A DNA stretch of 64,000 nucleotides from Deferribacter autotrophicus (GCF_008362905.1 NZ_VFJB01000001.1:1-64000), one strand, 5' to 3'; shown: positions 1 through 64,000, counted from the first letter of the stretch. A program made the numbers and translations. Notes: a model not told the origin generated them from the letters alone.

Positions 1-123
1 GGGGAGTTTAGAGGTTAGTTTCGCTTAACTCAAGGTGTCCGAATAGTAGCGCTATGGTGTCCGAATGTTTCCGATACGGTGTCCGAATAAAAACGATATC
101 ACTGTCCGAATGTCAGCGATACA
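1..123. mobile_element. Terminal end of an IS21-type insertion element (rest lies left of the window)
   Basis: Four tandem copies of a 22-23 bp unit with consensus GGTGTCCGAATNNNNNCGATA begin at about 34, 56, 78 and 101 (the last starts ACTGTCCGAAT). Phased multiple terminal repeats of about 20 bp are characteristic of IS21-family ends, where they bind the IstA transposase. The last unit ends in ...GATACA at 123, compatible with the CA terminus of such elements, and cas1 coding sequence begins immediately afterwards. The transposase genes are not visible, so the family call rests on terminal architecture only. These repeats are unrelated to those of the IS21 copy at 61129-63468. Confidence 0.6.
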
Positions 124-272
124 GGCAAGAAGATAAGTTAAACACAACGATAACGCATAAGCAATTGAAAAGAAAAGTTAGTTTTAGAAAGCTGATAAAA
201 CTGGAACTATACAAATTGATAAAACATTTGCTTGGTGAACAAAAATATAAAAGTTTTAGGATATGGTGGTAA
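124..272 (+). pseudogene. cas1: cas1, C-terminal fragment truncated by an insertion element
   Basis: An open frame runs out of the insertion-element end into about 49 codons that read like the C-terminus of Cas1, the CRISPR integrase. Visible matches are KLNTT, then RKVSFRKLIKLELYKLIKHL, LGE and a terminal WW, the usual ending of type I-B-like Cas1 proteins. The remaining roughly 275 residues, including the catalytic Glu/His/Asp residues, are not present in the window. The stop codon (270-272) is one base from the cas2 start, the normal cas1-cas2 spacing. The ATG at 54 lies inside the element's terminal repeats and is not a genuine cas1 start. The 5' part of the gene may survive left of the element. 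Confidence 0.82.
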
Positions 273-273
273 T

Positions 274-555
274 ATGTATGTGGTAGCTGTGTATGACATT
301 TCAACAATCACATCAGAAGGTCAAAAACGGCTTACTAAAATTATGAAGCTTTTTAGGCAATATCTTCATCATACTCAAAAATCGGTATTTGAAGGGGAAT
401 TGAGCGAAGCAAAATTTTTTGCATTGAAAAAGGCTGCTAATAGATTAATAAACCATGAAACGGATTATGTTGTATTTTATAAAATTGCTAACAAAAATAA
501 TATAGAAAGGGAAACTGTTGGCATAGATTTTGATCCAACTGACAATTTGATATAA
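274..555 (+). CDS. cas2: CRISPR-associated endoribonuclease-fold protein Cas2
   Basis: This 93-residue protein starts MYVVAVYDIS, the classic Cas2 first beta strand with the conserved Asp (D8). It continues with a ferredoxin-like fold pattern (helix near KRLTKIMKLFRQYL, strand HTQKSVFEGEL, strand DYVVFYKI). Cas2 dimers bridge two Cas1 dimers in the spacer-integration complex. The ATG at 274 was chosen over the upstream start at 232 because it begins at the conserved strand, follows a GGTGG purine-rich stretch and sits one base after the cas1 stop. It is directly followed by the leader and array. Length is normal and no damage is seen, but its partner Cas1 is truncated in this locus. Confidence 0.93.
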   Translation: MYVVAVYDISTITSEGQKRLTKIMKLFRQYLHHTQKSVFEGELSEAKFFALKKAANRLINHETDYVVFYKIANKNNIERETVGIDFDPTDNLI

Positions 556-656
556 AATGCACTACTGGAGGTTCGAGAATTTTTTGCATGTTGTTTGACA
601 GGTGAATAACTGTAAGTGATAGGTAAATAACAATTTTTTTGTTCTATATATAATGG
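556..656 (+). promoter_or_regulatory. CRISPR leader
   Basis: This 101-bp AT-rich segment lies between cas2 and the first repeat, on the side of the array opposite the degenerate repeat, so it should contain the array promoter and the integration signals. A TATAAT box (649-654) touches the first repeat. Two similar blocks, GGTGAATAAC (601-610) and GGTAAATAAC (622-631), occur about 21 bp apart. A TTGACA at 595-600 is too far from the TATAAT to pair with it. Confidence 0.65.
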
Positions 657-1727
657 GTTTTAGTAACCAATTATGGGATATAAAGAAATTTATATTTGAC
701 CCTTATTACTTTGGAGACCCTGTTTTAGTAACCAATTATGGGATATAAAGTTGGATTTTGTTTAAATAAAGATGTGAGGAGTGAAGGTTTTAGTAACCAA
801 TTATGGGATATAAAGTTGGAAGCCTCAGCACTTTTGATGCCGAAATAAGCAGTTTTAGTAACCAATTATGGGATATAAAGCAACCAACTTGGTTTTGCAG
901 GAAATACTACTAAATCGTTTTAGTAACCAATTATGGGATATAAAGGATGAATGTCCTCTTCCAGACAAAATGAGAGGTGTAGGTTTTAGTAACCAATTAT
1001 GGGATATAAAGTCAAAATGGCTGACAAAAGGACAAGATTGTGACCTAGTTTTAGTAACCAATTATGGGATATAAAGCAAAACTATCAATCCTAATCTCAC
1101 AATCAGCCAGTTGTTTTAGTAACCAATTATGGGATATAAAGGTGTGGCTGTTTGCTGCACTGGTGCATGAGTTTCACGTTTTAGTAACCAATTATGGGAT
1201 ATAAAGTGCGGTGGCTTTAGTATAGCTGGCACAAAAGGCAAAGTTTTAGTAACCAATTATGGGATATAAAGGAAGATGCGGAAAACTACAATGTTGATAA
1301 AGAGAGCGTTTTAGTAACCAATTATGGGATATAAAGAATATCATAGAATTACTTTTTTCAAATAAGATTGAGGTTTTAGTAACCAATTATGGGATATAAA
1401 GTAATCGCACTAATTCGCTTTTCGGTATCATCCACGAGTTTTAGTAACCAATTATGGGATATAAAGCAACTGCTCTTGAGCACTCAAGTTCAAATACCGC
1501 AGGTTTTAGTAACCAATTATGGGATATAAAGAATCCTGACCCTGTTTTAAAAAAGCAGGGTAAAGACAGTTTTAGTAACCAATTATGGGATATAAAGCAC
1601 TCTGCCAGTTGTGCAGGGTGCAGGATGCGATGAGTTTTAGTAACCAATTATGGGATATAAAGCTCGGATATTGTCAATTTTGGCGGCGGCTTTGCAGCGT
1701 TTTAGTAACCAATTATGGGAACAGTAT
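657..1727 (+). CRISPR. CRISPR array: 17 repeats of 29 bp, 16 spacers
   Basis: The 29-bp repeat reads GTTTTAGTAACC, then AATTATGGGATATAAAG. Copies start at 657, 722, 787, 852, 917, 983, 1048, 1113, 1178, 1243, 1308, 1373, 1438, 1503, 1569, 1634 and 1699. The first 16 copies are identical. The last (1699) keeps only its first 22 bases and then diverges, which marks the old, leader-distal end. Spacers are 36 bp, except two of 37 bp (946-982 and 1532-1568), and all differ. The order cas2, leader, array gives the likely transcription direction (+). No interference genes are in the window, so the subtype cannot be fixed; the Cas1 tail and the repeat style suggest type I-B. Confidence 0.98.
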
Positions 1728-1839
1728 AATTCTTAAAACACAACAAGTTAACTAAAACATAAAAATTTAGCCATAATTATAAAATTCAGACTGTCTGTTT
1801 TATAATCATTCTATATTAATTTAATTTTTCAATTATATT

Positions 1840-1874
1840 TGTTATAATAAAAGTGTCTAAGATTTTATTGGAGG
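1840..1874 (+). promoter_or_regulatory. Extended -10 promoter and ribosome binding site for the oxidoreductase operon
   Basis: TGtTATAAT at 1840-1848 is an extended -10 element, with only a weak T-rich -35 region near 1820. GGAGG at 1870-1874 sits 6 nt before the ATG at 1881. The rest of 1728-1839 is AT-rich with no further signal that I can support. Confidence 0.45.
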
Positions 1875-1880
1875 TGGTTT

Positions 1881-3152
1881 ATGGATTATCCCCTTTGGCT
1901 GGCTAATAGTGACATTTCTGGAGCCTTAGTCATTGCCCTTGTTTCAATATTTCATGTTTTTATTTCGCATTTTGCTGTAGGTATGGGATTATTTTTAGTA
2001 TTAGCTGAAAAAAAAGCTTTAAAAGAGCAGAATGAAGAGCTAAAAATTTTCGTAAAAAAAACTAGCGCACTTGTTTTACTGATTTCTGCTGTTTTAGGAG
2101 CACTGACAGGTGTTGGTATCTGGTTTACTATTGCTTTGGTCTCCCCTGCAGGAACATCTGCCTTAATCCATAATTTCGTTTGGGGATGGGCTGCAGAATG
2201 GGTTTTCTTTGTTTTAGAAATAGTTACCATCCTTGTTTACTATTATACCTGGAATAAAGTATCAGATAAATATCATGTTTTATTAGGTTGGCTCTACTTT
2301 GTTGGAGCTTATATGAGTCTGGTAATTATTGTAGGGATTATTACTTTCCAACTTACACCTGGCAAATGGATTGAAACTCACAGTTTCTGGGATGGATTTT
2401 TAAATCCAACTTATATCCCTTCTATTGTAGGTAGAACGGGAATTGCACTTTTGCTTGCAGGAATCTATGCGATGATAACCCTCTCTTTAATGAAAAATAG
2501 TGAAGTGAAAAAAAACGCATCACGATTTTCAGGTTATTTTGTATTGGCAGGTATAATTTTAACTTTTGTAGGTATGACATGGTGGGTATTTGCTATACCT
2601 GCTGATATAAGAGAGCAGTTTTTGGGTGGAAACATGACATTAACCAATTTCTTTAAATATTCCGGTTATATAACCGCTATTATGGGATTTTTGACACTAT
2701 TATTTATGTTTGTTCTGCCACGTTATATAAATATTGCCATAACATTGATTATTTTAATTTTGGGACAAATTAGCTTTGGTTATTACGAATTCACAAGAGA
2801 AAGAGCAAGAAAGCCTTTTGTAATTAGAGATTATATGTATTCCAATGGAATTTTGGTTTCTGAAGTAGAAAAACTCAATGAAGAAGGGATTCTATCAAAA
2901 GCAAAATGGGCAAATATTGAAAATGAAAAAGATGTTATGAAAATCGGAAGAGCTGTCTTTGTGGCAGAATGCAAAATTTGTCACTCATTAAACGGTTTTA
3001 ATGCACTCAGACCGAAAATAGAAGGTTTAGAAGCTGAAGACATAGATGCTATGCTTATGGATCTGGATTCCAATCCCCTTATGCCTCCTTTTGTAGGAAC
3101 AGATGCGGAAAGAGAAGCCCTGGCAAAATATTTAGCTAAAATAGCTCAATAA
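1881..3152 (+). CDS. Cytochrome bd-superfamily catalytic-like subunit with C-terminal haem c domain
   Basis: This 423-residue integral membrane protein resembles CydA. The first helix carries two His (SIFHVFISHFAVG), the region where CydA binds its active-site haem. Residues ~95-160 match the CydA segment before and after the W...GW loop (AAEWVFFVLEIV, then GWLYFVGAYMSLV). About seven to eight membrane segments are apparent. The long quinol-binding loop of ordinary CydA is not evident. After the membrane part, residues ~350-423 form a mono-haem cytochrome c domain with CKICH and a likely axial Met in LMPPF. This suggests electron input from a c-type cytochrome instead of, or in addition to, quinol. 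It is the first gene of a two-gene operon with 3164-4243. The substrate (O2, NO or another) cannot be read from sequence. Confidence 0.78.
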   Translation: MDYPLWLANSDISGALVIALVSIFHVFISHFAVGMGLFLVLAEKKALKEQNEELKIFVKKTSALVLLISAVLGALTGVGIWFTIALVSPAGTSALIHNFVWGWAAEWVFFVLEIVTILVYYYTWNKVSDKYHVLLGWLYFVGAYMSLVIIVGIITFQLTPGKWIETHSFWDGFLNPTYIPSIVGRTGIALLLAGIYAMITLSLMKNSEVKKNASRFSGYFVLAGIILTFVGMTWWVFAIPADIREQFLGGNMTLTNFFKYSGYITAIMGFLTLLFMFVLPRYINIAITLIILILGQISFGYYEFTRERARKPFVIRDYMYSNGILVSEVEKLNEEGILSKAKWANIENEKDVMKIGRAVFVAECKICHSLNGFNALRPKIEGLEAEDIDAMLMDLDSNPLMPPFVGTDAEREALAKYLAKIAQ

Positions 3153-3163
3153 AGGAGGAGGTT

Positions 3164-4243
3164 ATGAATAGTATTTTAAATTATATACCTGCACCAGATG
3201 TATTACCATTGCCAAGTCATCCGTATATTTTTATATTTTTCTTGGTCGTAACCTTATTTATCCATTTTTTATTTATGAATTTAACCTTAGGTGGGAGTGT
3301 AATGCTTATCATTGCCAAATATTTTGCAAAAGTTAAAGGAAATAATAATTATAACAGAATAGCTGAAGAAATTGGCTGGCTCAATACTTTCAATATTTCT
3401 TTAACAGTAACAACAGGTGTGGCTCCATTATTATTCCTTCAAGTGCTTTACGGCCAATTTTTTTATACAGCTTCAGTGTTGTTGTCTTGGAAATGGCTAT
3501 TTGTTTTATTGGCAATTATTTTTGCTTATTACTTCTACTATCTTTACAAATTTAAACCGTTATATATCAAATTTACTGGAGGAAAAGGATTTATCTTTAT
3601 AGTTTTAGCCACAATACTTTTTCTTTATGTAGCTTTAATGCTTGTAACAAACACACTGGTTTCAATGCAACCTGAATTATGGAAAGATATGTATTTAGGA
3701 AAAGTATCTGTTTTTTCAGCTAAAACACTTGTATTGAGATTTTTTCATTTCCTTTTTGCAGCCATTGCATTCAGCGGCGCTTTTTATATGCTCTATGCAA
3801 GAATAAGAAAAAGCTATGATAAGGAATTATCTGATACGATGTACAATTTAGGAAAATATACCTTTCTAATCCCTACTCTTACCCAACTTATTATTGGAAC
3901 ATGGTTTTTGCTGTCTCATCCGGTAAACTATTATGTCAATATCTTGACAATGGTATTTTTGACCATGGGAATTGTAATGGCGTTTATTCCGGTATTTTTC
4001 ATTCTTACTAAAAAAGAGAATGAAAAAATGGTTTTTGGATTTACATTTCTATCAGTATTTTTTATGGTTTCGGTTAGAAGGTTCATTGAAATTGGTTACT
4101 TCTCAAAATATTTTAACCCATCATATTTAGAAGTTAAACCACAATGGAGTATCTTTATTATTTTTCTAATACTTTTTGTTGCTTTACTGATTACACTCTA
4201 TTATTTATTTATTAAATTAAAGTATGAGCTTGTCAAAAAATAG
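3164..4243 (+). CDS. Second bd-superfamily membrane subunit (CydA-like paralogue)
   Basis: This 359-residue protein has about nine hydrophobic segments. Its start is set by AGGAGGAGG just before the ATG, 11 nt after the previous stop. The N-terminal segment FIHFLFMNLTLGGSVML resembles the first CydA helix, and TGVAPLLFLQVLYGQFFY resembles the second CydA helix block, so it looks like a diverged copy of a CydA-type subunit more than a standard CydB. Bacterial and archaeal bd-superfamily complexes with two CydA-like subunits are known. Together with the upstream haem-c subunit it probably forms a membrane terminal reductase. A strong hairpin follows the stop, so the pair is a closed operon. Confidence 0.68.
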   Translation: MNSILNYIPAPDVLPLPSHPYIFIFFLVVTLFIHFLFMNLTLGGSVMLIIAKYFAKVKGNNNYNRIAEEIGWLNTFNISLTVTTGVAPLLFLQVLYGQFFYTASVLLSWKWLFVLLAIIFAYYFYYLYKFKPLYIKFTGGKGFIFIVLATILFLYVALMLVTNTLVSMQPELWKDMYLGKVSVFSAKTLVLRFFHFLFAAIAFSGAFYMLYARIRKSYDKELSDTMYNLGKYTFLIPTLTQLIIGTWFLLSHPVNYYVNILTMVFLTMGIVMAFIPVFFILTKKENEKMVFGFTFLSVFFMVSVRRFIEIGYFSKYFNPSYLEVKPQWSIFIIFLILFVALLITLYYLFIKLKYELVKK

Positions 4244-4285
4244 GTTATTCTCTTTATGGGGGAATAACCCCCTTTTATTTTTAAC
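4243..4285 (+). terminator. Rho-independent terminator of the oxidoreductase operon
   Basis: GGTTATTC (4243-4250) pairs with GAATAACC (4262-4269), giving an 8-bp stem that overlaps the last base of the stop codon. It is followed by CCCTTTTATTTTT. Confidence 0.8.
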
Positions 4286-4393
4286 TCTATTAAAAAAAAT
4301 AAATACCTCTTGAGAAATTTTACCTTTTATACTACAATTTATCGAACGTTATTTTTTAATTTTATCAATAAGTTATAAAATCGGAGGAGATTA

Positions 4394-6700
4394 ATGTTTT
4401 CTGAAAATATTTTAGAGTTGTTAGGTGAAGAGCCAAAACTTTCTGCAAATGCGTTGACCGTTTTAAGAAAAAGATATTTAAAAAAAGATGAAAAAGGGAA
4501 TGTAATAGAAACACCCAAAGGGATGTTTCAACGCGTTGCAATGAATATTGCCAAGGCCGATTTAAATTATGATAAAAAAGCAGATTTAGATGCCACTGCA
4601 AAAAAGTTTTTCGATGTTATGGTATCTTTGAAATTTTTGCCAAATTCACCTACTTTGATGAATGCAGGAAAAGAACTGCAGCAGCTTTCTGCATGTTTTG
4701 TTCTACCTGTGGAAGATTCTTTGGATAAAATTTTTGATGCTGTAAAATATACAGCACTAATTCATAAATCAGGTGGTGGAACAGGTTTTTCATTCTCAAG
4801 ATTAAGACCTAAGGATGATGTGGTAAAAACAACGAAGGGAGTTTCTAGTGGTCCTGTTTCTTTTATGACGGTTTTTGATTCTGCAACTGAAACAATCAAA
4901 CAGGGTGGTACAAGACGTGGTGCCAACATGGGTATCTTGAGAGTAGATCACCCAGACATAATGGAGTTTATTTACGCCAAAAAAGATAAAACCAAACTAA
5001 CAAATTTTAATTTATCTGTGGCCGTAACAGAAAAATTTATGGAAGCTGTTTTAAAAAATGAAGAATATCCTCTTATCAATCCAAAAAGTGGTAAGGTTGT
5101 CAAAAAACTGAATGCTAAAGATGTCTTTGATCAAATGGTAAAACTAGCCTGGGAAGGTGGTGACCCTGGGATCATTTTTATAGATAGAATTAACAGGGAT
5201 AACCCTACTCCAAAAGAAGGTGAAATAGAAAGTACAAATCCATGTGGAGAACAGCCATTATTACCATATGAATCATGTAATTTAGGTTCTATAAATCTAG
5301 GTAAGTTTGTAAAAAACAAGAAAATTTTGTGGAACGAATTGAAGGATGTAATACATACTGCTGTACATTTTCTGGACAATGTAATTGATATGAACAACTA
5401 CCCTATTCCTCAAATTGAAGAAATGACTAAAAAGAACAGAAAAATAGGCTTAGGGATTATGGGTTGGGCAGATATGCTTGCCCTTCTTGAAATACCATAC
5501 AACAGCGAAGAAGCGATAAGTCTAGCCGAAAAAGTTATGTCTTTTATAAGAGAAGAAGGCAGAAAAGCCTCTATGAAGTTAGCAGAAAAAAGAGGTAGCT
5601 TTCCAAACTTTGAAGATAGCATCTATCCTGAAATGGGATTCAAAATGATGAGAAATGCTACAGTTACTACTATAGCTCCAACGGGTACAATCTCCATTAT
5701 AGCAGGATGTTCATCAGGAATTGAGCCTTATTTTGCCATAGCTTTTTATAGAAATGTTTTGGATAATGATAAATTAGTTGAGGTTAACCCTATTTTTAAA
5801 GAAATTGCAAAAAGAGAAGGTTTTTATTCAGATGAATTAATGGAAAAAATTGCAGAACAAGGCCATTTAGAGAACTTAGATGAAGTTCCCGAAAAATGGA
5901 AAAAAGTTTTTGTAACAGCTCATGAAACTTCACCCATTTGGCATGTAAAAATGCAAGCAGCTTTTCAAAAATATACTGACAATGCTGTGAGTAAAACAGT
6001 TAATTTTCCAAAAGAAGCTACTGTTGAAGATGTAAGAGAGGTATATCTCCTTGCTTATAAATTAGGATGTAAAGGTATAACAATTTATAGAGATGGTAGT
6101 AGAGAACAGCAAGTTATAAATATAGGGACAATAGAGAAAAAAGAAGAGCAGGAAACTATAGAAATTAAAGGACAGTTTAAACCTCGTCCAAGGCCTAAGG
6201 TACTTGTAGGAAAAACCATTGAAATGATGACCGGTTGTGGCAAACTCTATGTTACAATCAATCAAGATGAAAATGGTGAACCATTTGAAGTGTTCACAAG
6301 CATGGGTAAAGCTGGAGGATGTGCGCAGAGTCAATGTGAAGCAATTGGTAGGCTCATATCATTAGTTTTAAGAAGTGGCGGTGAACCAGAAAATATTATA
6401 AAACAGTTGAAAGGAATCTCATGTCATATGAGATATGGTTTTGGACCAAATCAGGTGTTAAGTTGTGCAGATGCAGTTGGAAAAGCTATTGAGCAGGCAC
6501 TAAATATGCCAACTGAAATAAAAGTCATAAAACAAGAAGAAATCACCGTTGATAAATTATTAAAAGAATTTGAAGGAAATACTGAAAAATCAGAAAAAGC
6601 TACTCCAAGAAATGGTGCTTGCCCAGAATGTGGTGGAATATTAAATTATGTAGAAGGTTGTGATGTTTGTTATTCCTGTGGTTATTCACATTGTAGTTAA
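4394..6700 (+). CDS. nrdJ: Adenosylcobalamin-dependent (class II) ribonucleoside-diphosphate reductase
   Basis: The 768-residue class II ribonucleotide reductase makes deoxyribonucleotides with a B12-generated thiyl radical, so it works with or without oxygen. The ten-stranded barrel signatures are present: LSACFVLPVEDS with the first redox Cys; NPCGEQPLLPYESCNLGS, which holds the catalytic Asn-Cys-Glu set; and ATVTTIAPTGTISIIAG. A C-terminal tail after ~residue 740 has a zinc-ribbon-like Cys set (CPECGG, CDVCYSCGYSHC). Such tails carry reducing equivalents or a metal in this family. The start is supported by GGAGGAG 5 nt upstream. No cobalamin riboswitch fits in the ~110 bp upstream. It is a single-gene unit. 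Confidence 0.96.
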   Translation: MFSENILELLGEEPKLSANALTVLRKRYLKKDEKGNVIETPKGMFQRVAMNIAKADLNYDKKADLDATAKKFFDVMVSLKFLPNSPTLMNAGKELQQLSACFVLPVEDSLDKIFDAVKYTALIHKSGGGTGFSFSRLRPKDDVVKTTKGVSSGPVSFMTVFDSATETIKQGGTRRGANMGILRVDHPDIMEFIYAKKDKTKLTNFNLSVAVTEKFMEAVLKNEEYPLINPKSGKVVKKLNAKDVFDQMVKLAWEGGDPGIIFIDRINRDNPTPKEGEIESTNPCGEQPLLPYESCNLGSINLGKFVKNKKILWNELKDVIHTAVHFLDNVIDMNNYPIPQIEEMTKKNRKIGLGIMGWADMLALLEIPYNSEEAISLAEKVMSFIREEGRKASMKLAEKRGSFPNFEDSIYPEMGFKMMRNATVTTIAPTGTISIIAGCSSGIEPYFAIAFYRNVLDNDKLVEVNPIFKEIAKREGFYSDELMEKIAEQGHLENLDEVPEKWKKVFVTAHETSPIWHVKMQAAFQKYTDNAVSKTVNFPKEATVEDVREVYLLAYKLGCKGITIYRDGSREQQVINIGTIEKKEEQETIEIKGQFKPRPRPKVLVGKTIEMMTGCGKLYVTINQDENGEPFEVFTSMGKAGGCAQSQCEAIGRLISLVLRSGGEPENIIKQLKGISCHMRYGFGPNQVLSCADAVGKAIEQALNMPTEIKVIKQEEITVDKLLKEFEGNTEKSEKATPRNGACPECGGILNYVEGCDVCYSCGYSHCS

Positions 6701-6721
6701 TTGCCACTGAAAAAGTGGCAA
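6701..6721 (+). terminator. Hairpin directly after nrdJ
   Basis: TTGCCACT (6701-6708) and AGTGGCAA (6714-6721) form a perfect 8-bp stem with a 5-nt loop immediately after the stop codon. No clear U-tract follows, so the terminator call is tentative. Confidence 0.5.
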
Positions 6722-6822
6722 CTAATTGATAATAAGAAAGAATTTTTTAATTTTTAAAACATTATCTCCCAGTTTTTACGTAAATTTTACTAAAAATTGA
6801 GGGATAATAGTGGAAACAGGGG

Positions 6823-6955
6823 GGTCTAAAGGGGCTTTGCCCCTTTAAGCATTTCCTGCAAAGGAAATGAGTTAACTAATTGAGAGCTATTCCTTATTTT
6901 GGGGGTTATAAAGGGGGTTACCCCCTTTAAGTAATTCTTACGCAAGCAAGAATAC
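6823..6955. repeat. Two tandem double-hairpin units
   Basis: Unit 1 has AAAGGGG/CCCCTTT (6828-6834 with 6840-6846), then CATTTCCT/AGGAAATG (6850-6857 with 6862-6869). Unit 2 has AAAGGGGG/CCCCCTTT (6910-6917 with 6921-6928), then ATTCTT/AAGAAT (6934-6939 with 6948-6953). Both units share the frame GGGGGT..TAAAGGGG-loop-CCCCTTTAAG, so the second looks like a diverged copy of the first. They lie between convergent genes and resemble REP-type extragenic palindromes. Nothing coding is seen. Confidence 0.65.
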
Positions 6956-7030
6956 TTCATATATCTACATTGTCGACTTTTTCAGCAGACATTATTTATG
7001 AAATAGAAAAGGAGATGGGGAAAGTTCAAG

Positions 7031-7136
7031 GTTCAACACGTGTAATAATACCGTACGTATTGTAATTTCTGAACAATATAACTTGAGTTGTGCGTGGTCA
7101 ATATATTATACAAATGCTTTATTACACGTGTTCAAA
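7031..7136. repeat. Long inverted repeat, copy 1 (ACACGTGTAATAA arms)
   Basis: ACACGTGTAATAA (7036-7048) is perfectly complementary to TTATTACACGTGT (7119-7131), separated by 70 nt of AT-rich sequence without an open frame. The arm flank GTTCAA is shared with the adjacent inverted repeat at 7137-7240. Confidence 0.7.
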
Positions 7137-7240
7137 GTTCAACCCGTGGAATACTAAAGTGCAAATTTTAGCTTACAAGTAATGAACCTTATACTTATAT
7201 CTCAAAAAACATATGCAAAAACCTTATTCCACGGGTTCAA
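7137..7240. repeat. Long inverted repeat, copy 2 (ACCCGTGGAATA arms)
   Basis: ACCCGTGGAATA (7142-7153) pairs perfectly with TATTCCACGGGT (7225-7236), 71 nt apart. GTTCAACCCGTGGAATA differs from the copy 1 arm GTTCAACACGTGTAATA at only two positions, and the changes are compensated in the opposite arm. The two units, of almost equal length, are therefore relatives under pairing constraint. Confidence 0.7.
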
Positions 7241-7269
7241 TGTTAAAGTTGAGGCTAAGACTTTCTATG

Positions 7270-7317
7270 AATAGTGGATAGTGAAGTGTAAATTAATATC
7301 ACTCACTATCCACTATT
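7270..7317. repeat. 15-bp perfect inverted repeat near the 3' end of the pilS operon
   Basis: AATAGTGGATAGTGA (7270-7284) pairs with TCACTATCCACTATT (7303-7317) around an 18-nt loop. It lies 92 nt past the pilS stop and could act as a bidirectional transcription end or processing signal. There is no T-tract on either strand. The rest of 6722-7408 holds no gene that I can support. Confidence 0.6.
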
Positions 7318-7408
7318 TACTGCCTTTTGCCATTTGAGCAAAGTGAACAATTTCAAAGTTATCATTAAATTACATATTGTAAAAATATAAATGTGCAACA
7401 CCGTTTTT

Positions 7409-8935
7409 TTATTTAAAGATAAAATCCATTTGGAAGCCATTGACTTCTTTATTAGAATACAGCTTGTAAATTATACTATTTTTATCACAAATTAATTTAA
7501 TGATATATAATCCTAACCCGCTTCCTTTACTTTTTGTAGAATAAAAAGGCTTCATTACATCTTTTATAATTTCACTTGAAATTCCAGGTCCGTTATCACT
7601 ATAGGAAAATATCTTTTTACCGTCCTTGATATAAGTAGTTATTGTTATGTGAACATCATTTTTCGCCTCATAACTATTGATAATAAGGTTCCATATTATC
7701 TGTCTTAACTCTATATCAGAAATTAAAATCTCAAAGTCATCAATAACATTCAAATTAATCTTCAACTCTTCATATAGATCATATATTTTAAAATAATCCA
7801 CGAAATCATTAAAAAACTCGCTGATTTTTATTAAATCTTTATTCTTTTTTGCAGGTCTGCTTACATAAAGTAAATTATTAAGAATCATATCAAGTCTGTT
7901 AATTTCTCTTTCCACAATATTTATCAATTTATCAGCCTTAAACTGTTTTTTTAATATCTGAATACTCCCTTTTATTGCACCCAGAGGATTTTTGATTTCA
8001 TGAGCAATGATTGTGGCAAATTGACCTAAATTTGCTAATTTTTGTTTTTTTTGTAACTCTATTTTTAATAACTCTTTCTCAGTTACATCTTGAAAAATTA
8101 AAAGTTTACCAACCTTTTTATTTGACTCATCTATAAAATCTTGTAACTTATAACCTATAAATTTGTCATTGTATTTTATAATATTTTCATCTCCTTTCAA
8201 AACTAATCCGATATCTTTTAATGTTCTATCTAATAAACTATTCATTTTAAGATTTAAAATTTTTTTACCCGCATCATTACATGAAAGAATATTTCCTGTT
8301 TTATCTATGAGCATTATTCCAATCCCTATGTTTTTTACAATCAACTGTTGAATATTTTGTAGGTTTTTTAATTCTTGGACTCTTTTTTGATAGTTATAAT
8401 TAAGATATGATGACAATGCATATATCAAGATGAAAGCAAATAAATATTGAAACTGATTCGTAAGATAAGTTATATTGATGTTCTCACTTTTTTTAAAAAC
8501 AATAAATAATATTAGAGTAGCAAATAAAAATTGTATTAAACCAACCAGTCCCCCTTTAAAACCTTTTACAAATGACAAATACCCAACAACAAATGCAAAA
8601 AATATAATATAAGGGCTATCTAAAAAATTAGTTCTGTACATTAAATATGTTATTATTATGGTATCGAAAAATGATTGAATATACAGAATAATCGTGTCAT
8701 GAATGAAAGTGTTTGCAATAAAAATAATTGTTGAAAAAAAACCAATAACTACTGCTAAAAAAATCAATTCATTTATAAGTTCAGTTTTATTAATATTTGT
8801 AAGATATATAAATAAAAAAATTAAATAAAAAAAAAGCAATCTGATTAATAAAATTATATTATTAATAATTTTCAAATTAAAAATATTTTTATTTTTAATT
8901 GAACCTGAGACACGTAATTTGTTTTGGTATTTCAT
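7409..8935 (-). CDS. pilS: Membrane sensor histidine kinase, PilS-like
   Basis: The 508-residue kinase has about six N-terminal membrane helices (residues ~28-180), a PAS domain (~195-290) and a HisKA/HATPase core. The H-box is FATIIAHEIKNPLGAIKGS with the phospho-accepting His near residue 312. The N-box is WNLIINSYEAKND, and the G boxes are YSDNGPGI and GSGLGLYI. Its start overlaps the pilC stop by 4 nt, ending the pilB-pilT-pilC block. In pili-bearing bacteria PilS with six helices partners PilR, a sigma-54 activator controlling pilin transcription. A PilR-like regulator is encoded 16 kb upstream in the same gene run. Pairing is inferred from family and context; it could sense another signal. 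Confidence 0.82.
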   Translation of the reverse strand: MKYQNKLRVSGSIKNKNIFNLKIINNIILLIRLLFFYLIFLFIYLTNINKTELINELIFLAVVIGFFSTIIFIANTFIHDTIILYIQSFFDTIIITYLMYRTNFLDSPYIIFFAFVVGYLSFVKGFKGGLVGLIQFLFATLILFIVFKKSENINITYLTNQFQYLFAFILIYALSSYLNYNYQKRVQELKNLQNIQQLIVKNIGIGIMLIDKTGNILSCNDAGKKILNLKMNSLLDRTLKDIGLVLKGDENIIKYNDKFIGYKLQDFIDESNKKVGKLLIFQDVTEKELLKIELQKKQKLANLGQFATIIAHEIKNPLGAIKGSIQILKKQFKADKLINIVEREINRLDMILNNLLYVSRPAKKNKDLIKISEFFNDFVDYFKIYDLYEELKINLNVIDDFEILISDIELRQIIWNLIINSYEAKNDVHITITTYIKDGKKIFSYSDNGPGISSEIIKDVMKPFYSTKSKGSGLGLYIIKLICDKNSIIYKLYSNKEVNGFQMDFIFK

Positions 8936-10140
8936 CCAACCACAGTGCCAAGTTTAAATATTGGCAGATACATTGCAATAATAACAAAACCAACTGCGCC
9001 ACCCACAAAAATCATTAACATCGGTTCTATCATCTTTGTAAGCCCCTCAACTGCTCTATCAACTTCATCATCATAAAAATCTGCAATTTTCGTAAGCATT
9101 TTATCAAGAGCACCAGTTTCTTCTCCAACAGCGATCATTTGAGTTACCATTGGTGGAAATATTCCTGCTTTTTCAAGTGGTTGCACAACAGTTTTACCAG
9201 CCTCAATATCACCTCTACTCTTTTTCAGATGTTTTTCTATTACTTTGTTACCACTTGTTTTTGCAACAATATCTAAAGCTTCGAGAATGGCCACACCACT
9301 ACTTAGTAGAGTACCGAAAGTTCTTGCAAATTTTGAGATCGCCACTTTTTTTATTAAATCACCTATTTTAGGCGTTTTTAACAATAAATTATCCAAAAAA
9401 TATCTGCCTCTTTCAGATTTTTTATAAACTAGTCTAATTGTAATGAAAGAAGCAATTATTCCTCCAAATATTAAACCACCACCATACCAACTAGACAAAA
9501 AATCACTCAAAGCAATCGTAAATTGAGTTAATGCAGGTAATGTCCCACCAAACCCCTCATACATTTCTTTAAACTTTGGAATAATAAATACCATTAACCC
9601 CCATACAACAACAACTGCTACAAAAAGAACGATAGAAGGATACATCATAGCTGATTTTACTTTTCTCTTTAATGATATGGCCTTTTCCATATACTGAGAT
9701 AATCTTTCTAAAATATCATCTAATAAACCACCAGCCTCACCAGCAGCAATCATGTTTATATATAAATCACCAAAAATGTTTCTGTGTTTTTCTAAAGCTT
9801 TACTAAAAGATAACCCCTGCTCTATATCCTCTTTAATATCAGTGTATATTTTTCTCAGTTTTTTCTTTGGAGCTTGTGCAGAAATGATATCCAAAGCTCT
9901 TACAATGGGAAGTCCAGCATTAATCATTGTGGCAAGCTGCCTAGTTGCAATAACAATATCCATGTCATTAATTCTCTCACCAAAAGATAACTCTATATGT
10001 TTCCAATCCATTTTTATTTCATGAACTTCTATTCTTCTTGATTTTAAAGACTGCATAGCTTCAGCTTTATTTTTTGCCTCTATAACCCCAGAAATAGGTT
10101 TACCAACACTATCTTTTCCCTTATAAATAAATCTGGCCAT
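8932..10140 (-). CDS. pilC: Type IV pilus inner-membrane platform protein PilC (GspF family)
   Basis: The 402-residue polytopic platform protein of the pilus assembly machine couples the cytoplasmic ATPases to pilin movement. Two T2SSF domains are visible: residues ~67-190, with TRQLATMINAGLPIVRALDI, and ~270-392, with FARTFGTLLSSGVAILEALD. Each is followed by membrane helices, and the C-terminus is hydrophobic. The start is supported by GGAGG 7 nt upstream. It follows pilT after 73 nt and overlaps pilS. Confidence 0.95.
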   Translation of the reverse strand: MARFIYKGKDSVGKPISGVIEAKNKAEAMQSLKSRRIEVHEIKMDWKHIELSFGERINDMDIVIATRQLATMINAGLPIVRALDIISAQAPKKKLRKIYTDIKEDIEQGLSFSKALEKHRNIFGDLYINMIAAGEAGGLLDDILERLSQYMEKAISLKRKVKSAMMYPSIVLFVAVVVVWGLMVFIIPKFKEMYEGFGGTLPALTQFTIALSDFLSSWYGGGLIFGGIIASFITIRLVYKKSERGRYFLDNLLLKTPKIGDLIKKVAISKFARTFGTLLSSGVAILEALDIVAKTSGNKVIEKHLKKSRGDIEAGKTVVQPLEKAGIFPPMVTQMIAVGEETGALDKMLTKIADFYDDEVDRAVEGLTKMIEPMLMIFVGGAVGFVIIAMYLPIFKLGTVVG

Positions 10141-10213
10141 TATTTATCCTCCTAAAAAACTAACAAAACATAATTTAATCCAAGATTTCTCACTCATCAT
10201 TCAAACATTCCTA

Positions 10214-11302
10214 TTAAAACCTACCTCTCTTTCTTAGTCCCCCCTGCTCAATCATATTCCTTACTTCATCTGGATAAACAGCTCGGTTTATAGCATCTTC
10301 ATATGTAATTAACCCTTTACGATATAACTCATATAATGATTGACTCATTGTAATCATTCCATGTTCTTCTTGACCGGTTTGCATCATCGAATAAACTTGA
10401 TGAAGTTTATCTTCTCTAATTAAATTTCTTATAGCAGGATTTGGCATAAGAACTTCGCATGCCAAAACCCTACCTTTTCCATCAGCCCTTTGTATAAGCT
10501 GCTGACATATAACTCCCTCTAAAACAAATGATAACTGAGCACGTATTTGTGGCTGTTGATGAGGAGGGAATACATCAATAATTCTATTAATAGTTTGAAC
10601 GGCACTATTTGTATGCAGAGTTCCAAATGTCAAATGTCCAGTCTCTGAAACTGTTAAAGCAGCCTCTATAGTTTCCAAATCTCTCATTTCACCAATAAGT
10701 ACTACATCAGGATCCTGTCTCAAAATGTATTTTAATGCAGTTATAAATGACTTAGTATCCGCATGCACCTCTCTTTGATTAACAATGGCTTCTTTATGTG
10801 GATGCAAATATTCAATAGGATCCTCTATGGTGACAATATGAACTTTTTTCTCAGTGTTTATCTTATCTATCATTGCGGCAAGAGTTGTTGATTTACCACT
10901 TCCTGTAGGACCTGTTACTAATACTAATCCTCTTGGTTTATCACATAATGATTTTACAATACTAGGTAAACCAAGTTCTTCAAAACTCATTACCTGGTAT
11001 GGAATTCTTCTAAACGCTGCAGCTACCGCACCTCTCTGCATAAAAACATTAGCCCTAAATCGGCTTACCCCTTTTATTCCAAATGAAAAATCAAGCTCCC
11101 ATTCTTGCTCAAATCTTTTCTTTTGCGCTTCAGTCAAAATACTGTAACACATCTGTTTAGTCATCGAAGGGGTTAAAGGCTCTCCTTCAATTTTCATTAA
11201 TTCTCCATTAATTCTATACACAGGTTGAGTGCCAACCGTTAAATGTAAGTCACTGGCATTTAATTCAATCATTTTTTGTAACAATTCTTGCAATGAATAC
11301 AT
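10214..11302 (-). CDS. pilT: Twitching motility retraction ATPase PilT
   Basis: The 362-residue hexameric secretion ATPase powers pilus retraction. Walker A is GPTGSGKSTT near residue 130. The Asp box and Walker B region (DPDVVLIGEMRDLETI) and the His box (GHLTFGTLHTNSA) are intact. The N-terminal PAS-like domain with ASDLHLTVG is typical of PilT, and the length is normal. GGAGG lies 5 nt before the ATG. It is encoded 13 nt after pilB. Confidence 0.96.
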   Translation of the reverse strand: MYSLQELLQKMIELNASDLHLTVGTQPVYRINGELMKIEGEPLTPSMTKQMCYSILTEAQKKRFEQEWELDFSFGIKGVSRFRANVFMQRGAVAAAFRRIPYQVMSFEELGLPSIVKSLCDKPRGLVLVTGPTGSGKSTTLAAMIDKINTEKKVHIVTIEDPIEYLHPHKEAIVNQREVHADTKSFITALKYILRQDPDVVLIGEMRDLETIEAALTVSETGHLTFGTLHTNSAVQTINRIIDVFPPHQQPQIRAQLSFVLEGVICQQLIQRADGKGRVLACEVLMPNPAIRNLIREDKLHQVYSMMQTGQEEHGMITMSQSLYELYRKGLITYEDAINRAVYPDEVRNMIEQGGLRKRGRF

Positions 11303-11315
11303 GGTAACCTCCTAA

Positions 11316-13013
11316 TCAGTCAGCAAATGTTACTCTAACAACTTCTTCTATTGTAGTGATACCTTTTTTAACTTTTTCAAGTCCACTTCTACGTAATGTC
11401 ATCATACCTTCTTCAACAGCCATCTTTTTTATTTCAGTAGCATTTGCGCCTCTTAAAATTAATTCTCTTATGTTTTCGCTTAATTCCATAACTTCATAAA
11501 GAGCAACCCTACCCTTATAGCCTGTTCCACTGCAGTTTTCACAACCTTTACCTTTCATAATCTTAAATGTTCCAATCTCATCCTTCCTAAATCCTACTGA
11601 AAGTAATGCTTCTTTTGGTAGCTTTATTTCTTCCTTACAGTTTGGACATATTTTTCTAGCAAGCCTTTGTGCTAAAATCAGTATAGTGGATGAGGCCACT
11701 AAAAATGGTTCAATACCCATATTTAAAAGCCTGTTCACAGTACTTGGTGCATCATTTGTGTGCAAAGTAGATAATACCAAATGACCTGTTAAAGCTGCTT
11801 TAATAGCAATTTCAGCAGTTTCATAATCCCTAATCTCACCAACCATAATTATATCAGGGTCTTGTCTTAAAAAGCTTCTCAGAGCAGCAGCAAAATTTAA
11901 ACCAATATCCTCTTTCATTTGAACTTGATTAATACCAAATAGGTTGTATTCTACAGGATCTTCAGCAGTCATTATATTTACTTCTTCCTTATTTAACCTG
12001 TTTAAAGCAGAATATAATGTCGTTGATTTACCACTACCTGTAGGTCCAGTAACCAATACCATTCCATAAGGGCTTTCTATTGCCTTTAAAAATCTTTTTA
12101 ATGAAACTTCCTCAAATCCCAACTTTTCCAAGTCAAGCTGCAAACTAGATTTGTCAAGTATCCTTAAAACAACCTTTTCACCGTAAAGAACAGGCAAAGT
12201 TGATACCCTCATATCAATGGATCGCCCCTGCAATCTCATCTTAATTCTGCCGTCTTGAGGCAGCCTTTTTTCTGCTATATCGAGATTTGCAAGAATTTTT
12301 AAACGAGAAGTAACCGCATCTTTTATTTTTCTAGGAGGTCTGATTAATTCATGCATTACACCATCAACTCTTAACCTTATTCTAAACTCTCTTTCATAAG
12401 GCTCAACATGTATATCAGATGCACCTCTTTTTACAGCTTCATTTAAAATATAATTAACTAGTTTAACAACAGGAGTTTCATCTACTTCTCTTCTTAGAGC
12501 TTCTGTGGACTTCTCATCCTCTTCAACTTCCTCAAACTCAAGCTCTTCAAGATCCATCTCTTCAAATTCAGCTAACACACTTGTTTCAGCATCAACATGT
12601 TTTTCCAAGAAATCTCTAATCGCTGATTCCACAGCCACATAAGGTTTTATATTAAAACCTGTTAAAAATCGTAACTCTTCCAACGCATATACATTCGATG
12701 GATCTGCTATTGCTACTTTCAAAGTTTGTCCTTCTCTATCAATAGGAACAACAAGAAATTTATGCATTAAATCTTGCGGAATTAAACTTAAAATCTTATC
12801 ATCAATATGAGTATCCCTTAAATCTACAAAGGGAACACCGTATTGTTTACTTAAAAACTCAGCGATTTTTTTCTCATCCACATAACCTAATTTAATCAAT
12901 ATACTACCTAATCGCCCTCCCTCTTTTTTTTGAATTTCTAATGCTTTTTCTAATTGCTCTTGTGTAATTAAATTTTCACTGAGTAGTAATGCACCAATTT
13001 TTACTGAAACCAT
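11316..13013 (-). CDS. pilB: Type IV pilus extension ATPase PilB (GspE family)
   Basis: This 565-residue protein begins with an N-terminal GspE/MshE-N region (~1-150), where c-di-GMP binds in some relatives, followed by the AAA-type core. Walker A is GPTGSGKSTT, the Asp box is RQDPDIIMVGEIRD, and the His box is GHLVLSTLHTNDA. A four-cysteine zinc element (CPNCKEE, then CENCSGTG) lies near residues 455-500, as expected for PilB. An acidic stretch (EEMDLEELEFEEVEEDEK) links the domains. Its start directly follows the aroE stop. Confidence 0.95.
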   Translation of the reverse strand: MVSVKIGALLLSENLITQEQLEKALEIQKKEGGRLGSILIKLGYVDEKKIAEFLSKQYGVPFVDLRDTHIDDKILSLIPQDLMHKFLVVPIDREGQTLKVAIADPSNVYALEELRFLTGFNIKPYVAVESAIRDFLEKHVDAETSVLAEFEEMDLEELEFEEVEEDEKSTEALRREVDETPVVKLVNYILNEAVKRGASDIHVEPYEREFRIRLRVDGVMHELIRPPRKIKDAVTSRLKILANLDIAEKRLPQDGRIKMRLQGRSIDMRVSTLPVLYGEKVVLRILDKSSLQLDLEKLGFEEVSLKRFLKAIESPYGMVLVTGPTGSGKSTTLYSALNRLNKEEVNIMTAEDPVEYNLFGINQVQMKEDIGLNFAAALRSFLRQDPDIIMVGEIRDYETAEIAIKAALTGHLVLSTLHTNDAPSTVNRLLNMGIEPFLVASSTILILAQRLARKICPNCKEEIKLPKEALLSVGFRKDEIGTFKIMKGKGCENCSGTGYKGRVALYEVMELSENIRELILRGANATEIKKMAVEEGMMTLRRSGLEKVKKGITTIEEVVRVTFAD

Positions 13014-13817
13014 TTATCCCCTCATCTGTTTTATGATTTTTGTCAAATCAAATTGTAATGAAATACTATTCCATATCTCAAATGATTTATAAGCTTGATA
13101 AATCAACATTATCTTACCATCACAAAACTGTTCAACATTAATTTGTGATAAAAAAGGTGTTTTTGACTCTAATTTGTATTGCATATCAAAAACAAACTCC
13201 TTAGCCTCAATATTCATTTTGCAAAACCATCCACCTTCCAAGCCAATAGAGGTAGTATTTATAATTATATCATAAATTTCATTTTTTCCCAAATATTCTA
13301 GAGGAAAAGCTCTTGTTTTTTTTAACTTAAATTTTTCAATCAAATTTTCTGCTTTACTAACAGTTCTATTGACAATATCTAACTTAGAATAACTAAAATT
13401 TTTTATATATTGAATAAGCGGTTTTGTAGCACCACCACTGCCTATTACTAATATATCTTTATAATTAAGATTAACATTATATTTTTCAAATGTTATTTTT
13501 ATTCCATAAATATCTGTATTAAAACCAACTAGTTTACCATTTATGTTTTTAACACAATTAACTGCGCCAATATTTCCAGCTTCGATATCTATCTCATCCA
13601 AGTATTTGATAATTTTCTCTTTATAAGGAACAGTAATATTAAAACCATCAAAATTATTTCTAAGTAAGTCAATATACTTTTCAAACTCATTTTCAACTAT
13701 ATCAAAACACACATAACCAGCATTAAGTTTTGCATGAAAAATAAAATAATTATGAATTATTGGAGATAACGAATGATTAACAGGATGACCAATTAAACAG
13801 TAATTTTTAGGACTCAT
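13014..13817 (-). CDS. aroE: Shikimate dehydrogenase
   Basis: The 267-residue NADP-dependent enzyme reduces 3-dehydroshikimate to shikimate in aromatic amino acid synthesis. The substrate-binding Ser pair is in HPVNHSLSPIIHN. The catalytic Lys is in FNITVPYKE, the Asn/Asp set in GAVNCV and GFNTD, and the nucleotide loop is VIGSGGATK. Length is normal. It overlaps the DUF502 gene upstream by 11 nt and abuts pilB downstream, so it is a housekeeping gene embedded in the pilus block. Confidence 0.94.
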   Translation of the reverse strand: MSPKNYCLIGHPVNHSLSPIIHNYFIFHAKLNAGYVCFDIVENEFEKYIDLLRNNFDGFNITVPYKEKIIKYLDEIDIEAGNIGAVNCVKNINGKLVGFNTDIYGIKITFEKYNVNLNYKDILVIGSGGATKPLIQYIKNFSYSKLDIVNRTVSKAENLIEKFKLKKTRAFPLEYLGKNEIYDIIINTTSIGLEGGWFCKMNIEAKEFVFDMQYKLESKTPFLSQINVEQFCDGKIMLIYQAYKSFEIWNSISLQFDLTKIIKQMRG

Positions 13818-14454
13818 CCTTATCTTTTATCATATCAGGACTAACAAGACCAGCAGAAATTACAAATTTGATACTATCTTCAATTGTTATATTCAACTCA
13901 ATTACATCCTTTTTTGGCACAATAAGAATAAAACCTGATGTTGGATTTGGTGTGGTTGGAATAAAAATATTATAGCATTCATCATTTACAAGATTGTTAA
14001 AAAAATCTGAAGTATCTTTTGTCACAAAACCTAAACTATAAATCCCTTTTCGAGGATATTCCAATAACACTACTTTCTTAAAGTTTGCACCCTTAGATGT
14101 CTGAAAAGCATCAATGATCTGTTTTGTAGATGTATAGATGGTTTTAACAAATGGTATATTTTTAAATGTCTTGTCAAGCAAATAAAGGAATTTACTTCCC
14201 AAGTAATTTTTTGTGAATAATCCTATTAAAAATATAATCAACATCATCAAAACAAACGATATTAAACGTAACCATGATTCAGCCACATTAAATTGTAAAG
14301 GAATATAACGAACCCCTATCCGGAGATAGGGGATCAAAAAACCTGAGAACTTATTAAAAACAAAACTTAAAAAGAAATATGTCACTATTATAGGCAGAAC
14401 AGTAAAAATCCCTGCAATAAAAGTATTACGCAAATAATTCTTAAATCTTTTCAT
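13807..14454 (-). CDS. DUF502 family membrane protein
   Basis: The 215-residue protein has two N-terminal membrane helices (residues ~10-35 and ~58-82) and a soluble C-terminal part. Family features are the basic N-terminus RNTFIAGIFTVLPIIVTYF, the central FKNIPFVKTIYTSTKQ, and PTTPNPTSGFILIVP. The DUF502 family is widespread, with no firmly assigned role that I can name. The aroE overlap suggests translational coupling only. Confidence 0.88.
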   Translation of the reverse strand: MKRFKNYLRNTFIAGIFTVLPIIVTYFFLSFVFNKFSGFLIPYLRIGVRYIPLQFNVAESWLRLISFVLMMLIIFLIGLFTKNYLGSKFLYLLDKTFKNIPFVKTIYTSTKQIIDAFQTSKGANFKKVVLLEYPRKGIYSLGFVTKDTSDFFNNLVNDECYNIFIPTTPNPTSGFILIVPKKDVIELNITIEDSIKFVISAGLVSPDMIKDKDES

Positions 14455-14477
14455 AAGATTTTGTTCCTAAATAATTA

Positions 14478-16342
<1,865 letters not shown>

Positions 16343-16351
16343 TATACCTCC

Positions 16352-17278
16352 TTAAAAATTTGAATTATGATTAAAAAGTTGCCTTTCTAGCAATCTATCA
16401 TAATTACTCCAACCTTCTTCCACATTTTCTTTGTTAAATATCGAAATAAATGTATTTAACTTTGCATCCATATCATCAATATAATGAAGTAAAAGAGCCT
16501 CAATTGTTTTCGGTTTTTTTGGAGAACCAAATTCCAAAATTCCATGATGACTTGCAATCATATGATTTATTAAATGCTTCAATCGCTTTGGAAATCCGTC
16601 AATGTTTTCTACGTATTTATTTACCAATTCAATACCTAACAGTAAATGTCCCAAAAGCTTTCCTTCATCTGAATAATCAAATGCATTTTCAATGGTAAGC
16701 TCAAATATCTTACCAATATCATGAAAAAGTGCACCGATGATAAGTAACTCTTTATCTACATGCTCTTTATAAAAATCACCCACTAAAACAGCAAGTTTAA
16801 CCACCGATAATGTATGCTCAAGTAATCCACCAATGTAGGCATGATGTACATTTTTTGCAGCAGGCATCATTTTAAACTTTTCAATAATTTCAGAGTCAGA
16901 GAAGAATTCTTCAACCATTTTTATTAAGTACAAGTTAGTTAAGTTACTTAAAATCTTACTTTTCAACTCTTCTAGCATCTCATTAACGTTAAATTTTGTT
17001 TTAGGGAAAAAATCAAATCTATTCTCCCCTTCCACCAATGACATAGTGCTAATTTTAAATTGTGGCTGACCATTGTAATTTTGTATATTGGCAATCACTT
17101 CCACCACATTTCCTTTCTCAGGCTCAAAAGCTAGTTTATTACTATCAAACATGATACCATTAAAAGTATTCCCCTCTTTATCCATCAAAATAACTTTTAT
17201 ATAGGGTCTATTGTCTTTAGTTATGCTTTTTGTTATTTCAAAAATTAAATATTTTTTACCTTTTACTTTTAAATCCAT
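16352..17278 (-). CDS. OB-fold plus HD-domain phosphohydrolase/nuclease, YhaM-like
   Basis: This 308-residue protein has an N-terminal OB-fold nucleic-acid-binding domain (~1-95; PYIKVILMDKEGNTF, then GNVVEVIANIQ) and an HD domain. The metal ligands are in HHAYIGGLLEHT and GALFHDIGKI, with a further His pair in HMIASHHG near residue 245. This order is that of the YhaM family of 3'-5' exoribonucleases. The nuclease role is inferred from architecture. It lies 12 nt after tldD in the shared gene run. Confidence 0.85.
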   Translation of the reverse strand: MDLKVKGKKYLIFEITKSITKDNRPYIKVILMDKEGNTFNGIMFDSNKLAFEPEKGNVVEVIANIQNYNGQPQFKISTMSLVEGENRFDFFPKTKFNVNEMLEELKSKILSNLTNLYLIKMVEEFFSDSEIIEKFKMMPAAKNVHHAYIGGLLEHTLSVVKLAVLVGDFYKEHVDKELLIIGALFHDIGKIFELTIENAFDYSDEGKLLGHLLLGIELVNKYVENIDGFPKRLKHLINHMIASHHGILEFGSPKKPKTIEALLLHYIDDMDAKLNTFISIFNKENVEEGWSNYDRLLERQLFNHNSNF

Positions 17279-17290
17279 AAAAACCTCTTT

Positions 17291-18658
17291 TTATTTACCT
17301 CCAACAGTAATTCTAGGAATTCTAATTGTTGGTTGTGCATCACTTATAGGTACACCCTGACCGTCTTTTCCGCATGTCCCTATTCCAAAGCCCAAATCTG
17401 AACCCACCATATCTATTTCTTGCATTATTTTTGGACCATTTCCAATAAGAGTTGCATTGCGAATTGGTTTCTTAACCTCACCATTTTCCAATAAATATCC
17501 TTCATTGACTTCAAAAACAAAATCACCATTAACTGTATTCACTTGACCTCCCCCCATTTTCACAACCAGTATACCTTTATCAACAGATTTTATTATATCC
17601 TCAGGATCATCTTTACCACTTTCAATGTATGTATTGGTCATTCTAACTATCGGTTTATACCTGTAAGATTGTCTTCTTCCATTCCCAGTACTTTGAACAC
17701 CATTTTTCATCGCATAAAGCCTATCATACATATAACTTATTAATACTCCATCTTTTATTAAAACTGTTTTTTGCGCTTCTACACCTTCATCATCAAAAAG
17801 AAAACTCCCTCTTTTCCCCATAAAAGTTGCATCATCAACCACAGTAATCTTTTCTGATGCAACTTTTTCACCAAGTCTGCCTTGATATACACTCAGTCCA
17901 TTGGTAGCAAGATCCGCTTCAAGACCATGCCCTACAGCTTCATGAATCATTGTGCCACCAGCACTACTAGATAAAACAACTGTCATTTCGCCAGCTGGCG
18001 CATAATCAGCATCTAAATTCAAAAGAGCTCTTTTCAATGCTTTTTCACTAACTTTTTCCACATCCTCTTTTATAAACGTGTCGTAATCATATAACCCACC
18101 AAGAGATTCATATCCGGTCTGGATAACTCCATCCTTTTCACATATTACTGTGCAAAAAAGTGTAATATATGAAAGCTGTTGAGAATAATCACAACCTTCT
18201 GTATTAATTATCCTCACGTTTTTGATTGTATCCTTATACGTTGTAACAACCTGTTTAACAAGATTTGAGTTCCAACCATTAGAATCTACACGCTTAACTA
18301 ACTCAATTTTATCTTTAATATTAATATCTTTAGGTAATTTTTTATAGTTATAATCAAATTCTTTCTTGGTAAAGTCTAGTAGATAATCAGAATTACCAGA
18401 TTCAGAGTATTTGCAAATAGCTTCTGCACACTCCTTAATATCCTGAATTTCAAAACTGTTAGTAAACGCATAATAAGTTTTAAAATCTCTTATAAGTCTA
18501 AAACCTATGCCTGAATCATGTACATTTTCAAAACGTTCAAGGTTTTTATCTTCAAATACTATAGAATTGTATTCTGTCTTTTCGATATAAATTTCCGCAT
18601 AATCACCATACACTTTTAACATATTTATAATGTCGTAATAAAGGCTTTTACCACTCAT
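17291..18658 (-). CDS. tldD: Metalloprotease TldD
   Basis: TldD is a zinc protease subunit which, with TldE, cleaves small unfolded peptides. The metal motif HEAVGH lies near residue 240, followed by GLEADL and the GTCGKDGQGVPISDAQP segment near the C-terminus. The start was placed at 18658 (ATG after AGAAGGTGG), giving 455 residues. A longer TTG start at 18679 has no ribosome binding site and would overlap the upstream gene by 32 nt instead of 11. No tldE is adjacent. Confidence 0.94.
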   Translation of the reverse strand: MSGKSLYYDIINMLKVYGDYAEIYIEKTEYNSIVFEDKNLERFENVHDSGIGFRLIRDFKTYYAFTNSFEIQDIKECAEAICKYSESGNSDYLLDFTKKEFDYNYKKLPKDINIKDKIELVKRVDSNGWNSNLVKQVVTTYKDTIKNVRIINTEGCDYSQQLSYITLFCTVICEKDGVIQTGYESLGGLYDYDTFIKEDVEKVSEKALKRALLNLDADYAPAGEMTVVLSSSAGGTMIHEAVGHGLEADLATNGLSVYQGRLGEKVASEKITVVDDATFMGKRGSFLFDDEGVEAQKTVLIKDGVLISYMYDRLYAMKNGVQSTGNGRRQSYRYKPIVRMTNTYIESGKDDPEDIIKSVDKGILVVKMGGGQVNTVNGDFVFEVNEGYLLENGEVKKPIRNATLIGNGPKIMQEIDMVGSDLGFGIGTCGKDGQGVPISDAQPTIRIPRITVGGK

Positions 18659-18902
18659 CCACCTTCTCACTTTCTTCAATATTTATTTCACTAATTTTGA
18701 CACCCTCTTTTTTTAACTCATTTAAAACATCAACAACGTATTTATACATACCATTGGTGGAATACACAACCACTTTTCCTTCTTTTTTATCTATGGTTCT
18801 TACTATCCCTATCCCTTCGTAAGAATCAATAATACTGTTGATATATATGATATCTTTTTTATCCGTTTTAAATTTTACCCTAACTGTATAAAGTTTATTC
18901 AT
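18648..18902 (-). CDS. Small conserved protein, DUF4911-like
   Basis: The 84-residue soluble protein has an alternating strand/helix pattern (LYTVRVKFKT, helix IIYINSIIDSYEG, strand KVVVYS, helix YKYVVDVLNELKKEG). It resembles the DUF4911 family of short ACT-like proteins, as far as I can tell by eye. It overlaps tldD by 11 nt and the upstream small gene by 4 nt, so it is translated as part of the run. No function can be assigned. Confidence 0.6.
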   Translation of the reverse strand: MNKLYTVRVKFKTDKKDIIYINSIIDSYEGIGIVRTIDKKEGKVVVYSTNGMYKYVVDVLNELKKEGVKISEINIEESEKVDEW

Positions 18903-19276
18903 ACAAGCTCCAATAAAGTTACATTTACATTATTATTCATCTTTTCATATATGGAGTCATTTAAAATTTTTGATTTCTCCATTATTATTTCAGAAAAATT
19001 TAATTTATTAATTGTTTCAAGAAATAATTCAATATTTTCAAGAATTAAACTAAAATCATACAAAAAAAAACCTTGTGTTAAAAAAAATGGGGACTTCTTA
19101 ATAAAAAGAAAACCATTTTTATGATTTACTGTCTTAATAAAATCTGTAAGCACACCTCTATACATAAAGTCAATCCTCAAAGAATACCCTCTGCATCTCT
19201 GTAATTTGAAATCGTAATCTATAAAAACAGGAAAATGCTCACTTTTTTCAAAAGTCAACACAACTTTATTTAACAT
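18899..19276 (-). CDS. Hypothetical protein
   Basis: I do not recognise this 125-residue protein. It is rich in Phe, Leu and Ile, with no signal peptide or clear membrane helix and no Cys motif; helix-rich segments lie near residues 75-110. It shares one base with the nusB stop and overlaps the next gene by 4 nt, so it is probably real and cotranscribed. Confidence 0.6.
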   Translation of the reverse strand: MLNKVVLTFEKSEHFPVFIDYDFKLQRCRGYSLRIDFMYRGVLTDFIKTVNHKNGFLFIKKSPFFLTQGFFLYDFSLILENIELFLETINKLNFSEIIMEKSKILNDSIYEKMNNNVNVTLLELV

Positions 19277-19701
19277 TATCGCTCAATATTGAAATCTTTT
19301 CTTATTTTATCCAAAATTCCATTTACAAAAGCCGCTGCCTTTTCATCTTCATATTCTTTAGCCATAGTAGTATATTCGTCAAGTATAGCATAAACTGGCG
19401 CTTCCCCATTGAAAAGTTCTGCCAAACCAAGTCTTAAAATATTTTTAACAGGCTCTGTTAGCCTATCTATACTCCATCCTTCTTTAAGGTATTTACTAAT
19501 TATATCATCAGCAAATTCCTTTTTATTTACAGCTAAGTTAAACAAATTATTAGCAAAAAGTTTAATCTTTTCATTTTTTTCGTTATTTAACTTCCAAAAT
19601 TGAGAAATTATATCACCAGGTTTAAACTTCGTCATTTCATACTGATAAAGCATTTGAAATGCTTTTTCTCGACCTTTGCTTCTCAATCTCTGCATATCCA
19701 T
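19276..19701 (-). CDS. nusB: Transcription antitermination factor NusB
   Basis: This 141-residue all-helical protein binds boxA RNA with NusE/S10 and acts in rRNA antitermination. Matches are RSKGREKAFQMLYQYEMT at the N-terminus and ILRLGLAELF, then PVYAILDEYTTMAKEY and AAAFVNGILDKI at the C-terminus. It lies 5 nt after ribH, the common ribH-nusB arrangement. Confidence 0.95.
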   Translation of the reverse strand: MDMQRLRSKGREKAFQMLYQYEMTKFKPGDIISQFWKLNNEKNEKIKLFANNLFNLAVNKKEFADDIISKYLKEGWSIDRLTEPVKNILRLGLAELFNGEAPVYAILDEYTTMAKEYEDEKAAAFVNGILDKIRKDFNIER

Positions 19702-19705
19702 CAGC

Positions 19706-20173
19706 TTATATCATTTTCATTAAGTTTACTAATTCTAATGCGGATAAAGCGGCTTCTGCCCCTTTATTCCCGGCTTTAGTTCCAGCTCTTTCTATTGCCT
19801 GTTCAATAGTATCAGTAGTCAAAACACCAAAAATCACCGGAACCTCCGTATCATAAGCTACTTTAGCAATCCCTTTAGAAACCTCATTTGCCACATAATC
19901 AAAATGAGGAGTGCCTCCTCTAATAACCGCTCCGAGGGCTATGACAGCATCATATTTTTTAGAATTGGCAAGTTTTTTTGCCACAGGTGGTATTTCAAAA
20001 GCTCCAGGAACTTTATAAACTACAATATCATTTTCATCAACATTGTGTCTTACAAGAGCATCAACAGCACCAGCTACAAGACTTTTCACTACAAAATCAT
20101 TAAATCTTGAAGCAACAATAGCAACTTTTAACCCACTGCCATCATATTTGCCTTCTAGAATTTTTATATTCAT
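19706..20173 (-). CDS. ribH: 6,7-dimethyl-8-ribityllumazine synthase
   Basis: The 155-residue enzyme condenses the ribityl pyrimidine with the RibB product to form lumazine, the penultimate riboflavin step. [32 protein letters not shown] and [18 protein letters not shown] hold the active-site residues, including the catalytic His. The start was moved to the ATG at 20173, preceded by GGGGGTTAAG. An ATG four codons earlier lies within that ribosome-binding stretch. Confidence 0.96.
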
Positions 20174-20201
20174 CTTAACCCCCATACTTTCATATTAATA
20201 T

Positions 20202-21416
20202 TTATATATCAAGCTCATGCCCCATTTTTTCTTTTTTTGTTTTTAAATACCTTTCGTTCTCAGGCCTGATTCCACACACTATAGGTACCCTGTCAACCAC
20301 CTCTAACCCATAACCTGACAAACATCTAATTTTTTTAGGGTTATTTGTCATCAATCTCAGTTTTTTCACTCCAAGAAACCTTAATATTTGGGCACCAAAA
20401 CCGTAGTCTCTTAGATCATCTTCAAACCCCAAATGAAGGTTCGCTTCCACGGTATCAAGCCCCTGCTCTTGCAAATGGTAAGCTTTTATTTTATTTAGCA
20501 AACCAATTCCTCTTCCTTCCTGGAACATATAAAGAAGAATACCCCTGCCTTCCTCATCAATCATCTCCATAGCCCTGTGCAATTGATCCCTACAATCACA
20601 CCTTAAAGAGCCAAAAACATCACCTGTAAGACATTGTGAATGAACTCTCACAAGTACAGGCTCTTCTGTCTTTACCTCACCCTTGATAAGAGCCACAGCC
20701 TCCTGTCCATCTATTTTATTCCTAAAACCCATAATTTTAAAATCACCAAAAATTGTAGGCAAACTTGCTATAGCTGCCTCTTCTATCAAAGATTCATGTT
20801 CAACTCTGTATGCAATTAAATCTGCTATTGTCAGTATCTTTAAGTTATGTCTTTTTGCAAACTCAATTAATTGAGGCATCCGTGCCATGGTGCCATCATC
20901 ATTCATTATTTCGCAAATTACTGCAGCTGGATACAAACCAGCCAATTTCATCAAATCCACTGACCCTTCAGTCTGTCCAGCCCTTACAAGAACACCTCCA
21001 TCTCTTGCCCTTAAAGGGAAGACATGTCCAGGCCTTGCTAAGTCTTCAGGTCTTGTTTTAGGATCAATAGCCACTTGTATTGTTCTTGCTCTATCATAAG
21101 CTGAGATACCTGTAGTGACTCCTTCTTTTGCTTCGATAGATACAGTGAAAGCTGTACCAAATTTTGTACTATTTGAATTTTCATTCACCATAAGGGGCAA
21201 ATTTAGCTCATCACATCTCTTTGAAGTTAACGCTAAACAGATAAGCCCTCTCCCATATTTAGCCATAAAGTTTATAGTTTCAGGAGTTACAAACTGGGCT
21301 GCAACAACCAAGTCACCTTCATTTTCTCTATCTTCATCATCCACAAGGATGATCATTTTCCCTTTTTTTACTTCTTCAATGGCTTCTTCAACTGTAGCTA
21401 TTACAGATCTATCCAT
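20202..21416 (-). CDS. ribBA: Bifunctional DHBP synthase / GTP cyclohydrolase II
   Basis: This 404-residue fusion supplies both riboflavin precursors. The N-terminal RibB domain (~1-200) has [16 protein letters not shown] and [12 protein letters not shown]. The C-terminal RibA domain (~205-404) has the zinc site [14 protein letters not shown], the catalytic [11 protein letters not shown], and RLMTNNPKK. Both halves look intact. It lies 2 nt after ribE. Confidence 0.97.
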
Positions 21417-21418
21417 AC

Positions 21419-22066
21419 TTAAAAATCCTCCAATCCTTTCAAATATTGTACATTTTCATATAATTTAGAAGTTTTTTCCTCTTTTTTCAACAACTTCTCA
21501 AGATACCTCGCTATCACATCCACTTCAAGATTAACGTAGTCTCCAACTTTTTTATATTTTAGTGCCGTGGATTCAAAGGTATGCGGTATTACTGCCACAT
21601 CAAAGGTATAGCTTTTTTCTTCGGCAACTGTAAGACTAATCCCATCCACTGATACAGATCCTTTTTCTGCAATATATCTATCAAGATGTTCCGGATAGCT
21701 CACAGTCAAAATGTAAGACTCGCCTATTCTTCTGAGACCCTTTATAACTCCTATACCGTCCACATGCCCCAAAACAAGATGACCACCTAACCTTGTAGTT
21801 AAAGTAAGGGCTCTTTCTAAATTTACTACATCACCATTTTTTAAATATTTAAGAGAACTTTTATTCAAAGTTTCATAAGAAACATCAGCTGAAAAAAAAT
21901 TGTTTCCCATTGTCGCCACTGTTAAACATACACCATTAACAGAGATGGAATCACCAATATTTGTATTTTCTAGAACTTTATTGCACTCAATTGTAAGCAC
22001 AGAAGAATTACCTTTATTTTGCACCCCTTTTACTTTCCCAATCTCTTCTACAATCCCAGTGAACAT
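21419..22066 (-). CDS. ribE: Riboflavin synthase, alpha chain type
   Basis: The 215-residue enzyme dismutates two lumazines to riboflavin. Two tandem lumazine-binding repeats are present: [10 protein letters not shown] with SVNGVCLTV, and [12 protein letters not shown] with [11 protein letters not shown]. The start overlaps the ribD 3' end by 19 nt, which suggests translational coupling. Confidence 0.96.
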
Positions 22067-23196
22067 CTGTTTCTTACCTTGTCAGTTAATTTTACTATAT
22101 ATTCCTTATAATCGTTTAATTTTCCAGTAATCAAAATATCTTTCTCAAATCTTTTTATTTCAATCTCTTTCAACTCATTAGCATCTTTTATACACGCAAT
22201 ACCATCCCCACCAACAGATGTTATTGCATTTTTTCCGCCAATAATTTTTGGTGCCACAAAAAAATAAACCCTATCTATTTTACCTGCATCAATTAAAAGA
22301 CCTGCCGTCTCACTACCACCTTCAACAAACACATTGAGTATTTTTTCTTCCAATAAACATTTTGAAACAAAATCCAAATCGATTCTTTCGCCTTCTGACT
22401 CATCTATAAAGACTTTAGCCCCTCTTTCTCTCAGTTCTTTAGCTTTTTTATACTCATGTTTTGTAAAGACAATTAATCTATCCGAATATTCATTAGTAAG
22501 AATTGTATCCATATTTATTGACAAGTGCGGATCTAACACAACTTTGTAAGGATTTACATCGGAGTCTATCATCCTTGCATCAAGCCTTGGATTGTCTTTA
22601 TTAACAGTGTTAACTCCCACTAAGACAGCATCACTAATGCTTCTAAGAAAGTGGACATAGGTTCTCGATGATTCTGAAGTAATCCACTTTGAATCTCCAG
22701 TCTTAGTCGCAATCTTGCCATCAAGAGATTCTGCAATTTTTAAAGTATAATATGGCTCCTTCCTTAAAACCCCTTTAGTAAAATCTTCTATAATACTTGC
22801 ACACAACTCCTCATTAAATCCTACAAATACATCAATACCTGCTTCGATTAACTTATCAATCCCTTTACCGGTCACATCAGGATTTGGATCAACTACTCCT
22901 ATAAAAACTCTTTTAATTTTGTTTTCTATAATAGCATCAACACAAGGTGGTGTTTTTCCGTAATGAGAACAAGGCTCGAGAGTTACATAAAGATCTGACC
23001 CTTCAAGTGGCTCACTTGCATCTTTCATAGCTTCAATTTCAGCATGAGGATTTCCATAACCAGAGTGATAGCCACGCCCAATTATCCTTCCATTTTTAAC
23101 AACAACAGCTCCAACAGTAGGATTTGTCTTCGTTTTTCCTTTACCAAGTAGTGCTAGCTGGACACACTCTTTCATTATATCGTGAGGTCGAATCAT
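22048..23196 (-). CDS. ribD: Bifunctional diaminohydroxyphosphoribosylaminopyrimidine deaminase / reductase
   Basis: This 382-residue fusion carries the deaminase domain (~1-145; zinc ligands in NPHAEIEAM and EPCSHYGKTPPC) and the reductase domain (~150-360; PYYTLKIAESLDGKIAT, GVNTVNKDNP, EGGSETAGLLI). It performs the second and third steps of riboflavin synthesis. It overlaps plsY by 4 nt, so there is no space for an FMN riboswitch directly upstream. Order ribD-ribE-ribBA-ribH is complete for the pathway except for the usual missing phosphatase. Confidence 0.96.
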   Translation of the reverse strand: MIRPHDIMKECVQLALLGKGKTKTNPTVGAVVVKNGRIIGRGYHSGYGNPHAEIEAMKDASEPLEGSDLYVTLEPCSHYGKTPPCVDAIIENKIKRVFIGVVDPNPDVTGKGIDKLIEAGIDVFVGFNEELCASIIEDFTKGVLRKEPYYTLKIAESLDGKIATKTGDSKWITSESSRTYVHFLRSISDAVLVGVNTVNKDNPRLDARMIDSDVNPYKVVLDPHLSINMDTILTNEYSDRLIVFTKHEYKKAKELRERGAKVFIDESEGERIDLDFVSKCLLEEKILNVFVEGGSETAGLLIDAGKIDRVYFFVAPKIIGGKNAITSVGGDGIACIKDANELKEIEIKRFEKDILITGKLNDYKEYIVKLTDKVRNRCSLGL

Positions 23197-23786
23197 AAAT
23201 TAACCTTTTCTCCGATTTTCTTTTCTGTTCCATTTAAAATACGTTTTATATTTTCTCTGTGTTTTATTATAATAAAAAGAGCAAGAGCTAGTGTAAAAAC
23301 TTTTAAATACAAAGATTGTTCATTTATCCATACTAATACTGTTAGAGTTATAACAGAAACAATCGAACCCAAAGAAACCATTTTAAATAATCCTACAGTT
23401 ATCATAAAAACAAGAAATACATAGAAAACATTTATAGGGGTGAGTGCAATATAAACACCAACACCTGTGGCCACCCCTTTACCACCTTTAAAATTCAAAA
23501 ATACAGTGAATATATGGCCAATTATGGCTGCAAAAGCAACAAGATACAAAAAGATAGAATCACCAAAATAACTTTTCGCCAAATAAACAGGAATAAACCC
23601 CTTTAACATATCAATTATAAAAACTACCAGAAAACCTTTAAACCCTAAAACTCTTCCTGCATTTGTGGCACCTACATTACCACTGCCAACAGTTCGGATA
23701 TCTATACCTTTTAAAATTTTTACAATTACATATGCAGTGGGGATAGCCCCTATGAAATATGCAATTACAGGAAACCAAAATTTCAT
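23193..23786 (-). CDS. plsY: Acyl-phosphate glycerol-3-phosphate acyltransferase
   Basis: This 197-residue inner-membrane enzyme makes lysophosphatidic acid from acyl phosphate. The substrate loops GSGNVGATNAGRVLG and FKGGKGVATGVGVY are intact, with about five membrane helices. It is encoded close to pgsA, so two phospholipid genes sit in the same run. Confidence 0.96.
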   Translation of the reverse strand: MKFWFPVIAYFIGAIPTAYVIVKILKGIDIRTVGSGNVGATNAGRVLGFKGFLVVFIIDMLKGFIPVYLAKSYFGDSIFLYLVAFAAIIGHIFTVFLNFKGGKGVATGVGVYIALTPINVFYVFLVFMITVGLFKMVSLGSIVSVITLTVLVWINEQSLYLKVFTLALALFIIIKHRENIKRILNGTEKKIGEKVNL

Positions 23787-24871
23787 TTTGCAATCACCTT
23801 ATGTAATAATGATCTTTTTAAATTAATTGCATCTGACTCACAAACTTCATAACAACAGAAACATTCTATACATTTATCTTTATCAATTTCCAAAAAAAAT
23901 CCATCAATTTTATTAATTGCATTCACAGGGCAAGATTTATAACACAAAAAACATTTAATACAACTATTTTTATCAATTTCTGGTTTAACAGAAATATGTT
24001 CAGCAAACCACCGTTTAAACCAATTAGGTAAAAATACTACTTTCGTAGATATGGGAACTCTGATCTTGGGAATATTATCTATTTTCCCTTCAATTTCAAC
24101 ATCTTGCAAATTTATACCTTTACGCAAAAGAACTAGATTGGTTTTACAAAAATCAACAGGAAACCCCAAAACATTAGTAATAACCATATCCAAGGCTTCT
24201 GCATGTACTGACGCACCTACAATCCCTAATTTAACAGGTTTACCCCTTGAAGGTCCTTCCCCTTCATGAGCAAGAATTCCATCAAGAAATGACAAAGTTT
24301 TATCTTTTACAATTTCATAAATCTGATAAATATTTTCCGCTAATTTACTGCTATCAGGATATTTTTTATGATATCCTACTTTGTTTGTCCCGGGCACTAA
24401 TCCAAACAGATTTTTTACACATAAAGTTAAGCCTGTTAAAGAATGTGTTTTTAACTTTGCAAGGTTTAAAATACAATCCACTTTATCAACAAAAGAAGTA
24501 ATTATAAAATCATTTATTTTTTTAGGTGCATATTTTTCAAATTTTACAATTTCCACATTATATTTTTTAGCAGCATCCATTATTCCAGTTGTTTTCAACA
24601 CAATTTCATAGTTTATAAAATTTGCCCCAGGACTATCACCTATATAAATACTACATTCAGGATTTAATTCCTTTACAGCAATAATGCAGGCTTCAATAAA
24701 TACAGGATGAGTTGTAATAGCTTTTTCAGGAGGAGATGCTTGCAATAAATTTGGTTTTAATAGGATACTTTTACTTTTTAAAAAAAATTCACACTCTTTT
24801 AAAAAATTTTTAAAAAACTCTTTTAATTCTTCTAAATTATAATCTCTAACTTGATCAATTATAACCTTCAC
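23783..24871 (-). CDS. DUF362-domain protein with two C-terminal [4Fe-4S] clusters
   Basis: The 362-residue protein has an N-terminal DUF362 region (~1-270; SILLKPNLLQ, THPVFIEA, GDSPGA, CILNLAKLKTHSLTGLTLCVKNLFGLVPG). Two ferredoxin motifs follow: CIKCFLCYKSCP and CIECFCCYEVCE. DUF362 proteins occur widely in anaerobes, and their substrate is not established; a redox role is inferred from the clusters. It overlaps both pgsA upstream and plsY downstream by 4 nt. There is no signal peptide, so it is probably cytoplasmic. Confidence 0.88.
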   Translation of the reverse strand: MKVIIDQVRDYNLEELKEFFKNFLKECEFFLKSKSILLKPNLLQASPPEKAITTHPVFIEACIIAVKELNPECSIYIGDSPGANFINYEIVLKTTGIMDAAKKYNVEIVKFEKYAPKKINDFIITSFVDKVDCILNLAKLKTHSLTGLTLCVKNLFGLVPGTNKVGYHKKYPDSSKLAENIYQIYEIVKDKTLSFLDGILAHEGEGPSRGKPVKLGIVGASVHAEALDMVITNVLGFPVDFCKTNLVLLRKGINLQDVEIEGKIDNIPKIRVPISTKVVFLPNWFKRWFAEHISVKPEIDKNSCIKCFLCYKSCPVNAINKIDGFFLEIDKDKCIECFCCYEVCESDAINLKRSLLHKVIAK

Positions 24872-25431
24872 TGAGGATTGCCTTTTTTAAAATACCTGTA
24901 AAAATAATCTACAAGTGACAATATCGATACAACTACAGAAATATAAAGTAACACCTTACCAATAAGGTACATATTCACCCCTAAGAACTTTTCTTTGAAA
25001 ATAATCATAGTTAAACTAATCAGCTGTATAGTTGTTTTTATCTTCCCGCTCCACCCTGCAGGTATTATGACCCCATTAGTAGATGCAAAATTCCTCAATG
25101 CACCTACTGCAAATTCTCTAGCCAAAATAACTATAACCACCCATGATGGAATCCTTTGTAATTCTACAAGTGCAACCATTGCTGAAGCCACAAGTATTTT
25201 ATCAGCAACAGGATCAGCAATTTTACCTAAATTAGTAACTAAATCATATTTTCTAGCAATATATCCATCAATAAAATCACTCAACGAAGCAACAATAAAA
25301 ATAATTGCAGCTACTATATTAGAATACGGTTTATTTATAAAAAGAAATATTAAAAAAACAGGAATTATTAGCAATCTAAAAAAAGTAATTTGATTTGCAA
25401 TATTAAAATTACCTGATTTCATATTTTTCAA
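24868..25431 (-). CDS. pgsA: CDP-diacylglycerol--glycerol-3-phosphate 3-phosphatidyltransferase
   Basis: This 187-residue membrane enzyme forms phosphatidylglycerol phosphate. The CDP-alcohol phosphotransferase signature is complete: DGYIAR, then G in NLGKIA, then DPVADK. Several membrane helices and the QITFFRLLIIPVF N-terminus are typical. The start is ambiguous. TTG at 25431 has AAGG about 7 nt upstream, whereas ATG at 25422 is three codons later. Either start overlaps the 3' end of the response-regulator gene. Confidence 0.95.
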   Translation of the reverse strand: MKNMKSGNFNIANQITFFRLLIIPVFLIFLFINKPYSNIVAAIIFIVASLSDFIDGYIARKYDLVTNLGKIADPVADKILVASAMVALVELQRIPSWVVIVILAREFAVGALRNFASTNGVIIPAGWSGKIKTTIQLISLTMIIFKEKFLGVNMYLIGKVLLYISVVVSILSLVDYFYRYFKKGNPQ

Positions 25432-26743
25432 TTTTATACCTTAAACTCCTAAGAGATATCCCTAGCTTTTTAGCTGCTCGAGATTGATTCCCATTAGTTA
25501 ACATTAATGCTTTTTTTATATACTTTTTTTCTATGTTTTCAATATATTTATCAAGAGAAAAATTCTCAGGGATCTCCACTTCTTCAGTTTTAACCTCATC
25601 TGTAATCTTAATATCAATACTTGAAGGTAATATTTTATTAGTTCTTTCAATTAAAACAGCTCTCTCAATAATATTTTCAAGCTCTCTAATATTTCCAGGA
25701 AAGCTATAATTTTCAAGCATCCTCATGGCAGCAAAAGAGATATCTGAAACTTGTTTATTAAACTTTTCTGAATATTTTTTAATAAAATAATTTACAAGCA
25801 GAAGCAAATCTTCCAAACGCTCTCTCAAAGGTGGAAGATGAATATTTATAACGTTGAGCCTATAAAATAAATCCTCTCTAAATCTTCCCTCTTTAACTTC
25901 ATTGATAAGATTTTTATTAGTAGCAGCAATAACTCTTGTATTTACTTTTATTTCTCTGTTTGAACCAATAGGTCTTATCACCCCTTCCTGTAAAACTCTC
26001 AAGAGTTTTGCCTGTAAAAAAAGAGGCATTTCACCTATTTCATCTAAAAAAATTGTCCCATTATTTGCTGCTTCAAAAATTCCAATTTTATCGTTATTAG
26101 CTCCGGTAAAAGCACCTTTTTTATACCCAAAAAGCTCAGATTCCAATAAATCAGAAGGTATTGCACTACAATTAATAGGTATAAATGGATTATCTTTCCT
26201 ATCACTCATCTTATGAATTGCTCTTGCTACAAGCTCTTTACCAGTTCCTGATTCTCCTGTAATCAGAACAGTAGCATCACTTGGTGCAACATTGATAATT
26301 TCACTTTTAACTTTAAGAACAGACTCACTCAATCCGATAATATCATCTAGCTCTTTACAGCATTCATGATTATCAACTTTATCTTTTTTTAAAACAGCTT
26401 TTATCAAATCAAGCAACTCATCAGTATCAAAAGGTTTTGTTATATAATCTATAACACCTAGCTCTACTGATTTTAATGCTGTTTCATCACTAGCATAAGC
26501 AGTCATGAGAATAAATGGTATGTTTTTATGATTTTCAAAGCAAAATCTTGCAAGGTCAAGACCATCCTCACCCCCTAATACAAGGTCACATAAAACAATA
26601 TCAATATTCTCTTTCTGAATTATTCTAGTGGCCGATTCTAAATTTTTAGCAGAAAATACTTTGAACCCCTCATTTATAAACAAAATCTCCAAAAACTCTC
26701 GAAATGATTTTTCATCATCTACAATTAAAATATTATAACTCAT
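25409..26743 (-). CDS. pilR: Sigma-54-dependent response regulator, PilR/NtrC type
   Basis: The 444-residue regulator has three domains. A receiver domain (~1-120) has DDEKSF, phospho-acceptor Asp in IVLCDLVLGGEDG, T/A in LMTAYAS, and K in YITKPF. The AAA+ domain (~140-370) has Walker A GESGTGKELVARAIH, the sigma-54 contact loop GAFTGA, and Walker B NNGTIFLDEIGE. A Fis-type helix-turn-helix (NGNQSRAAKKLGISLRSLRYKI) lies at the C-terminus. It should activate sigma-54 promoters when phosphorylated. PilR is suggested by the PilS-like kinase in the same gene run; an NtrC or AtoC-like role cannot be excluded. Confidence 0.85.
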   Translation of the reverse strand: MSYNILIVDDEKSFREFLEILFINEGFKVFSAKNLESATRIIQKENIDIVLCDLVLGGEDGLDLARFCFENHKNIPFILMTAYASDETALKSVELGVIDYITKPFDTDELLDLIKAVLKKDKVDNHECCKELDDIIGLSESVLKVKSEIINVAPSDATVLITGESGTGKELVARAIHKMSDRKDNPFIPINCSAIPSDLLESELFGYKKGAFTGANNDKIGIFEAANNGTIFLDEIGEMPLFLQAKLLRVLQEGVIRPIGSNREIKVNTRVIAATNKNLINEVKEGRFREDLFYRLNVINIHLPPLRERLEDLLLLVNYFIKKYSEKFNKQVSDISFAAMRMLENYSFPGNIRELENIIERAVLIERTNKILPSSIDIKITDEVKTEEVEIPENFSLDKYIENIEKKYIKKALMLTNGNQSRAAKKLGISLRSLRYKIEKYEIR

Positions 26744-26749
26744 CTACAA

Positions 26750-27223
26750 TTAATCAAACGAAATCTCTAATATTTCGTATTCAATCTCACCGCCAGGAGC
26801 ATTTACAATTACTTCGTCACCAACTTTTTTACCAACCATAGCTCTTGCAATAGGGGATAAAATAGAGATGTGCCCTTTAGAAATATCAGCTTCATCAGGC
26901 CCAACAATTTTATAGGTTTTTGTTTCACCTGTATCTAAATTTTCAATTTTTACGGTTGCCCCAAAAACAACTTTATCCCCTTTAAGCTTGCTCGTATCAA
27001 TAACTTCAAAACGCGCCATTTTTGATTCAAGCTCAGCAATCTTTGCCTCAATCATTCCCTGCCTTTCCTTGGCAGCATCATATTCAGCATTTTCGCTTAA
27101 ATCCCCATGTCCTCTTGCTTCTTCAATAGCTTTAATGGCCTCTTTTCTTTCAACTTTTTTAAGCCTTTCAAGCTCAGCTTTAATTTTTTCGTATCCCTCT
27201 TTAGTAATTGGAATTCTATCCAT
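26750..27223 (-). CDS. greA: Transcription elongation factor GreA
   Basis: This 157-residue protein stimulates cleavage of backtracked RNA by RNA polymerase. The N-terminal coiled coil (~1-75) has the acidic tip GDLSENAEYDAAKERQ, and the C-terminal FKBP-like domain contains SPIARAMVGKKVGDEV. The length is normal. It starts one base after the xseA stop. Confidence 0.97.
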   Translation of the reverse strand: MDRIPITKEGYEKIKAELERLKKVERKEAIKAIEEARGHGDLSENAEYDAAKERQGMIEAKIAELESKMARFEVIDTSKLKGDKVVFGATVKIENLDTGETKTYKIVGPDEADISKGHISILSPIARAMVGKKVGDEVIVNAPGGEIEYEILEISFD

Positions 27224-28564
27224 TCATTTCCTCCATGTTTTTTTACCTGTTACAAAACTGCTAATATAACCATCTTTCATTCTAATTTCAAGCTCATCTT
27301 CAAGATGAATATTTTTTACAGACCCAACGGGTTTTTTCTCTTTAATAACAATAGCATACCCTTTATCTAATATATTTTCTGGATTTAATAGTCTTAATGC
27401 ATTAATAAGATTATCAATTTTATCTTTACTGTTTTGCATTTTTGCCATTAAAATAGATGTCATTATTTTCAATGAGTTATCAATAGTTGAGTAAAGATGT
27501 GCAAGCTTGTATGTAGGATTGTAAGGTATAATTTTTTGCATTAATCCACTAAGTATTTTCTCCATATCTGAAAGCTTATGCTTTATTAAAGAAATTATAT
27601 TGTTTTCATAAAACTCTAATTCCTTAATTTTCTGTCTAATCTTATTTACAGGTGAATTCTTGAGAAGTTTTGCTTCTAAGGTATCCAAATACTGATATTT
27701 CATAATCAAATTATGCTCAAACTCTTTAACCAAACGCCTTTCAAGATTATCAATTCTGTCACCTATGGTAATATAATATTCTGATAATTTCTCCGCTGCT
27801 GCTGTGGGAGTTGCTACCCTCAAATCAGCAACAAAATCACATATTGTAAAATCTCTTTCATGACCTATTGCTGAAATTGTTGGGATGTTGCAAGCATAAA
27901 ATGCCCTAGCCAAAAATTCATCATTGAATATAGAAAGGTCTTCCAATGAGCCACCACCACGCATTAAAACAACCACATCATAAAGGTGCGTAAACTGGTT
28001 TAAAAAAGAAAGTTGATTTATTATTACAGGTATTGCATCATCCCCCTGAACAGGAGCAGGCCATAAATCCACATCAATATTTGCACCATTTTTTCTTAAC
28101 GTTCTAATGAAATCTTTAATTGCGGCCCCTGAAGGTGAAGTTACTACAGCAACTTTCTTAACAAAAAAAGGTATCTCTTTTTTATTTTCAGTATCAAACA
28201 ACCCCTCTTTTTCCAGTTTCCTTTTAGTCTCTTCAAACTTTTTATAGAAATCACCTACAGAATCATACTCAATCTTTTTTACCAAAAGCTGATAGTTCCC
28301 ATCCTTTTCATAAACTGTTAAATCACCTGTTACAATAACTTTATCACCATTTTTAGGCTCATAATCACTATTTAACAGCCTGTATCTCTTAAAAAATACA
28401 CATTTGATTTGAGCATTTTCATCCTTCAAGGTAAAATAACAATGACCTAGTGTTGAGACTGAATAATTAGACACTTCCCCCACTACATTTATCGAGGAAG
28501 GAAAATTCCCTTCGAGTAGCCTTTTTATGCTTTTAGTTAATTCTGATACTGTAAATTTCTTCAT
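27224..28564 (-). CDS. xseA: Exodeoxyribonuclease VII large subunit
   Basis: This 446-residue subunit degrades single-stranded DNA with XseB. The N-terminal OB-fold (~1-100; VVGEVSNYSVSTLGHCYFTL), the catalytic core (VVTSPSGAAIKDFIRTLRKN, MRGGGSLEDL, ISAIGHERDFTICDFVADLR, ATPTAAAE) and the long C-terminal coiled coil are all present. No xseB is seen next to it. It overlaps the ftsB-like gene by 4 nt. Confidence 0.96.
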   Translation of the reverse strand: MKKFTVSELTKSIKRLLEGNFPSSINVVGEVSNYSVSTLGHCYFTLKDENAQIKCVFFKRYRLLNSDYEPKNGDKVIVTGDLTVYEKDGNYQLLVKKIEYDSVGDFYKKFEETKRKLEKEGLFDTENKKEIPFFVKKVAVVTSPSGAAIKDFIRTLRKNGANIDVDLWPAPVQGDDAIPVIINQLSFLNQFTHLYDVVVLMRGGGSLEDLSIFNDEFLARAFYACNIPTISAIGHERDFTICDFVADLRVATPTAAAEKLSEYYITIGDRIDNLERRLVKEFEHNLIMKYQYLDTLEAKLLKNSPVNKIRQKIKELEFYENNIISLIKHKLSDMEKILSGLMQKIIPYNPTYKLAHLYSTIDNSLKIMTSILMAKMQNSKDKIDNLINALRLLNPENILDKGYAIVIKEKKPVGSVKNIHLEDELEIRMKDGYISSFVTGKKTWRK

Positions 28565-28848
28565 TTTTTTTCATTATTATCTTTTTTAATAATGAATAAA
28601 TCTTCATTAGGCCGCTTCAAATTTAACTCTTTTCTAATAATCATCTCTAAGTACTTTTTATCTTTTTTTAAAAACTCTAGTTCTCTTTGAAGCTCATAAA
28701 TTTTTTTATCCATCCTAGTTAGTTGCTGCTCATAACGGTTCTTTATTTTAACAAGTTTAAAATACTCAACGAGACCATAATCACCAAAAACCAGATATAC
28801 CAACAAAAAAATTATTAATGCAATTAAAATTAAAGTATGTCTGATCAT
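28561..28848 (-). CDS. ftsB: Septum formation initiator, FtsB/DivIC family
   Basis: This 95-residue bitopic protein has one N-terminal membrane helix (LILIALIIFLLVYLVFG) followed by a coiled coil (NRYEQQLTRMDKKIYELQRE) and the conserved RKELNLKRPNEDLFIIKK tail. This is the FtsB/DivIC layout for the division complex FtsQLB. It overlaps its neighbours on both sides by 4 nt. Confidence 0.85.
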   Translation of the reverse strand: MIRHTLILIALIIFLLVYLVFGDYGLVEYFKLVKIKNRYEQQLTRMDKKIYELQRELEFLKKDKKYLEMIIRKELNLKRPNEDLFIIKKDNNEKK

Positions 28849-30020
28849 TTTTTCTGCTTCAGTTTAAATAATCTATAAGCTTGAGATTTGATAACGCTTG
28901 ATACTTCCCTTGACTTAGATAAATTTTCAAGATCTTTTACATACAACCTACTCAAAAGATGCAATCCAATATCTATTGGTGTCTTGGGGTTGAAAGCAAG
29001 ATTCCTAACAATCTGATAATTTCTTACCCAGTTGCTATTTCTGGCAATTTCTCTTAACACATGATCAGGAGTAACTTTATTTTTAGTTATAAAATCAATT
29101 TCATCCTCGGTTATTCTAGGATTTTTTAAAACACTTAATGATACCTGTTTATTTGCGTCCTTTATCAGTATGTTCCTTGCACTCTTATTACCTTTTAAAG
29201 CTAATTTAATCTTTTCCGGAACACTCATCCTCAAAACTTTTGCATAAAGATTCTCGTCAACCTTTTCCTCTAATTCCCGTTCAAAACTTTCAGGTAACTC
29301 TTGAACTTTCAAAGATTCATCTTTTTCTTTTATTTCATCTTTTTCATTTTCCTCTTTTTCTTTTAAATCTTCTTCTTTCAGTCTTTCAAGCTCTTCTATT
29401 TCATATTTTAGGTATTTTAACTTCACTACAGATTCATCTGGGGTAAAAGGATTAGTTAAAAGTAAATCAATAAGTTCAGGATTTTCCCTTAATAACACAT
29501 TTAAATTTGACAAGAAAAATAAGGATTCAGGTTCTTGTGACTGAGATAATATTTTAAAAGTTTCTGGTGTAATTTTATTCTTCTCTATTAATGCTCTAAT
29601 AAAGTCAGAATCATCTTTTAAATAAAGAGCCAACACTTTTATTTCTTTTTCATCAAAAAGAATACTGCTTAAAATTTCCTTCTTTTGCTCAAAAGATAAA
29701 TCTCGTAAAAACGCACAAACATTCTTTATAAATTCTGAATAATTTTTAACCAGCAAATAGATTATTATATGTAGTCGTCTGAAATCTATGGGAATTGATT
29801 TTGATAACATCAAATCTATCTGCTCCTTAGTTGATTTTTTTAAGTAAAGCTCTCTTTCAATTGTAGAGATAAATTTTAATTTCTCATAAAGTCTAAGTAA
29901 TAATTCATTTTTTGGTAATTTTAACGTTTTTAAAAGCAGCAATTTATCTTTTTCACTCAAGTTGTTAGCATCTTTATTACTAAAGTAACTAATCAAAGAA
30001 TCGAGCTTGGACTCAACCAC
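28845..30020 (-). CDS. Hypothetical alpha-helical repeat protein with acidic linker
   Basis: I do not assign a family to this 391-residue protein. Residues ~1-190 and ~255-391 are built of short helical repeats of HEAT/LRV style (for example VSLSVLKNPRITEDEIDFI and WVRNYQIVRNLAFNPKTPI). They are separated by a highly charged Glu/Lys linker (~205-250; EELERLKEEDLKEKEE, DEIKEKDESLK). It has no signal peptide, membrane helix or catalytic motif. It overlaps the diguanylate cyclase by 8 nt, so the two may work together, perhaps as a c-di-GMP-linked scaffold; that is inference. Confidence 0.7.
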   Translation of the reverse strand: MVESKLDSLISYFSNKDANNLSEKDKLLLLKTLKLPKNELLLRLYEKLKFISTIERELYLKKSTKEQIDLMLSKSIPIDFRRLHIIIYLLVKNYSEFIKNVCAFLRDLSFEQKKEILSSILFDEKEIKVLALYLKDDSDFIRALIEKNKITPETFKILSQSQEPESLFFLSNLNVLLRENPELIDLLLTNPFTPDESVVKLKYLKYEIEELERLKEEDLKEKEENEKDEIKEKDESLKVQELPESFERELEEKVDENLYAKVLRMSVPEKIKLALKGNKSARNILIKDANKQVSLSVLKNPRITEDEIDFITKNKVTPDHVLREIARNSNWVRNYQIVRNLAFNPKTPIDIGLHLLSRLYVKDLENLSKSREVSSVIKSQAYRLFKLKQKK

Positions 30021-31221
30021 TTATGATCCTATTCTTCCCTTCCTTCTTCGCTTTAAGCAGTAAATCATCAACTCTTTTAATCAAAGTTTCTACACTATCA
30101 TTTTCTTTAGCTTCAGTTACACCAATACTTGCTGTAATTTTAAGTCTATCACCTTTTACTTTAAAAACAGTTTCGTTTAACTCTTTCAGTATTCTATTAG
30201 CTACAACTTTAGCCTGTTCCTTTCTGGTATGAGGTAAGACTATAAAAAATTCTTCCCCACCATACCTAAAAGGAATATCAACTTTTCTAATATTGTTTTT
30301 AATAACATTTGCAAAATATTTAAGTACTTGGTCTCCAATTTGATGTCCATAATTATCGTTAACAGCTTTGAAGTCATCAACATCAAGCATAATCACCGAT
30401 AATGGAGACTTATACCTATGAAACTTTTCAAACTCTTCAGCTAATTTTCTATCTAAAAAGTTCCTATTGTAAACATTTGTTAGAAGATCAACTACAGCTT
30501 CTTTTTTATATCTTTTTATACTTTCCTGAAGTTGGTTTACCTGCTTTCTATACTTTTCCAAATCATTTTTTATCTTTTTTACGTCTGAATCAAATTTATT
30601 AAATTTTTCTTTTCTTATATTTTCTTTTTCTCTCAAATTAGTTTTAATTTCATTTAATTTTGAAATTAATTTATTTTTTAGTTTCTCAATATCATTTTCA
30701 AGCTTTGTTTCTTTTTCAAGCTCTTCTAAATTATTTGTTAGTTCATTATTGTTCCTAATCTCTTCTATAAATATTTCTCTACTGCTTTCAAGAACTTTAA
30801 AAAGTTTTTCATTTGAGATTTCCATATATTTTAAAATTTCTTTTAGAAGATCCCAGCTCTTATTAAAAGTATTGATTACTCTAATCAGAAAATTAATAAG
30901 ATAACTTAAAATATCTATTAATATATCATTTAATTTGCAAATATCATTTGTATTTTTTATATTCTCTTCAAAATTTTCTATAAAATCTTTTGGTAATATA
31001 TCTTCCACTTTTTTAATCAATTTACTTATTTGACTTTTATAAGCTTCAACCCCTACAATACATATATTTTTATTAAAAAAATCTGTTAACCTCTCATTTT
31101 GTAGCAAATATTTTTTTATAGTATTTATAGACAAATCCTCATTATTATCTTTAATCTTTTTCAATATATTTATAATCTCAGTTACAATCATATCATAAAA
31201 GTCGTTTAGATTAATTGGCAT
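30013..31221 (-). CDS. Diguanylate cyclase (GGDEF domain) with helical N-terminal region
   Basis: The 402-residue protein has an uncharacterised helical N-terminal region (~1-160), a coiled coil (~165-230) and a C-terminal GGDEF domain. The active-site loop is RYGGEEFFIVLP, so it should make c-di-GMP. An RxxD inhibitory site (RKVD) lies five residues before GGEEF, so product inhibition is expected. There is no membrane segment. The start was set at 31221 because GGAGG lies 8 nt upstream; the longer frame from 31257 lacks this and overlaps the preceding gene more. c-di-GMP controls pilus motors in many bacteria, and pilB, pilT and pilC are in the same run. Confidence 0.9.
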   Translation of the reverse strand: MPINLNDFYDMIVTEIINILKKIKDNNEDLSINTIKKYLLQNERLTDFFNKNICIVGVEAYKSQISKLIKKVEDILPKDFIENFEENIKNTNDICKLNDILIDILSYLINFLIRVINTFNKSWDLLKEILKYMEISNEKLFKVLESSREIFIEEIRNNNELTNNLEELEKETKLENDIEKLKNKLISKLNEIKTNLREKENIRKEKFNKFDSDVKKIKNDLEKYRKQVNQLQESIKRYKKEAVVDLLTNVYNRNFLDRKLAEEFEKFHRYKSPLSVIMLDVDDFKAVNDNYGHQIGDQVLKYFANVIKNNIRKVDIPFRYGGEEFFIVLPHTRKEQAKVVANRILKELNETVFKVKGDRLKITASIGVTEAKENDSVETLIKRVDDLLLKAKKEGKNRIISG

Positions 31222-31744
31222 TGAGTTTTTCCTCCAAAAAAATTCTACACTTTTCAAAAAAAATTAATGCATTACTTGTTTGATAATCATAAAAAGTCCA
31301 AGGCAATGCTACATAACTTTTCTTTTTCCTATAAAGCTGTAAATCAGCATAAATAGATTCACCAAGGTAAATTCTATGGGTAAAATTCTTTGTGCTAGCA
31401 GCTACCACTTTTTCCATTGCTACATAACCTGGGTCAATGTTCACTTTACGTTTACCATTTTCTTTAAAAAAATCTTCTATATCCACTGCAATCCTTTTAT
31501 AATTAACTAACTTATCAGGATAATCAATTATATCATAACAAGCAAAATATTTCACCAAATTATTACCCATTTCTTTTTCATAATAAGATGTATGCGAAAA
31601 GCTGAATTTTTCTGATACTATTTTCGGCGAGCCAAAAATGGAATTTAAATAATCGTCTATTATATTTTCATATTTTACATCGATTAGTATTGCATTAAAA
31701 AAAACTACTTTCTGAGGCTTTCTAACGCCTCCACCATAAACCAT
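31211..31744 (-). CDS. DUF4416 family protein
   Basis: The 177-residue soluble protein carries hallmarks of DUF4416: the N-terminal PQKVVFFNAILID, a FSHTSYYEKEMG block, and NIDPGYVAMEKVVAASTKNF followed by HRIYLGESIYADL. The biochemical role is unknown. Its ATG directly follows the hfq stop, and it overlaps the GGDEF gene by 11 nt. Confidence 0.85.
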   Translation of the reverse strand: MVYGGGVRKPQKVVFFNAILIDVKYENIIDDYLNSIFGSPKIVSEKFSFSHTSYYEKEMGNNLVKYFACYDIIDYPDKLVNYKRIAVDIEDFFKENGKRKVNIDPGYVAMEKVVAASTKNFTHRIYLGESIYADLQLYRKKKSYVALPWTFYDYQTSNALIFFEKCRIFLEEKLNAN

Positions 31745-31969
31745 TTATACCATTTCAATCTCATCAATTTCTTCAGAAGGTGAAATAGTGGAAATAGCAT
31801 GCTTATAAATCATCTTTTGAGAATCATCTTTTAAAACAATCACAAAGTTGTCAAAACCTTTAATCAATCCCTCAAGCTTAACACCATTAATTAAATAAAC
31901 AGTAACTGGCATCCTTTTTTTTCTCACGTAGTTCAAAAAAACATCCTGAATATTAATCTTCTTGCTCAT
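31745..31969 (-). CDS. hfq: RNA chaperone Hfq
   Basis: This 74-residue Sm-fold protein is a hexamer that pairs small RNAs with mRNAs. The Sm1 motif [20 protein letters not shown] is complete, and Sm2 is IYKHAISTI. The start is the ATG at 31969 after GAGGGG; a TTG one codon earlier is less likely. It heads the long minus-strand run. Upstream, 31970-32058 is AT-rich, with no strong promoter that I can defend. Confidence 0.97.
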
Positions 31970-32058
31970 CAATCAACCCCTCAATGAATTTTCTTTCTAA
32001 AATCATTACCTCACTTTACCCAATTATATATAAATTCTTAACGTTCTTCAACTATTAT

Positions 32059-33252
32059 TTATTTTATTCTTGTAATAAAATCAGCATAATCAAATTTTTT
32101 CTGCCATTTTATCCCATCATTTTTATTGAAGACTATAATGGAAGGTAATTTAACACCATTGAATGTATTATTTTTAACAAAGGAATACAACGCCATATCA
32201 AGCATAACAAGTCTATCCCCAATTTTTAATGGTCTTTCAAAAGAGTATTCCCCAAAAAAATCGCCTGCAAGACAGGAACATCCACCAATCCTATAATTAT
32301 ATTTATACTCATCCCACTTACCACTTTCAATAATCTCAGGCCTATAAGGCATTGCTAAAACATCTGGAGTATGAGTTTCAGCAGAAGAATCAACAATAGC
32401 GATATCCACACCATTATTAATAATATCTAAAACCTGTGTAACAAAAACACCAGCATGCAATACTACAGCCTCACCAGGCTCAAGATACACTTCAATATTA
32501 TTATACCTGTCTCTGAAAGAATTAATAGTATTGCAGAGCAACTCAACATCATAATCTTTTCTTGTTATATGATGTCCACCACCAAAATTAACCCATTTTA
32601 ATTTGTTAATATATTTACTAAATCTTTTCTCAAAACTATTCAAAACACGCACCAACACATCTGCATTTTGTTCACATAAAGCGTGAAAATGAAAACCATC
32701 GACAATTTCAAGATCAATATCTTTTATATCTTCTGGATTTACTCCAAATCTTGAACCGGGAATACAAGGGTTGTATAAATCAATCTCTACTTCAGAATAA
32801 CCAGGATTAACCCTGAGCCCTACCTGTTTTCCTCGATCTTTAACCCTTTCTCCATATTTTTTCAGTTGATTAATAGAGTTGAAAATCACTACAGATGAGT
32901 AATCGATTATTTCATCTATCTCCCCTTCTTCAAAAGCAGGAGCATAGGTATGCACTTCCTTTTTAAACTCTTCACATCCAAGTCGTGCCTCCCAGAGCCC
33001 ACTTGCACACACACCATGTAAATACCTTGATATTAAAGGATAAGTGATGGGCAAAGAGTACGCTTTCTGAGCAAGCAGTATCTTTGCCCCTGTCCTTTTT
33101 TGAACATCATCCAGAATTCTACAATTTTTTTCAATAATATCCTCACTAATCAAATAACATGGTGTATCAACCAAATCTGTTATTTCCTTTGGAAAAAATT
33201 TCAGCGCTTCTTTATGTAATTCTTTCAATTTAAAACTCCGGTAATTCACCAT
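32059..33252 (-). CDS. nspC: Carboxynorspermidine/carboxyspermidine decarboxylase
   Basis: This 397-residue fold-III PLP enzyme converts carboxyspermidine (or carboxynorspermidine) to spermidine. The PLP Lys is in KILLAQKAYSLP near residue 60. GLRVNPGYSEVE, GFHFHALCEQ, NFGGGHHITRKDYD and GGCSCLAGD (Cys donated across the dimer) match the NspC family. Start options are ATG 33252 or a downstream TTG after CCGGAG; both overlap the dehydrogenase gene. Confidence 0.93.
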   Translation of the reverse strand: MVNYRSFKLKELHKEALKFFPKEITDLVDTPCYLISEDIIEKNCRILDDVQKRTGAKILLAQKAYSLPITYPLISRYLHGVCASGLWEARLGCEEFKKEVHTYAPAFEEGEIDEIIDYSSVVIFNSINQLKKYGERVKDRGKQVGLRVNPGYSEVEIDLYNPCIPGSRFGVNPEDIKDIDLEIVDGFHFHALCEQNADVLVRVLNSFEKRFSKYINKLKWVNFGGGHHITRKDYDVELLCNTINSFRDRYNNIEVYLEPGEAVVLHAGVFVTQVLDIINNGVDIAIVDSSAETHTPDVLAMPYRPEIIESGKWDEYKYNYRIGGCSCLAGDFFGEYSFERPLKIGDRLVMLDMALYSFVKNNTFNGVKLPSIIVFNKNDGIKWQKKFDYADFITRIK

Positions 33253-34450
33253 CAAAGTCTTCTACTTTCCATGGTAAACCATATTTAATCAATGCATCCA
33301 TAAAAGGATCTGGATCAAGTTGCTCCACATTAAAAACACCTTTTCCTGCCCATACCCCTTTTAGGACAAGCATTGCTCCAATCATTGCTGGAACACCAGT
33401 AGTATATGACACCGCCTGAGCCTGCACTTCTTTGTAAGCTTCAGCATGATCACAAACATTATAAATATATTTTTTAAATCTATTTCCATCCTTAATCCCA
33501 TCAAAAATACAACCAATAACAGTCTTACCCTTATAACTTATCCCAAGTTCAGATGGATCAGGAAGCAATTTCTTCAAAAATTTCAAAGGAACAACTTTGC
33601 ACCCTTCATACTCCACTTCATCTATTCTTGTCATACCAACATTTTTTAAAACCCTCAAATGAGTAAGATACTCATCAGAAAATGTCATCCAAAACCTTAT
33701 CCTTTCAAGCCCTTTAATATGTTTTACAAGCGACTCCATCTCTTCATGATAAAGTAAATAGCTTTCTCGTGGACCCACTTCTGGGTAATTAAAAGTAAAA
33801 TGAATACTATCTTCTTCTAAAATGGGTGGGGTTTCTACCCATTCCCCATTTCTCCAATGTCTTACAACCTGAGTAACTTCCCTAATATTGATTTCAGGAT
33901 TAAAATTTGTAGCAAAAGGGTGTCCATGAACACCAGCATTACAATCAAGTATATCAATGGTTTTTATTTCATCATAAAAATGTTTTTGTGCGTAAGCGCA
34001 AAAAACATTTGTTACACCTGGATCAAAACCACAACCAAGAACAGCCATAATACCTGCTTCTTTATATCTATCCTGATAAGCCCATTGCCATTTGTATTCA
34101 AACTTTGGATTATCCTTTGGCTCATAATTAGCTGTATCAAGATAGTGAACACCTGTTTCAAGACATGCATCCATTATAGTTAAATCTTGATATGGCAGCG
34201 CCACATTTATCACAATATCAGGCTCAAAATCTTTTATCAAAGCCACCACTTCTTCAGTCTTATCAGCGTCTACTTTTGCAGTTTTGATTTCAATTCCGTA
34301 CTGTTTTTTAATATCTTCAGCTATTTTATCGCATTTTTCCTTGGTTCTACTCGCAAGGCAAATCTCATGAAATACCTCAGGATTCTGTGCACATTTCTTT
34401 GCCACCACATTACCGACGCCACCAGCGCCAATAATTAACACTTTACCCAT
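33230..34450 (-). CDS. Carboxynorspermidine/carboxyspermidine dehydrogenase (saccharopine dehydrogenase-like)
   Basis: The 406-residue NADPH enzyme condenses putrescine or diaminopropane with aspartate semialdehyde. The Rossmann loop VLIIGAGGVGNVVAKKCAQ is at the N-terminus, followed by LASRTKEKCDKIAEDI and the family core CGFDPGVTNVFCAYAQ. AGAGGTG lies just before the ATG. It lies 28 nt after speA and overlaps nspC by 23 nt, forming the carboxyspermidine route that replaces SpeD/SpeE. Confidence 0.92.
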   Translation of the reverse strand: MGKVLIIGAGGVGNVVAKKCAQNPEVFHEICLASRTKEKCDKIAEDIKKQYGIEIKTAKVDADKTEEVVALIKDFEPDIVINVALPYQDLTIMDACLETGVHYLDTANYEPKDNPKFEYKWQWAYQDRYKEAGIMAVLGCGFDPGVTNVFCAYAQKHFYDEIKTIDILDCNAGVHGHPFATNFNPEINIREVTQVVRHWRNGEWVETPPILEEDSIHFTFNYPEVGPRESYLLYHEEMESLVKHIKGLERIRFWMTFSDEYLTHLRVLKNVGMTRIDEVEYEGCKVVPLKFLKKLLPDPSELGISYKGKTVIGCIFDGIKDGNRFKKYIYNVCDHAEAYKEVQAQAVSYTTGVPAMIGAMLVLKGVWAGKGVFNVEQLDPDPFMDALIKYGLPWKVEDFDGELPEF

Positions 34451-34477
34451 AATACACCTCTTCTTTAATTTTTATCG

Positions 34478-36319
34478 CTAATTCCTTGAACCTGCTACTG
34501 TTTTTAAATAACTATTTTCACTAAGAACTAAATACAAACTACCTATAACCTCTTTTTTCTCATCATCAGGGATTAACTCAGAATCTTCTATTCTTTGTTT
34601 TAATCTTCTTTCAATGTCTTTCACATCATAATCTAGGTCATCCAGTATATCCAAAATATTTTGAGCTTCAATTACATCATTAAGGACATAATTCCCTTCT
34701 TCATCAAAAGTGACTACAAACTCTGTTGGATGAGTAAAAAGGTTGTGCTCCATTCCAAGGGTTTCCTGATAAGCACCAACAAGGAAAAATCCTAAAAAGT
34801 AGTCCTCTTTTTTCAGATCAACATCATGCAAAAACAATGGCTTAGTGCTATCAAAAGCTATCTCCCCGTCACTATCACACGTTATGTCCCAAAGACTTGC
34901 TGACCTCGTAGGAGTTATATCTAGTTTATCAAGAGGCATTACAGGGAAAGTTTGCCCCAACCCCCAGTAATCTGGTAGACTTTGAAAAATTGAAAAATTC
35001 AAAAGATACCTTTCCTGGATCATATCTTGTATATCTCTCAATTCAGATAGATTTTTATTTTTAAGAAAGTTTATTGCCTTTCGAATAATTAAATGAACAA
35101 GCACCTCTGTATTGCTTCTATCAATTAAATCGATATATCCAAGGTCAAAAAGGGTTAAAAGGGACTCCATATGGTCAAGACTATCATGTAAATATTCTAT
35201 AGCATTTTTTTCATTGATAGTATTATAAAGTTCATATAACTCTTCTATCAGTGGAGGATTAACCTCTTTTAAACAAAGCTTCTGCTCATTATATTCTTGG
35301 GAAAATAGCTCTAAAACAGGCACAATAAGAACAGCGTGACTTGCAGCCACAAACCTACCTGCTTCAATAAAAATATCTGGTTCTGGTACGTTCTTATTGT
35401 TTGCTATCATTTTAAGCAAAAACACTACGTCGCTGGCATATTCATCTAGGGTATAATTAATAGAATGCTGTAACTTATGCTGACTGTATTCAACAGCAAG
35501 TCCACCACCAATATCAATTCTCTTTAAACTTTTTGCACCCATTTTATAAAGTTCTGCATAAATATTTCCAGCCTCTCTCAATGCTTTTTTTACAGGCGAA
35601 ATTTCACTTATCTGTGAACCAATATGAAAATGTATCATTGTTAAATAATCAATCATTTTAGAATCTTTTAAAAGCTTCAGAGCCTCTACTAGTTCCACTG
35701 AAGTCAAACCAAACTTGGAATTTATACCACCACTTTTAGCCCAAATACCTATCCCAGAGCTGTGTAGTTTGATTCTTAGGCCTATATTAGGATAAGGTTC
35801 TCCCATTTCTTTTGCAACTTCTAAAATAGTTTCAAGTTCATTCAATCCTTCGATTGTCAAAGTAATATTTTGTCCCATTTTAGCAGAGATAAAACCAAGG
35901 GAGATCATCTCTTTATCTTTAAACCCATTAACAACAATAGGAGTTCCTTCATTTACGTAACTCATAGCTATAATCAGTTCAGGCTTACTCCCTGCCTCAA
36001 GTCCATAGCGTTTCCCTTTTGTCTGCTTCATCAGATATGTAACAAAATTAGGGTACTGATTCACTTTCAACGGAAAAACAGAATAAAATGTGCCACCGTA
36101 TTCATAATCTTTTATATATTTATTAAATTTATTAAAAAGAGCATTTACATGCTTTTTCATAATATGAGGGAATCTAAAAAGCACAGGACCTTTAAATCCC
36201 TGCTCTCTGACATCTTTAACAATATCAATCAACGCAGGTCTATTCCCTTCATTAATAACAACTTTCCCATCCTCTATTAAATAATCGTAATTTCCCCAAA
36301 TTTTTATTCCATAATCCAT
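34478..36319 (-). CDS. speA: Biosynthetic arginine decarboxylase
   Basis: The 613-residue PLP enzyme makes agmatine from arginine. The PLP Lys is in FSVFPLKVNQYP-type context near residue 90 (YSVFPLKVNQYP). GLEAGSKPELI, IHFHIGSQISEISPVKKA, RIDIGGGLAVEY, the large helical insertion (~residues 350-450) and WDITCDSDGEI near the end are all present. The start was moved to ATG 36319, preceded by GAGGTG at 5 nt. No agmatinase or agmatine deiminase is in this operon. Confidence 0.95.
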   Translation of the reverse strand: MDYGIKIWGNYDYLIEDGKVVINEGNRPALIDIVKDVREQGFKGPVLFRFPHIMKKHVNALFNKFNKYIKDYEYGGTFYSVFPLKVNQYPNFVTYLMKQTKGKRYGLEAGSKPELIIAMSYVNEGTPIVVNGFKDKEMISLGFISAKMGQNITLTIEGLNELETILEVAKEMGEPYPNIGLRIKLHSSGIGIWAKSGGINSKFGLTSVELVEALKLLKDSKMIDYLTMIHFHIGSQISEISPVKKALREAGNIYAELYKMGAKSLKRIDIGGGLAVEYSQHKLQHSINYTLDEYASDVVFLLKMIANNKNVPEPDIFIEAGRFVAASHAVLIVPVLELFSQEYNEQKLCLKEVNPPLIEELYELYNTINEKNAIEYLHDSLDHMESLLTLFDLGYIDLIDRSNTEVLVHLIIRKAINFLKNKNLSELRDIQDMIQERYLLNFSIFQSLPDYWGLGQTFPVMPLDKLDITPTRSASLWDITCDSDGEIAFDSTKPLFLHDVDLKKEDYFLGFFLVGAYQETLGMEHNLFTHPTEFVVTFDEEGNYVLNDVIEAQNILDILDDLDYDVKDIERRLKQRIEDSELIPDDEKKEVIGSLYLVLSENSYLKTVAGSRN

Positions 36320-36402
36320 CTTAACACCTCTATTCATATAAATATATTACCCCAAAAATTTGGAAAACGCATTCATTTAGTCATAAAAACAATTTTTTGC
36401 AA

Positions 36403-37002
36403 TTAAAATTTTAAAATAAACGGCACAAGCACAGGAACAAGAGCACTCAAGATAAAACCATTAATAAACGCAACAACTGCTGCACTCTCACCAGCATATT
36501 TTTCTATAATAGGGAGTGTAGTATCCATAGTTGTAGCACCCCCAGGTGCTATAGAAACATACGGGCCAGCGTATCTTGCAAGAAACGGTACCAATATTAT
36601 ACTAATCAACTCCCTTGCCACATTGGATAAAAAAGCGATAGAGCCAAGGTCAGCACTTTTCAGCTTTGCTATTATTACAGCTGATAGAGAATACCATCCA
36701 AACCCTGCAGAAATAGCAAGACTATCTCTTATTGTCAAATTCAAAAAAAACGATGCTACATATCCACCAAACAATGTCCCTATAATCGTTCCGATAGGAA
36801 CCAAAAAAGCATATCTATCAGCTGTAAACAACTTTATCAATGATTCTTTATCCCTCCCTATACCATAACCTATTAAAAACAACAACAAGTATAGGGCATA
36901 ATCAGTTATTCTATCAGAATGCATCACAAAAAAATCAGGTAATAATCCAAACTGAGCCGTCAAAATACCAGCAATCACAGAAAGTATCATTAAGAAAATC
37001 AT
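36403..37002 (-). CDS. lysO: Lysine exporter LysO family, C-terminal part encoded separately
   Basis: This 199-residue membrane protein of the DUF340/LysO family has about six helices and conserved motifs GYGIGRD, GFGWYSLSAVII, NVARELISI and PGGATTMDTTLPII. In enterobacteria LysO is one chain; here the N-terminal DUF340 segment is a separate overlapping gene (36999-37265), an arrangement also known elsewhere. Export of lysine, or of a related cation given the adjacent polyamine genes, is inferred. Confidence 0.85.
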   Translation of the reverse strand: MIFLMILSVIAGILTAQFGLLPDFFVMHSDRITDYALYLLLFLIGYGIGRDKESLIKLFTADRYAFLVPIGTIIGTLFGGYVASFFLNLTIRDSLAISAGFGWYSLSAVIIAKLKSADLGSIAFLSNVARELISIILVPFLARYAGPYVSIAPGGATTMDTTLPIIEKYAGESAAVVAFINGFILSALVPVLVPFILKF

Positions 37003-37265
37003 TTTTTACGAAACACCTTCATCATTATACCTACCACAAGAATACTAAAAAAAACTGTTAACAAACTTATAATCAATGAAGAATAACCAAACATTACGAT
37101 CTTCTGTTTTAAACCAGGATCTTTTCCTATACCTACTCCCATAAAAAAAAGCAATACTAAAACACTAAAAGAAAGTAGATATTTTTGGAATTTTACAACA
37201 TCTTCTTTTTTCACTATATAACCGGTGATTATACCTATTATCAGAAAAACAAGATACTTAAGCAT
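36999..37265 (-). CDS. lysO: Lysine exporter LysO family, N-terminal part encoded separately
   Basis: The 88-residue protein has three hydrophobic helices and the motif FFMGVGIGKD, matching the first part of LysO. Its stop overlaps the start of the C-terminal partner by 4 nt, so the two are translated together. No Shine-Dalgarno sequence precedes the ATG, and the predicted -10 box is only 5 nt away. An IS110 element begins about 45 bp upstream. Confidence 0.8.
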   Translation of the reverse strand: MLKYLVFLIIGIITGYIVKKEDVVKFQKYLLSFSVLVLLFFMGVGIGKDPGLKQKIVMFGYSSLIISLLTVFFSILVVGIMMKVFRKK

Positions 37266-37270
37266 GCGAA

Positions 37271-37299
37271 CTTATAATACACAATGAAATTTTTGACAA
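37271..37299 (-). promoter_or_regulatory. Predicted sigma-70 promoter for lysO, giving a leaderless transcript
   Basis: Reading the minus strand, TTGTCA (37299-37294) and TATAAG (37276-37271) are spaced 17 bp apart, and the ATG at 37265 begins 5 nt after the -10 box. Transcription would therefore start at or next to the initiation codon. Confidence 0.5.
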
Positions 37300-37376
37300 G
37301 CTTTAAACAGCTGGCGTCACCCAATTTTTTGCAAAACTTTTTTTAATGAGTTTGTGGGAAAACATTTTTCGGGTTC

Positions 37377-37459
37377 AAGTTCCCATAAAACCGCCATGGA
37401 TGGCGGTTTTAGAGGAACTTGCCTCGGAACAAAACTGGACGTTTTGTGAGAATGTTCCG
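37377..37459 (-). ncRNA. Two stem-loops in the IS110 3' non-coding flank
   Basis: Hairpin A has an outer stem AAGTTCC/GGAACTT (37377-37383 with 37414-37420). Across a 3-nt internal loop lies an 11-bp stem AAAACCGCCAT/ATGGCGGTTTT (37387-37397 with 37400-37410). Hairpin B is CGGAAC..GTTCCG (37425-37430 with 37454-37459) around AAAAC/GTTTT. They lie just past the transposase stop. Possible roles are a terminator that shields the element, or an IS1111-type bridge RNA; the small loops favour the former. Confidence 0.4.
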
Positions 37460-37468
37460 TGTTAATTG

Positions 37469-38482
37469 TCAACCATTTTCTGTAACCTCTGTTAAATTTT
37501 TTAAATATTCTGGATCATATGGCCTACCGTTTTTTAATACACCAAATATTTGCCTTATCAATTTATTCGCTACTGCTATTATCGCCAATTTCTTCGCTTT
37601 ACCTGATGATAAAAGCCTTCTATACAAATTTGAACAAAATTTATTATACCGTATCGCTGACAATGAACATACAAACAATATCTTCCTTATATAAGCATTT
37701 CCTCTCCTTGATATATGTCCCCTTCCCCTTACAGATGTCCCAGATTCCCTAATAGAAGGACACAAACCTATATAACTAACAACCTCCTTCGCCCTCTTGA
37801 AATTACGAAAACACTCCAATTTGCCCAACACTATCGACGCTAACTTCATACCTACTCCAGGAATACTCATAACTAACTCATATTCCTCTCTATAACGACT
37901 TTTCAACAAAACCTCTAGTTCCTGCTCCAATTTCTTAATCTTGCTCTTATAGGCGGAAATTACATCTTTATAACACGATATAACCTCTTCTTGTTCATAT
38001 GGCAATTGGCTAAATCCCTCTATCTGATTATTCAATCTATTTATCTGAGATTGAAAATCCTCTATTGCTTTTAAACGACTATCTATCTCATAATATAATT
38101 CATCCTTAGGTTTAAATCTCCATTTATAACCATATTCCAGCCCATATTCCGCTATCAATTTGGAATCCGATTTGTCTGTCTTTGCCTTCCTTAAATTCAT
38201 ATCTGAATATTTCTTTATTGACATCGGATTAGCTACACTTACTTCGTAACCTAACTCCCTACTCAAATGGGTGGCTAATTTTAAATGATATACTCCTGTA
38301 CTTTCCATCATAAAAAGTACTTTCGACCAATCTACTCCTTTTACTTTCTTAAGAAAATCTTTAGTAAAAGATCTTACACTATTGCTCGTCTCGTAATACT
38401 TGTGCGTAGATCCATCATAAAAACTTATTGACAATGTCGACTTTGATACATCAATACCTACCACATTTTCAAATCTTCTCAT
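37469..38482 (-). CDS. IS110-family transposase (DEDD/serine recombinase)
   Basis: The 337-residue transposase appears intact. The N-terminal RuvC-like DEDD domain has VGIDVSKSTL, MESTGVYH and KTDKSDSKLIAEYG. A coiled-coil linker (~145-190) precedes the C-terminal Tnp_20 domain, with IPGVGMKLASIVL, GLCPSIRESG and RRGNAYIRKIL and its catalytic Ser. In this family recombination is guided by a bridge RNA made from the element's non-coding end. Confidence 0.95.
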   Translation of the reverse strand: MRRFENVVGIDVSKSTLSISFYDGSTHKYYETSNSVRSFTKDFLKKVKGVDWSKVLFMMESTGVYHLKLATHLSRELGYEVSVANPMSIKKYSDMNLRKAKTDKSDSKLIAEYGLEYGYKWRFKPKDELYYEIDSRLKAIEDFQSQINRLNNQIEGFSQLPYEQEEVISCYKDVISAYKSKIKKLEQELEVLLKSRYREEYELVMSIPGVGMKLASIVLGKLECFRNFKRAKEVVSYIGLCPSIRESGTSVRGRGHISRRGNAYIRKILFVCSLSAIRYNKFCSNLYRRLLSSGKAKKLAIIAVANKLIRQIFGVLKNGRPYDPEYLKNLTEVTENG

Positions 38483-38549
38483 TTTATAATGTCTCCTATA
38501 TTTTTTCTTGAGCTTTGCTTCCCTTTATACTATCATCGCAACATAATAC

Positions 38550-38657
38550 AGGCTCGTAGCCTAATGTTCCGTCCAGTATTTGGAAAGCTGAAGGTGGGGA
38601 CAACATTCTCAACGGTTTCTTACAACCAATGAGAAAAATGTCCTTGTTCACCTTCAG
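38550..38657 (-). ncRNA. Candidate IS110 bridge RNA in the transposase 5' flank
   Basis: Upstream of the transposase, 38483-38818 is non-coding and structured. CTGAAGGTG/CACCTTCAG (38588-38596 with 38649-38657) closes GGACA/TGTCC (38598-38602 with 38639-38643) and ATTCTC/GAGAA(A) (38605-38610 with 38631-38636), around an 18-nt loop. A second hairpin, AGGCT/AGCCT, is at 38550-38562. Multi-stem RNAs with internal loops in this position are known bridge RNAs of IS110-group elements. The assignment is structural inference; guide pairing to the ends or target was not demonstrated. Confidence 0.45.
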
Positions 38658-38839
38658 TGCTCCATACATTACATAACCTTTTTTTAACTCTTTGTTAATT
38701 GTTTATTCCATATTTCTAATATACGATGAGAAAAATGTTTTCCCACAAACAATTCAACATAATTTATTGATATATAATTATAATTCAAAACAGTCTCCAA
38801 AAAATGGGGTGACTCCAGTTAAACAGATTAAAATTTGTG

Positions 38840-40078
38840 TCAGTTTGTTTTTTCTCTTTTATCAAGAACTCTTCTGGCTTTCCCCTGGCTTCTTTCAATG
38901 GTACCTTTTTCCACAAGCTTGAGATTAAGATGGAAACCTAAAAAATCATATAACTTTGTATAAACTTTGTCAAATACTTCATCATCTGCACCATTTTCCT
39001 TTTCCACAAGAAGTGTAACATCATCTTTCCCTTTTTTATCTTCTAAAATAATAAGATACTCCATTGAAAGCTCATTAAACTGCAAAAGGATAGATTCTAT
39101 TTGGGAAGGATAAAAGTTTACCCCTTTAATCTTTAACATATCATCAGTACGACCTTTGATTCTATCCACCTTGATAGTATGAAGCCCACAATTACATTTT
39201 TCCCTGCTTACAACTTTTGTGATATCCCTTGTCCTGTACCTTATTAATGGTAAACCTTCTCTTGTAAGAGTGGTAATCACCATTTCACCCTCTTCCCCAT
39301 CATTCACTGGTTCACCTGTTTCTGGATCTATTATCTCAATTATATAGTGATCATCCCACACATGTATACCATTGTGCTCTTTACAATCTATACCAAGTCC
39401 TACACCACCTGTTTCAGTCATACCTATAATATCAAAGGTTTCTATGCCCATAATATACTCAATTCTTCTACGCATTTCATCAGACCAAACCTCAGCACCA
39501 AAAATACCAACTCTTAAATAACTATCCTTTTTAAAATCAAAACCTTCTTCCTCTGCAATTTCAATAAGCCTGAGGGGGTATGACGCAATAGAACATAAAA
39601 CAGTAGTCCCTAAATCTTTCATAAATTTAAGCTGTAAAAAAGACCTGCCAGGCCCCACAGGAATCACGAAAGCCTTAATTCTTTCAGCTCCATAATGAAA
39701 ACCAAAACCGCCATTAAAAAGTCCAAACGAAGGGGTTATTTGAATAATATCTTCTTTTGTCACAGTGGCAGTTTTGTAACACCTTGCCATTATCTCAGCC
39801 CATTGATTGATATCATTTTCTGTCATAGGATTTATTATTGGAGTGCCAGTTGTCCCGCTGCTCATATGCATACGCATAAAATCTTTTTTATCAGCACAGG
39901 CAAAACCGAAAGGATACCCTTGCCGCAAATCATCCTTTGTCAAAAAAGGAAGCTTTAACATATCATCATAACTTTTGATTTCTCCATCAAAACGAAGTCT
40001 TTCATAGTAAAAAGAGTTATTTTTCTTAATGTGATGCAGAGTTTTATTTAATAATTCAAGCTGTCTATCACTAAGCAT
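38840..40078 (-). CDS. paaK: Phenylacetate--CoA ligase family adenylate-forming enzyme
   Basis: This 412-residue enzyme activates phenylacetate or a related aryl acid with ATP and CoA. The adenylation loop is MHMSSGTTGTP. GMTETGG, YRTRDITK, the DRIKGRTDDMLKIKGVNFYP hinge and the PaaK C-terminal domain with the catalytic Lys (SQGKARRV) are present. Translation can start at ATG 40078, with GGAG 8 nt upstream, or at the overlapping ATG 40084. It follows iorB without a gap, so aryl-acetate or its CoA ester is the expected end product. Confidence 0.92.
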   Translation of the reverse strand: MLSDRQLELLNKTLHHIKKNNSFYYERLRFDGEIKSYDDMLKLPFLTKDDLRQGYPFGFACADKKDFMRMHMSSGTTGTPIINPMTENDINQWAEIMARCYKTATVTKEDIIQITPSFGLFNGGFGFHYGAERIKAFVIPVGPGRSFLQLKFMKDLGTTVLCSIASYPLRLIEIAEEEGFDFKKDSYLRVGIFGAEVWSDEMRRRIEYIMGIETFDIIGMTETGGVGLGIDCKEHNGIHVWDDHYIIEIIDPETGEPVNDGEEGEMVITTLTREGLPLIRYRTRDITKVVSREKCNCGLHTIKVDRIKGRTDDMLKIKGVNFYPSQIESILLQFNELSMEYLIILEDKKGKDDVTLLVEKENGADDEVFDKVYTKLYDFLGFHLNLKLVEKGTIERSQGKARRVLDKREKTN

Positions 40079-40080
40079 AA

Positions 40081-40581
40081 TCATATCTCCTTTAAAACCT
40101 TTTCCAAAATATCATTAATAAGCATTTTATAATTTATAACAATTTTAACTATATTATCAAACTCAAACCTTTCACGAAAAACTTTAAAAAAAATAAAAAA
40201 TAAAAACCAGTTAGTATATTTTGGATTACTAAAAAGTTTTAATGAAAGATTAGTAGCATCAACAGTAACAATATTTGCATTACTATATTCTATCTTCTCA
40301 TTAGAATTAATAATCGCCACTCCATCTGATTTTAAAAATTGTAAATTCGAGAAAAACTCATCCTTATCTGTTGAAATAATAAAATCAGCCTCTTCACTCC
40401 CAAAGTTTGCAGAGTAAAAATCCCCCACTTTTAGAAATGTACTCACACTTCCACCGCGCATTGCCATACCATGGGTCTCAGCTGAAATAATCTTTTCTCC
40501 AAAATTTGATAAAACAGTTCCTATCTGCCTATTCAAAGTGATAACACCCTGCCCACCTTTACCGCAGATAACCCCTTTCAA
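40081..40581 (-). CDS. iorB: Indolepyruvate:ferredoxin oxidoreductase, beta subunit
   Basis: This 166-residue gamma-type subunit of a 2-oxoacid:ferredoxin oxidoreductase begins GVICGKGGQGV, with AETHGMAMRGGSVSTFLK near residue 40. Both are typical of IorB. It is somewhat shorter than many homologues (about 190). It lies 43 nt after iorA and overlaps paaK. Confidence 0.93.
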   Translation of the reverse strand: MKGVICGKGGQGVITLNRQIGTVLSNFGEKIISAETHGMAMRGGSVSTFLKVGDFYSANFGSEEADFIISTDKDEFFSNLQFLKSDGVAIINSNEKIEYSNANIVTVDATNLSLKLFSNPKYTNWFLFFIFFKVFRERFEFDNIVKIVINYKMLINDILEKVLKEI

Positions 40582-40624
40582 TTTTTACTCCTCATTAAAA
40601 CACTCAACACCAAGTCCTTACATC

Positions 40625-42367
40625 CTACTCACTATTTCTAACAATTGCATTAAACGGACAAACTGATATGCAAACGCCACAATTCACACAAATTAGCCTA
40701 TCTATTTCCGCTTTATTTTTTAATTTGTTTTCAAAAATTGCAGGACATTCGAATTTTTCATAGCATATTCGGCAATTTCTACAGTCATCAGTAATCACTA
40801 CATCGTTTTTTTTACGGTACTTTATCTTTGTCACACATGGATGTCTGTAAACTACAACAGCAGGCTTCCTATTGCTCTCAACAAAACTGACAGCTTCCTC
40901 TAATACTTTTATCCCTTCTTCAAATTTGTATGGATCTACTACTTTGCAGAATTCAATCCCAATCCCTTCTACTACCTTTTCTATCTTTATTTTTCCTGAT
41001 TCATGAGGAACCGGTTGAAATCCCGTCATGGCAGTAGTTTCATTATCTAGAATACACAGCACAAATTTGGCATCATTAATAACAGCATTTATCAAAGCTG
41101 GTATCCCTGTGTGAAAAAAAGTAGAATCGCCAATTGTGGCAATAATTGTCTTCTCAGGATTGCTTCTTGAAAGCCCTTCCGCAAAAGTAACAGAAGCCCC
41201 CATACATATACATGTATCAACAGCATCAAGATTAACACCGAGGGTATAGCAACCTATATCTCCAGGGAAAATCCCTTTATTTTTAGCAACTTTCTTAATT
41301 GCATAAAAGGCAGGTCTGTGACCACAACCCGGGCAAAGTCTTGGTTTTACCCCTTTTGCTTTAAAATCCTGATTTTTATTTATTTTAAATTCTTTACCAA
41401 TAAAGTTAAAAAGTTTCTCTGTTAAATAATCATAGGTCAACTCACCCATTTTTGTAATAAAATCATTCAATCTTCCAAATATCTTATCCTTTCTAGCAAA
41501 CTGAATTTCAATCAATGGTTGAGTTTCCTCAATTACAAGGATTTTTTCATATCTATTAATTAGCTCATCAAGAAGAGCTGCAGGCAATGGAAAGGACATA
41601 TCAAATTTATATAAGTCAATATCTAATTTCTTCTCTTTTACAATATCCATTACAATAGCAAAAGAGTAACCTGAGCCAACAACAGCAAATTTATTTTTTC
41701 TATTAATTTTATAATTTTGATAATAAGTTGATGATATTATCTCAAGTTTTTCATTAAGTTTTGCATGCAACACCTTACGGTATTTTGGAGTTGCGGCCCA
41801 TCTCGAAACATCTTTTTCAAAATTACCATAGTTGTATTCACTTTTCTCTACCTGAATATCGAATGATTGCCTTGAATGGCATACCCTCATCACAGGTCTT
41901 ATCATTACAGGAATTTCAAATTTATGAGATAATTCTACCCCTTTCTTCGTCAGTTCATATGCATCAACAGGGTTTATAGGGTCAAAAACAGGTATTTTAG
42001 CAGAAAAGGCATACATCCTGCTATCTTGCTCTGTTTGAGAACTGTAAGGACCAGGATCATCAGCAGACACAATTATTAAAGCACCTTTCACTCCAGTATA
42101 AGCAACAGAAAAAAGGGGATCTGCAGCTACGTTTAATCCAACTTGCTTCATACTACACATAGCAAATTTCCCAGAGATAGCTTCAGCAGCTGCTAGCTCA
42201 AAAGCGATTTTCTCATTAATTGACCATTGAGAATAACACCCTTTTGCATAATGAGAATAGGCTTCTAAAATCTCACTAGATGGTGTGCCAGGATAAGCAT
42301 AGGCGGAAGTAACTCCAGAGTGATAAGCGCCAATTGCAATTAATTCATTTCCCATCAAAAAATTCAT
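40625..42367 (-). CDS. iorA: Indolepyruvate:ferredoxin oxidoreductase, alpha subunit
   Basis: This 580-residue TPP enzyme oxidatively decarboxylates aryl pyruvates to aryl-acetyl-CoA with ferredoxin reduction. The order is a pyrimidine-binding domain (AYAYPGTPSSEILEAY), a central domain, and the TPP-Mg site (IGDSTFFHTG, LDNETTAMTG). Two C-terminal [4Fe-4S] motifs follow: CRNCRICYEKFECP and CVNCGVCISVCP. No Shine-Dalgarno sequence is evident before either ATG (42367 or 42355). It probably acts in fermentation of aromatic amino acids with PaaK, or in the reverse direction. Confidence 0.95.
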   Translation of the reverse strand: MNFLMGNELIAIGAYHSGVTSAYAYPGTPSSEILEAYSHYAKGCYSQWSINEKIAFELAAAEAISGKFAMCSMKQVGLNVAADPLFSVAYTGVKGALIIVSADDPGPYSSQTEQDSRMYAFSAKIPVFDPINPVDAYELTKKGVELSHKFEIPVMIRPVMRVCHSRQSFDIQVEKSEYNYGNFEKDVSRWAATPKYRKVLHAKLNEKLEIISSTYYQNYKINRKNKFAVVGSGYSFAIVMDIVKEKKLDIDLYKFDMSFPLPAALLDELINRYEKILVIEETQPLIEIQFARKDKIFGRLNDFITKMGELTYDYLTEKLFNFIGKEFKINKNQDFKAKGVKPRLCPGCGHRPAFYAIKKVAKNKGIFPGDIGCYTLGVNLDAVDTCICMGASVTFAEGLSRSNPEKTIIATIGDSTFFHTGIPALINAVINDAKFVLCILDNETTAMTGFQPVPHESGKIKIEKVVEGIGIEFCKVVDPYKFEEGIKVLEEAVSFVESNRKPAVVVYRHPCVTKIKYRKKNDVVITDDCRNCRICYEKFECPAIFENKLKNKAEIDRLICVNCGVCISVCPFNAIVRNSE

Positions 42368-42476
42368 AACAGAAAATATTTAATCCAATCACTTAAAAAA
42401 GTCAAATTATATTTAACCTTTTAAACCTAATAAAAATCGCTTGATTAATAAACATGTAATAGCTATTAATATTGGC

Positions 42477-43508
42477 ATGAATCAAATACACAAGCTGTTA
42501 TTATCCTTGATTTTACTTTTATCTCTATTTAATTTTTCTTTTGCACAAAACCTTATTTATATTATTGCCAGCTATAATAAAAATGACCTGTGTGGGAAAC
42601 CACAATATGATGGTGTAATAAATAGTCTTGAGTTTTCAGGGGTATTAGAAAAATACAATATCAAATCATTTTATTTAGATTCTAAAAATAAAAAAACAGA
42701 AACAGTAAAAAAACTAACTGCACAAATTAACAGCAAGATAAAAAAAGAGCATCCAGCACTCATCATTACACTTGATGATTTAGCTTTTAATTTCTTTGCA
42801 AAAACATTGTTGTTTGACAATACACTGAAATTGGTTTTTTCCGGTATTAATAAAAGTCTAATGGACTACAACAAGGAATTAAACTTTTTTGACCCAACAA
42901 CATTTTTACCAACCAAAAATATCACTGGTGTTCATGAGCGTCTTTTTATAGAAAACCAATTTGAATTTTTATATCTTATATATAACAAAGTGCCAAAAGT
43001 AGCAGTTTTATACTCCACAGATTTTATTGGAAATATCTTAGGAAAACAGGTACAAGAAGAGCTTGCAAACTCTGAGTTCATCAACCATACCGCGTTTTTA
43101 CCAGTAGAAACGACTTTTGATCTAAAAAATGCTATTTACAAAATAAATAGTGGACATTTTGATGCTTATATACCTCTAACAATGTCTATTGTAGACCCAA
43201 TTGAAAATGAGATTTTGAGCATAAACAGACTAATACCAATTTTAACTAATCAAATTAATATAATCGATATTGGAGTAAATAAAGAATTTACAAAAGCAGG
43301 TTTTTTTGGAGGAGTTACTGTTGATTTTTACAAAATGGGGAAAAAAGCTGGAGAAAAAGCCGTTAAGATATTGAATGGTGAAGATATTAGAAAAATTAAA
43401 ATCGAAGAATCCTATGATTATGAAATTGTCATAAACAAAAAAAGAATGGAGCAATTAAAAATAAACTTTAATAATGAGCTAATAAATATTGTGGATAAGT
43501 TTTATTGA
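42477..43508 (+). CDS. Periplasmic ABC-type substrate-binding-like protein (PF04392-like), kinase-linked
   Basis: The 343-residue protein has a clear signal peptide (HKLLLSLILLLSLF, cleavage near SFAQ) and a two-lobed binding fold. Lobe one has LIYIIASYNKN and IITLDDLAFNFF; lobe two has KVAVLYSTDFIGN and FDAYIPLTMSIVD; GFFGGVTVDFYKMGKKAGEKAVKIL follows. No permease or ATPase is nearby. The stop shares a base with the start of a histidine kinase gene, so this is more likely the ligand-binding part of a sensor than of a transporter. The start at 42477 was chosen because it begins the signal peptide. Confidence 0.78.
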   Translation: MNQIHKLLLSLILLLSLFNFSFAQNLIYIIASYNKNDLCGKPQYDGVINSLEFSGVLEKYNIKSFYLDSKNKKTETVKKLTAQINSKIKKEHPALIITLDDLAFNFFAKTLLFDNTLKLVFSGINKSLMDYNKELNFFDPTTFLPTKNITGVHERLFIENQFEFLYLIYNKVPKVAVLYSTDFIGNILGKQVQEELANSEFINHTAFLPVETTFDLKNAIYKINSGHFDAYIPLTMSIVDPIENEILSINRLIPILTNQINIIDIGVNKEFTKAGFFGGVTVDFYKMGKKAGEKAVKILNGEDIRKIKIEESYDYEIVINKKRMEQLKINFNNELINIVDKFY

Positions 43509-45955
43509 TGTTTATCAATTCAATAGTTGCTGGCAATACAGTCTACCCTATTTTATTATTAATTAATATTAGCTTGCTTTTGTTTTTAGGTTTTATACAA
43601 CTATTTTTCACAAGATACGATATTTTAATATTTGATAAAACTGTAAATCGCTACTACTTTCTACTTCTATGTATCGGATTTGCTTTATACAAATTTGCAT
43701 TTTTCATCTCTCCGATTTTTGAACGTTACTATTTCATAGTTATTTTATCGATAGTTATACTTTCTATAGTATTATTTATTTATCAGAAAAATAGTGTGAA
43801 TGAAAAACTATGTTTTCTTTACCTTCTTATGCTTGTTTTTCTGCCACCATTTTTATATTTCAAATCAAAAATTTATTTATCTATTTCTCTTATTGTTTTT
43901 GTAATTTTACAAATATATTTACCAAGAAATTACGCTCTTAAAAGAAAATTTAAATTTGTTTTACTGTTACCTGCTTATGTATTTTTGGATGCCTTATTTA
44001 ATATAAATCCATCGATATATTATCTTGCCCCTCAATTCTTACTTATTTTTATATTTACATACTATTACATCAAATACCTCACAAAGATTAAAGATGTAAA
44101 AATTTACTATTTTTTGTATATTACCATTTATTTACTGTTCACAATTGGTTTTATTTCACTAATAAATCATGAACTAAATAATTTTAAAACAAAAGAAAAA
44201 GAAAAACTACGGTTAAAAATATTAAATACTTTTTCATTAATTGAGAAAGAAAAAGAAACCTTATTCTCAATATCTAAAATGCTTATTAGTAATAGTAATA
44301 GTAATAGTAATAACTTTAATTTGAAAGAATTGATAAAAACAAGGCATCTATTTAAACTCGATTTTATTGGTTCAATTTCTCTGAGAAATAAAAATTTTAT
44401 TTATTCAGGGAATCCAAAAATTATTGATAATATTATGCAAGATAATATTATCAATTCATTAAAAGACAATATCCGAGATTATTTTTTGTTTAATTCTAAT
44501 GGCGACATTTATATAGCTGCAATAAACAAACATATACTAAATAACAATGTTCAAAATATAGTGATTTTAATAAAAAAACTTAAAATAACTCAATTATATA
44601 CATCAGAAATTGATCCTGAACTACTCATCTACTATAAAAATGCACTTTTAAATTCAACGTTCACAACAAAAGTTAAATTTATTTCCAAAAACCTATTAGA
44701 AATTAATGGTAAAATATATGAATTTATTAAACAAGAAAGTAATGATATCAAAATTGTAGGAATGATAAACTATAAACTTATTTTAAACTGTCTATATCAA
44801 TTATATTCATACTATGCCATTTTTTCTCTAATATTAATTATAGCACTGATCTACTTAGGATATTCTGGATTACAAAAACTTTATTCTGAAATTGAGTCAA
44901 AAGAAAAAATATTACAAAACATTATTAATTCGGTAAATGATTTAATTTTTTATACGGACAAACAAGGCAATTTACTGCTTGCAAACAAGTTTTTTTATGA
45001 ATTTTTTCAATTATCTCCAGACAAGCAAAATATAAACATATTTTCGTTGTTAGATTATAAAGAGTCTTCTGATTTATTAAAAAATGATTTTAACGGTAAA
45101 ATAAATATAAAAGAAATAAAGTTAAAAGATAACGAAGGCAACAATAGATATTTTAGCTTTTACAAAATTCCAGTTACAAACATTTTTGGAGAAATTTACG
45201 CACTTATTTTTTATGGAAAGGATTTCACCCTTTTAAAAAATTATGAATTTGAAATAATAAGGAAAGAAAAGTTTGAATTGATTTCTACATTAGTTTCAGG
45301 ATTAGTTCATGATCTTAATAACATGATAAACGCATTATTAATGCATATCTACGTTTTAAAAACAAAGGAATCAAATGAGGAAAAAATAAATTATCTTAAG
45401 AGTATGGAAGAAATCTGTCAGAATATTAACAAGCTGAATAAACAGATGCTGTCCATTTCAAAAGATGAAATATTGCAAAAAAAAGAAATTGATTTAAATA
45501 GCTTTATCCAAAATAAGACAAAACTGATTCTAGTTGGTAAACATGTAAAAGTACATTTTTTACTGCCCGAAGAAAAAATTAAAATTATGGCAGATGAAAT
45601 TCAATTGACCCAGGTTTTAAGCAATCTTTTAATAAACGCTATTGAAGCAATGAATGATAATGGTAACATTTATATTAACGTTAAAAAATTTTCATTTACT
45701 AACAAACAAATCTTGCACCAGTGTGTTTTAGAAAAAGGAGATTATGTTGAAATCTCAATAACTGATGAAGGAAAAGGAATTGATGAAAAAATAATAAATA
45801 AAATTTTTGACCCTTTTTTTACTACTAAGAAAAAAGGAAATGGGCTTGGGCTTGCTATGACCTACAGGATAATCAAAAATCACAATGGTTGTATAGCTGT
45901 GAAATCAGAAATCAACAAAGGCACCACTTTCTATATTTATCTACCGCTTAAATAA
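43508..45955 (+). CDS. Large membrane sensor histidine kinase coupled to a periplasmic binding protein
   Basis: This 815-residue kinase has six or seven N-terminal membrane helices (~10-215). A periplasmic domain (~240-430) follows, bounded by a second membrane anchor (~435-460), then a PAS domain (~475-580) and the kinase core. The H-box is LVSGLVHDLNNMINALL, the N-box is LSNLLINAIEAMNDNG, and the G boxes are ITDEGKGID and GNGLGLAMTYRII. There is no receiver domain and no regulator gene beside it. Four copies of AGTAAT (44288-44311) encode an Ser-Asn run in the periplasmic part. A weak hairpin overlaps the stop codon. Confidence 0.88.
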   Translation: MFINSIVAGNTVYPILLLINISLLLFLGFIQLFFTRYDILIFDKTVNRYYFLLLCIGFALYKFAFFISPIFERYYFIVILSIVILSIVLFIYQKNSVNEKLCFLYLLMLVFLPPFLYFKSKIYLSISLIVFVILQIYLPRNYALKRKFKFVLLLPAYVFLDALFNINPSIYYLAPQFLLIFIFTYYYIKYLTKIKDVKIYYFLYITIYLLFTIGFISLINHELNNFKTKEKEKLRLKILNTFSLIEKEKETLFSISKMLISNSNSNSNNFNLKELIKTRHLFKLDFIGSISLRNKNFIYSGNPKIIDNIMQDNIINSLKDNIRDYFLFNSNGDIYIAAINKHILNNNVQNIVILIKKLKITQLYTSEIDPELLIYYKNALLNSTFTTKVKFISKNLLEINGKIYEFIKQESNDIKIVGMINYKLILNCLYQLYSYYAIFSLILIIALIYLGYSGLQKLYSEIESKEKILQNIINSVNDLIFYTDKQGNLLLANKFFYEFFQLSPDKQNINIFSLLDYKESSDLLKNDFNGKINIKEIKLKDNEGNNRYFSFYKIPVTNIFGEIYALIFYGKDFTLLKNYEFEIIRKEKFELISTLVSGLVHDLNNMINALLMHIYVLKTKESNEEKINYLKSMEEICQNINKLNKQMLSISKDEILQKKEIDLNSFIQNKTKLILVGKHVKVHFLLPEEKIKIMADEIQLTQVLSNLLINAIEAMNDNGNIYINVKKFSFTNKQILHQCVLEKGDYVEISITDEGKGIDEKIINKIFDPFFTTKKKGNGLGLAMTYRIIKNHNGCIAVKSEINKGTTFYIYLPLK

Positions 45956-46121
45956 GCGTAATTATAAAAAAATTAGCTGTAATATAAATAAGTTCCAATA
46001 CTTAAAATAAAAAATAATAAACTTGTTAATTTTACAATTTTAAGGGTTACATATAAATTAAAATATTGCAATCATACCTTTAATCATAAATTTTAAATAC
46101 TCACTAATTAAAACTCATATG

Positions 46122-47141
46122 TTAAGTCAATTTTTTTTCCCACTCCAATGCAGTTTTACAAATAAATTCTAAATCATCGTATACTGGCTTAAAATTAAGA
46201 ATTGTTTTAATTTTCTTATTATCAGCCACAAGTTCTGCTGGATCCCCTGCTCTTCTTCCTACAATTTCCACATCAAAGTCTACGCCACTCACCTTCTTCA
46301 TTGTATCAATAACCTCTTTTACAGTGAATCCATAACCATATCCACAGTTAAAAACATCACTGCTGTGACCATTTTTTAAATATTCATATGCCAAAAGATG
46401 TGATTTTGCAAGATCATCTACATGTATATAGTCTCTGATACAAGTTCCATCCCTTGTTTCATAATCATCACCAAAAATATACATTTTTTTTCTTTTACCC
46501 AAAGCAGTTTCTGCGGCTACTTTGATTAGATGAGTTGCATTTTTCGTAGATTGTCCAATTCTTCCCAATGGATCAGCACCAGCCACATTAAAATATCTCA
46601 AAATAACATAATTAAAATTAGAATGTGCTTTAGCTGCATCTTTTAAAACTATTTCACTCATTCTTTTGCTCATTCCATAAGGATTAATAGGATTTGTAGG
46701 ACAATCTTCATCAATTGGGATAGATTTTTTGTCTGGCTCACCATAAACTGCTGCGGTGGAACTGAATATAAATTTATTTACCTTGTTTTCCACGCAACAT
46801 TTTATAAGGTGAGCTGTATTTGCTGTATTGTTAAGATAATACTTTAATGGATTTTCCACTGATTCAGGCACAATTAGTGCTGCCGCAAAATGTATTACTG
46901 CATCAAAATTATTCTCTTTAATAAAATTATCAACTTTATCCCAATGAGAGAGATCAAGCTTTGTAAATTTAATCTGCTTATTTTTTCCTGCTGCAATCTC
47001 TTCTAACCTCTTTATTGTTTCAATAAAACCGGTAGATAAATTGTCAATAATATGTACCCTGTGATCCGTTTCTTCAATCAACTGTTTTACCACATGAGAA
47101 CCAATATATCCCGCTCCCCCAGTAACCAAAATTTCAGCCAT
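46122..47141 (-). CDS. galE: UDP-glucose 4-epimerase
   Basis: The 339-residue NAD-dependent epimerase interconverts UDP-glucose and UDP-galactose for surface polysaccharides. The Rossmann loop GGAGYIGSHVVKQL, catalytic Ser-Tyr-Lys (FSSTAAVYG, YGMSKRMSE) and RYFNVAGADP are all present. GGGGGG lies 4 nt before the ATG. It stands alone, with 166 bp of AT-rich DNA to the kinase gene and an 850-bp gap upstream. Confidence 0.95.
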   Translation of the reverse strand: MAEILVTGGAGYIGSHVVKQLIEETDHRVHIIDNLSTGFIETIKRLEEIAAGKNKQIKFTKLDLSHWDKVDNFIKENNFDAVIHFAAALIVPESVENPLKYYLNNTANTAHLIKCCVENKVNKFIFSSTAAVYGEPDKKSIPIDEDCPTNPINPYGMSKRMSEIVLKDAAKAHSNFNYVILRYFNVAGADPLGRIGQSTKNATHLIKVAAETALGKRKKMYIFGDDYETRDGTCIRDYIHVDDLAKSHLLAYEYLKNGHSSDVFNCGYGYGFTVKEVIDTMKKVSGVDFDVEIVGRRAGDPAELVADNKKIKTILNFKPVYDDLEFICKTALEWEKKLT

Positions 47142-47228
47142 ACTTCCCCCCAGAAATAATTAGTTTCTATTAAAAACTCTCTTTAAGATATTTAAGTCAC
47201 ACCATATCTCAATTTTTGCTTTATTTTG

Positions 47229-47342
47229 ATATTTTCCTGTGAAATATAATAATATAAAGTTGCAGAACTTGCAAGAAATATCAAATAATTATATTTATTA
47301 AAGCGTAACATTTATTGACCTATATTTTCTGTGAGATATAAT
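47229..47342. repeat. Imperfect 21-22 bp direct repeat in the gap upstream of galE
   Basis: ATATTTTCCTGTGAAATATAAT (47229-47250) recurs as a 21-bp version at 47322-47342 with one deletion and one substitution. The surrounding 47142-47440 is non-coding and AT-rich. The repeats could be regulatory sites for galE or residues of a mobile element. Confidence 0.4.
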
Positions 47343-47440
47343 TTTGCTCTAACTATTGATTAAAATATTGACAGTTTCATAACTATCACCTTTTATACCT
47401 CTCGCCTAATTCTCAAAACATCACATAATAGCCCGGCCTG

Positions 47441-47701
47441 CTAGCGAGATGATATTCCTGATGTAATTAGAGATTTTATAATCTCATCTAAACCTAGTGT
47501 ACTTCTATTACGATATAACATAAGCTTACCTGACAAATTACTGTTCCTAGTTTTTAAAACCCAAGCATCTTTTTAAATATCCAAGCTCTGTTTTCAACTC
47601 TCTCTTGTAATAACCGTTACCCTTGGTTATTGAATTTTTCTTTAGTAATTTCTTTCTTACAATATCATTTCTAAAATTAACTTAATTAATGATTTTAGCA
47701 T
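47441..47701 (-). pseudogene. Decayed IS256/Mutator-type transposase fragment
   Basis: On the minus strand, NGYYKRELKTELGYLKRCLG reads like the N-terminal RNGYY..R..TR.G block of IS256 transposases. After a frameshift, TRNSNLSGKLMLYRNR followed by LDEIIKSLITSGISSR matches the next conserved block, up to a stop at 47441. A degenerate N-terminus (MLKSLIKLILEMIL, then stops) begins near 47701. The catalytic DDE region is missing. The rest of 47142-47994 holds no open gene. Confidence 0.6.
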
Positions 47702-47931
47702 TTTTTAAATATTAATATTTGTAGAGTATTTTTCTTTTTTAGAACCTAATGTATCGCCCAACGGCGGACGGGTATTTTTGACATCATTAATAAACACATT
47801 TAATGTTACCCTTATATTTATTTTTTACAAAAAGCTGGTTTAAATATTTTTGTCGCACCTATAGATTTTAAAACTAACAGAAACAATTATATCTTTGATA
47901 GTCTTATGCCAAAATAAGCTATTTATATGAT

Positions 47932-47945
47932 ACATGTATACATGT
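47932..47945. repeat. 14-bp perfect palindrome
   Basis: ACATGTATACATGT lies 50 bp past the end of the first pilin cassette. It could be an operator or a remnant of a mobile-element end; no gene starts close to it. Confidence 0.45.
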
Positions 47946-47994
47946 AAAACACTGCACGAATGGATAGGTAATATGTATAATGATTTTTTTAATC

Positions 47995-48576
47995 TTAAAG
48001 GCTCAATCTAAACAATCCCTCAACCCTTAACGTCGAACCAGTAACTTTATCTTCACCTATCGATATAATCTTTACTAAATATTTGTATTTAGCCACATTT
48101 GAACCAGCACTTGGAGGAAAAGAAGCAACACCACCAGCACCGGCAATTGAACCTTGGTATTCTTTTATCAGATAAATTTTTATTTCATATTTTCCCTGTA
48201 TAAATTCAATCCAGTAATTGTCTTTTGACATCAACAAGCTTTTACAAGTATCGTTATTAGGATCAGATAGTATTAGGTATTTTTTTATATCAAAAGTATT
48301 TCCCAAACCACACACTTCATCAGGATCTGATACCGATCTTATGCTAATATCATTAAATGAGACAAATACCTTATCATAACTTTCAAAGTTTTTTAAAAGA
48401 TGAACAGCAATATCAACCCCAGAATTCGTAGCTTCTTTCAAGTTGGCGAATCTTTTAAATTCACCCGAAAACTTAGTACTGCTTGTTAAAACAAAATATA
48501 AAGATCCTACTAATAAAAGCAAAGCAACAGCAAATATCAATATAGTATTTAATATAAAGCCCCTGTTATTCATCAT
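47995..48576 (-). CDS. PilX-like minor pilin, cassette A
   Basis: The 193-residue protein starts MMNNRGFILN, followed by a hydrophobic helix. It carries a prepilin-type signal but has no Glu at +5, which is typical of PilX/GspK-type minor pilins. The C-terminal part is a soluble pilin-like domain with two Cys (near EVCG and TCKSL) that could pair. It is last in the cassette and overlaps the pilW-like gene by 4 nt. No sequence-level family assignment beyond position and signal is possible. Confidence 0.72.
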   Translation of the reverse strand: MMNNRGFILNTILIFAVALLLLVGSLYFVLTSSTKFSGEFKRFANLKEATNSGVDIAVHLLKNFESYDKVFVSFNDISIRSVSDPDEVCGLGNTFDIKKYLILSDPNNDTCKSLLMSKDNYWIEFIQGKYEIKIYLIKEYQGSIAGAGGVASFPPSAGSNVAKYKYLVKIISIGEDKVTGSTLRVEGLFRLSL

Positions 48577-49337
48577 AAATTCTCCAGATAAATGATATCT
48601 TCAATTATTATCCACCTATAATATGCTAAATTTCCTGATATTGCATAAGATGAGTTATCGATTGTGTAAGAAATTGTTTTACTTAAAGGAGTTTTTCTCC
48701 TATTACCATTTTGCACAATAAATCCCATTTTCAAAACTTTACTATTACTGTCATACACAAATTTCACATCGGCAACGCATTTTAATATCACATTATCATC
48801 CAATAACAAATTGTATGTATCTGCAGCACAATCGTTATAAGGCTGGTCTACACTTAATTTTATCGTTCTGATATAATAATATGGATCATCACAAACACCA
48901 TCATTATTGGCATCTCTGCACCTAATTAAAATATCACCTTTATTACAAAAAGTATCTGTAGCACTTAATTTTCCTTTCAATACCTTATTCTCACTCAATT
49001 CAACACAAGGAACATTCAATGTTTTTGTTCCAGAACATACTTCCCACGCTCCAGAATCTGTTTCATCACCAAATAGGGTATAAAATGTCAAGGTATCACC
49101 AATCACATTTACAGCATTGTCAACATTGTTTCTATCAATACCAAAACCCGCAGACCTTATAAGCTTATCAAGCTTCAAAACAGTCAATCTTATATCATCA
49201 GCAGTTTTGCTTACAGCAATCTGAACAGTCCCGCTTCTATAAAAAGTATTGTATGTAACATAGATAAAAGAAGAAATTATGACGAATAACCCCATTCCAA
49301 CAATAAGTTCTATCAGCGTCATTCCCTTTTTATTCAT
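48573..49337 (-). CDS. PilW-like minor pilin, cassette A
   Basis: This 254-residue protein has a class III prepilin signal, MNKKG followed by MTLIELIVGMG, with Glu at +5. The long C-terminal domain contains five or more Cys (EVCSGTKTL, NVPCVEL, TFCNKGDILIRC, GVCDDPYYY). Length and position between PilV- and PilX-like genes fit PilW, a tip-priming minor pilin. It overlaps the PilV-like gene by 8 nt. Confidence 0.78.
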   Translation of the reverse strand: MNKKGMTLIELIVGMGLFVIISSFIYVTYNTFYRSGTVQIAVSKTADDIRLTVLKLDKLIRSAGFGIDRNNVDNAVNVIGDTLTFYTLFGDETDSGAWEVCSGTKTLNVPCVELSENKVLKGKLSATDTFCNKGDILIRCRDANNDGVCDDPYYYIRTIKLSVDQPYNDCAADTYNLLLDDNVILKCVADVKFVYDSNSKVLKMGFIVQNGNRRKTPLSKTISYTIDNSSYAISGNLAYYRWIIIEDIIYLENL

Positions 49338-49710
49338 TTTTAGCCCTCACATATATCGTACCAGATATACTGTTTTCTTCATTGTAATATGGTTTTGTCC
49401 ATTTAACTGTTACTACCACCTTTTTAAGTTTCCCTATTGAACTGCTATCATCAATAACATTGATCGTATAATTGTAATCAGTGTTATCTATAGTAATCGT
49501 TCCATTATCGTTAGCTAGACTGTTAAAATCCATACTTTCTATTTCAATCAATTTCTTATTTAAAGCCAAATATGCTTTATCTCTGACTTCATTAATTTTG
49601 TTTATCTTAACAGCATTGATAAAAGCAGGCACAAGCCCGAGTATAGCTATCAAAAATATCAAAATAGCAATCATGAGTTCTATCAAGGTAAAAGCTTTTT
49701 TATTCAGCAT
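49330..49710 (-). CDS. PilV-like minor pilin, cassette A
   Basis: The 126-residue protein starts MLNKKA, then FTLIELMIAILIF. The residue before the cleavage site is Ala, where Gly is usual. The phrase AILGLVPAFINAVKINKI recurs, diverged, in the cassette B PilV. The start at 49710 has GGGA 8 nt upstream; an ATG two codons earlier is the alternative. It overlaps the FimT-like gene. Confidence 0.78.
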   Translation of the reverse strand: MLNKKAFTLIELMIAILIFLIAILGLVPAFINAVKINKINEVRDKAYLALNKKLIEIESMDFNSLANDNGTITIDNTDYNYTINVIDDSSSIGKLKKVVVTVKWTKPYYNEENSISGTIYVRAKNE

Positions 49711-50227
49711 GAACATTTCCCGTTTGATCTATTGTTATTTTTTTACTCAAAGAATATCCACTTACTGTAACGACAAAGGGCTGTGTCAAATTTATCCCGC
49801 CGGTAACATCAAAATTATAATTTGGCATCCCTTTTTTGTTAAATAGCACAAGCCCACTGATTAAACTAATATTGTCGTTTGTTGAAATCAAAAATTTTGA
49901 AGTATAATTTTCAATTTTAACAACATCTGTATCATCTGCAGGTGGCCAAGTTGTAGAACTATATCTGACAAGAGAATACCCGCTACTACTAAACCAAATA
50001 CCATATAGGTCGTATGAACAGTTATCAACGGGATCACATTCGACCCCTTTTAGTATTGATAATTTTTGCGCATCATTTATTAAAGAAATAATTTTATCCA
50101 CCGTTTCATTCAATTTAATCCTGTTTATAAATTTAGAACCAGCTATAAATGCAATACTTATCAGTATAACAAAGATAGTTATTACTACCATTAATTCTAT
50201 TAATGTAAAACCCTTATTTATCCTCAT
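49700..50227 (-). CDS. FimT/GspH-like pseudopilin, cassette A
   Basis: This 175-residue protein has the prepilin signal MRINKG + FTLIELMVVITIFVI and a GspH-like C-terminal domain with two Cys (GVECDPVDNCS). FimT-type minor pilins initiate pilus assembly, and some bind DNA. It starts 3 nt after the PilY1 stop. Confidence 0.8.
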   Translation of the reverse strand: MRINKGFTLIELMVVITIFVILISIAFIAGSKFINRIKLNETVDKIISLINDAQKLSILKGVECDPVDNCSYDLYGIWFSSSGYSLVRYSSTTWPPADDTDVVKIENYTSKFLISTNDNISLISGLVLFNKKGMPNYNFDVTGGINLTQPFVVTVSGYSLSKKITIDQTGNVHAE

Positions 50228-50230
50228 AAT

Positions 50231-53200
50231 CTATCTCATAATCCTAAATAAAAGCTTACTTGATACATCTTCACCTTTTTGTTTCTGTTTTATGATGGTG
50301 CCAACAGATGTCTGTATTAACTTAACATATTCCCCCTTTTCTTCCATTGGCGTAGCTGTAATACCTTCTCCTATAGGTGGTGCACCCACTCCCAAATCAA
50401 GACTTTTTATAAATGTAATTTTCTGTTCAATATTACCCTGAGTATCTGTTGTTATGCTAATATTTTGGTTTTCTTGCAAAAACATAGGTTGTGGTCCTGG
50501 CGTACCACTCTTGTAATACATAGCATGCAGATTTGTTGTACCACCATAACTACACAAATCATTGTTTGGAGTAAACGTAAGTACATCAACAATTGAACCA
50601 GCAATAAATGGTTGGGTAAATCCTCTTTCCCTATCTCCAAGTCTGTAATACCATCCAGAGTAGCCCAAGCCATCACTACTCACAGGAGTAGTCAAAGCAT
50701 TAGCAAATGCCTCAACTGATGGTGTCACACCATTTAATGTCTCAGTAATAAGCAAATCCCCAGTAGTTTCAGTCACTATGGGATAACCTTTATCACAGGT
50801 GTATGTTAAACTTGTTAAATCTAATCTTGCATCACCACACTTTACACCCAAACAAAAACACTCTACTTTTGAAATATTCGCTTCAACAACAGCATCGGTT
50901 GAATCATAAAGGTCATTAAAGCTCAATTTAAAATTAGAAGAAGTCTTCCAAACACCGTCGGAATCTTTAATTCCAACAATATATTGAGATAAATTGTCAA
51001 CTTTATCATCGGTATTTAAAAATCTACCTGTAACAAAATAAAGCCACAATTTACCATCATCATCAATAGTATTAGCTACTTTACTGAATATTGGCCGTTG
51101 TACATCAAATACTGCTTGTAAATCAGCAACTTTCAAACTTGCTATATCTTTATATCCAGTCGAATCACGAAGATTAAGAAAATACAATTTTCCAATCTGA
51201 CTTGATGCACCACCATAAGAGCCAAACACAACCATATCAACCTGATAATCATGATCCACATCAAGGGTTTCAACATCACCAATTGCAACTTTTGTATCAA
51301 CTGAAATCTGTTTAACTAACACACCAGTTTTAAGATCCAAAATGAAAATATTTGCAGAAGAAACAAAATTTGAGCCTTCAGGATTTAAAGGACCACTCCC
51401 AAAAATCAAGTACCACTCCCCTTTAGATGCAGGTTCTCCTTTTCTTATCACACCAGGAAAAGATAAAGTCAAAGAATAGTCAGGCAATTTATATTCCCAC
51501 AAAACCTTAGGATTTAATGGATCTGTAACATCAATGGCAAAGACAGATGACGAATAATCATAATTTCCATCATTATCAATGTCTATCGGCTTACCCCCAA
51601 ATCCCATCATACCAATAAGAAGAGTTCTCCAAGAATCTGATTTATTAACATCATCACCTATAGATGCATCAACAAGCATAAAACGATAATCTACCTTTGG
51701 AACATGACAATCTTTACCCTCCTCATAATACCATTTAAGATATGGCAATACATTTGTTGGTATAAATGCCCACAGTTCTTTACCTAAGGTTATTGTATTG
51801 TTTTCAACAACATTATTAACCTCTGCCTCATAATTAAGATCATTACTACTTTGAATCTTACCACTAAAAAAAGCATGGACCATACCATCGTTTGCACCAA
51901 CAAAAACTACATTAGCCCGATTTCTTACAGTTTCAGAATTTATAAAACTATAATATGTCTGGTCTCTATAAATAATATCATACTGATTCACCCTGCTATC
52001 TTTCAAAACACGTGGTGTTGAGCTAATAATATCACCCAATTTATAGACGTTTCCGTATATTTCGCTTGATGTAGAATTGATAAAATGCCTACTTCTATAT
52101 GTCGTATCAGCTGGAAAATCATATCCCCTTATAAACTTCATAAGCTTTACTGTATCAGTGGTAGTCATATTCCATATAGATGCTAAATAGTCTACAACAT
52201 TAGTGTCAGTTGGATTAAATAAAGTTTTTGTATTGTTATACATCAAGAATATGTCACGATTGTCTGTACTGAGGTTTTTTAAATATTCAGATGCACTCCA
52301 AATAGGATTCAAATCTATTAACTCATATGGTTTATCAGTATCTGTAATTTCACATTTATCAGGAATTAAATCAGCATCAGCATCGTCAATTTTAAAACCC
52401 ATCGTTTTAGCGTAAATATCCAAAAACTTAAAAATCAATATCTTATCATCTGTCAGTGATAGCTTATCATCAGTATTTGTATCTTCTCTAATATTTTCTT
52501 TGTCATCTAGGAAATACGTCCTTACATCACCTATCCAGCTTATTTCATTTCCAGAGTTGTTGTCATACAATGCTGGATAATAATAAGCCTGAAATAACAT
52601 TGAAGATTCTCTGTTCTCAGTAGAAACGGTTGCAATAGATGTTCCAGATGATGCTCTTCTTAAGATATCACTAAAAATTGCTTCAAGTTTTTCCTTTAGC
52701 TCTCTGGCGTCTTTAGCACTGTAAAATGTATCAGGCAAACCGTTTCCATCTTGATCCCAATCAGGTTGAGAAGCTGGTAAAGGTTCACATCCACTTCCTC
52801 TACCATCACCAGCATCATCCATATTACATGAATCATCAGGATATCTTGAATCTGCACCGAAAACATTCAAATCATCAAGCGTTGTTCCTCCTGGCCAATC
52901 CATACCAGATACATTTTTATCAAAAGTACCATACATCGCCACATTTTTCAAAGACTGCTCACCAGTTCCCCCCAAAAACATGCCAAGTGTATATACAGCA
53001 TCTATCTTAACAAACACATTGTCTTTGCTTCTAACAGCTCCAATATGCATTTCCCTTGCAGGAACAACAGGATCAGGCGAATTACCATTTGAGTCAAGTT
53101 CAGCAATATCATTAGAAGGGGTATTCCACTGACCATCAGAAGCAAGTATCACGTAATTACTTGAACAAGGAGCAAAATTACATTGCAATCCCGTTCCTTC

Positions 53201-54169
53201 TCCATTAGTACAAATCCATAATGGATCTTTAAAATGATTAGATTCAATTGAGCCATCGTCTGGATCTAAACCACCATACTGCGGATCATTTTGTAAATAA
53301 TAATTCCAAACATCCCACATTGCTGGACCAGATGGTGTTGCCCCACCTACATCCACCGTATTAATTGATGTAATTAAATTTTTGTAAGGATATATGTCAT
53401 CAGTACTGTTAGCCGTTAAAAAATCACCGACATATACGCTTCTTCCATTACTAGTAATACCATCTCCGGCAAAAAACATTATACCAATACGAGGTCTTAA
53501 ATCTTTTTCCTTCAATTTGTATAAAACAGCATCCATTATTCCATGATGATTAACATTATCATAAACTAATGACTCTATTTTTACATTCCAATGTGTTTTA
53601 ATTATACAACTATCTCCACTACATGCAATTTCAGGATCACATTTTTGAGTATTACCAGTAGCACCATTTGGACAAGAATCTGGCACACCACCAGTCATAG
53701 CCCAACGAAAAACATCTATTCTAGCTAATATCCAATAATTTAAGCAGTTTCCAGAATATACTTTTGATGTATCTAAACAATCTTCATTTGTATCTGGCCA
53801 CCACCAGCTATTCCAGCAAGCTTTTATTATTCTATTTCCAGAGCTATCTAAATAAAACGCGTCGGGAGATGGACAACTTGAAGCCGATAGAGTAGTTTCT
53901 GACCATACTCCATTTATTTTTTTATAATTTTTTTCAGGATCAAAAAAACCTTCATAAACAACAGAACTATCATAGTTTGGATCTAAATAAGCATCCCAGC
54001 TCATACTTCCACTAACATCAAGAGCTATCATAACAGTTGGTGGTACAACTGCACTGAAAGTAGGTGGAATATATGTATAATCCTGACAACTATTTTGTGA
54101 ATAAACATTTAGAGAAAATAAAAACAAAATGGAAATTTGGAATAACAAAATTTTATATATACTTTTCAT
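50231..54169 (-). CDS. PilY1-like pilus tip adhesin with VWA domain, cassette A
   Basis: This 1312-residue secreted protein has a signal peptide (KILLFQISILFLFSLNVYS). The N-terminal von Willebrand A domain (~45-500) has a complete MIDAS (MIALDVSGSMS at D51; GGATPSGPAMWD). The C-terminal PilY1 beta-propeller (~700-1200) has VFVGANDGMVHAFFSG and LWAFIPTNVLPYL. A calcium-loop-like DVDHDYQVDMVVFG lies near residue 980. There are many Cys, mostly in the VWA half. PilY1 caps the pilus with the minor pilins and acts in adhesion and surface sensing. The first gene of the cassette overlaps its start by 4 nt. Confidence 0.92.
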   Translation of the reverse strand: MKSIYKILLFQISILFLFSLNVYSQNSCQDYTYIPPTFSAVVPPTVMIALDVSGSMSWDAYLDPNYDSSVVYEGFFDPEKNYKKINGVWSETTLSASSCPSPDAFYLDSSGNRIIKACWNSWWWPDTNEDCLDTSKVYSGNCLNYWILARIDVFRWAMTGGVPDSCPNGATGNTQKCDPEIACSGDSCIIKTHWNVKIESLVYDNVNHHGIMDAVLYKLKEKDLRPRIGIMFFAGDGITSNGRSVYVGDFLTANSTDDIYPYKNLITSINTVDVGGATPSGPAMWDVWNYYLQNDPQYGGLDPDDGSIESNHFKDPLWICTNGEGTGLQCNFAPCSSNYVILASDGQWNTPSNDIAELDSNGNSPDPVVPAREMHIGAVRSKDNVFVKIDAVYTLGMFLGGTGEQSLKNVAMYGTFDKNVSGMDWPGGTTLDDLNVFGADSRYPDDSCNMDDAGDGRGSGCEPLPASQPDWDQDGNGLPDTFYSAKDARELKEKLEAIFSDILRRASSGTSIATVSTENRESSMLFQAYYYPALYDNNSGNEISWIGDVRTYFLDDKENIREDTNTDDKLSLTDDKILIFKFLDIYAKTMGFKIDDADADLIPDKCEITDTDKPYELIDLNPIWSASEYLKNLSTDNRDIFLMYNNTKTLFNPTDTNVVDYLASIWNMTTTDTVKLMKFIRGYDFPADTTYRSRHFINSTSSEIYGNVYKLGDIISSTPRVLKDSRVNQYDIIYRDQTYYSFINSETVRNRANVVFVGANDGMVHAFFSGKIQSSNDLNYEAEVNNVVENNTITLGKELWAFIPTNVLPYLKWYYEEGKDCHVPKVDYRFMLVDASIGDDVNKSDSWRTLLIGMMGFGGKPIDIDNDGNYDYSSSVFAIDVTDPLNPKVLWEYKLPDYSLTLSFPGVIRKGEPASKGEWYLIFGSGPLNPEGSNFVSSANIFILDLKTGVLVKQISVDTKVAIGDVETLDVDHDYQVDMVVFGSYGGASSQIGKLYFLNLRDSTGYKDIASLKVADLQAVFDVQRPIFSKVANTIDDDGKLWLYFVTGRFLNTDDKVDNLSQYIVGIKDSDGVWKTSSNFKLSFNDLYDSTDAVVEANISKVECFCLGVKCGDARLDLTSLTYTCDKGYPIVTETTGDLLITETLNGVTPSVEAFANALTTPVSSDGLGYSGWYYRLGDRERGFTQPFIAGSIVDVLTFTPNNDLCSYGGTTNLHAMYYKSGTPGPQPMFLQENQNISITTDTQGNIEQKITFIKSLDLGVGAPPIGEGITATPMEEKGEYVKLIQTSVGTIIKQKQKGEDVSSKLLFRIMR

Positions 54170-54462
54170 TTTATTCCCCTCTCAAAGTTCGAAGTCATCT
54201 CTCTAAATTCCTTTTTACATATATTTTCCTCAACAAGAAAAGCTACACTATCACCAACCTTCAACTCTCTTAGAATACTTTTTTCGGCAAAATACACTTT
54301 CTTTCGTCCAACACAATTGCCAGCATTAACATTCACGATGGCATAGTCACGCTTTAACTCAACAATTCTACCCTTGAGTAAAAAATTATCTAAGGAAAAC
54401 CCCTTTAAACCAACAAATGAAAAAAATAAAATGAAAATAAATAGCATGAATAATCTCATCAT
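54166..54462 (-). CDS. Small exported protein preceding PilY1, cassette A
   Basis: I do not recognise this 98-residue protein. It has a signal peptide or N-terminal anchor (LFMLFIFILFFSFVGLKGFS), then about 70 residues of predicted beta structure (GRIVELKRDYAIVNV, KVGDSVAFLVEE) with two Cys that could form a disulfide. GAGGT precedes the ATG. The 4-nt overlap with PilY1 implies coupled synthesis, perhaps as a chaperone or assembly partner. Confidence 0.65.
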   Translation of the reverse strand: MMRLFMLFIFILFFSFVGLKGFSLDNFLLKGRIVELKRDYAIVNVNAGNCVGRKKVYFAEKSILRELKVGDSVAFLVEENICKKEFREMTSNFERGIK

Positions 54463-54482
54463 TCACAACCTCACGTATATAC

Positions 54483-54557
54483 ATACTTATAATTAAGTAT
54501 ATCACATAATTTTGACAATTAAAAATATTTATTTTCCAATTAAATTAGGAAATAAAT
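54483..54557. promoter_or_regulatory. Intercassette region with two inverted repeats
   Basis: The gap 54463-54580 separates cassettes B and A. ATACTTA/TAAGTAT (54483-54489 with 54494-54500) and ATTTATTTTCC/GGAAATAAAT (54527-54537 with 54548-54557, one bulge) are its only features. It may hold a partial terminator for cassette B and a separate promoter or operator for cassette A. Confidence 0.45.
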
Positions 54558-54580
54558 CGAAAGAAGCTAACTTGTTTTAA

Positions 54581-55198
54581 TCAATAATAAAACTGCCATT
54601 GTTTCAATTTATCATCCCAACGACAGATCCTAAAATTCCCAGCCTTGCTCACTGATATTGCATAGCTTTCAAAACCATCTGACAAATAAATCGAACCATT
54701 ATTGATAGCAAACCCATAATCATCCATTTCCAAACAAGATTTTCCATTACAAGGGATATGATCTATAATATTAAAAGAAACATCTTTTGAAGGAGAAGTT
54801 CCATTATTGTAACAGGCAGATTTGTTGACACCAGACAACTTTGAAAAAGTTACTTTGTTCTTCAGTTTATTGGATAGCAAAAGTTCAATTTCATTGCTAT
54901 CAAAATCTTTATCATTGTCAAAATCTTCCCATTTATAGGCAAAATATGAATTTTGATCTTCATCAAAAACAACATACACCATCTTTTCTATCAATTTACC
55001 ATTTACAACACTATGAGCACCCAAATTTACCGCAAGAGTTTGAATATATTTTAAATCATCATAGAGTTTATAAACCTCTTGTTTTATTGAATATTTACGA
55101 TTAATAGTTTTGTATGAATATATAGCTATTCCAAATAAAATAGAGATAATCGACAACAAAACAACCATTTCTATTAAGGTAAACCCTTTTTTATTCAC
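54581..55198 (-). CDS. FimT/GspH-like pseudopilin, cassette B
   Basis: The 205-residue protein has the prepilin signal NKKG + FTLIEMVVLLSIISILFG and a C-terminal domain with several Cys (SACYNNG, HIPCNGKSCLEM, FRICRW). It uses a GTG start at 55198 that shares one base with the PilY1 stop. It is the last gene of cassette B. The domain differs from the FimT-like protein of cassette A. Confidence 0.8.
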   Translation of the reverse strand: MNKKGFTLIEMVVLLSIISILFGIAIYSYKTINRKYSIKQEVYKLYDDLKYIQTLAVNLGAHSVVNGKLIEKMVYVVFDEDQNSYFAYKWEDFDNDKDFDSNEIELLLSNKLKNKVTFSKLSGVNKSACYNNGTSPSKDVSFNIIDHIPCNGKSCLEMDDYGFAINNGSIYLSDGFESYAISVSKAGNFRICRWDDKLKQWQFYY

Positions 55199-58100
55199 TA
55201 TCTAATTCTCCATGAATACACTTTCACAAGAAGCTTACCAGATCCAGTATTATTAGCATTTTGATTAGCACTGCCCATTTTATATACATTACCAGTAAAT
55301 GAAACAGCCACAGCTATTCCAGAATCAACATCGATGTTACCAAGTTCAGCACCTTCAGTATCAATGGACTTTAAAAGATTACCCTTTTTATCTAAAATAA
55401 CTATTCTTCCAACGGTTGTTTCCAATTCATCAGGTTTTTTCTGTTTAGAATAACCAATACCAGTACCAAAATAGATATTTCCGTATTTGTCAACAGTAGG
55501 TGACACCCATATTTTTTCTCCTACACCAAGCTCATATTCCCATAACAATTTTGCTGAAGTTCTACTTATTTCTACAGCATATAGATGATAGTTTAATGTA
55601 TTTGAAGCAAACTCAGCTCCACCTGTGCCAAATATTACAGTGTTATTATAAATCGCTACACCTGAACCTATTGGTTCATTTGCCCCATTTGGCACGACAT
55701 AAGCTGGCACATCCTCATCATTATCAACAATTATCGATCTTCCAGTTTGTGCGTCCAATACCCATAGTCTACCAGCCATATCACCAAAAACAACATAATC
55801 AATATTTCCATTGTTATCTAAATCCATCAATGATGGGATAGCTGGCGTTTCATTTACATTAACTGCATCACCTGTATATAAACTTTCAAATTTCCATTTA
55901 ATATCCCCTGTTAATAAATCTAAAGCAAAAGCATTGATGCCATAACTACCGTTCACATTACCTGTCCCATTATCCAGAATCTTATCCTTGAAATTTGAGG
56001 TTAAAAATACATAGTTCACAATCTTATTACCAATATTCAAAGAACCAATGGCAACCCCCTTTGAATTGCCCATGTTTTCTGCCGGATACATTTTTTCCCA
56101 TAAAACCTTAGGATTGTAAGGATCTGTTATGTCAAGAGCAAAAATTATTCCTTGATTTAACGATTTAACCATTGCTGTTCCAACCAAGATCGTTCGCCAT
56201 TCTTTTACACCATCGCCATCAATGTCCACAAAAAAATCTCCAACCGCAGGTGCTCCATCAACGCTAACAACAGCATCCCTGTTGTTGTCATTGAATGGTT
56301 GATCCTTCAGATACGGAAGTAATGATGAAGGTATAAATGCCCATATTTCTTTACCATTACCTGCGGTATATTTATTATTTGCAGCATCCCAGGATCCTCC
56401 GTAAAAAGCATGCAACATACCATCATCAGCACCAGCATAAATAATTTTATCCCGATGTTCCTCACCTGGGATTAGTGGTGTGCCACCAACAACTGCAGGG
56501 GTTGAGTTGTGAATCCCCCACAACTTGTAAGTTATCTCTCCAGTACCATTAATATTCGTTAAAGAAGCACCAAATCTGCCTCTCACGGTGTTTATAAGGA
56601 CTTTTGCCTCATTTTCTGTTGTAACATTAAGCTTGTTTAACAACGCCAAGGTATTGTTCAAATCAAAACTGATTTTATTGCTACCATCGTTTGTAAAAAT
56701 GTATCGATAGCCGTTATCTTTTGATGGAGCATAAAGATTACCTGTTGTTCCAGCTAATGGTATACTGTTTGCAGCGTCCCAAAGCAAATACGTTTCATTA
56801 TCTGTCAAATCAAAAGCCTTAAGATGCCCCCTGTGTGCAGGAAATTCAAAAGAACCTATATACATTATCCCACTATCTATTATGGGAGATGAAGTAACAT
56901 ACTCTTTAGAAATTACTGTAAACTGCAACCCCAGAACAGTGTTCAAAACATATCTTATTCCACAGGTATTTGATTTACTTTTATTTTTCTGAGACCAATT
57001 CACATTGCATGTGCTAATTTCTCCCGAAGTGGCAGAACTATCCAAAGTGATATTTGTAGAACAACTGTAAGTATAATTAGGAATGTTTGAAGTCAAATCT
57101 TTGCACAAATCTTTATTCCCAGAAATTTGATTTACATCTTTGATGTCTAATTTTAATCCACTGGTATTGATATGAACTACTAAAGAATCGATATTTACTT
57201 TGCTTACACTATCATTTTTAATATAAATTGTTTTAAGTTCATTGTTTTTCTTTAAAGTTGCATCATCCAAAATTATCTTTAACTCACCATTATCAGCATT
57301 ACCATAACCACCATTAACCACATACCAAGCAGTTACGGATTGAGAAGTATTATAATTAACAGTGAAAGTTATATTATCATTATTATTTAAAGCATTATCA
57401 AATTTTAAATCAACTTCTAAAATTTGAGAACCATTATTTGCCCCTTGACATTCAATATATTTATGTCCAGCCAGATATGCAACATATCCTTGAGTAGGAC
57501 TTCCATTAATTCTACCACCAACAAAATAATCAAAACCAGGGTTATAACCATTGTAAGCACCATCAATATCATGAATGAATCTAACTACAGAGTTGTTATA
57601 ACTATAATTTTTGGACTGATCTGGTCTGAAATTGTGAACATGTCCACCCAAAGCTTCAAAATCCCAACCTGCACATTGATTCAAATAGAAAGCAGGATCT
57701 TCAAAAGCCATATAATTTATATCCATGCTACCCATATTAGTTTCTATCCGGCTTATGGTGTAATTATCCGAAGTCAACCATCCACCATATTGCTGAGTTT
57801 CATTATTAACTCCACCACTTGGTGATCCTTCTATACTTTCTATTGAAGCACACTCCAAAAATGCAGATTTACCACTTTTAACAAATGATCTTAATTTTGA
57901 TAAAACATTAGCTCTGCGTGTAGCATCAGGAATTTCTTTTTCTATTATCCAGTGAGGTGCCCAAAACAACTGATAATCATCAAGCTTGCCATTAATAATA
58001 TCATCTATCGTCAAAACGTCATAAACAAGATTTGTTTTATAACCCAATCCCGAAGCCATTAGATAATCTATTAAAACATTGGTTGCCCCCTGGCCAAGTA

Positions 58101-58677
58101 CCGCAATTCTTGGAGGTAAATTTGCAAGCACTTTTTCAACTGGAGCTGTAAAATTTACCAGTGCTTCATGTTTTTTTACATTTGTATATTTGTTTATTAT
58201 ATCTATAACTGTCGGTGTAATATCTTTATAATCGATAACAAAAGGACCTCCTCTATAATCGATTACATGAGCATTCAACGTAACATTATCTATTACCCTG
58301 GCAGGTGGATCTATCAAACTGTCATCGTTTATCTTTTTAACAGGAGCTGTGCTAACACCATCTATTGTAAAATCAATTTCATTCCGAAGTTTTTTAGTAG
58401 GATTTATAACCCAGTAAATAGGCACTCCACTTTGTAATAGTTCATAAACCAAACCATAAGCTTGAAAAAGGCCAGCATCGTTTTTATCTGCATCGCAAAC
58501 TCCAGCAGGCGCATAAGTTGAATCTATATTCGGGTCATTATTAGGTTGCCAGCAAGGATCCATAGGAATAATTATAGAACCTTTTGAAAAAGTTTTCTGC
58601 CCAGCCAAAGTATTAAAAGAAAAAACAACAAATATAAAAAATAAAACGACAAAATTTAATATCTTAACTCTTCTCAT
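55198..58677 (-). CDS. PilY1-like pilus tip protein with Rossmann/amidotransferase-like N-terminal region, cassette B
   Basis: The 1159-residue secreted protein has a signal peptide (LNFVVLFFIFVVFSFNTLAG). Unlike the cassette A protein it has no VWA domain. Residues ~60-290 have a class I amidotransferase-like Rossmann pattern (PPRIAVLGQGATNVLIDYL; YQLFWAPHWIIEKE; LRSFVKSGKSAFLECASIES). A beta-rich Cys-containing region (~390-600) follows, then the PilY1 beta-propeller (~600-1150) with IYAGADDGMLHAFYGG, IWAFIPSSLLPYL, and calcium-type loops DIDGDGVKEW and DLDNNGNIDYV. GGAGG precedes the ATG. It lies 2 nt after the PilX-like gene. Confidence 0.86.
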   Translation of the reverse strand: MRRVKILNFVVLFFIFVVFSFNTLAGQKTFSKGSIIIPMDPCWQPNNDPNIDSTYAPAGVCDADKNDAGLFQAYGLVYELLQSGVPIYWVINPTKKLRNEIDFTIDGVSTAPVKKINDDSLIDPPARVIDNVTLNAHVIDYRGGPFVIDYKDITPTVIDIINKYTNVKKHEALVNFTAPVEKVLANLPPRIAVLGQGATNVLIDYLMASGLGYKTNLVYDVLTIDDIINGKLDDYQLFWAPHWIIEKEIPDATRRANVLSKLRSFVKSGKSAFLECASIESIEGSPSGGVNNETQQYGGWLTSDNYTISRIETNMGSMDINYMAFEDPAFYLNQCAGWDFEALGGHVHNFRPDQSKNYSYNNSVVRFIHDIDGAYNGYNPGFDYFVGGRINGSPTQGYVAYLAGHKYIECQGANNGSQILEVDLKFDNALNNNDNITFTVNYNTSQSVTAWYVVNGGYGNADNGELKIILDDATLKKNNELKTIYIKNDSVSKVNIDSLVVHINTSGLKLDIKDVNQISGNKDLCKDLTSNIPNYTYSCSTNITLDSSATSGEISTCNVNWSQKNKSKSNTCGIRYVLNTVLGLQFTVISKEYVTSSPIIDSGIMYIGSFEFPAHRGHLKAFDLTDNETYLLWDAANSIPLAGTTGNLYAPSKDNGYRYIFTNDGSNKISFDLNNTLALLNKLNVTTENEAKVLINTVRGRFGASLTNINGTGEITYKLWGIHNSTPAVVGGTPLIPGEEHRDKIIYAGADDGMLHAFYGGSWDAANNKYTAGNGKEIWAFIPSSLLPYLKDQPFNDNNRDAVVSVDGAPAVGDFFVDIDGDGVKEWRTILVGTAMVKSLNQGIIFALDITDPYNPKVLWEKMYPAENMGNSKGVAIGSLNIGNKIVNYVFLTSNFKDKILDNGTGNVNGSYGINAFALDLLTGDIKWKFESLYTGDAVNVNETPAIPSLMDLDNNGNIDYVVFGDMAGRLWVLDAQTGRSIIVDNDEDVPAYVVPNGANEPIGSGVAIYNNTVIFGTGGAEFASNTLNYHLYAVEISRTSAKLLWEYELGVGEKIWVSPTVDKYGNIYFGTGIGYSKQKKPDELETTVGRIVILDKKGNLLKSIDTEGAELGNIDVDSGIAVAVSFTGNVYKMGSANQNANNTGSGKLLVKVYSWRIR

Positions 58678-58679
58678 AA

Positions 58680-59234
58680 CTAATATCCTCCAATATTAAA
58701 TGAAGAAGGAGTAACATTTGCAATATCGCTCAAACCACTTTTCGTGGAAACATTGGTCCTCTTGACATTTTGTCCGTATTGCTTGTAATTCTGGCTTGCA
58801 GAACTATCATAAAAAAGAATTGTCTCTATAATGGTCTTTGTACCATCATTCGCAGCAGCTTCTGATAATACAAAGACCCTCAAATCACTATCCCTACCAT
58901 AATCATTATCACCATCGTTGTTATCTTTAATATAAATTTTAACGTTTACATCATTAATCGTAGTAGCTAAATTAGAAAGTTCATTATATTTATCTGTGCT
59001 GTTATCAAGTAAAGATGACCAATAATTGGTGGATACATAATTATCATTCAAATATTTTCTGGCATTTTCTATCCCACTATTTGCAGCATAATATGTTTTA
59101 TTCTTAACAATAACTGCTCCAGAACTTTTTGTAGTCCTTATAATCCTATAACTCACTATTGAAGAAATTATAAATACCCCCAACAGCAGACCTAACATTA
59201 CAATCAGTGCCATCCCTTTGTTATTCATACGCAT
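58680..59234 (-). CDS. PilX-like minor pilin, cassette B
   Basis: The 184-residue protein begins MRMNNKG, followed by MALIVMLGLLLGVFIIS. The +5 residue is Val and not Glu, as in PilX/GspK types. YYAANSGIENARKYL just after the helix is a PilX N-terminal-domain hallmark. The start was placed at 59234 (ATG 59228 also possible); the longer frame to 59255 would begin inside the pilW-like gene. Confidence 0.78.
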   Translation of the reverse strand: MRMNNKGMALIVMLGLLLGVFIISSIVSYRIIRTTKSSGAVIVKNKTYYAANSGIENARKYLNDNYVSTNYWSSLLDNSTDKYNELSNLATTINDVNVKIYIKDNNDGDNDYGRDSDLRVFVLSEAAANDGTKTIIETILFYDSSASQNYKQYGQNVKRTNVSTKSGLSDIANVTPSSFNIGGY

Positions 59235-60105
59235 AATTTTTAACCTCAATAACATTTTCTAAATAAACTCTCTTATAAGAATCGTTAAATGGACCATAAA
59301 CAGTATCAGCTAAAATATAAGATTTGCTATCCTTATAGTTTTTGTAAATTCTCTGAGCTCTAACAAGTAAAAAAACCTTTATAGCTCTTATCTTTTCTAT
59401 AGTTGAACCTGAAGGATTGTTTACAATGCTTCCATCTTCCAAAATATATTGAAACTGCAAGCCATCAATAGAATCGTCGATAATAGATATTTCATTAAAA
59501 TCGTTAAGTTTTAATGCTCCATCATCTACATAAAATTTTAATGCCCTAACTCCTAAAACAGCTGTATTCTTAGGTACCTTTTCTTTTAGGAGTCGCTGCA
59601 AGGTAATGGTCTTACCTGTAATATTTGTTATTTTATAAACCACTTTATGATTTTCAAATATTAGATGGTTTTTACTTGAGTCTATTTTAAAAAAATTTCC
59701 AAAATCGTTATCCACAAGTATAATATTACTGTTGGATTTATAATTTTGGACAACATGTATTTCAGGTAAATTTGATACTGCCTTTACAATAGTTATATTA
59801 TCACTACCGTTATTACCACTAAAATTTTCAGGCACAATAGAATAATCATAAGTTTTACCTTCTATAATTAATTTGCTGTTATCAGAATATTTGGGAATAG
59901 AAGATACCATAAAACCAGCAGTACGTATTTCTTTGGTCAAATAAAGCATTATTCTATTTGCCCTTTCATATAAATCGGAGTTTGTAATCTCATTGATACT
60001 TTTATTTTGAAAATTTATATAAAATGCAAAAACAATGGACCCAATAATCCCAAATAAAAATATCGTAATTAGAAATTCAATTAGGCTATATCCACTTTTA
60101 TTCAC
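59221..60105 (-). CDS. PilW-like minor pilin, cassette B
   Basis: This 294-residue protein has the prepilin signal NKSG + YSLIEFLITIFLFGIIG and a long C-terminal domain. TKEIRTAGFMVSS is a PilW-type phrase, paralleled by DKLIRSAGFG in cassette A. The GTG start at 60105 shares a base with the PilV stop and is preceded by GGAG. It has no Cys, unlike its cassette A counterpart. Confidence 0.78.
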   Translation of the reverse strand: MNKSGYSLIEFLITIFLFGIIGSIVFAFYINFQNKSINEITNSDLYERANRIMLYLTKEIRTAGFMVSSIPKYSDNSKLIIEGKTYDYSIVPENFSGNNGSDNITIVKAVSNLPEIHVVQNYKSNSNIILVDNDFGNFFKIDSSKNHLIFENHKVVYKITNITGKTITLQRLLKEKVPKNTAVLGVRALKFYVDDGALKLNDFNEISIIDDSIDGLQFQYILEDGSIVNNPSGSTIEKIRAIKVFLLVRAQRIYKNYKDSKSYILADTVYGPFNDSYKRVYLENVIEVKNYAYE

Positions 60106-60458
60106 TAATTGCTCCTAACCAAACTCATACTTACCCTGTAATCTTTCGATTTATATTTCCAACTGACAGTTACATTAATTTGTTTCTGATAAGTGTTTAA
60201 ATCAATCACATCTGTTGTTACCTGATACACATTATTATCAACAGAAACATTGTCCATGCTATTAGCAAGACTGTTGAAATCTATAACTGATAAACTATCT
60301 ATTTTTTCCTGTGCGATATTCACAGCTACATTTCTAAGATGATTCATCTTATTAGCATCAACTTGTTTAATCAAAAGCGGAATTAAACCGAGAAAAGCAA
60401 TCAAGAAAATTGTGAGAGCTACAATTAGTTCTATTAAAGTAAATCCATTTTTTTTCAT
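60105..60458 (-). CDS. PilV-like minor pilin, cassette B
   Basis: The 117-residue protein has the prepilin signal MKKNG + FTLIELIVALTIFLIAF. FLGLIPLLIKQVDANKMN parallels the cassette A PilV. It is first in the cassette, with a strong inverted repeat just upstream of its weak ribosome binding region. Confidence 0.8.
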   Translation of the reverse strand: MKKNGFTLIELIVALTIFLIAFLGLIPLLIKQVDANKMNHLRNVAVNIAQEKIDSLSVIDFNSLANSMDNVSVDNNVYQVTTDVIDLNTYQKQINVTVSWKYKSKDYRVSMSLVRSN

Positions 60459-60470
60459 AATATCAGTACC

Positions 60471-60507
60471 ATTTGTTAGCTATATTATGTTTATATAGCT
60501 AACAAAT
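60471..60507 (-). promoter_or_regulatory. 14-bp inverted repeat in the leader of pilin cassette B
   Basis: ATTTGTTAGCTATA (60471-60484) pairs with TATAGCTAACAAAT (60494-60507) around 9 nt, ending 13 nt from the pilV start codon. It could be an operator or an mRNA hairpin next to the ribosome binding site. The remainder of 60508-60770 is AT-rich; a TATAAT box on the minus strand (60678-60673) is the only promoter hint, with no matching -35. Confidence 0.6.
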
Positions 60508-60770
60508 TCATTCAAAAATAAATAACTTATGAATTATACCAATCAACAACTATTATTATATTTTAACCCTATTAGTACTAACTGTCAATTTTTCTACCTT
60601 AATAATCTAATATAGTTTAAATAAAATGCTCAATTCATTTATGAATCTTAAAAAATTTAATGTGTTACTATCATTATATCTTCTGCAATATTCTCAAAAA
60701 AGTCATAATATTTTTTTAAATTGATTTTAAATAAATAAAAAAAATAATACTTTTTATTATCACACAAAAC

Positions 60771-60801
60771 TTGACAAAATACGTTTTTTAAGTTTTATTA
60801 T
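60771..60801 (+). promoter_or_regulatory. Promoter of the tRNA-Arg gene
   Basis: TTGACA (60771-60776) and TATTAT (60796-60801) with a 19-bp spacer lie immediately before the tRNA. The spacing is longer than ideal. Confidence 0.5.
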
Positions 60802-60809
60802 AGCAGCTT

Positions 60810-60883
60810 GCCCCCGTAGCTCAGGAGGATAGAGCACAGGATTCCTAATCCTGGTGTCAGAGGTTCGAGTCCTCTCGGGGGCG
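60810..60883 (+). tRNA. tRNA-Arg (anticodon CCU)
   Basis: The 74-nt cloverleaf is complete. Acceptor GCCCCCG pairs with CGGGGGC, with discriminator G. The D stem is GCTC/GAGC, and the anticodon stem CAGGA/TCCTG holds loop TTCCTAA (anticodon CCT). The T stem AGAGG/CCTCT holds TTCGAGT. CCA is not encoded. It reads AGG codons. Confidence 0.96.
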
Positions 60884-60910
60884 TTCTTAATTATCAGATA
60901 GTTACAGAAT

Positions 60911-60964
60911 TCATAAGTCAAACTGGGTTACACTTTGGGTTACACTTTGGGAATAGATTGGAAA
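60911..60964 (-). pseudogene. Possible C-terminal remnant of a phage-type integrase
   Basis: The minus strand reads SQSVTQSVTQFDL then stop, from a 12-bp tandem repeat (GGGTTACACTTT twice). Tyrosine integrases next to tRNA attachment sites often end in such VTQ repeats. An in-frame stop lies at 60965-60967, and nothing recognisable precedes it. Weak evidence; it could also be a simple tandem repeat. Confidence 0.25.
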
Positions 60965-61239
60965 TTAGGCGATTAAATCGCATTGAAGAAATATTAATTT
61001 TCCAAAGACAAAAATATTATGTTCATCAGAGTATTTTGGAAAAGAATATTTTGAGTTTTTATAATACCTTGGCCTGTTCTTTCTTTCAAATCCATTTAAA
61101 AAGATTATCTATTTTTGCTGTTAATACCTGTTAAAGTCCCGAAAAATCCCCAGTAAAAGGCCCTTAAAAATCCCCACCTAAAAATGTTAACTTACCTCCA
61201 AAAAGCTTGGAGGTAAGAATACAAGTGTTGGGGGTAGAA

Positions 61240-62670
61240 ATGTATTACACAGTAAAGACCTTACTATCACAAGGCAAAAATATTTCTGAAATATCCAGGG
61301 AACTGGGTATTGACCGTAAGACAGTCCGTAAGATAAGGGACAAAGTGAAAGACGGTAAAGTAGAAACACCCAAATTTTCAAGAGTAAGTGTTTTAGAGGC
61401 TTACAAAGAAGAAATAATTGAATACCTCTCAGAAGGTTTAACAGCAGTATTAATCCATCAGAAACTAACAAGAGACCATGATTTATCCGTAAGCTACAGT
61501 TGTGTGAAAAAGTATGTTAGGAAATTAAAAGGCCCCGATGGAATTTATGTCCCTTTAATTTCCCCACCAGGCGAAGAAGCCCAAGTAGATTTCGGTTACA
61601 TAGGTTATTTTTATGATAAGTCAGTTAAGAAAAAAGTAAAGTGCTGGATATTCTGCATGGTGCTATCTCATAGCAGATATAAATATTATGAGATAGTTAG
61701 AAGTCAGGACGTAGAAACTTTTTTAAGATGCCACATTAATGCATTTGAATATTTTGGAGGAATTCCAAGAGTAATCAAGATAGACAACTTAAAATCTGGA
61801 GTATTGAAAGCAAATTTTTATGAACCTGTAATTCAGAAAGAGTATGCTGCAATGCTTGAGTATTACGGCAGCAGTTCTTTTGCCTGTAAGGTCAGATATC
61901 CGCAGGAAAAAGGGAAAGTAGAAAGCGGAATTAAATATGTTAAGAATAACTTCTTCAAATCTATCAAAGAAAGAGATTTAGATAAAGTAAAAATTATTTT
62001 AAGAGATTGGCAGGAAAATATTTGCAATAAGAAAATCCACGGCACAACTAGAAAAGTTCCATATGAACAATTTATGGAAAAAGAGAAATCCTGTCTATTA
62101 AGCATTCCAGGTAAGAGATATGAGGTTTATGAAGTTTCAGAAAGAATTGTAAACAGATATTCTCATATCACTTACAAGTACAATTATTATTCCGTGCCTT
62201 ATAAATATGTGGGTAGTAAGGTAAATATTCGCAGTAATGGCAGCATACTGAAAATCTACAATGAAAAATTTGAGGAAATAGCGGTTCACACAGTATCTAA
62301 ATTAACTGGAGAATTTATAACAAATAAAGCCCATAATCCGAAATTGACACAAAGTGACTATAAAAGAAAATCTCTTGAAATAGGCCTTAACACTTTAGAA
62401 TTTTATGAAAGGTTAAAGGGAGAAAAACCTCGTCATTATCACAGAATGATGCAGGGAATATTCAGTCTTTTAAAAGTTTATGACAGAGAAATAATCGATT
62501 TGGCTTGCAAGAGAGCTAATAAGCACAATTCAATAAGTTATTTATCGGTTAAAAAAATATGTGAATCAGGGATATATTCTATTTCTGAACCTGAGGAATC
62601 AGTAAAATGTTCAGGGTATGGTCATAATTTGCAAATCTATGATGAGATATTAAATGGGAGGATCAATTAA
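61240..62670 (+). CDS. istA: IS21 transposase IstA
   Basis: The 476-residue DDE transposase has a helix-turn-helix at the N-terminus (NISEISRELGIDRKTVRKIR) and a second DNA-binding helix set (~60-110). The integrase core has catalytic D in EAQVDFGYIG, D in RVIKIDNLKSG and E in EKGKVESGIKYV. The C-terminal beta-barrel contains YSHITYKYNYYSVPYKYVG. The ATG at 61240 was chosen, with GGGGGTAG before it. It appears intact. Confidence 0.95.
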   Translation: MYYTVKTLLSQGKNISEISRELGIDRKTVRKIRDKVKDGKVETPKFSRVSVLEAYKEEIIEYLSEGLTAVLIHQKLTRDHDLSVSYSCVKKYVRKLKGPDGIYVPLISPPGEEAQVDFGYIGYFYDKSVKKKVKCWIFCMVLSHSRYKYYEIVRSQDVETFLRCHINAFEYFGGIPRVIKIDNLKSGVLKANFYEPVIQKEYAAMLEYYGSSSFACKVRYPQEKGKVESGIKYVKNNFFKSIKERDLDKVKIILRDWQENICNKKIHGTTRKVPYEQFMEKEKSCLLSIPGKRYEVYEVSERIVNRYSHITYKYNYYSVPYKYVGSKVNIRSNGSILKIYNEKFEEIAVHTVSKLTGEFITNKAHNPKLTQSDYKRKSLEIGLNTLEFYERLKGEKPRHYHRMMQGIFSLLKVYDREIIDLACKRANKHNSISYLSVKKICESGIYSISEPEESVKCSGYGHNLQIYDEILNGRIN

Positions 62671-62671
62671 A

Positions 62672-63418
62672 ATGCAAGAAATTATAAATAAATTAAAGAA
62701 TTTTAAGTTATCCGGTATGGTTAAATCTTTAGAATCCAGGAATCAATATGCCATAGAGAATCAATTAAGCTATCTTGATTTTCTTTCACTCCTTCTTGAA
62801 GATGAAGAATCAAACAGACAGAGCAACTCATTTAAAAAAAGATACTCTAAATCAAAGCTGGATTCTTCTAAGACTCTTATGGAATATGACTTTAGTTATC
62901 AGCCTAAATTGAATAAAAAAGAAATACTTGATTTAAGCAGTTGCAGGTTTATTCAAGAGAAGAAGAATATAATCTTTATGGGCAATCCTGGAGTAGACAA
63001 AACTCATCTTGCTAATGCGATAGGTTTGGAGGCTTTAAAAAAAGGATACAAGGTCTTATTTATACATTCTAATGATATGGTTAATAAACTTATATCTTCA
63101 AAAGGTGACGGTAGTTATTTTACTTTGCTCAAAGAATTATTAAGTGTGGATTTGTTGATCATTGATGAGGTTGGTTTTAAGAAAATAGCCCTTAATTATG
63201 TAGATGAATTCTTTGTAATAATTAGACGAAGGTATGAAAGCAAATCAATCATAATCACAACTAACAGGAACTTTGAAGAATGGGGCAACATATTTGGTGA
63301 TGTTGTATTGGCTTCTGCTATTATAGACAGGCTTGTACATCATTCTTACATTTTTAAAATTGAAGGTAATAGTTATAGAATTAAAGATTTACAAACTGTT
63401 AAAAATAGTAAAATATAA
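62672..63418 (+). CDS. istB: IS21 helper ATPase IstB, Walker A altered
   Basis: This 248-residue AAA+ protein of the DnaC/IstB type helps IstA choose and join target DNA. The N-terminal helical region (KLKNFKLSGMVKSLESRN, LSYLDFLSLLLEDEE) and Walker B LLIIDEVGF are normal. The Walker A loop reads GNPGVDKTHLA, where GNPGVGKTHLA is expected: the Gly before the invariant Lys is Asp (codon GAC, a one-base change from GGC). ATP binding may be impaired. GGGAGG lies 10 nt before the ATG, and the gene follows istA by one base. Confidence 0.93.
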   Translation: MQEIINKLKNFKLSGMVKSLESRNQYAIENQLSYLDFLSLLLEDEESNRQSNSFKKRYSKSKLDSSKTLMEYDFSYQPKLNKKEILDLSSCRFIQEKKNIIFMGNPGVDKTHLANAIGLEALKKGYKVLFIHSNDMVNKLISSKGDGSYFTLLKELLSVDLLIIDEVGFKKIALNYVDEFFVIIRRRYESKSIIITTNRNFEEWGNIFGDVVLASAIIDRLVHHSYIFKIEGNSYRIKDLQTVKNSKI

Positions 63419-63487
63419 CTGGGGATTTTTAAGGGCCATAAGGTGGGGATTTTTAAAGGACATTAACAGTTTTTATAAAAGCATTGT

Positions 63488-63829
63488 TTACTTTCTAATG
63501 GTTATTTGATTCATAACCTCAACTAACTTTTTATTCGAAAATCCATACAAATCTTTTATTGCCAAGATTAAAGCTAACCATAAATAAGTTCCCTCAGAAT
63601 TCCTTTCAAAATTATAAATGGGCTCCATAATCGGAAACAAGCGGTGGTAATCTTCCCATCTATGATAGTAATTGAATAATTGTATTGTTTTAAGAGTATG
63701 CTTTAAATGTAAAAGACGGTTGTTTTGAAACTCTTCTAAATCAATTTTTTTGTAAAATTCAAAATCGTACACATCTTAAAAAATAAAATTTAATCTTTCG
63801 GTATTTAAATATGATAAGTTATGCTTCAT
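63488..63829 (-). pseudogene. Unknown gene with an in-frame stop
   Basis: An ATG at 63829 with AGGGG 4 nt upstream opens a 17-codon frame that hits TAA (63778-63776). The same frame then continues for 95 codons (from GTG 63772 onwards: VYDFEFYKKIDLEEF, HRWEDYHRLFPIMEPIY, LWLALILAIKDLYG) to a stop at 63488, 20 bp from the IS21 end. The product is not recognised. Either a nonsense mutation has split the gene, or the 94-codon part is a separate small gene with a weak start. Confidence 0.4.
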
Positions 63830-63853
63830 CAAACCCCTAAAATACTGAATAAT

Positions 63854-64000
63854 TTATTCAACATCTATCACATCTATATCAGAAATACGAAATTCATTTT
63901 TTAAATAATCTAAATTCCTATATTTTACATTATTATAACCTAAACATTTTAGGATAATCTCAAAATATGATTTACTTGTAAATTTTTTAACAATATCTAG
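63854..64000 (-). CDS. Hypothetical protein, C-terminal end only (runs off the window)
   Basis: 48 codons are open from the window edge to TAA at 63854 (for example KFTSKSYFEIILKCLGYNN and LKNEFRISDIDVIDVE). No family was recognised. The 24-nt spacing to the next minus-strand ATG suggests that the two are cotranscribed. Confidence 0.4.
   Translation of the reverse strand, partial: LDIVKKFTSKSYFEIILKCLGYNNVKYRNLDYLKNEFRISDIDVIDVE

Follow-up and report, generated by a model that had tools for sequence, protein, structure and literature searches.

In Myxococcus xanthus, one type IVa pilus (T4aP) machine with one major pilin, PilA, is served by three gene clusters, of which cluster 1 or cluster 3 alone is sufficient (PMC7541494). 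The ratio of PilY1.1 to PilY1.3 is regulated and alters what the pili bind (PMC9109919), and models of the tip seat one PilY1 on one PilX (PMC13190605). A survey of PilY1 domains identified no further conserved N-terminal domains beyond vWFA and DUF4114 (PMC13190605). Multiple minor-pilin/PilY1 sets are also mentioned for the metal-reducing Geobacter lineage, where they are not presented as tandem tip cassettes (PMC3543383). In Deferribacter autotrophicus SL50, FHQ18_00230-00275 have been listed among the pilin-assembly clusters and a 65-aa PilA with PilA-C has been described elsewhere in the genome, in an account of the pilin clusters that leaves PilY1 unmentioned (PMC6896113); judged by position, these genes are probably the region described here.

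The window analysed, a stretch of 64,000 nucleotides (NZ_VFJB01000001.1:1-64000), contains eleven intact and open ORFs, all on the minus strand at 47995-60458, which form two adjacent minor-pilin/PilY1 cassettes (Table 1). This bears out the original prediction of two consecutive, non-identical cassettes that differ in gene order and are strongly diverged: in transcription order, cassette 1 reads PilV-PilW-PilX-PilY1-FimT, and cassette 2, which lies downstream of it, reads small exported protein-PilY1-FimT-PilV-PilW-PilX, with global identities between the paired proteins of only 22-41% (PilV 41%, PilW 24%, PilX 22%, PilY1 30% and FimT 24%). Neighbouring genes overlap or are 2-3 bp apart, with the sole exception of a 118-bp interval that separates FimT1 from the small exported protein. 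PilV, PilW and FimT of both sets carry the prepilin methylation motif (PF07963/TIGR02532 above cut-off), and PilX1 and PilX2 each have a prepilin-like N-terminus that, by reading, lacks Glu5, the PilX assignment of both resting on homology and on this N-terminus. A galE-like gene adjoins cassette 2, and its relative in another genome (G006, 68%) likewise neighbours the cassette of that genome.

Table 1. Positions of the cassette genes, associated sites and motor genes in the window.
Feature	Position	Strand	Evidence and remarks
Promoter-like site TTGACA-17-TAAAAT preceding cassette 1	60560..60588	-	11/12 consensus matches; by itself no evidence of function
Cassette 1	54581..60458	-	
PilV1 minor pilin, opening cassette 1	60105..60458	-	PF07963 E 7.6e-8; TIGR02523 type_IV_pilV 31.5 bits, under its cut-off; L073 PilV 40% identical
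PilW1 minor pilin	59221..60105	-	PF16074 PilW E 5.9e-7, above cut-off; L072/L073 PilW 37-38% identical
PilX1 minor pilin, GspK-like N-terminus lacking Glu5	58680..59255	-	N-terminus NNKGMALIV; L073 PilX 41% identical
PilY1-1, 1159 aa, with a signal peptide (by eye), a new module at the N-terminus and a beta-propeller at the C-terminus	55198..58677	-	PF05567; 3hx6; L072/L073 full length 51-52%
N-terminal module of PilY1-1, ~residues 25-540	57058..58605	-	Alignment of homologues; no Pfam family
FimT1/FimU1 minor pilin, GspH-like, closing cassette 1	54581..55198	-	PF07963 above cut-off; 33-35% to FimT downstream of PilY1 in L072, L073, G678
Inter-cassette gap, 118 bp, only intergenic gap >10 bp in the array	54463..54580	-	
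Cassette 2	47995..54462	-	
Small exported protein, 98 aa, opening cassette 2	54166..54462	-	30-35% identity to G011, G013, G014 counterparts
PilY1-2, 1312 aa, vWFA-type MIDAS and C-terminal propeller	50231..54169	-	PF05567 E 5.3e-13; 54-63% identical in G011, G013, G014
FimT2/FimU2 minor pilin	49700..50227	-	PF07963 E 1.2e-8; TIGR01708 gspH under cut-off
PilV2 minor pilin	49330..49716	-	PF07963; TIGR01707 gspI under cut-off
PilW2 minor pilin	48573..49337	-	PF07963; PilW of G011, G013, G014 38-41% identical
PilX2 minor pilin without Glu5	47995..48576	-	N-terminus NNRGFILNT; PilX of G011, G013, G014 41-43% identical
T4aP motor set PilC (8932-10140), PilT (10214-11302), PilB (11316-13013)	8932..13013	-	PF00482, PF00437, PF05157

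As in M. xanthus, several complete FimU/PilV/PilW/PilX/PilY1 sets may accompany one T4aP machine (PMC7541494, PMC9109919, PMC13190605); in D. autotrophicus, by contrast, both sets are adjacent on one strand. The small exported protein of cassette 2 recalls the TfcP protein of cluster 1 in M. xanthus (PMC8833165), which is also small, exported, and encoded in and conserved with a PilY1 cluster. However, TfcP is a c-type cytochrome with a CxxCH motif, and the cassette 2 protein has no CxxCH, so that the likeness is positional only.

The window holds one T4aP set of PilB, PilT and PilC, in agreement with the single motor set noted originally. The rest of the genome contains a second PilB-like gene, on contig 8, and two more PilT-like genes, while the 65-aa PilA and PilA-C are located at C3:326498 (L003). 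The contig 8 locus, which has pilins of its own, may be MSHA-like, to judge from N-terminal sequences. The two cassettes are accompanied by one PilB-PilT-PilC set in the window and by the PilB-like gene of this contig 8 locus. The presence of another PilB-like ATPase with its own pilins raises the alternative that cassette 1 serves a different filament, such as this MSHA-like pilus, instead of the T4aP. We regard this as very improbable: the contig 8 locus has its own minor pilins, cassette 1 adjoins the T4aP cassette rather than that locus, and MSHA systems are not known to employ PilY1.

In the genome search both PilY1 proteins score above the cut-off of PF05567 (PilY1 family), whereas in hmmscan PF05567 is matched by PilY1-2 only, with PilY1-1 matching a PQQ propeller family under its cut-off. 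Both also match the solved Pseudomonas aeruginosa PilY1 (3hx6; E 4.8e-11 for PilY1-1), and the C-terminus of PilY1-1 is predicted to fold as a propeller in an AlphaFold model of the whole protein (mean pLDDT 48.7, consulted for the propeller alone). The calcium loop, with predicted binding, is kept in both propellers, as DLDNNGNID (952-960) in PilY1-1 and DVDHDYQVD (970-978) in PilY1-2, and the columns of PilY1-1 D952 and D960 are invariant in 14 aligned sequences. Like the M. xanthus PilY1 proteins, the pair shares a common propeller and differs at the N-terminus. PilY1-2 carries a MIDAS-like motif, with DVSGS at residue 51 followed by ATPSG and ASDG, which by reading supply the downstream T and D; a Pfam VWA match to this N-terminus is absent even at E 10. 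A DxSxS motif is absent from the first 250 residues of PilY1-1, DUF4114 was not found in its N-terminus up to E 10, its N-terminal module of ~500 residues matches no Pfam family, and PDB sequence searches with the module returned nothing meaningful. In contrast to the M. xanthus proteins, the N-terminus of PilY1-1 is thus neither vWFA nor DUF4114, and the work on Geobacter names no N-terminal module (PMC3543383). Since the two N-termini differ in kind, it is plausible that they differ in binding or sensing.

Over 50 positions within residues 1-600 of PilY1-1 are invariant in 12 homologues, including His242, Cys276, His405 and Cys410. All residues that its family holds invariant are retained in PilY1-1, and its end branch is no longer than those of intact relatives, which argues that it is not decaying. 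An AlphaFold model of the module, built on a six-row alignment (mean pLDDT 57; residues 276-416 below 50), gave as best Foldseek match a DJ-1/PfpI-type structure (3cne, E 0.013), with several GATase domains lower down. Resembling the folds of DJ-1/PfpI proteins (3cne) and class I glutamine amidotransferases (PhzE), the model has a putative alpha/beta core at ~residues 190-283, and in both low-confidence models of PilY1-1 the invariant Cys276 sits at a strand-helix junction, as at the nucleophile elbow. The module differs from these folds in that the match is weak (E 0.013, model pLDDT 57) and Pfam gives none, and we treat the likeness as a weak lead only. It would be a long shot that the module is enzyme-like and that one tip acts chemically or redox-sensitively on its targets instead of merely binding them, with such tips passing between phyla as whole cassettes.

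The original prediction left to phylogeny the choice between duplication and acquisition, and the trees come down on the side of acquisition. In 51 genomes of the phylum, PilY1-2 has relatives at 54-63% identity (G011, G013, G014), whereas PilY1-1 finds no full-length counterpart in the 50 other genomes, the matches being short propeller stretches only. A scan of genome contigs recovered PilY1-1 at full length in two Deltaproteobacteria MAGs (L072 and L073, 51-52%) and in Geomonas paludis (36%). Cassette 1 as a whole matches, gene for gene and in the same order, a Desulfobacterota cassette family found in Geomonas and a second order, that of L073, with PilY1 identities of 51-56%; in L073 the identities are 40% (PilV), 37% (PilW), 41% (PilX), 52% (PilY1) and 33% (FimT). 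Both orders belong to one phylum, since phylum searches centred on the L073 order and on Geomonas sampled identical genomes. Searching around these genomes yielded relatives in 5 of 141 from the order of Geomonas and in 28 of 136 from the L073 order. Geomonas and other Geobacterales carry relatives of cassette 1, and more than one set per genome is mentioned for Geobacter species (PMC3543383). Many homologues in the L073 order are only 600-660 aa long and consist of the propeller without the N-terminal module; the idea that a separate gene supplies the module in such lineages was dropped, as none was found in 13 genomes with propeller-only PilY1.

In the PilY1 tree, PilY1-1 falls within a Desulfobacterota group of 14 rows (support 100/99) and PilY1-2 groups with G011, G013, G014 and G049 in a Deferribacterales clade (100/100). 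Forcing the two to be sisters costs 351 log units (p-AU 1e-141), and sisterhood is likewise rejected for PilW (p-AU 5e-82), FimT (4e-5) and PilX (5e-5). Derivation of one cassette from the other by duplication is accordingly rejected by AU tests for four of the five genes; the PilV pair is borderline (p-AU 0.052), and given this value PilV may have been exchanged between the sets. These comparisons favour acquisition over duplication, and by its sequence relationships cassette 2 represents the type native to Deferribacterales, whose PilY1 has a predicted vWFA/MIDAS domain. One of the M. xanthus sets is also thought to be horizontally acquired; cassette 1 differs from it in that the putative donor belongs to another phylum and that a relative of the whole cassette has been traced. 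A plasmid source was discarded, tblastn of PilY1-1 against 72,556 plasmid records giving zero matches. Composition does not point to a recent acquisition either: the GC content of cassette 1 is at host level (28-35%, as against 52-62% in the Desulfobacterota loci) and leaves no trace of recent foreign origin, so that cassette 1 has probably been long resident.

Most Deferribacterales carry a single cassette, in the order small protein, PilY1, FimT, PilV, PilW, PilX, with the small exported gene at the same position in most of them and recognisable homology in G011, G013 and G014; PF05567 misses several of the Deferribacterales PilY1 proteins. Comparison of close relatives reveals cassettes replacing each other. 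In G011 and G012, members of one genus, the flanking DNA is 91.8% and 90% identical on the two sides and the identity stops within ~40 bp of the cassette; inside it a DNA match is absent and the encoded proteins share 25-34% identity. On the upstream side the pattern recurs in G014 and G016, with flanking DNA 93-94% identical, and the cassettes of D. autotrophicus and D. desulfuricans fall in different classes. That congeners with 89-94% identical flanks carry unrelated cassettes at one site argues that tips are exchanged as units. The same in-place replacement (flanks 92% and 90%, nothing shared inside, for G011/G012; the upstream side for G014/G016) feeds the strongest rival to two working tips, namely that D. 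autotrophicus has been caught between the gain of a new cassette and the loss of an old one, so that a single tip is used and one set is redundant or soon to decay. A contig of G013, which carries a cassette resembling that of G014 (65-74%) and, at a distance of 3.5 kb, a truncated PilY1 of the G011 type (924 aa, 96% identical), is what one would expect of a superseded cassette, and this arrangement may itself be a chimeric MAG contig. Such turnover appears unlikely to us in D. autotrophicus, where both sets are complete, open and keep their family residues, and where cassette 1 has the host-level GC of a probable long-term resident. Moreover, tandem sets persist in several Desulfobacterota. 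They lie in one orientation beside the cassette 1 relative in five cases: a second cassette of FimT-first order adjoins it in L072, L073 and G642, a further set lies upstream of it in G646, and in G678 three sets follow one another; a tandem cassette was not found in the flanks examined of G281, L074, G551, G553 and G453. The five tandem arrangements argue for lasting coexistence.

How the array is transcribed bears on whether the sets remain apart. The promoter-like site listed in Table 1 lies ~100 bp upstream of PilV1. Within the gap between the cassettes (54463-54580), promoter-like matches are near chance, a terminator-like site was not found and the hairpin is unremarkable against shuffles (z -1.24); a separate promoter or terminator between the cassettes was therefore set aside, neither exceeding chance. 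With no such signal above chance, co-transcription and co-expression of both cassettes are possible, and the array may be read as one transcript or as two. Placement on one strand, with a 118-bp gap lacking a detectable terminator, is compatible with co-transcribed sets whose minor pilins mix, giving a composite tip in which only the PilY1 differs or a complex with both PilY1 proteins. PilV1 and PilV2, the closest pair (41%) and only borderline separated, also speak for this reading. We hold this for quite unlikely, because PilW, PilX and FimT are more than 75% different between the sets and the published models seat one PilY1 on one PilX (PMC13190605).

Taken together, we consider it rather likely that each of the two cassettes specifies a complete priming/tip complex, and that the two serve a single type IVa pilus machine as alternative tips. 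The alternative-tip idea put forward originally gains partial support from two intact and complete sets of different ancestry, from PilY1 proteins with different N-termini, from a single T4aP motor set beside one locus read as MSHA-like, and from the M. xanthus precedent; against it stand the possible co-transcription across a gap without promoter or terminator above chance and the single cassette that neighbouring genera usually retain. In the proposed mechanism, cassette 1 would have been acquired whole from a Desulfobacterota lineage and stacked upstream of cassette 2 in the same orientation. FimT, PilV, PilW and PilX of each set would dock their own PilY1 via the conserved propeller, and each minor-pilin set would prime PilB-driven assembly of the shared PilA filament, with its PilY1 remaining at the tip. 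From the M. xanthus analogy we infer that both sets are expressed and form separate complexes on the shared machine with different ligands, and pili with one tip or the other would attach to, or sense, different surfaces.

If the reading of PilY1-1 is right, its module represents a third kind of PilY1 N-terminus, beside the two listed in the 2026 survey. D. autotrophicus is an Fe(III)-reducing deep-sea thermophile with a short, e-pilin-like PilA, which raises the question of whether the second tip recognises minerals or partner cells. More broadly, the type IV pilus tip would be an exchangeable unit, with whole five-gene cassettes changing places among close relatives at fixed chromosomal sites and moving across phyla, the machine itself being retained, and comparison of close relatives would make tip specificity testable.

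Comparison of congeners reveals that tip cassettes, the minor-pilin/PilY1 gene sets for the type IV pilus tip, are wholly different between near-identical flanks at L055/L062 and at L056/L059, and that, where both sides are comparable, the breakpoints lie tens of bases from the cassette at most. In G678, a genome from the Desulfobacterota side, one strand carries three consecutive minor-pilin/PilY1 cassettes (L204/L231/L232).

In the Deferribacterales relative G013 (L057/L058), a complete cassette of the type found in G014 sits next to a truncated G011-type PilY1 (924 aa, 96% identity to G011), which is accompanied by its small exported gene; a putative class II ribonucleotide reductase gene is also a neighbour of this PilY1.

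Mobile elements and a tRNA gene lie around the host cassettes, and upstream of pilA a CATTGCGAGGAGCGTAAGCGACGAAGCAATC-like sequence is repeated in both orientations. The host also has a second pilus locus (L067) with its own ATPase and pilins, where a masked N run falls within a 1200-aa frame; we read this locus as MSHA-like.

Coordinates of the features described
Feature	Position	Context
IS21-type transposase	window 61207-63418	near cassettes
IS110-type transposase	window 37469-38482	near cassettes
tRNA-Arg (CCT)	window 60809-60884	flanked by cassette 1 (PilV-W-X-Y1-FimT) and IS21 element
Repeats	L003:700-1400	host pilA locus
Truncated PilY1 with small exported gene	G013:C54:18208-21259	
Second pilus locus	G000:C8:76000-95999
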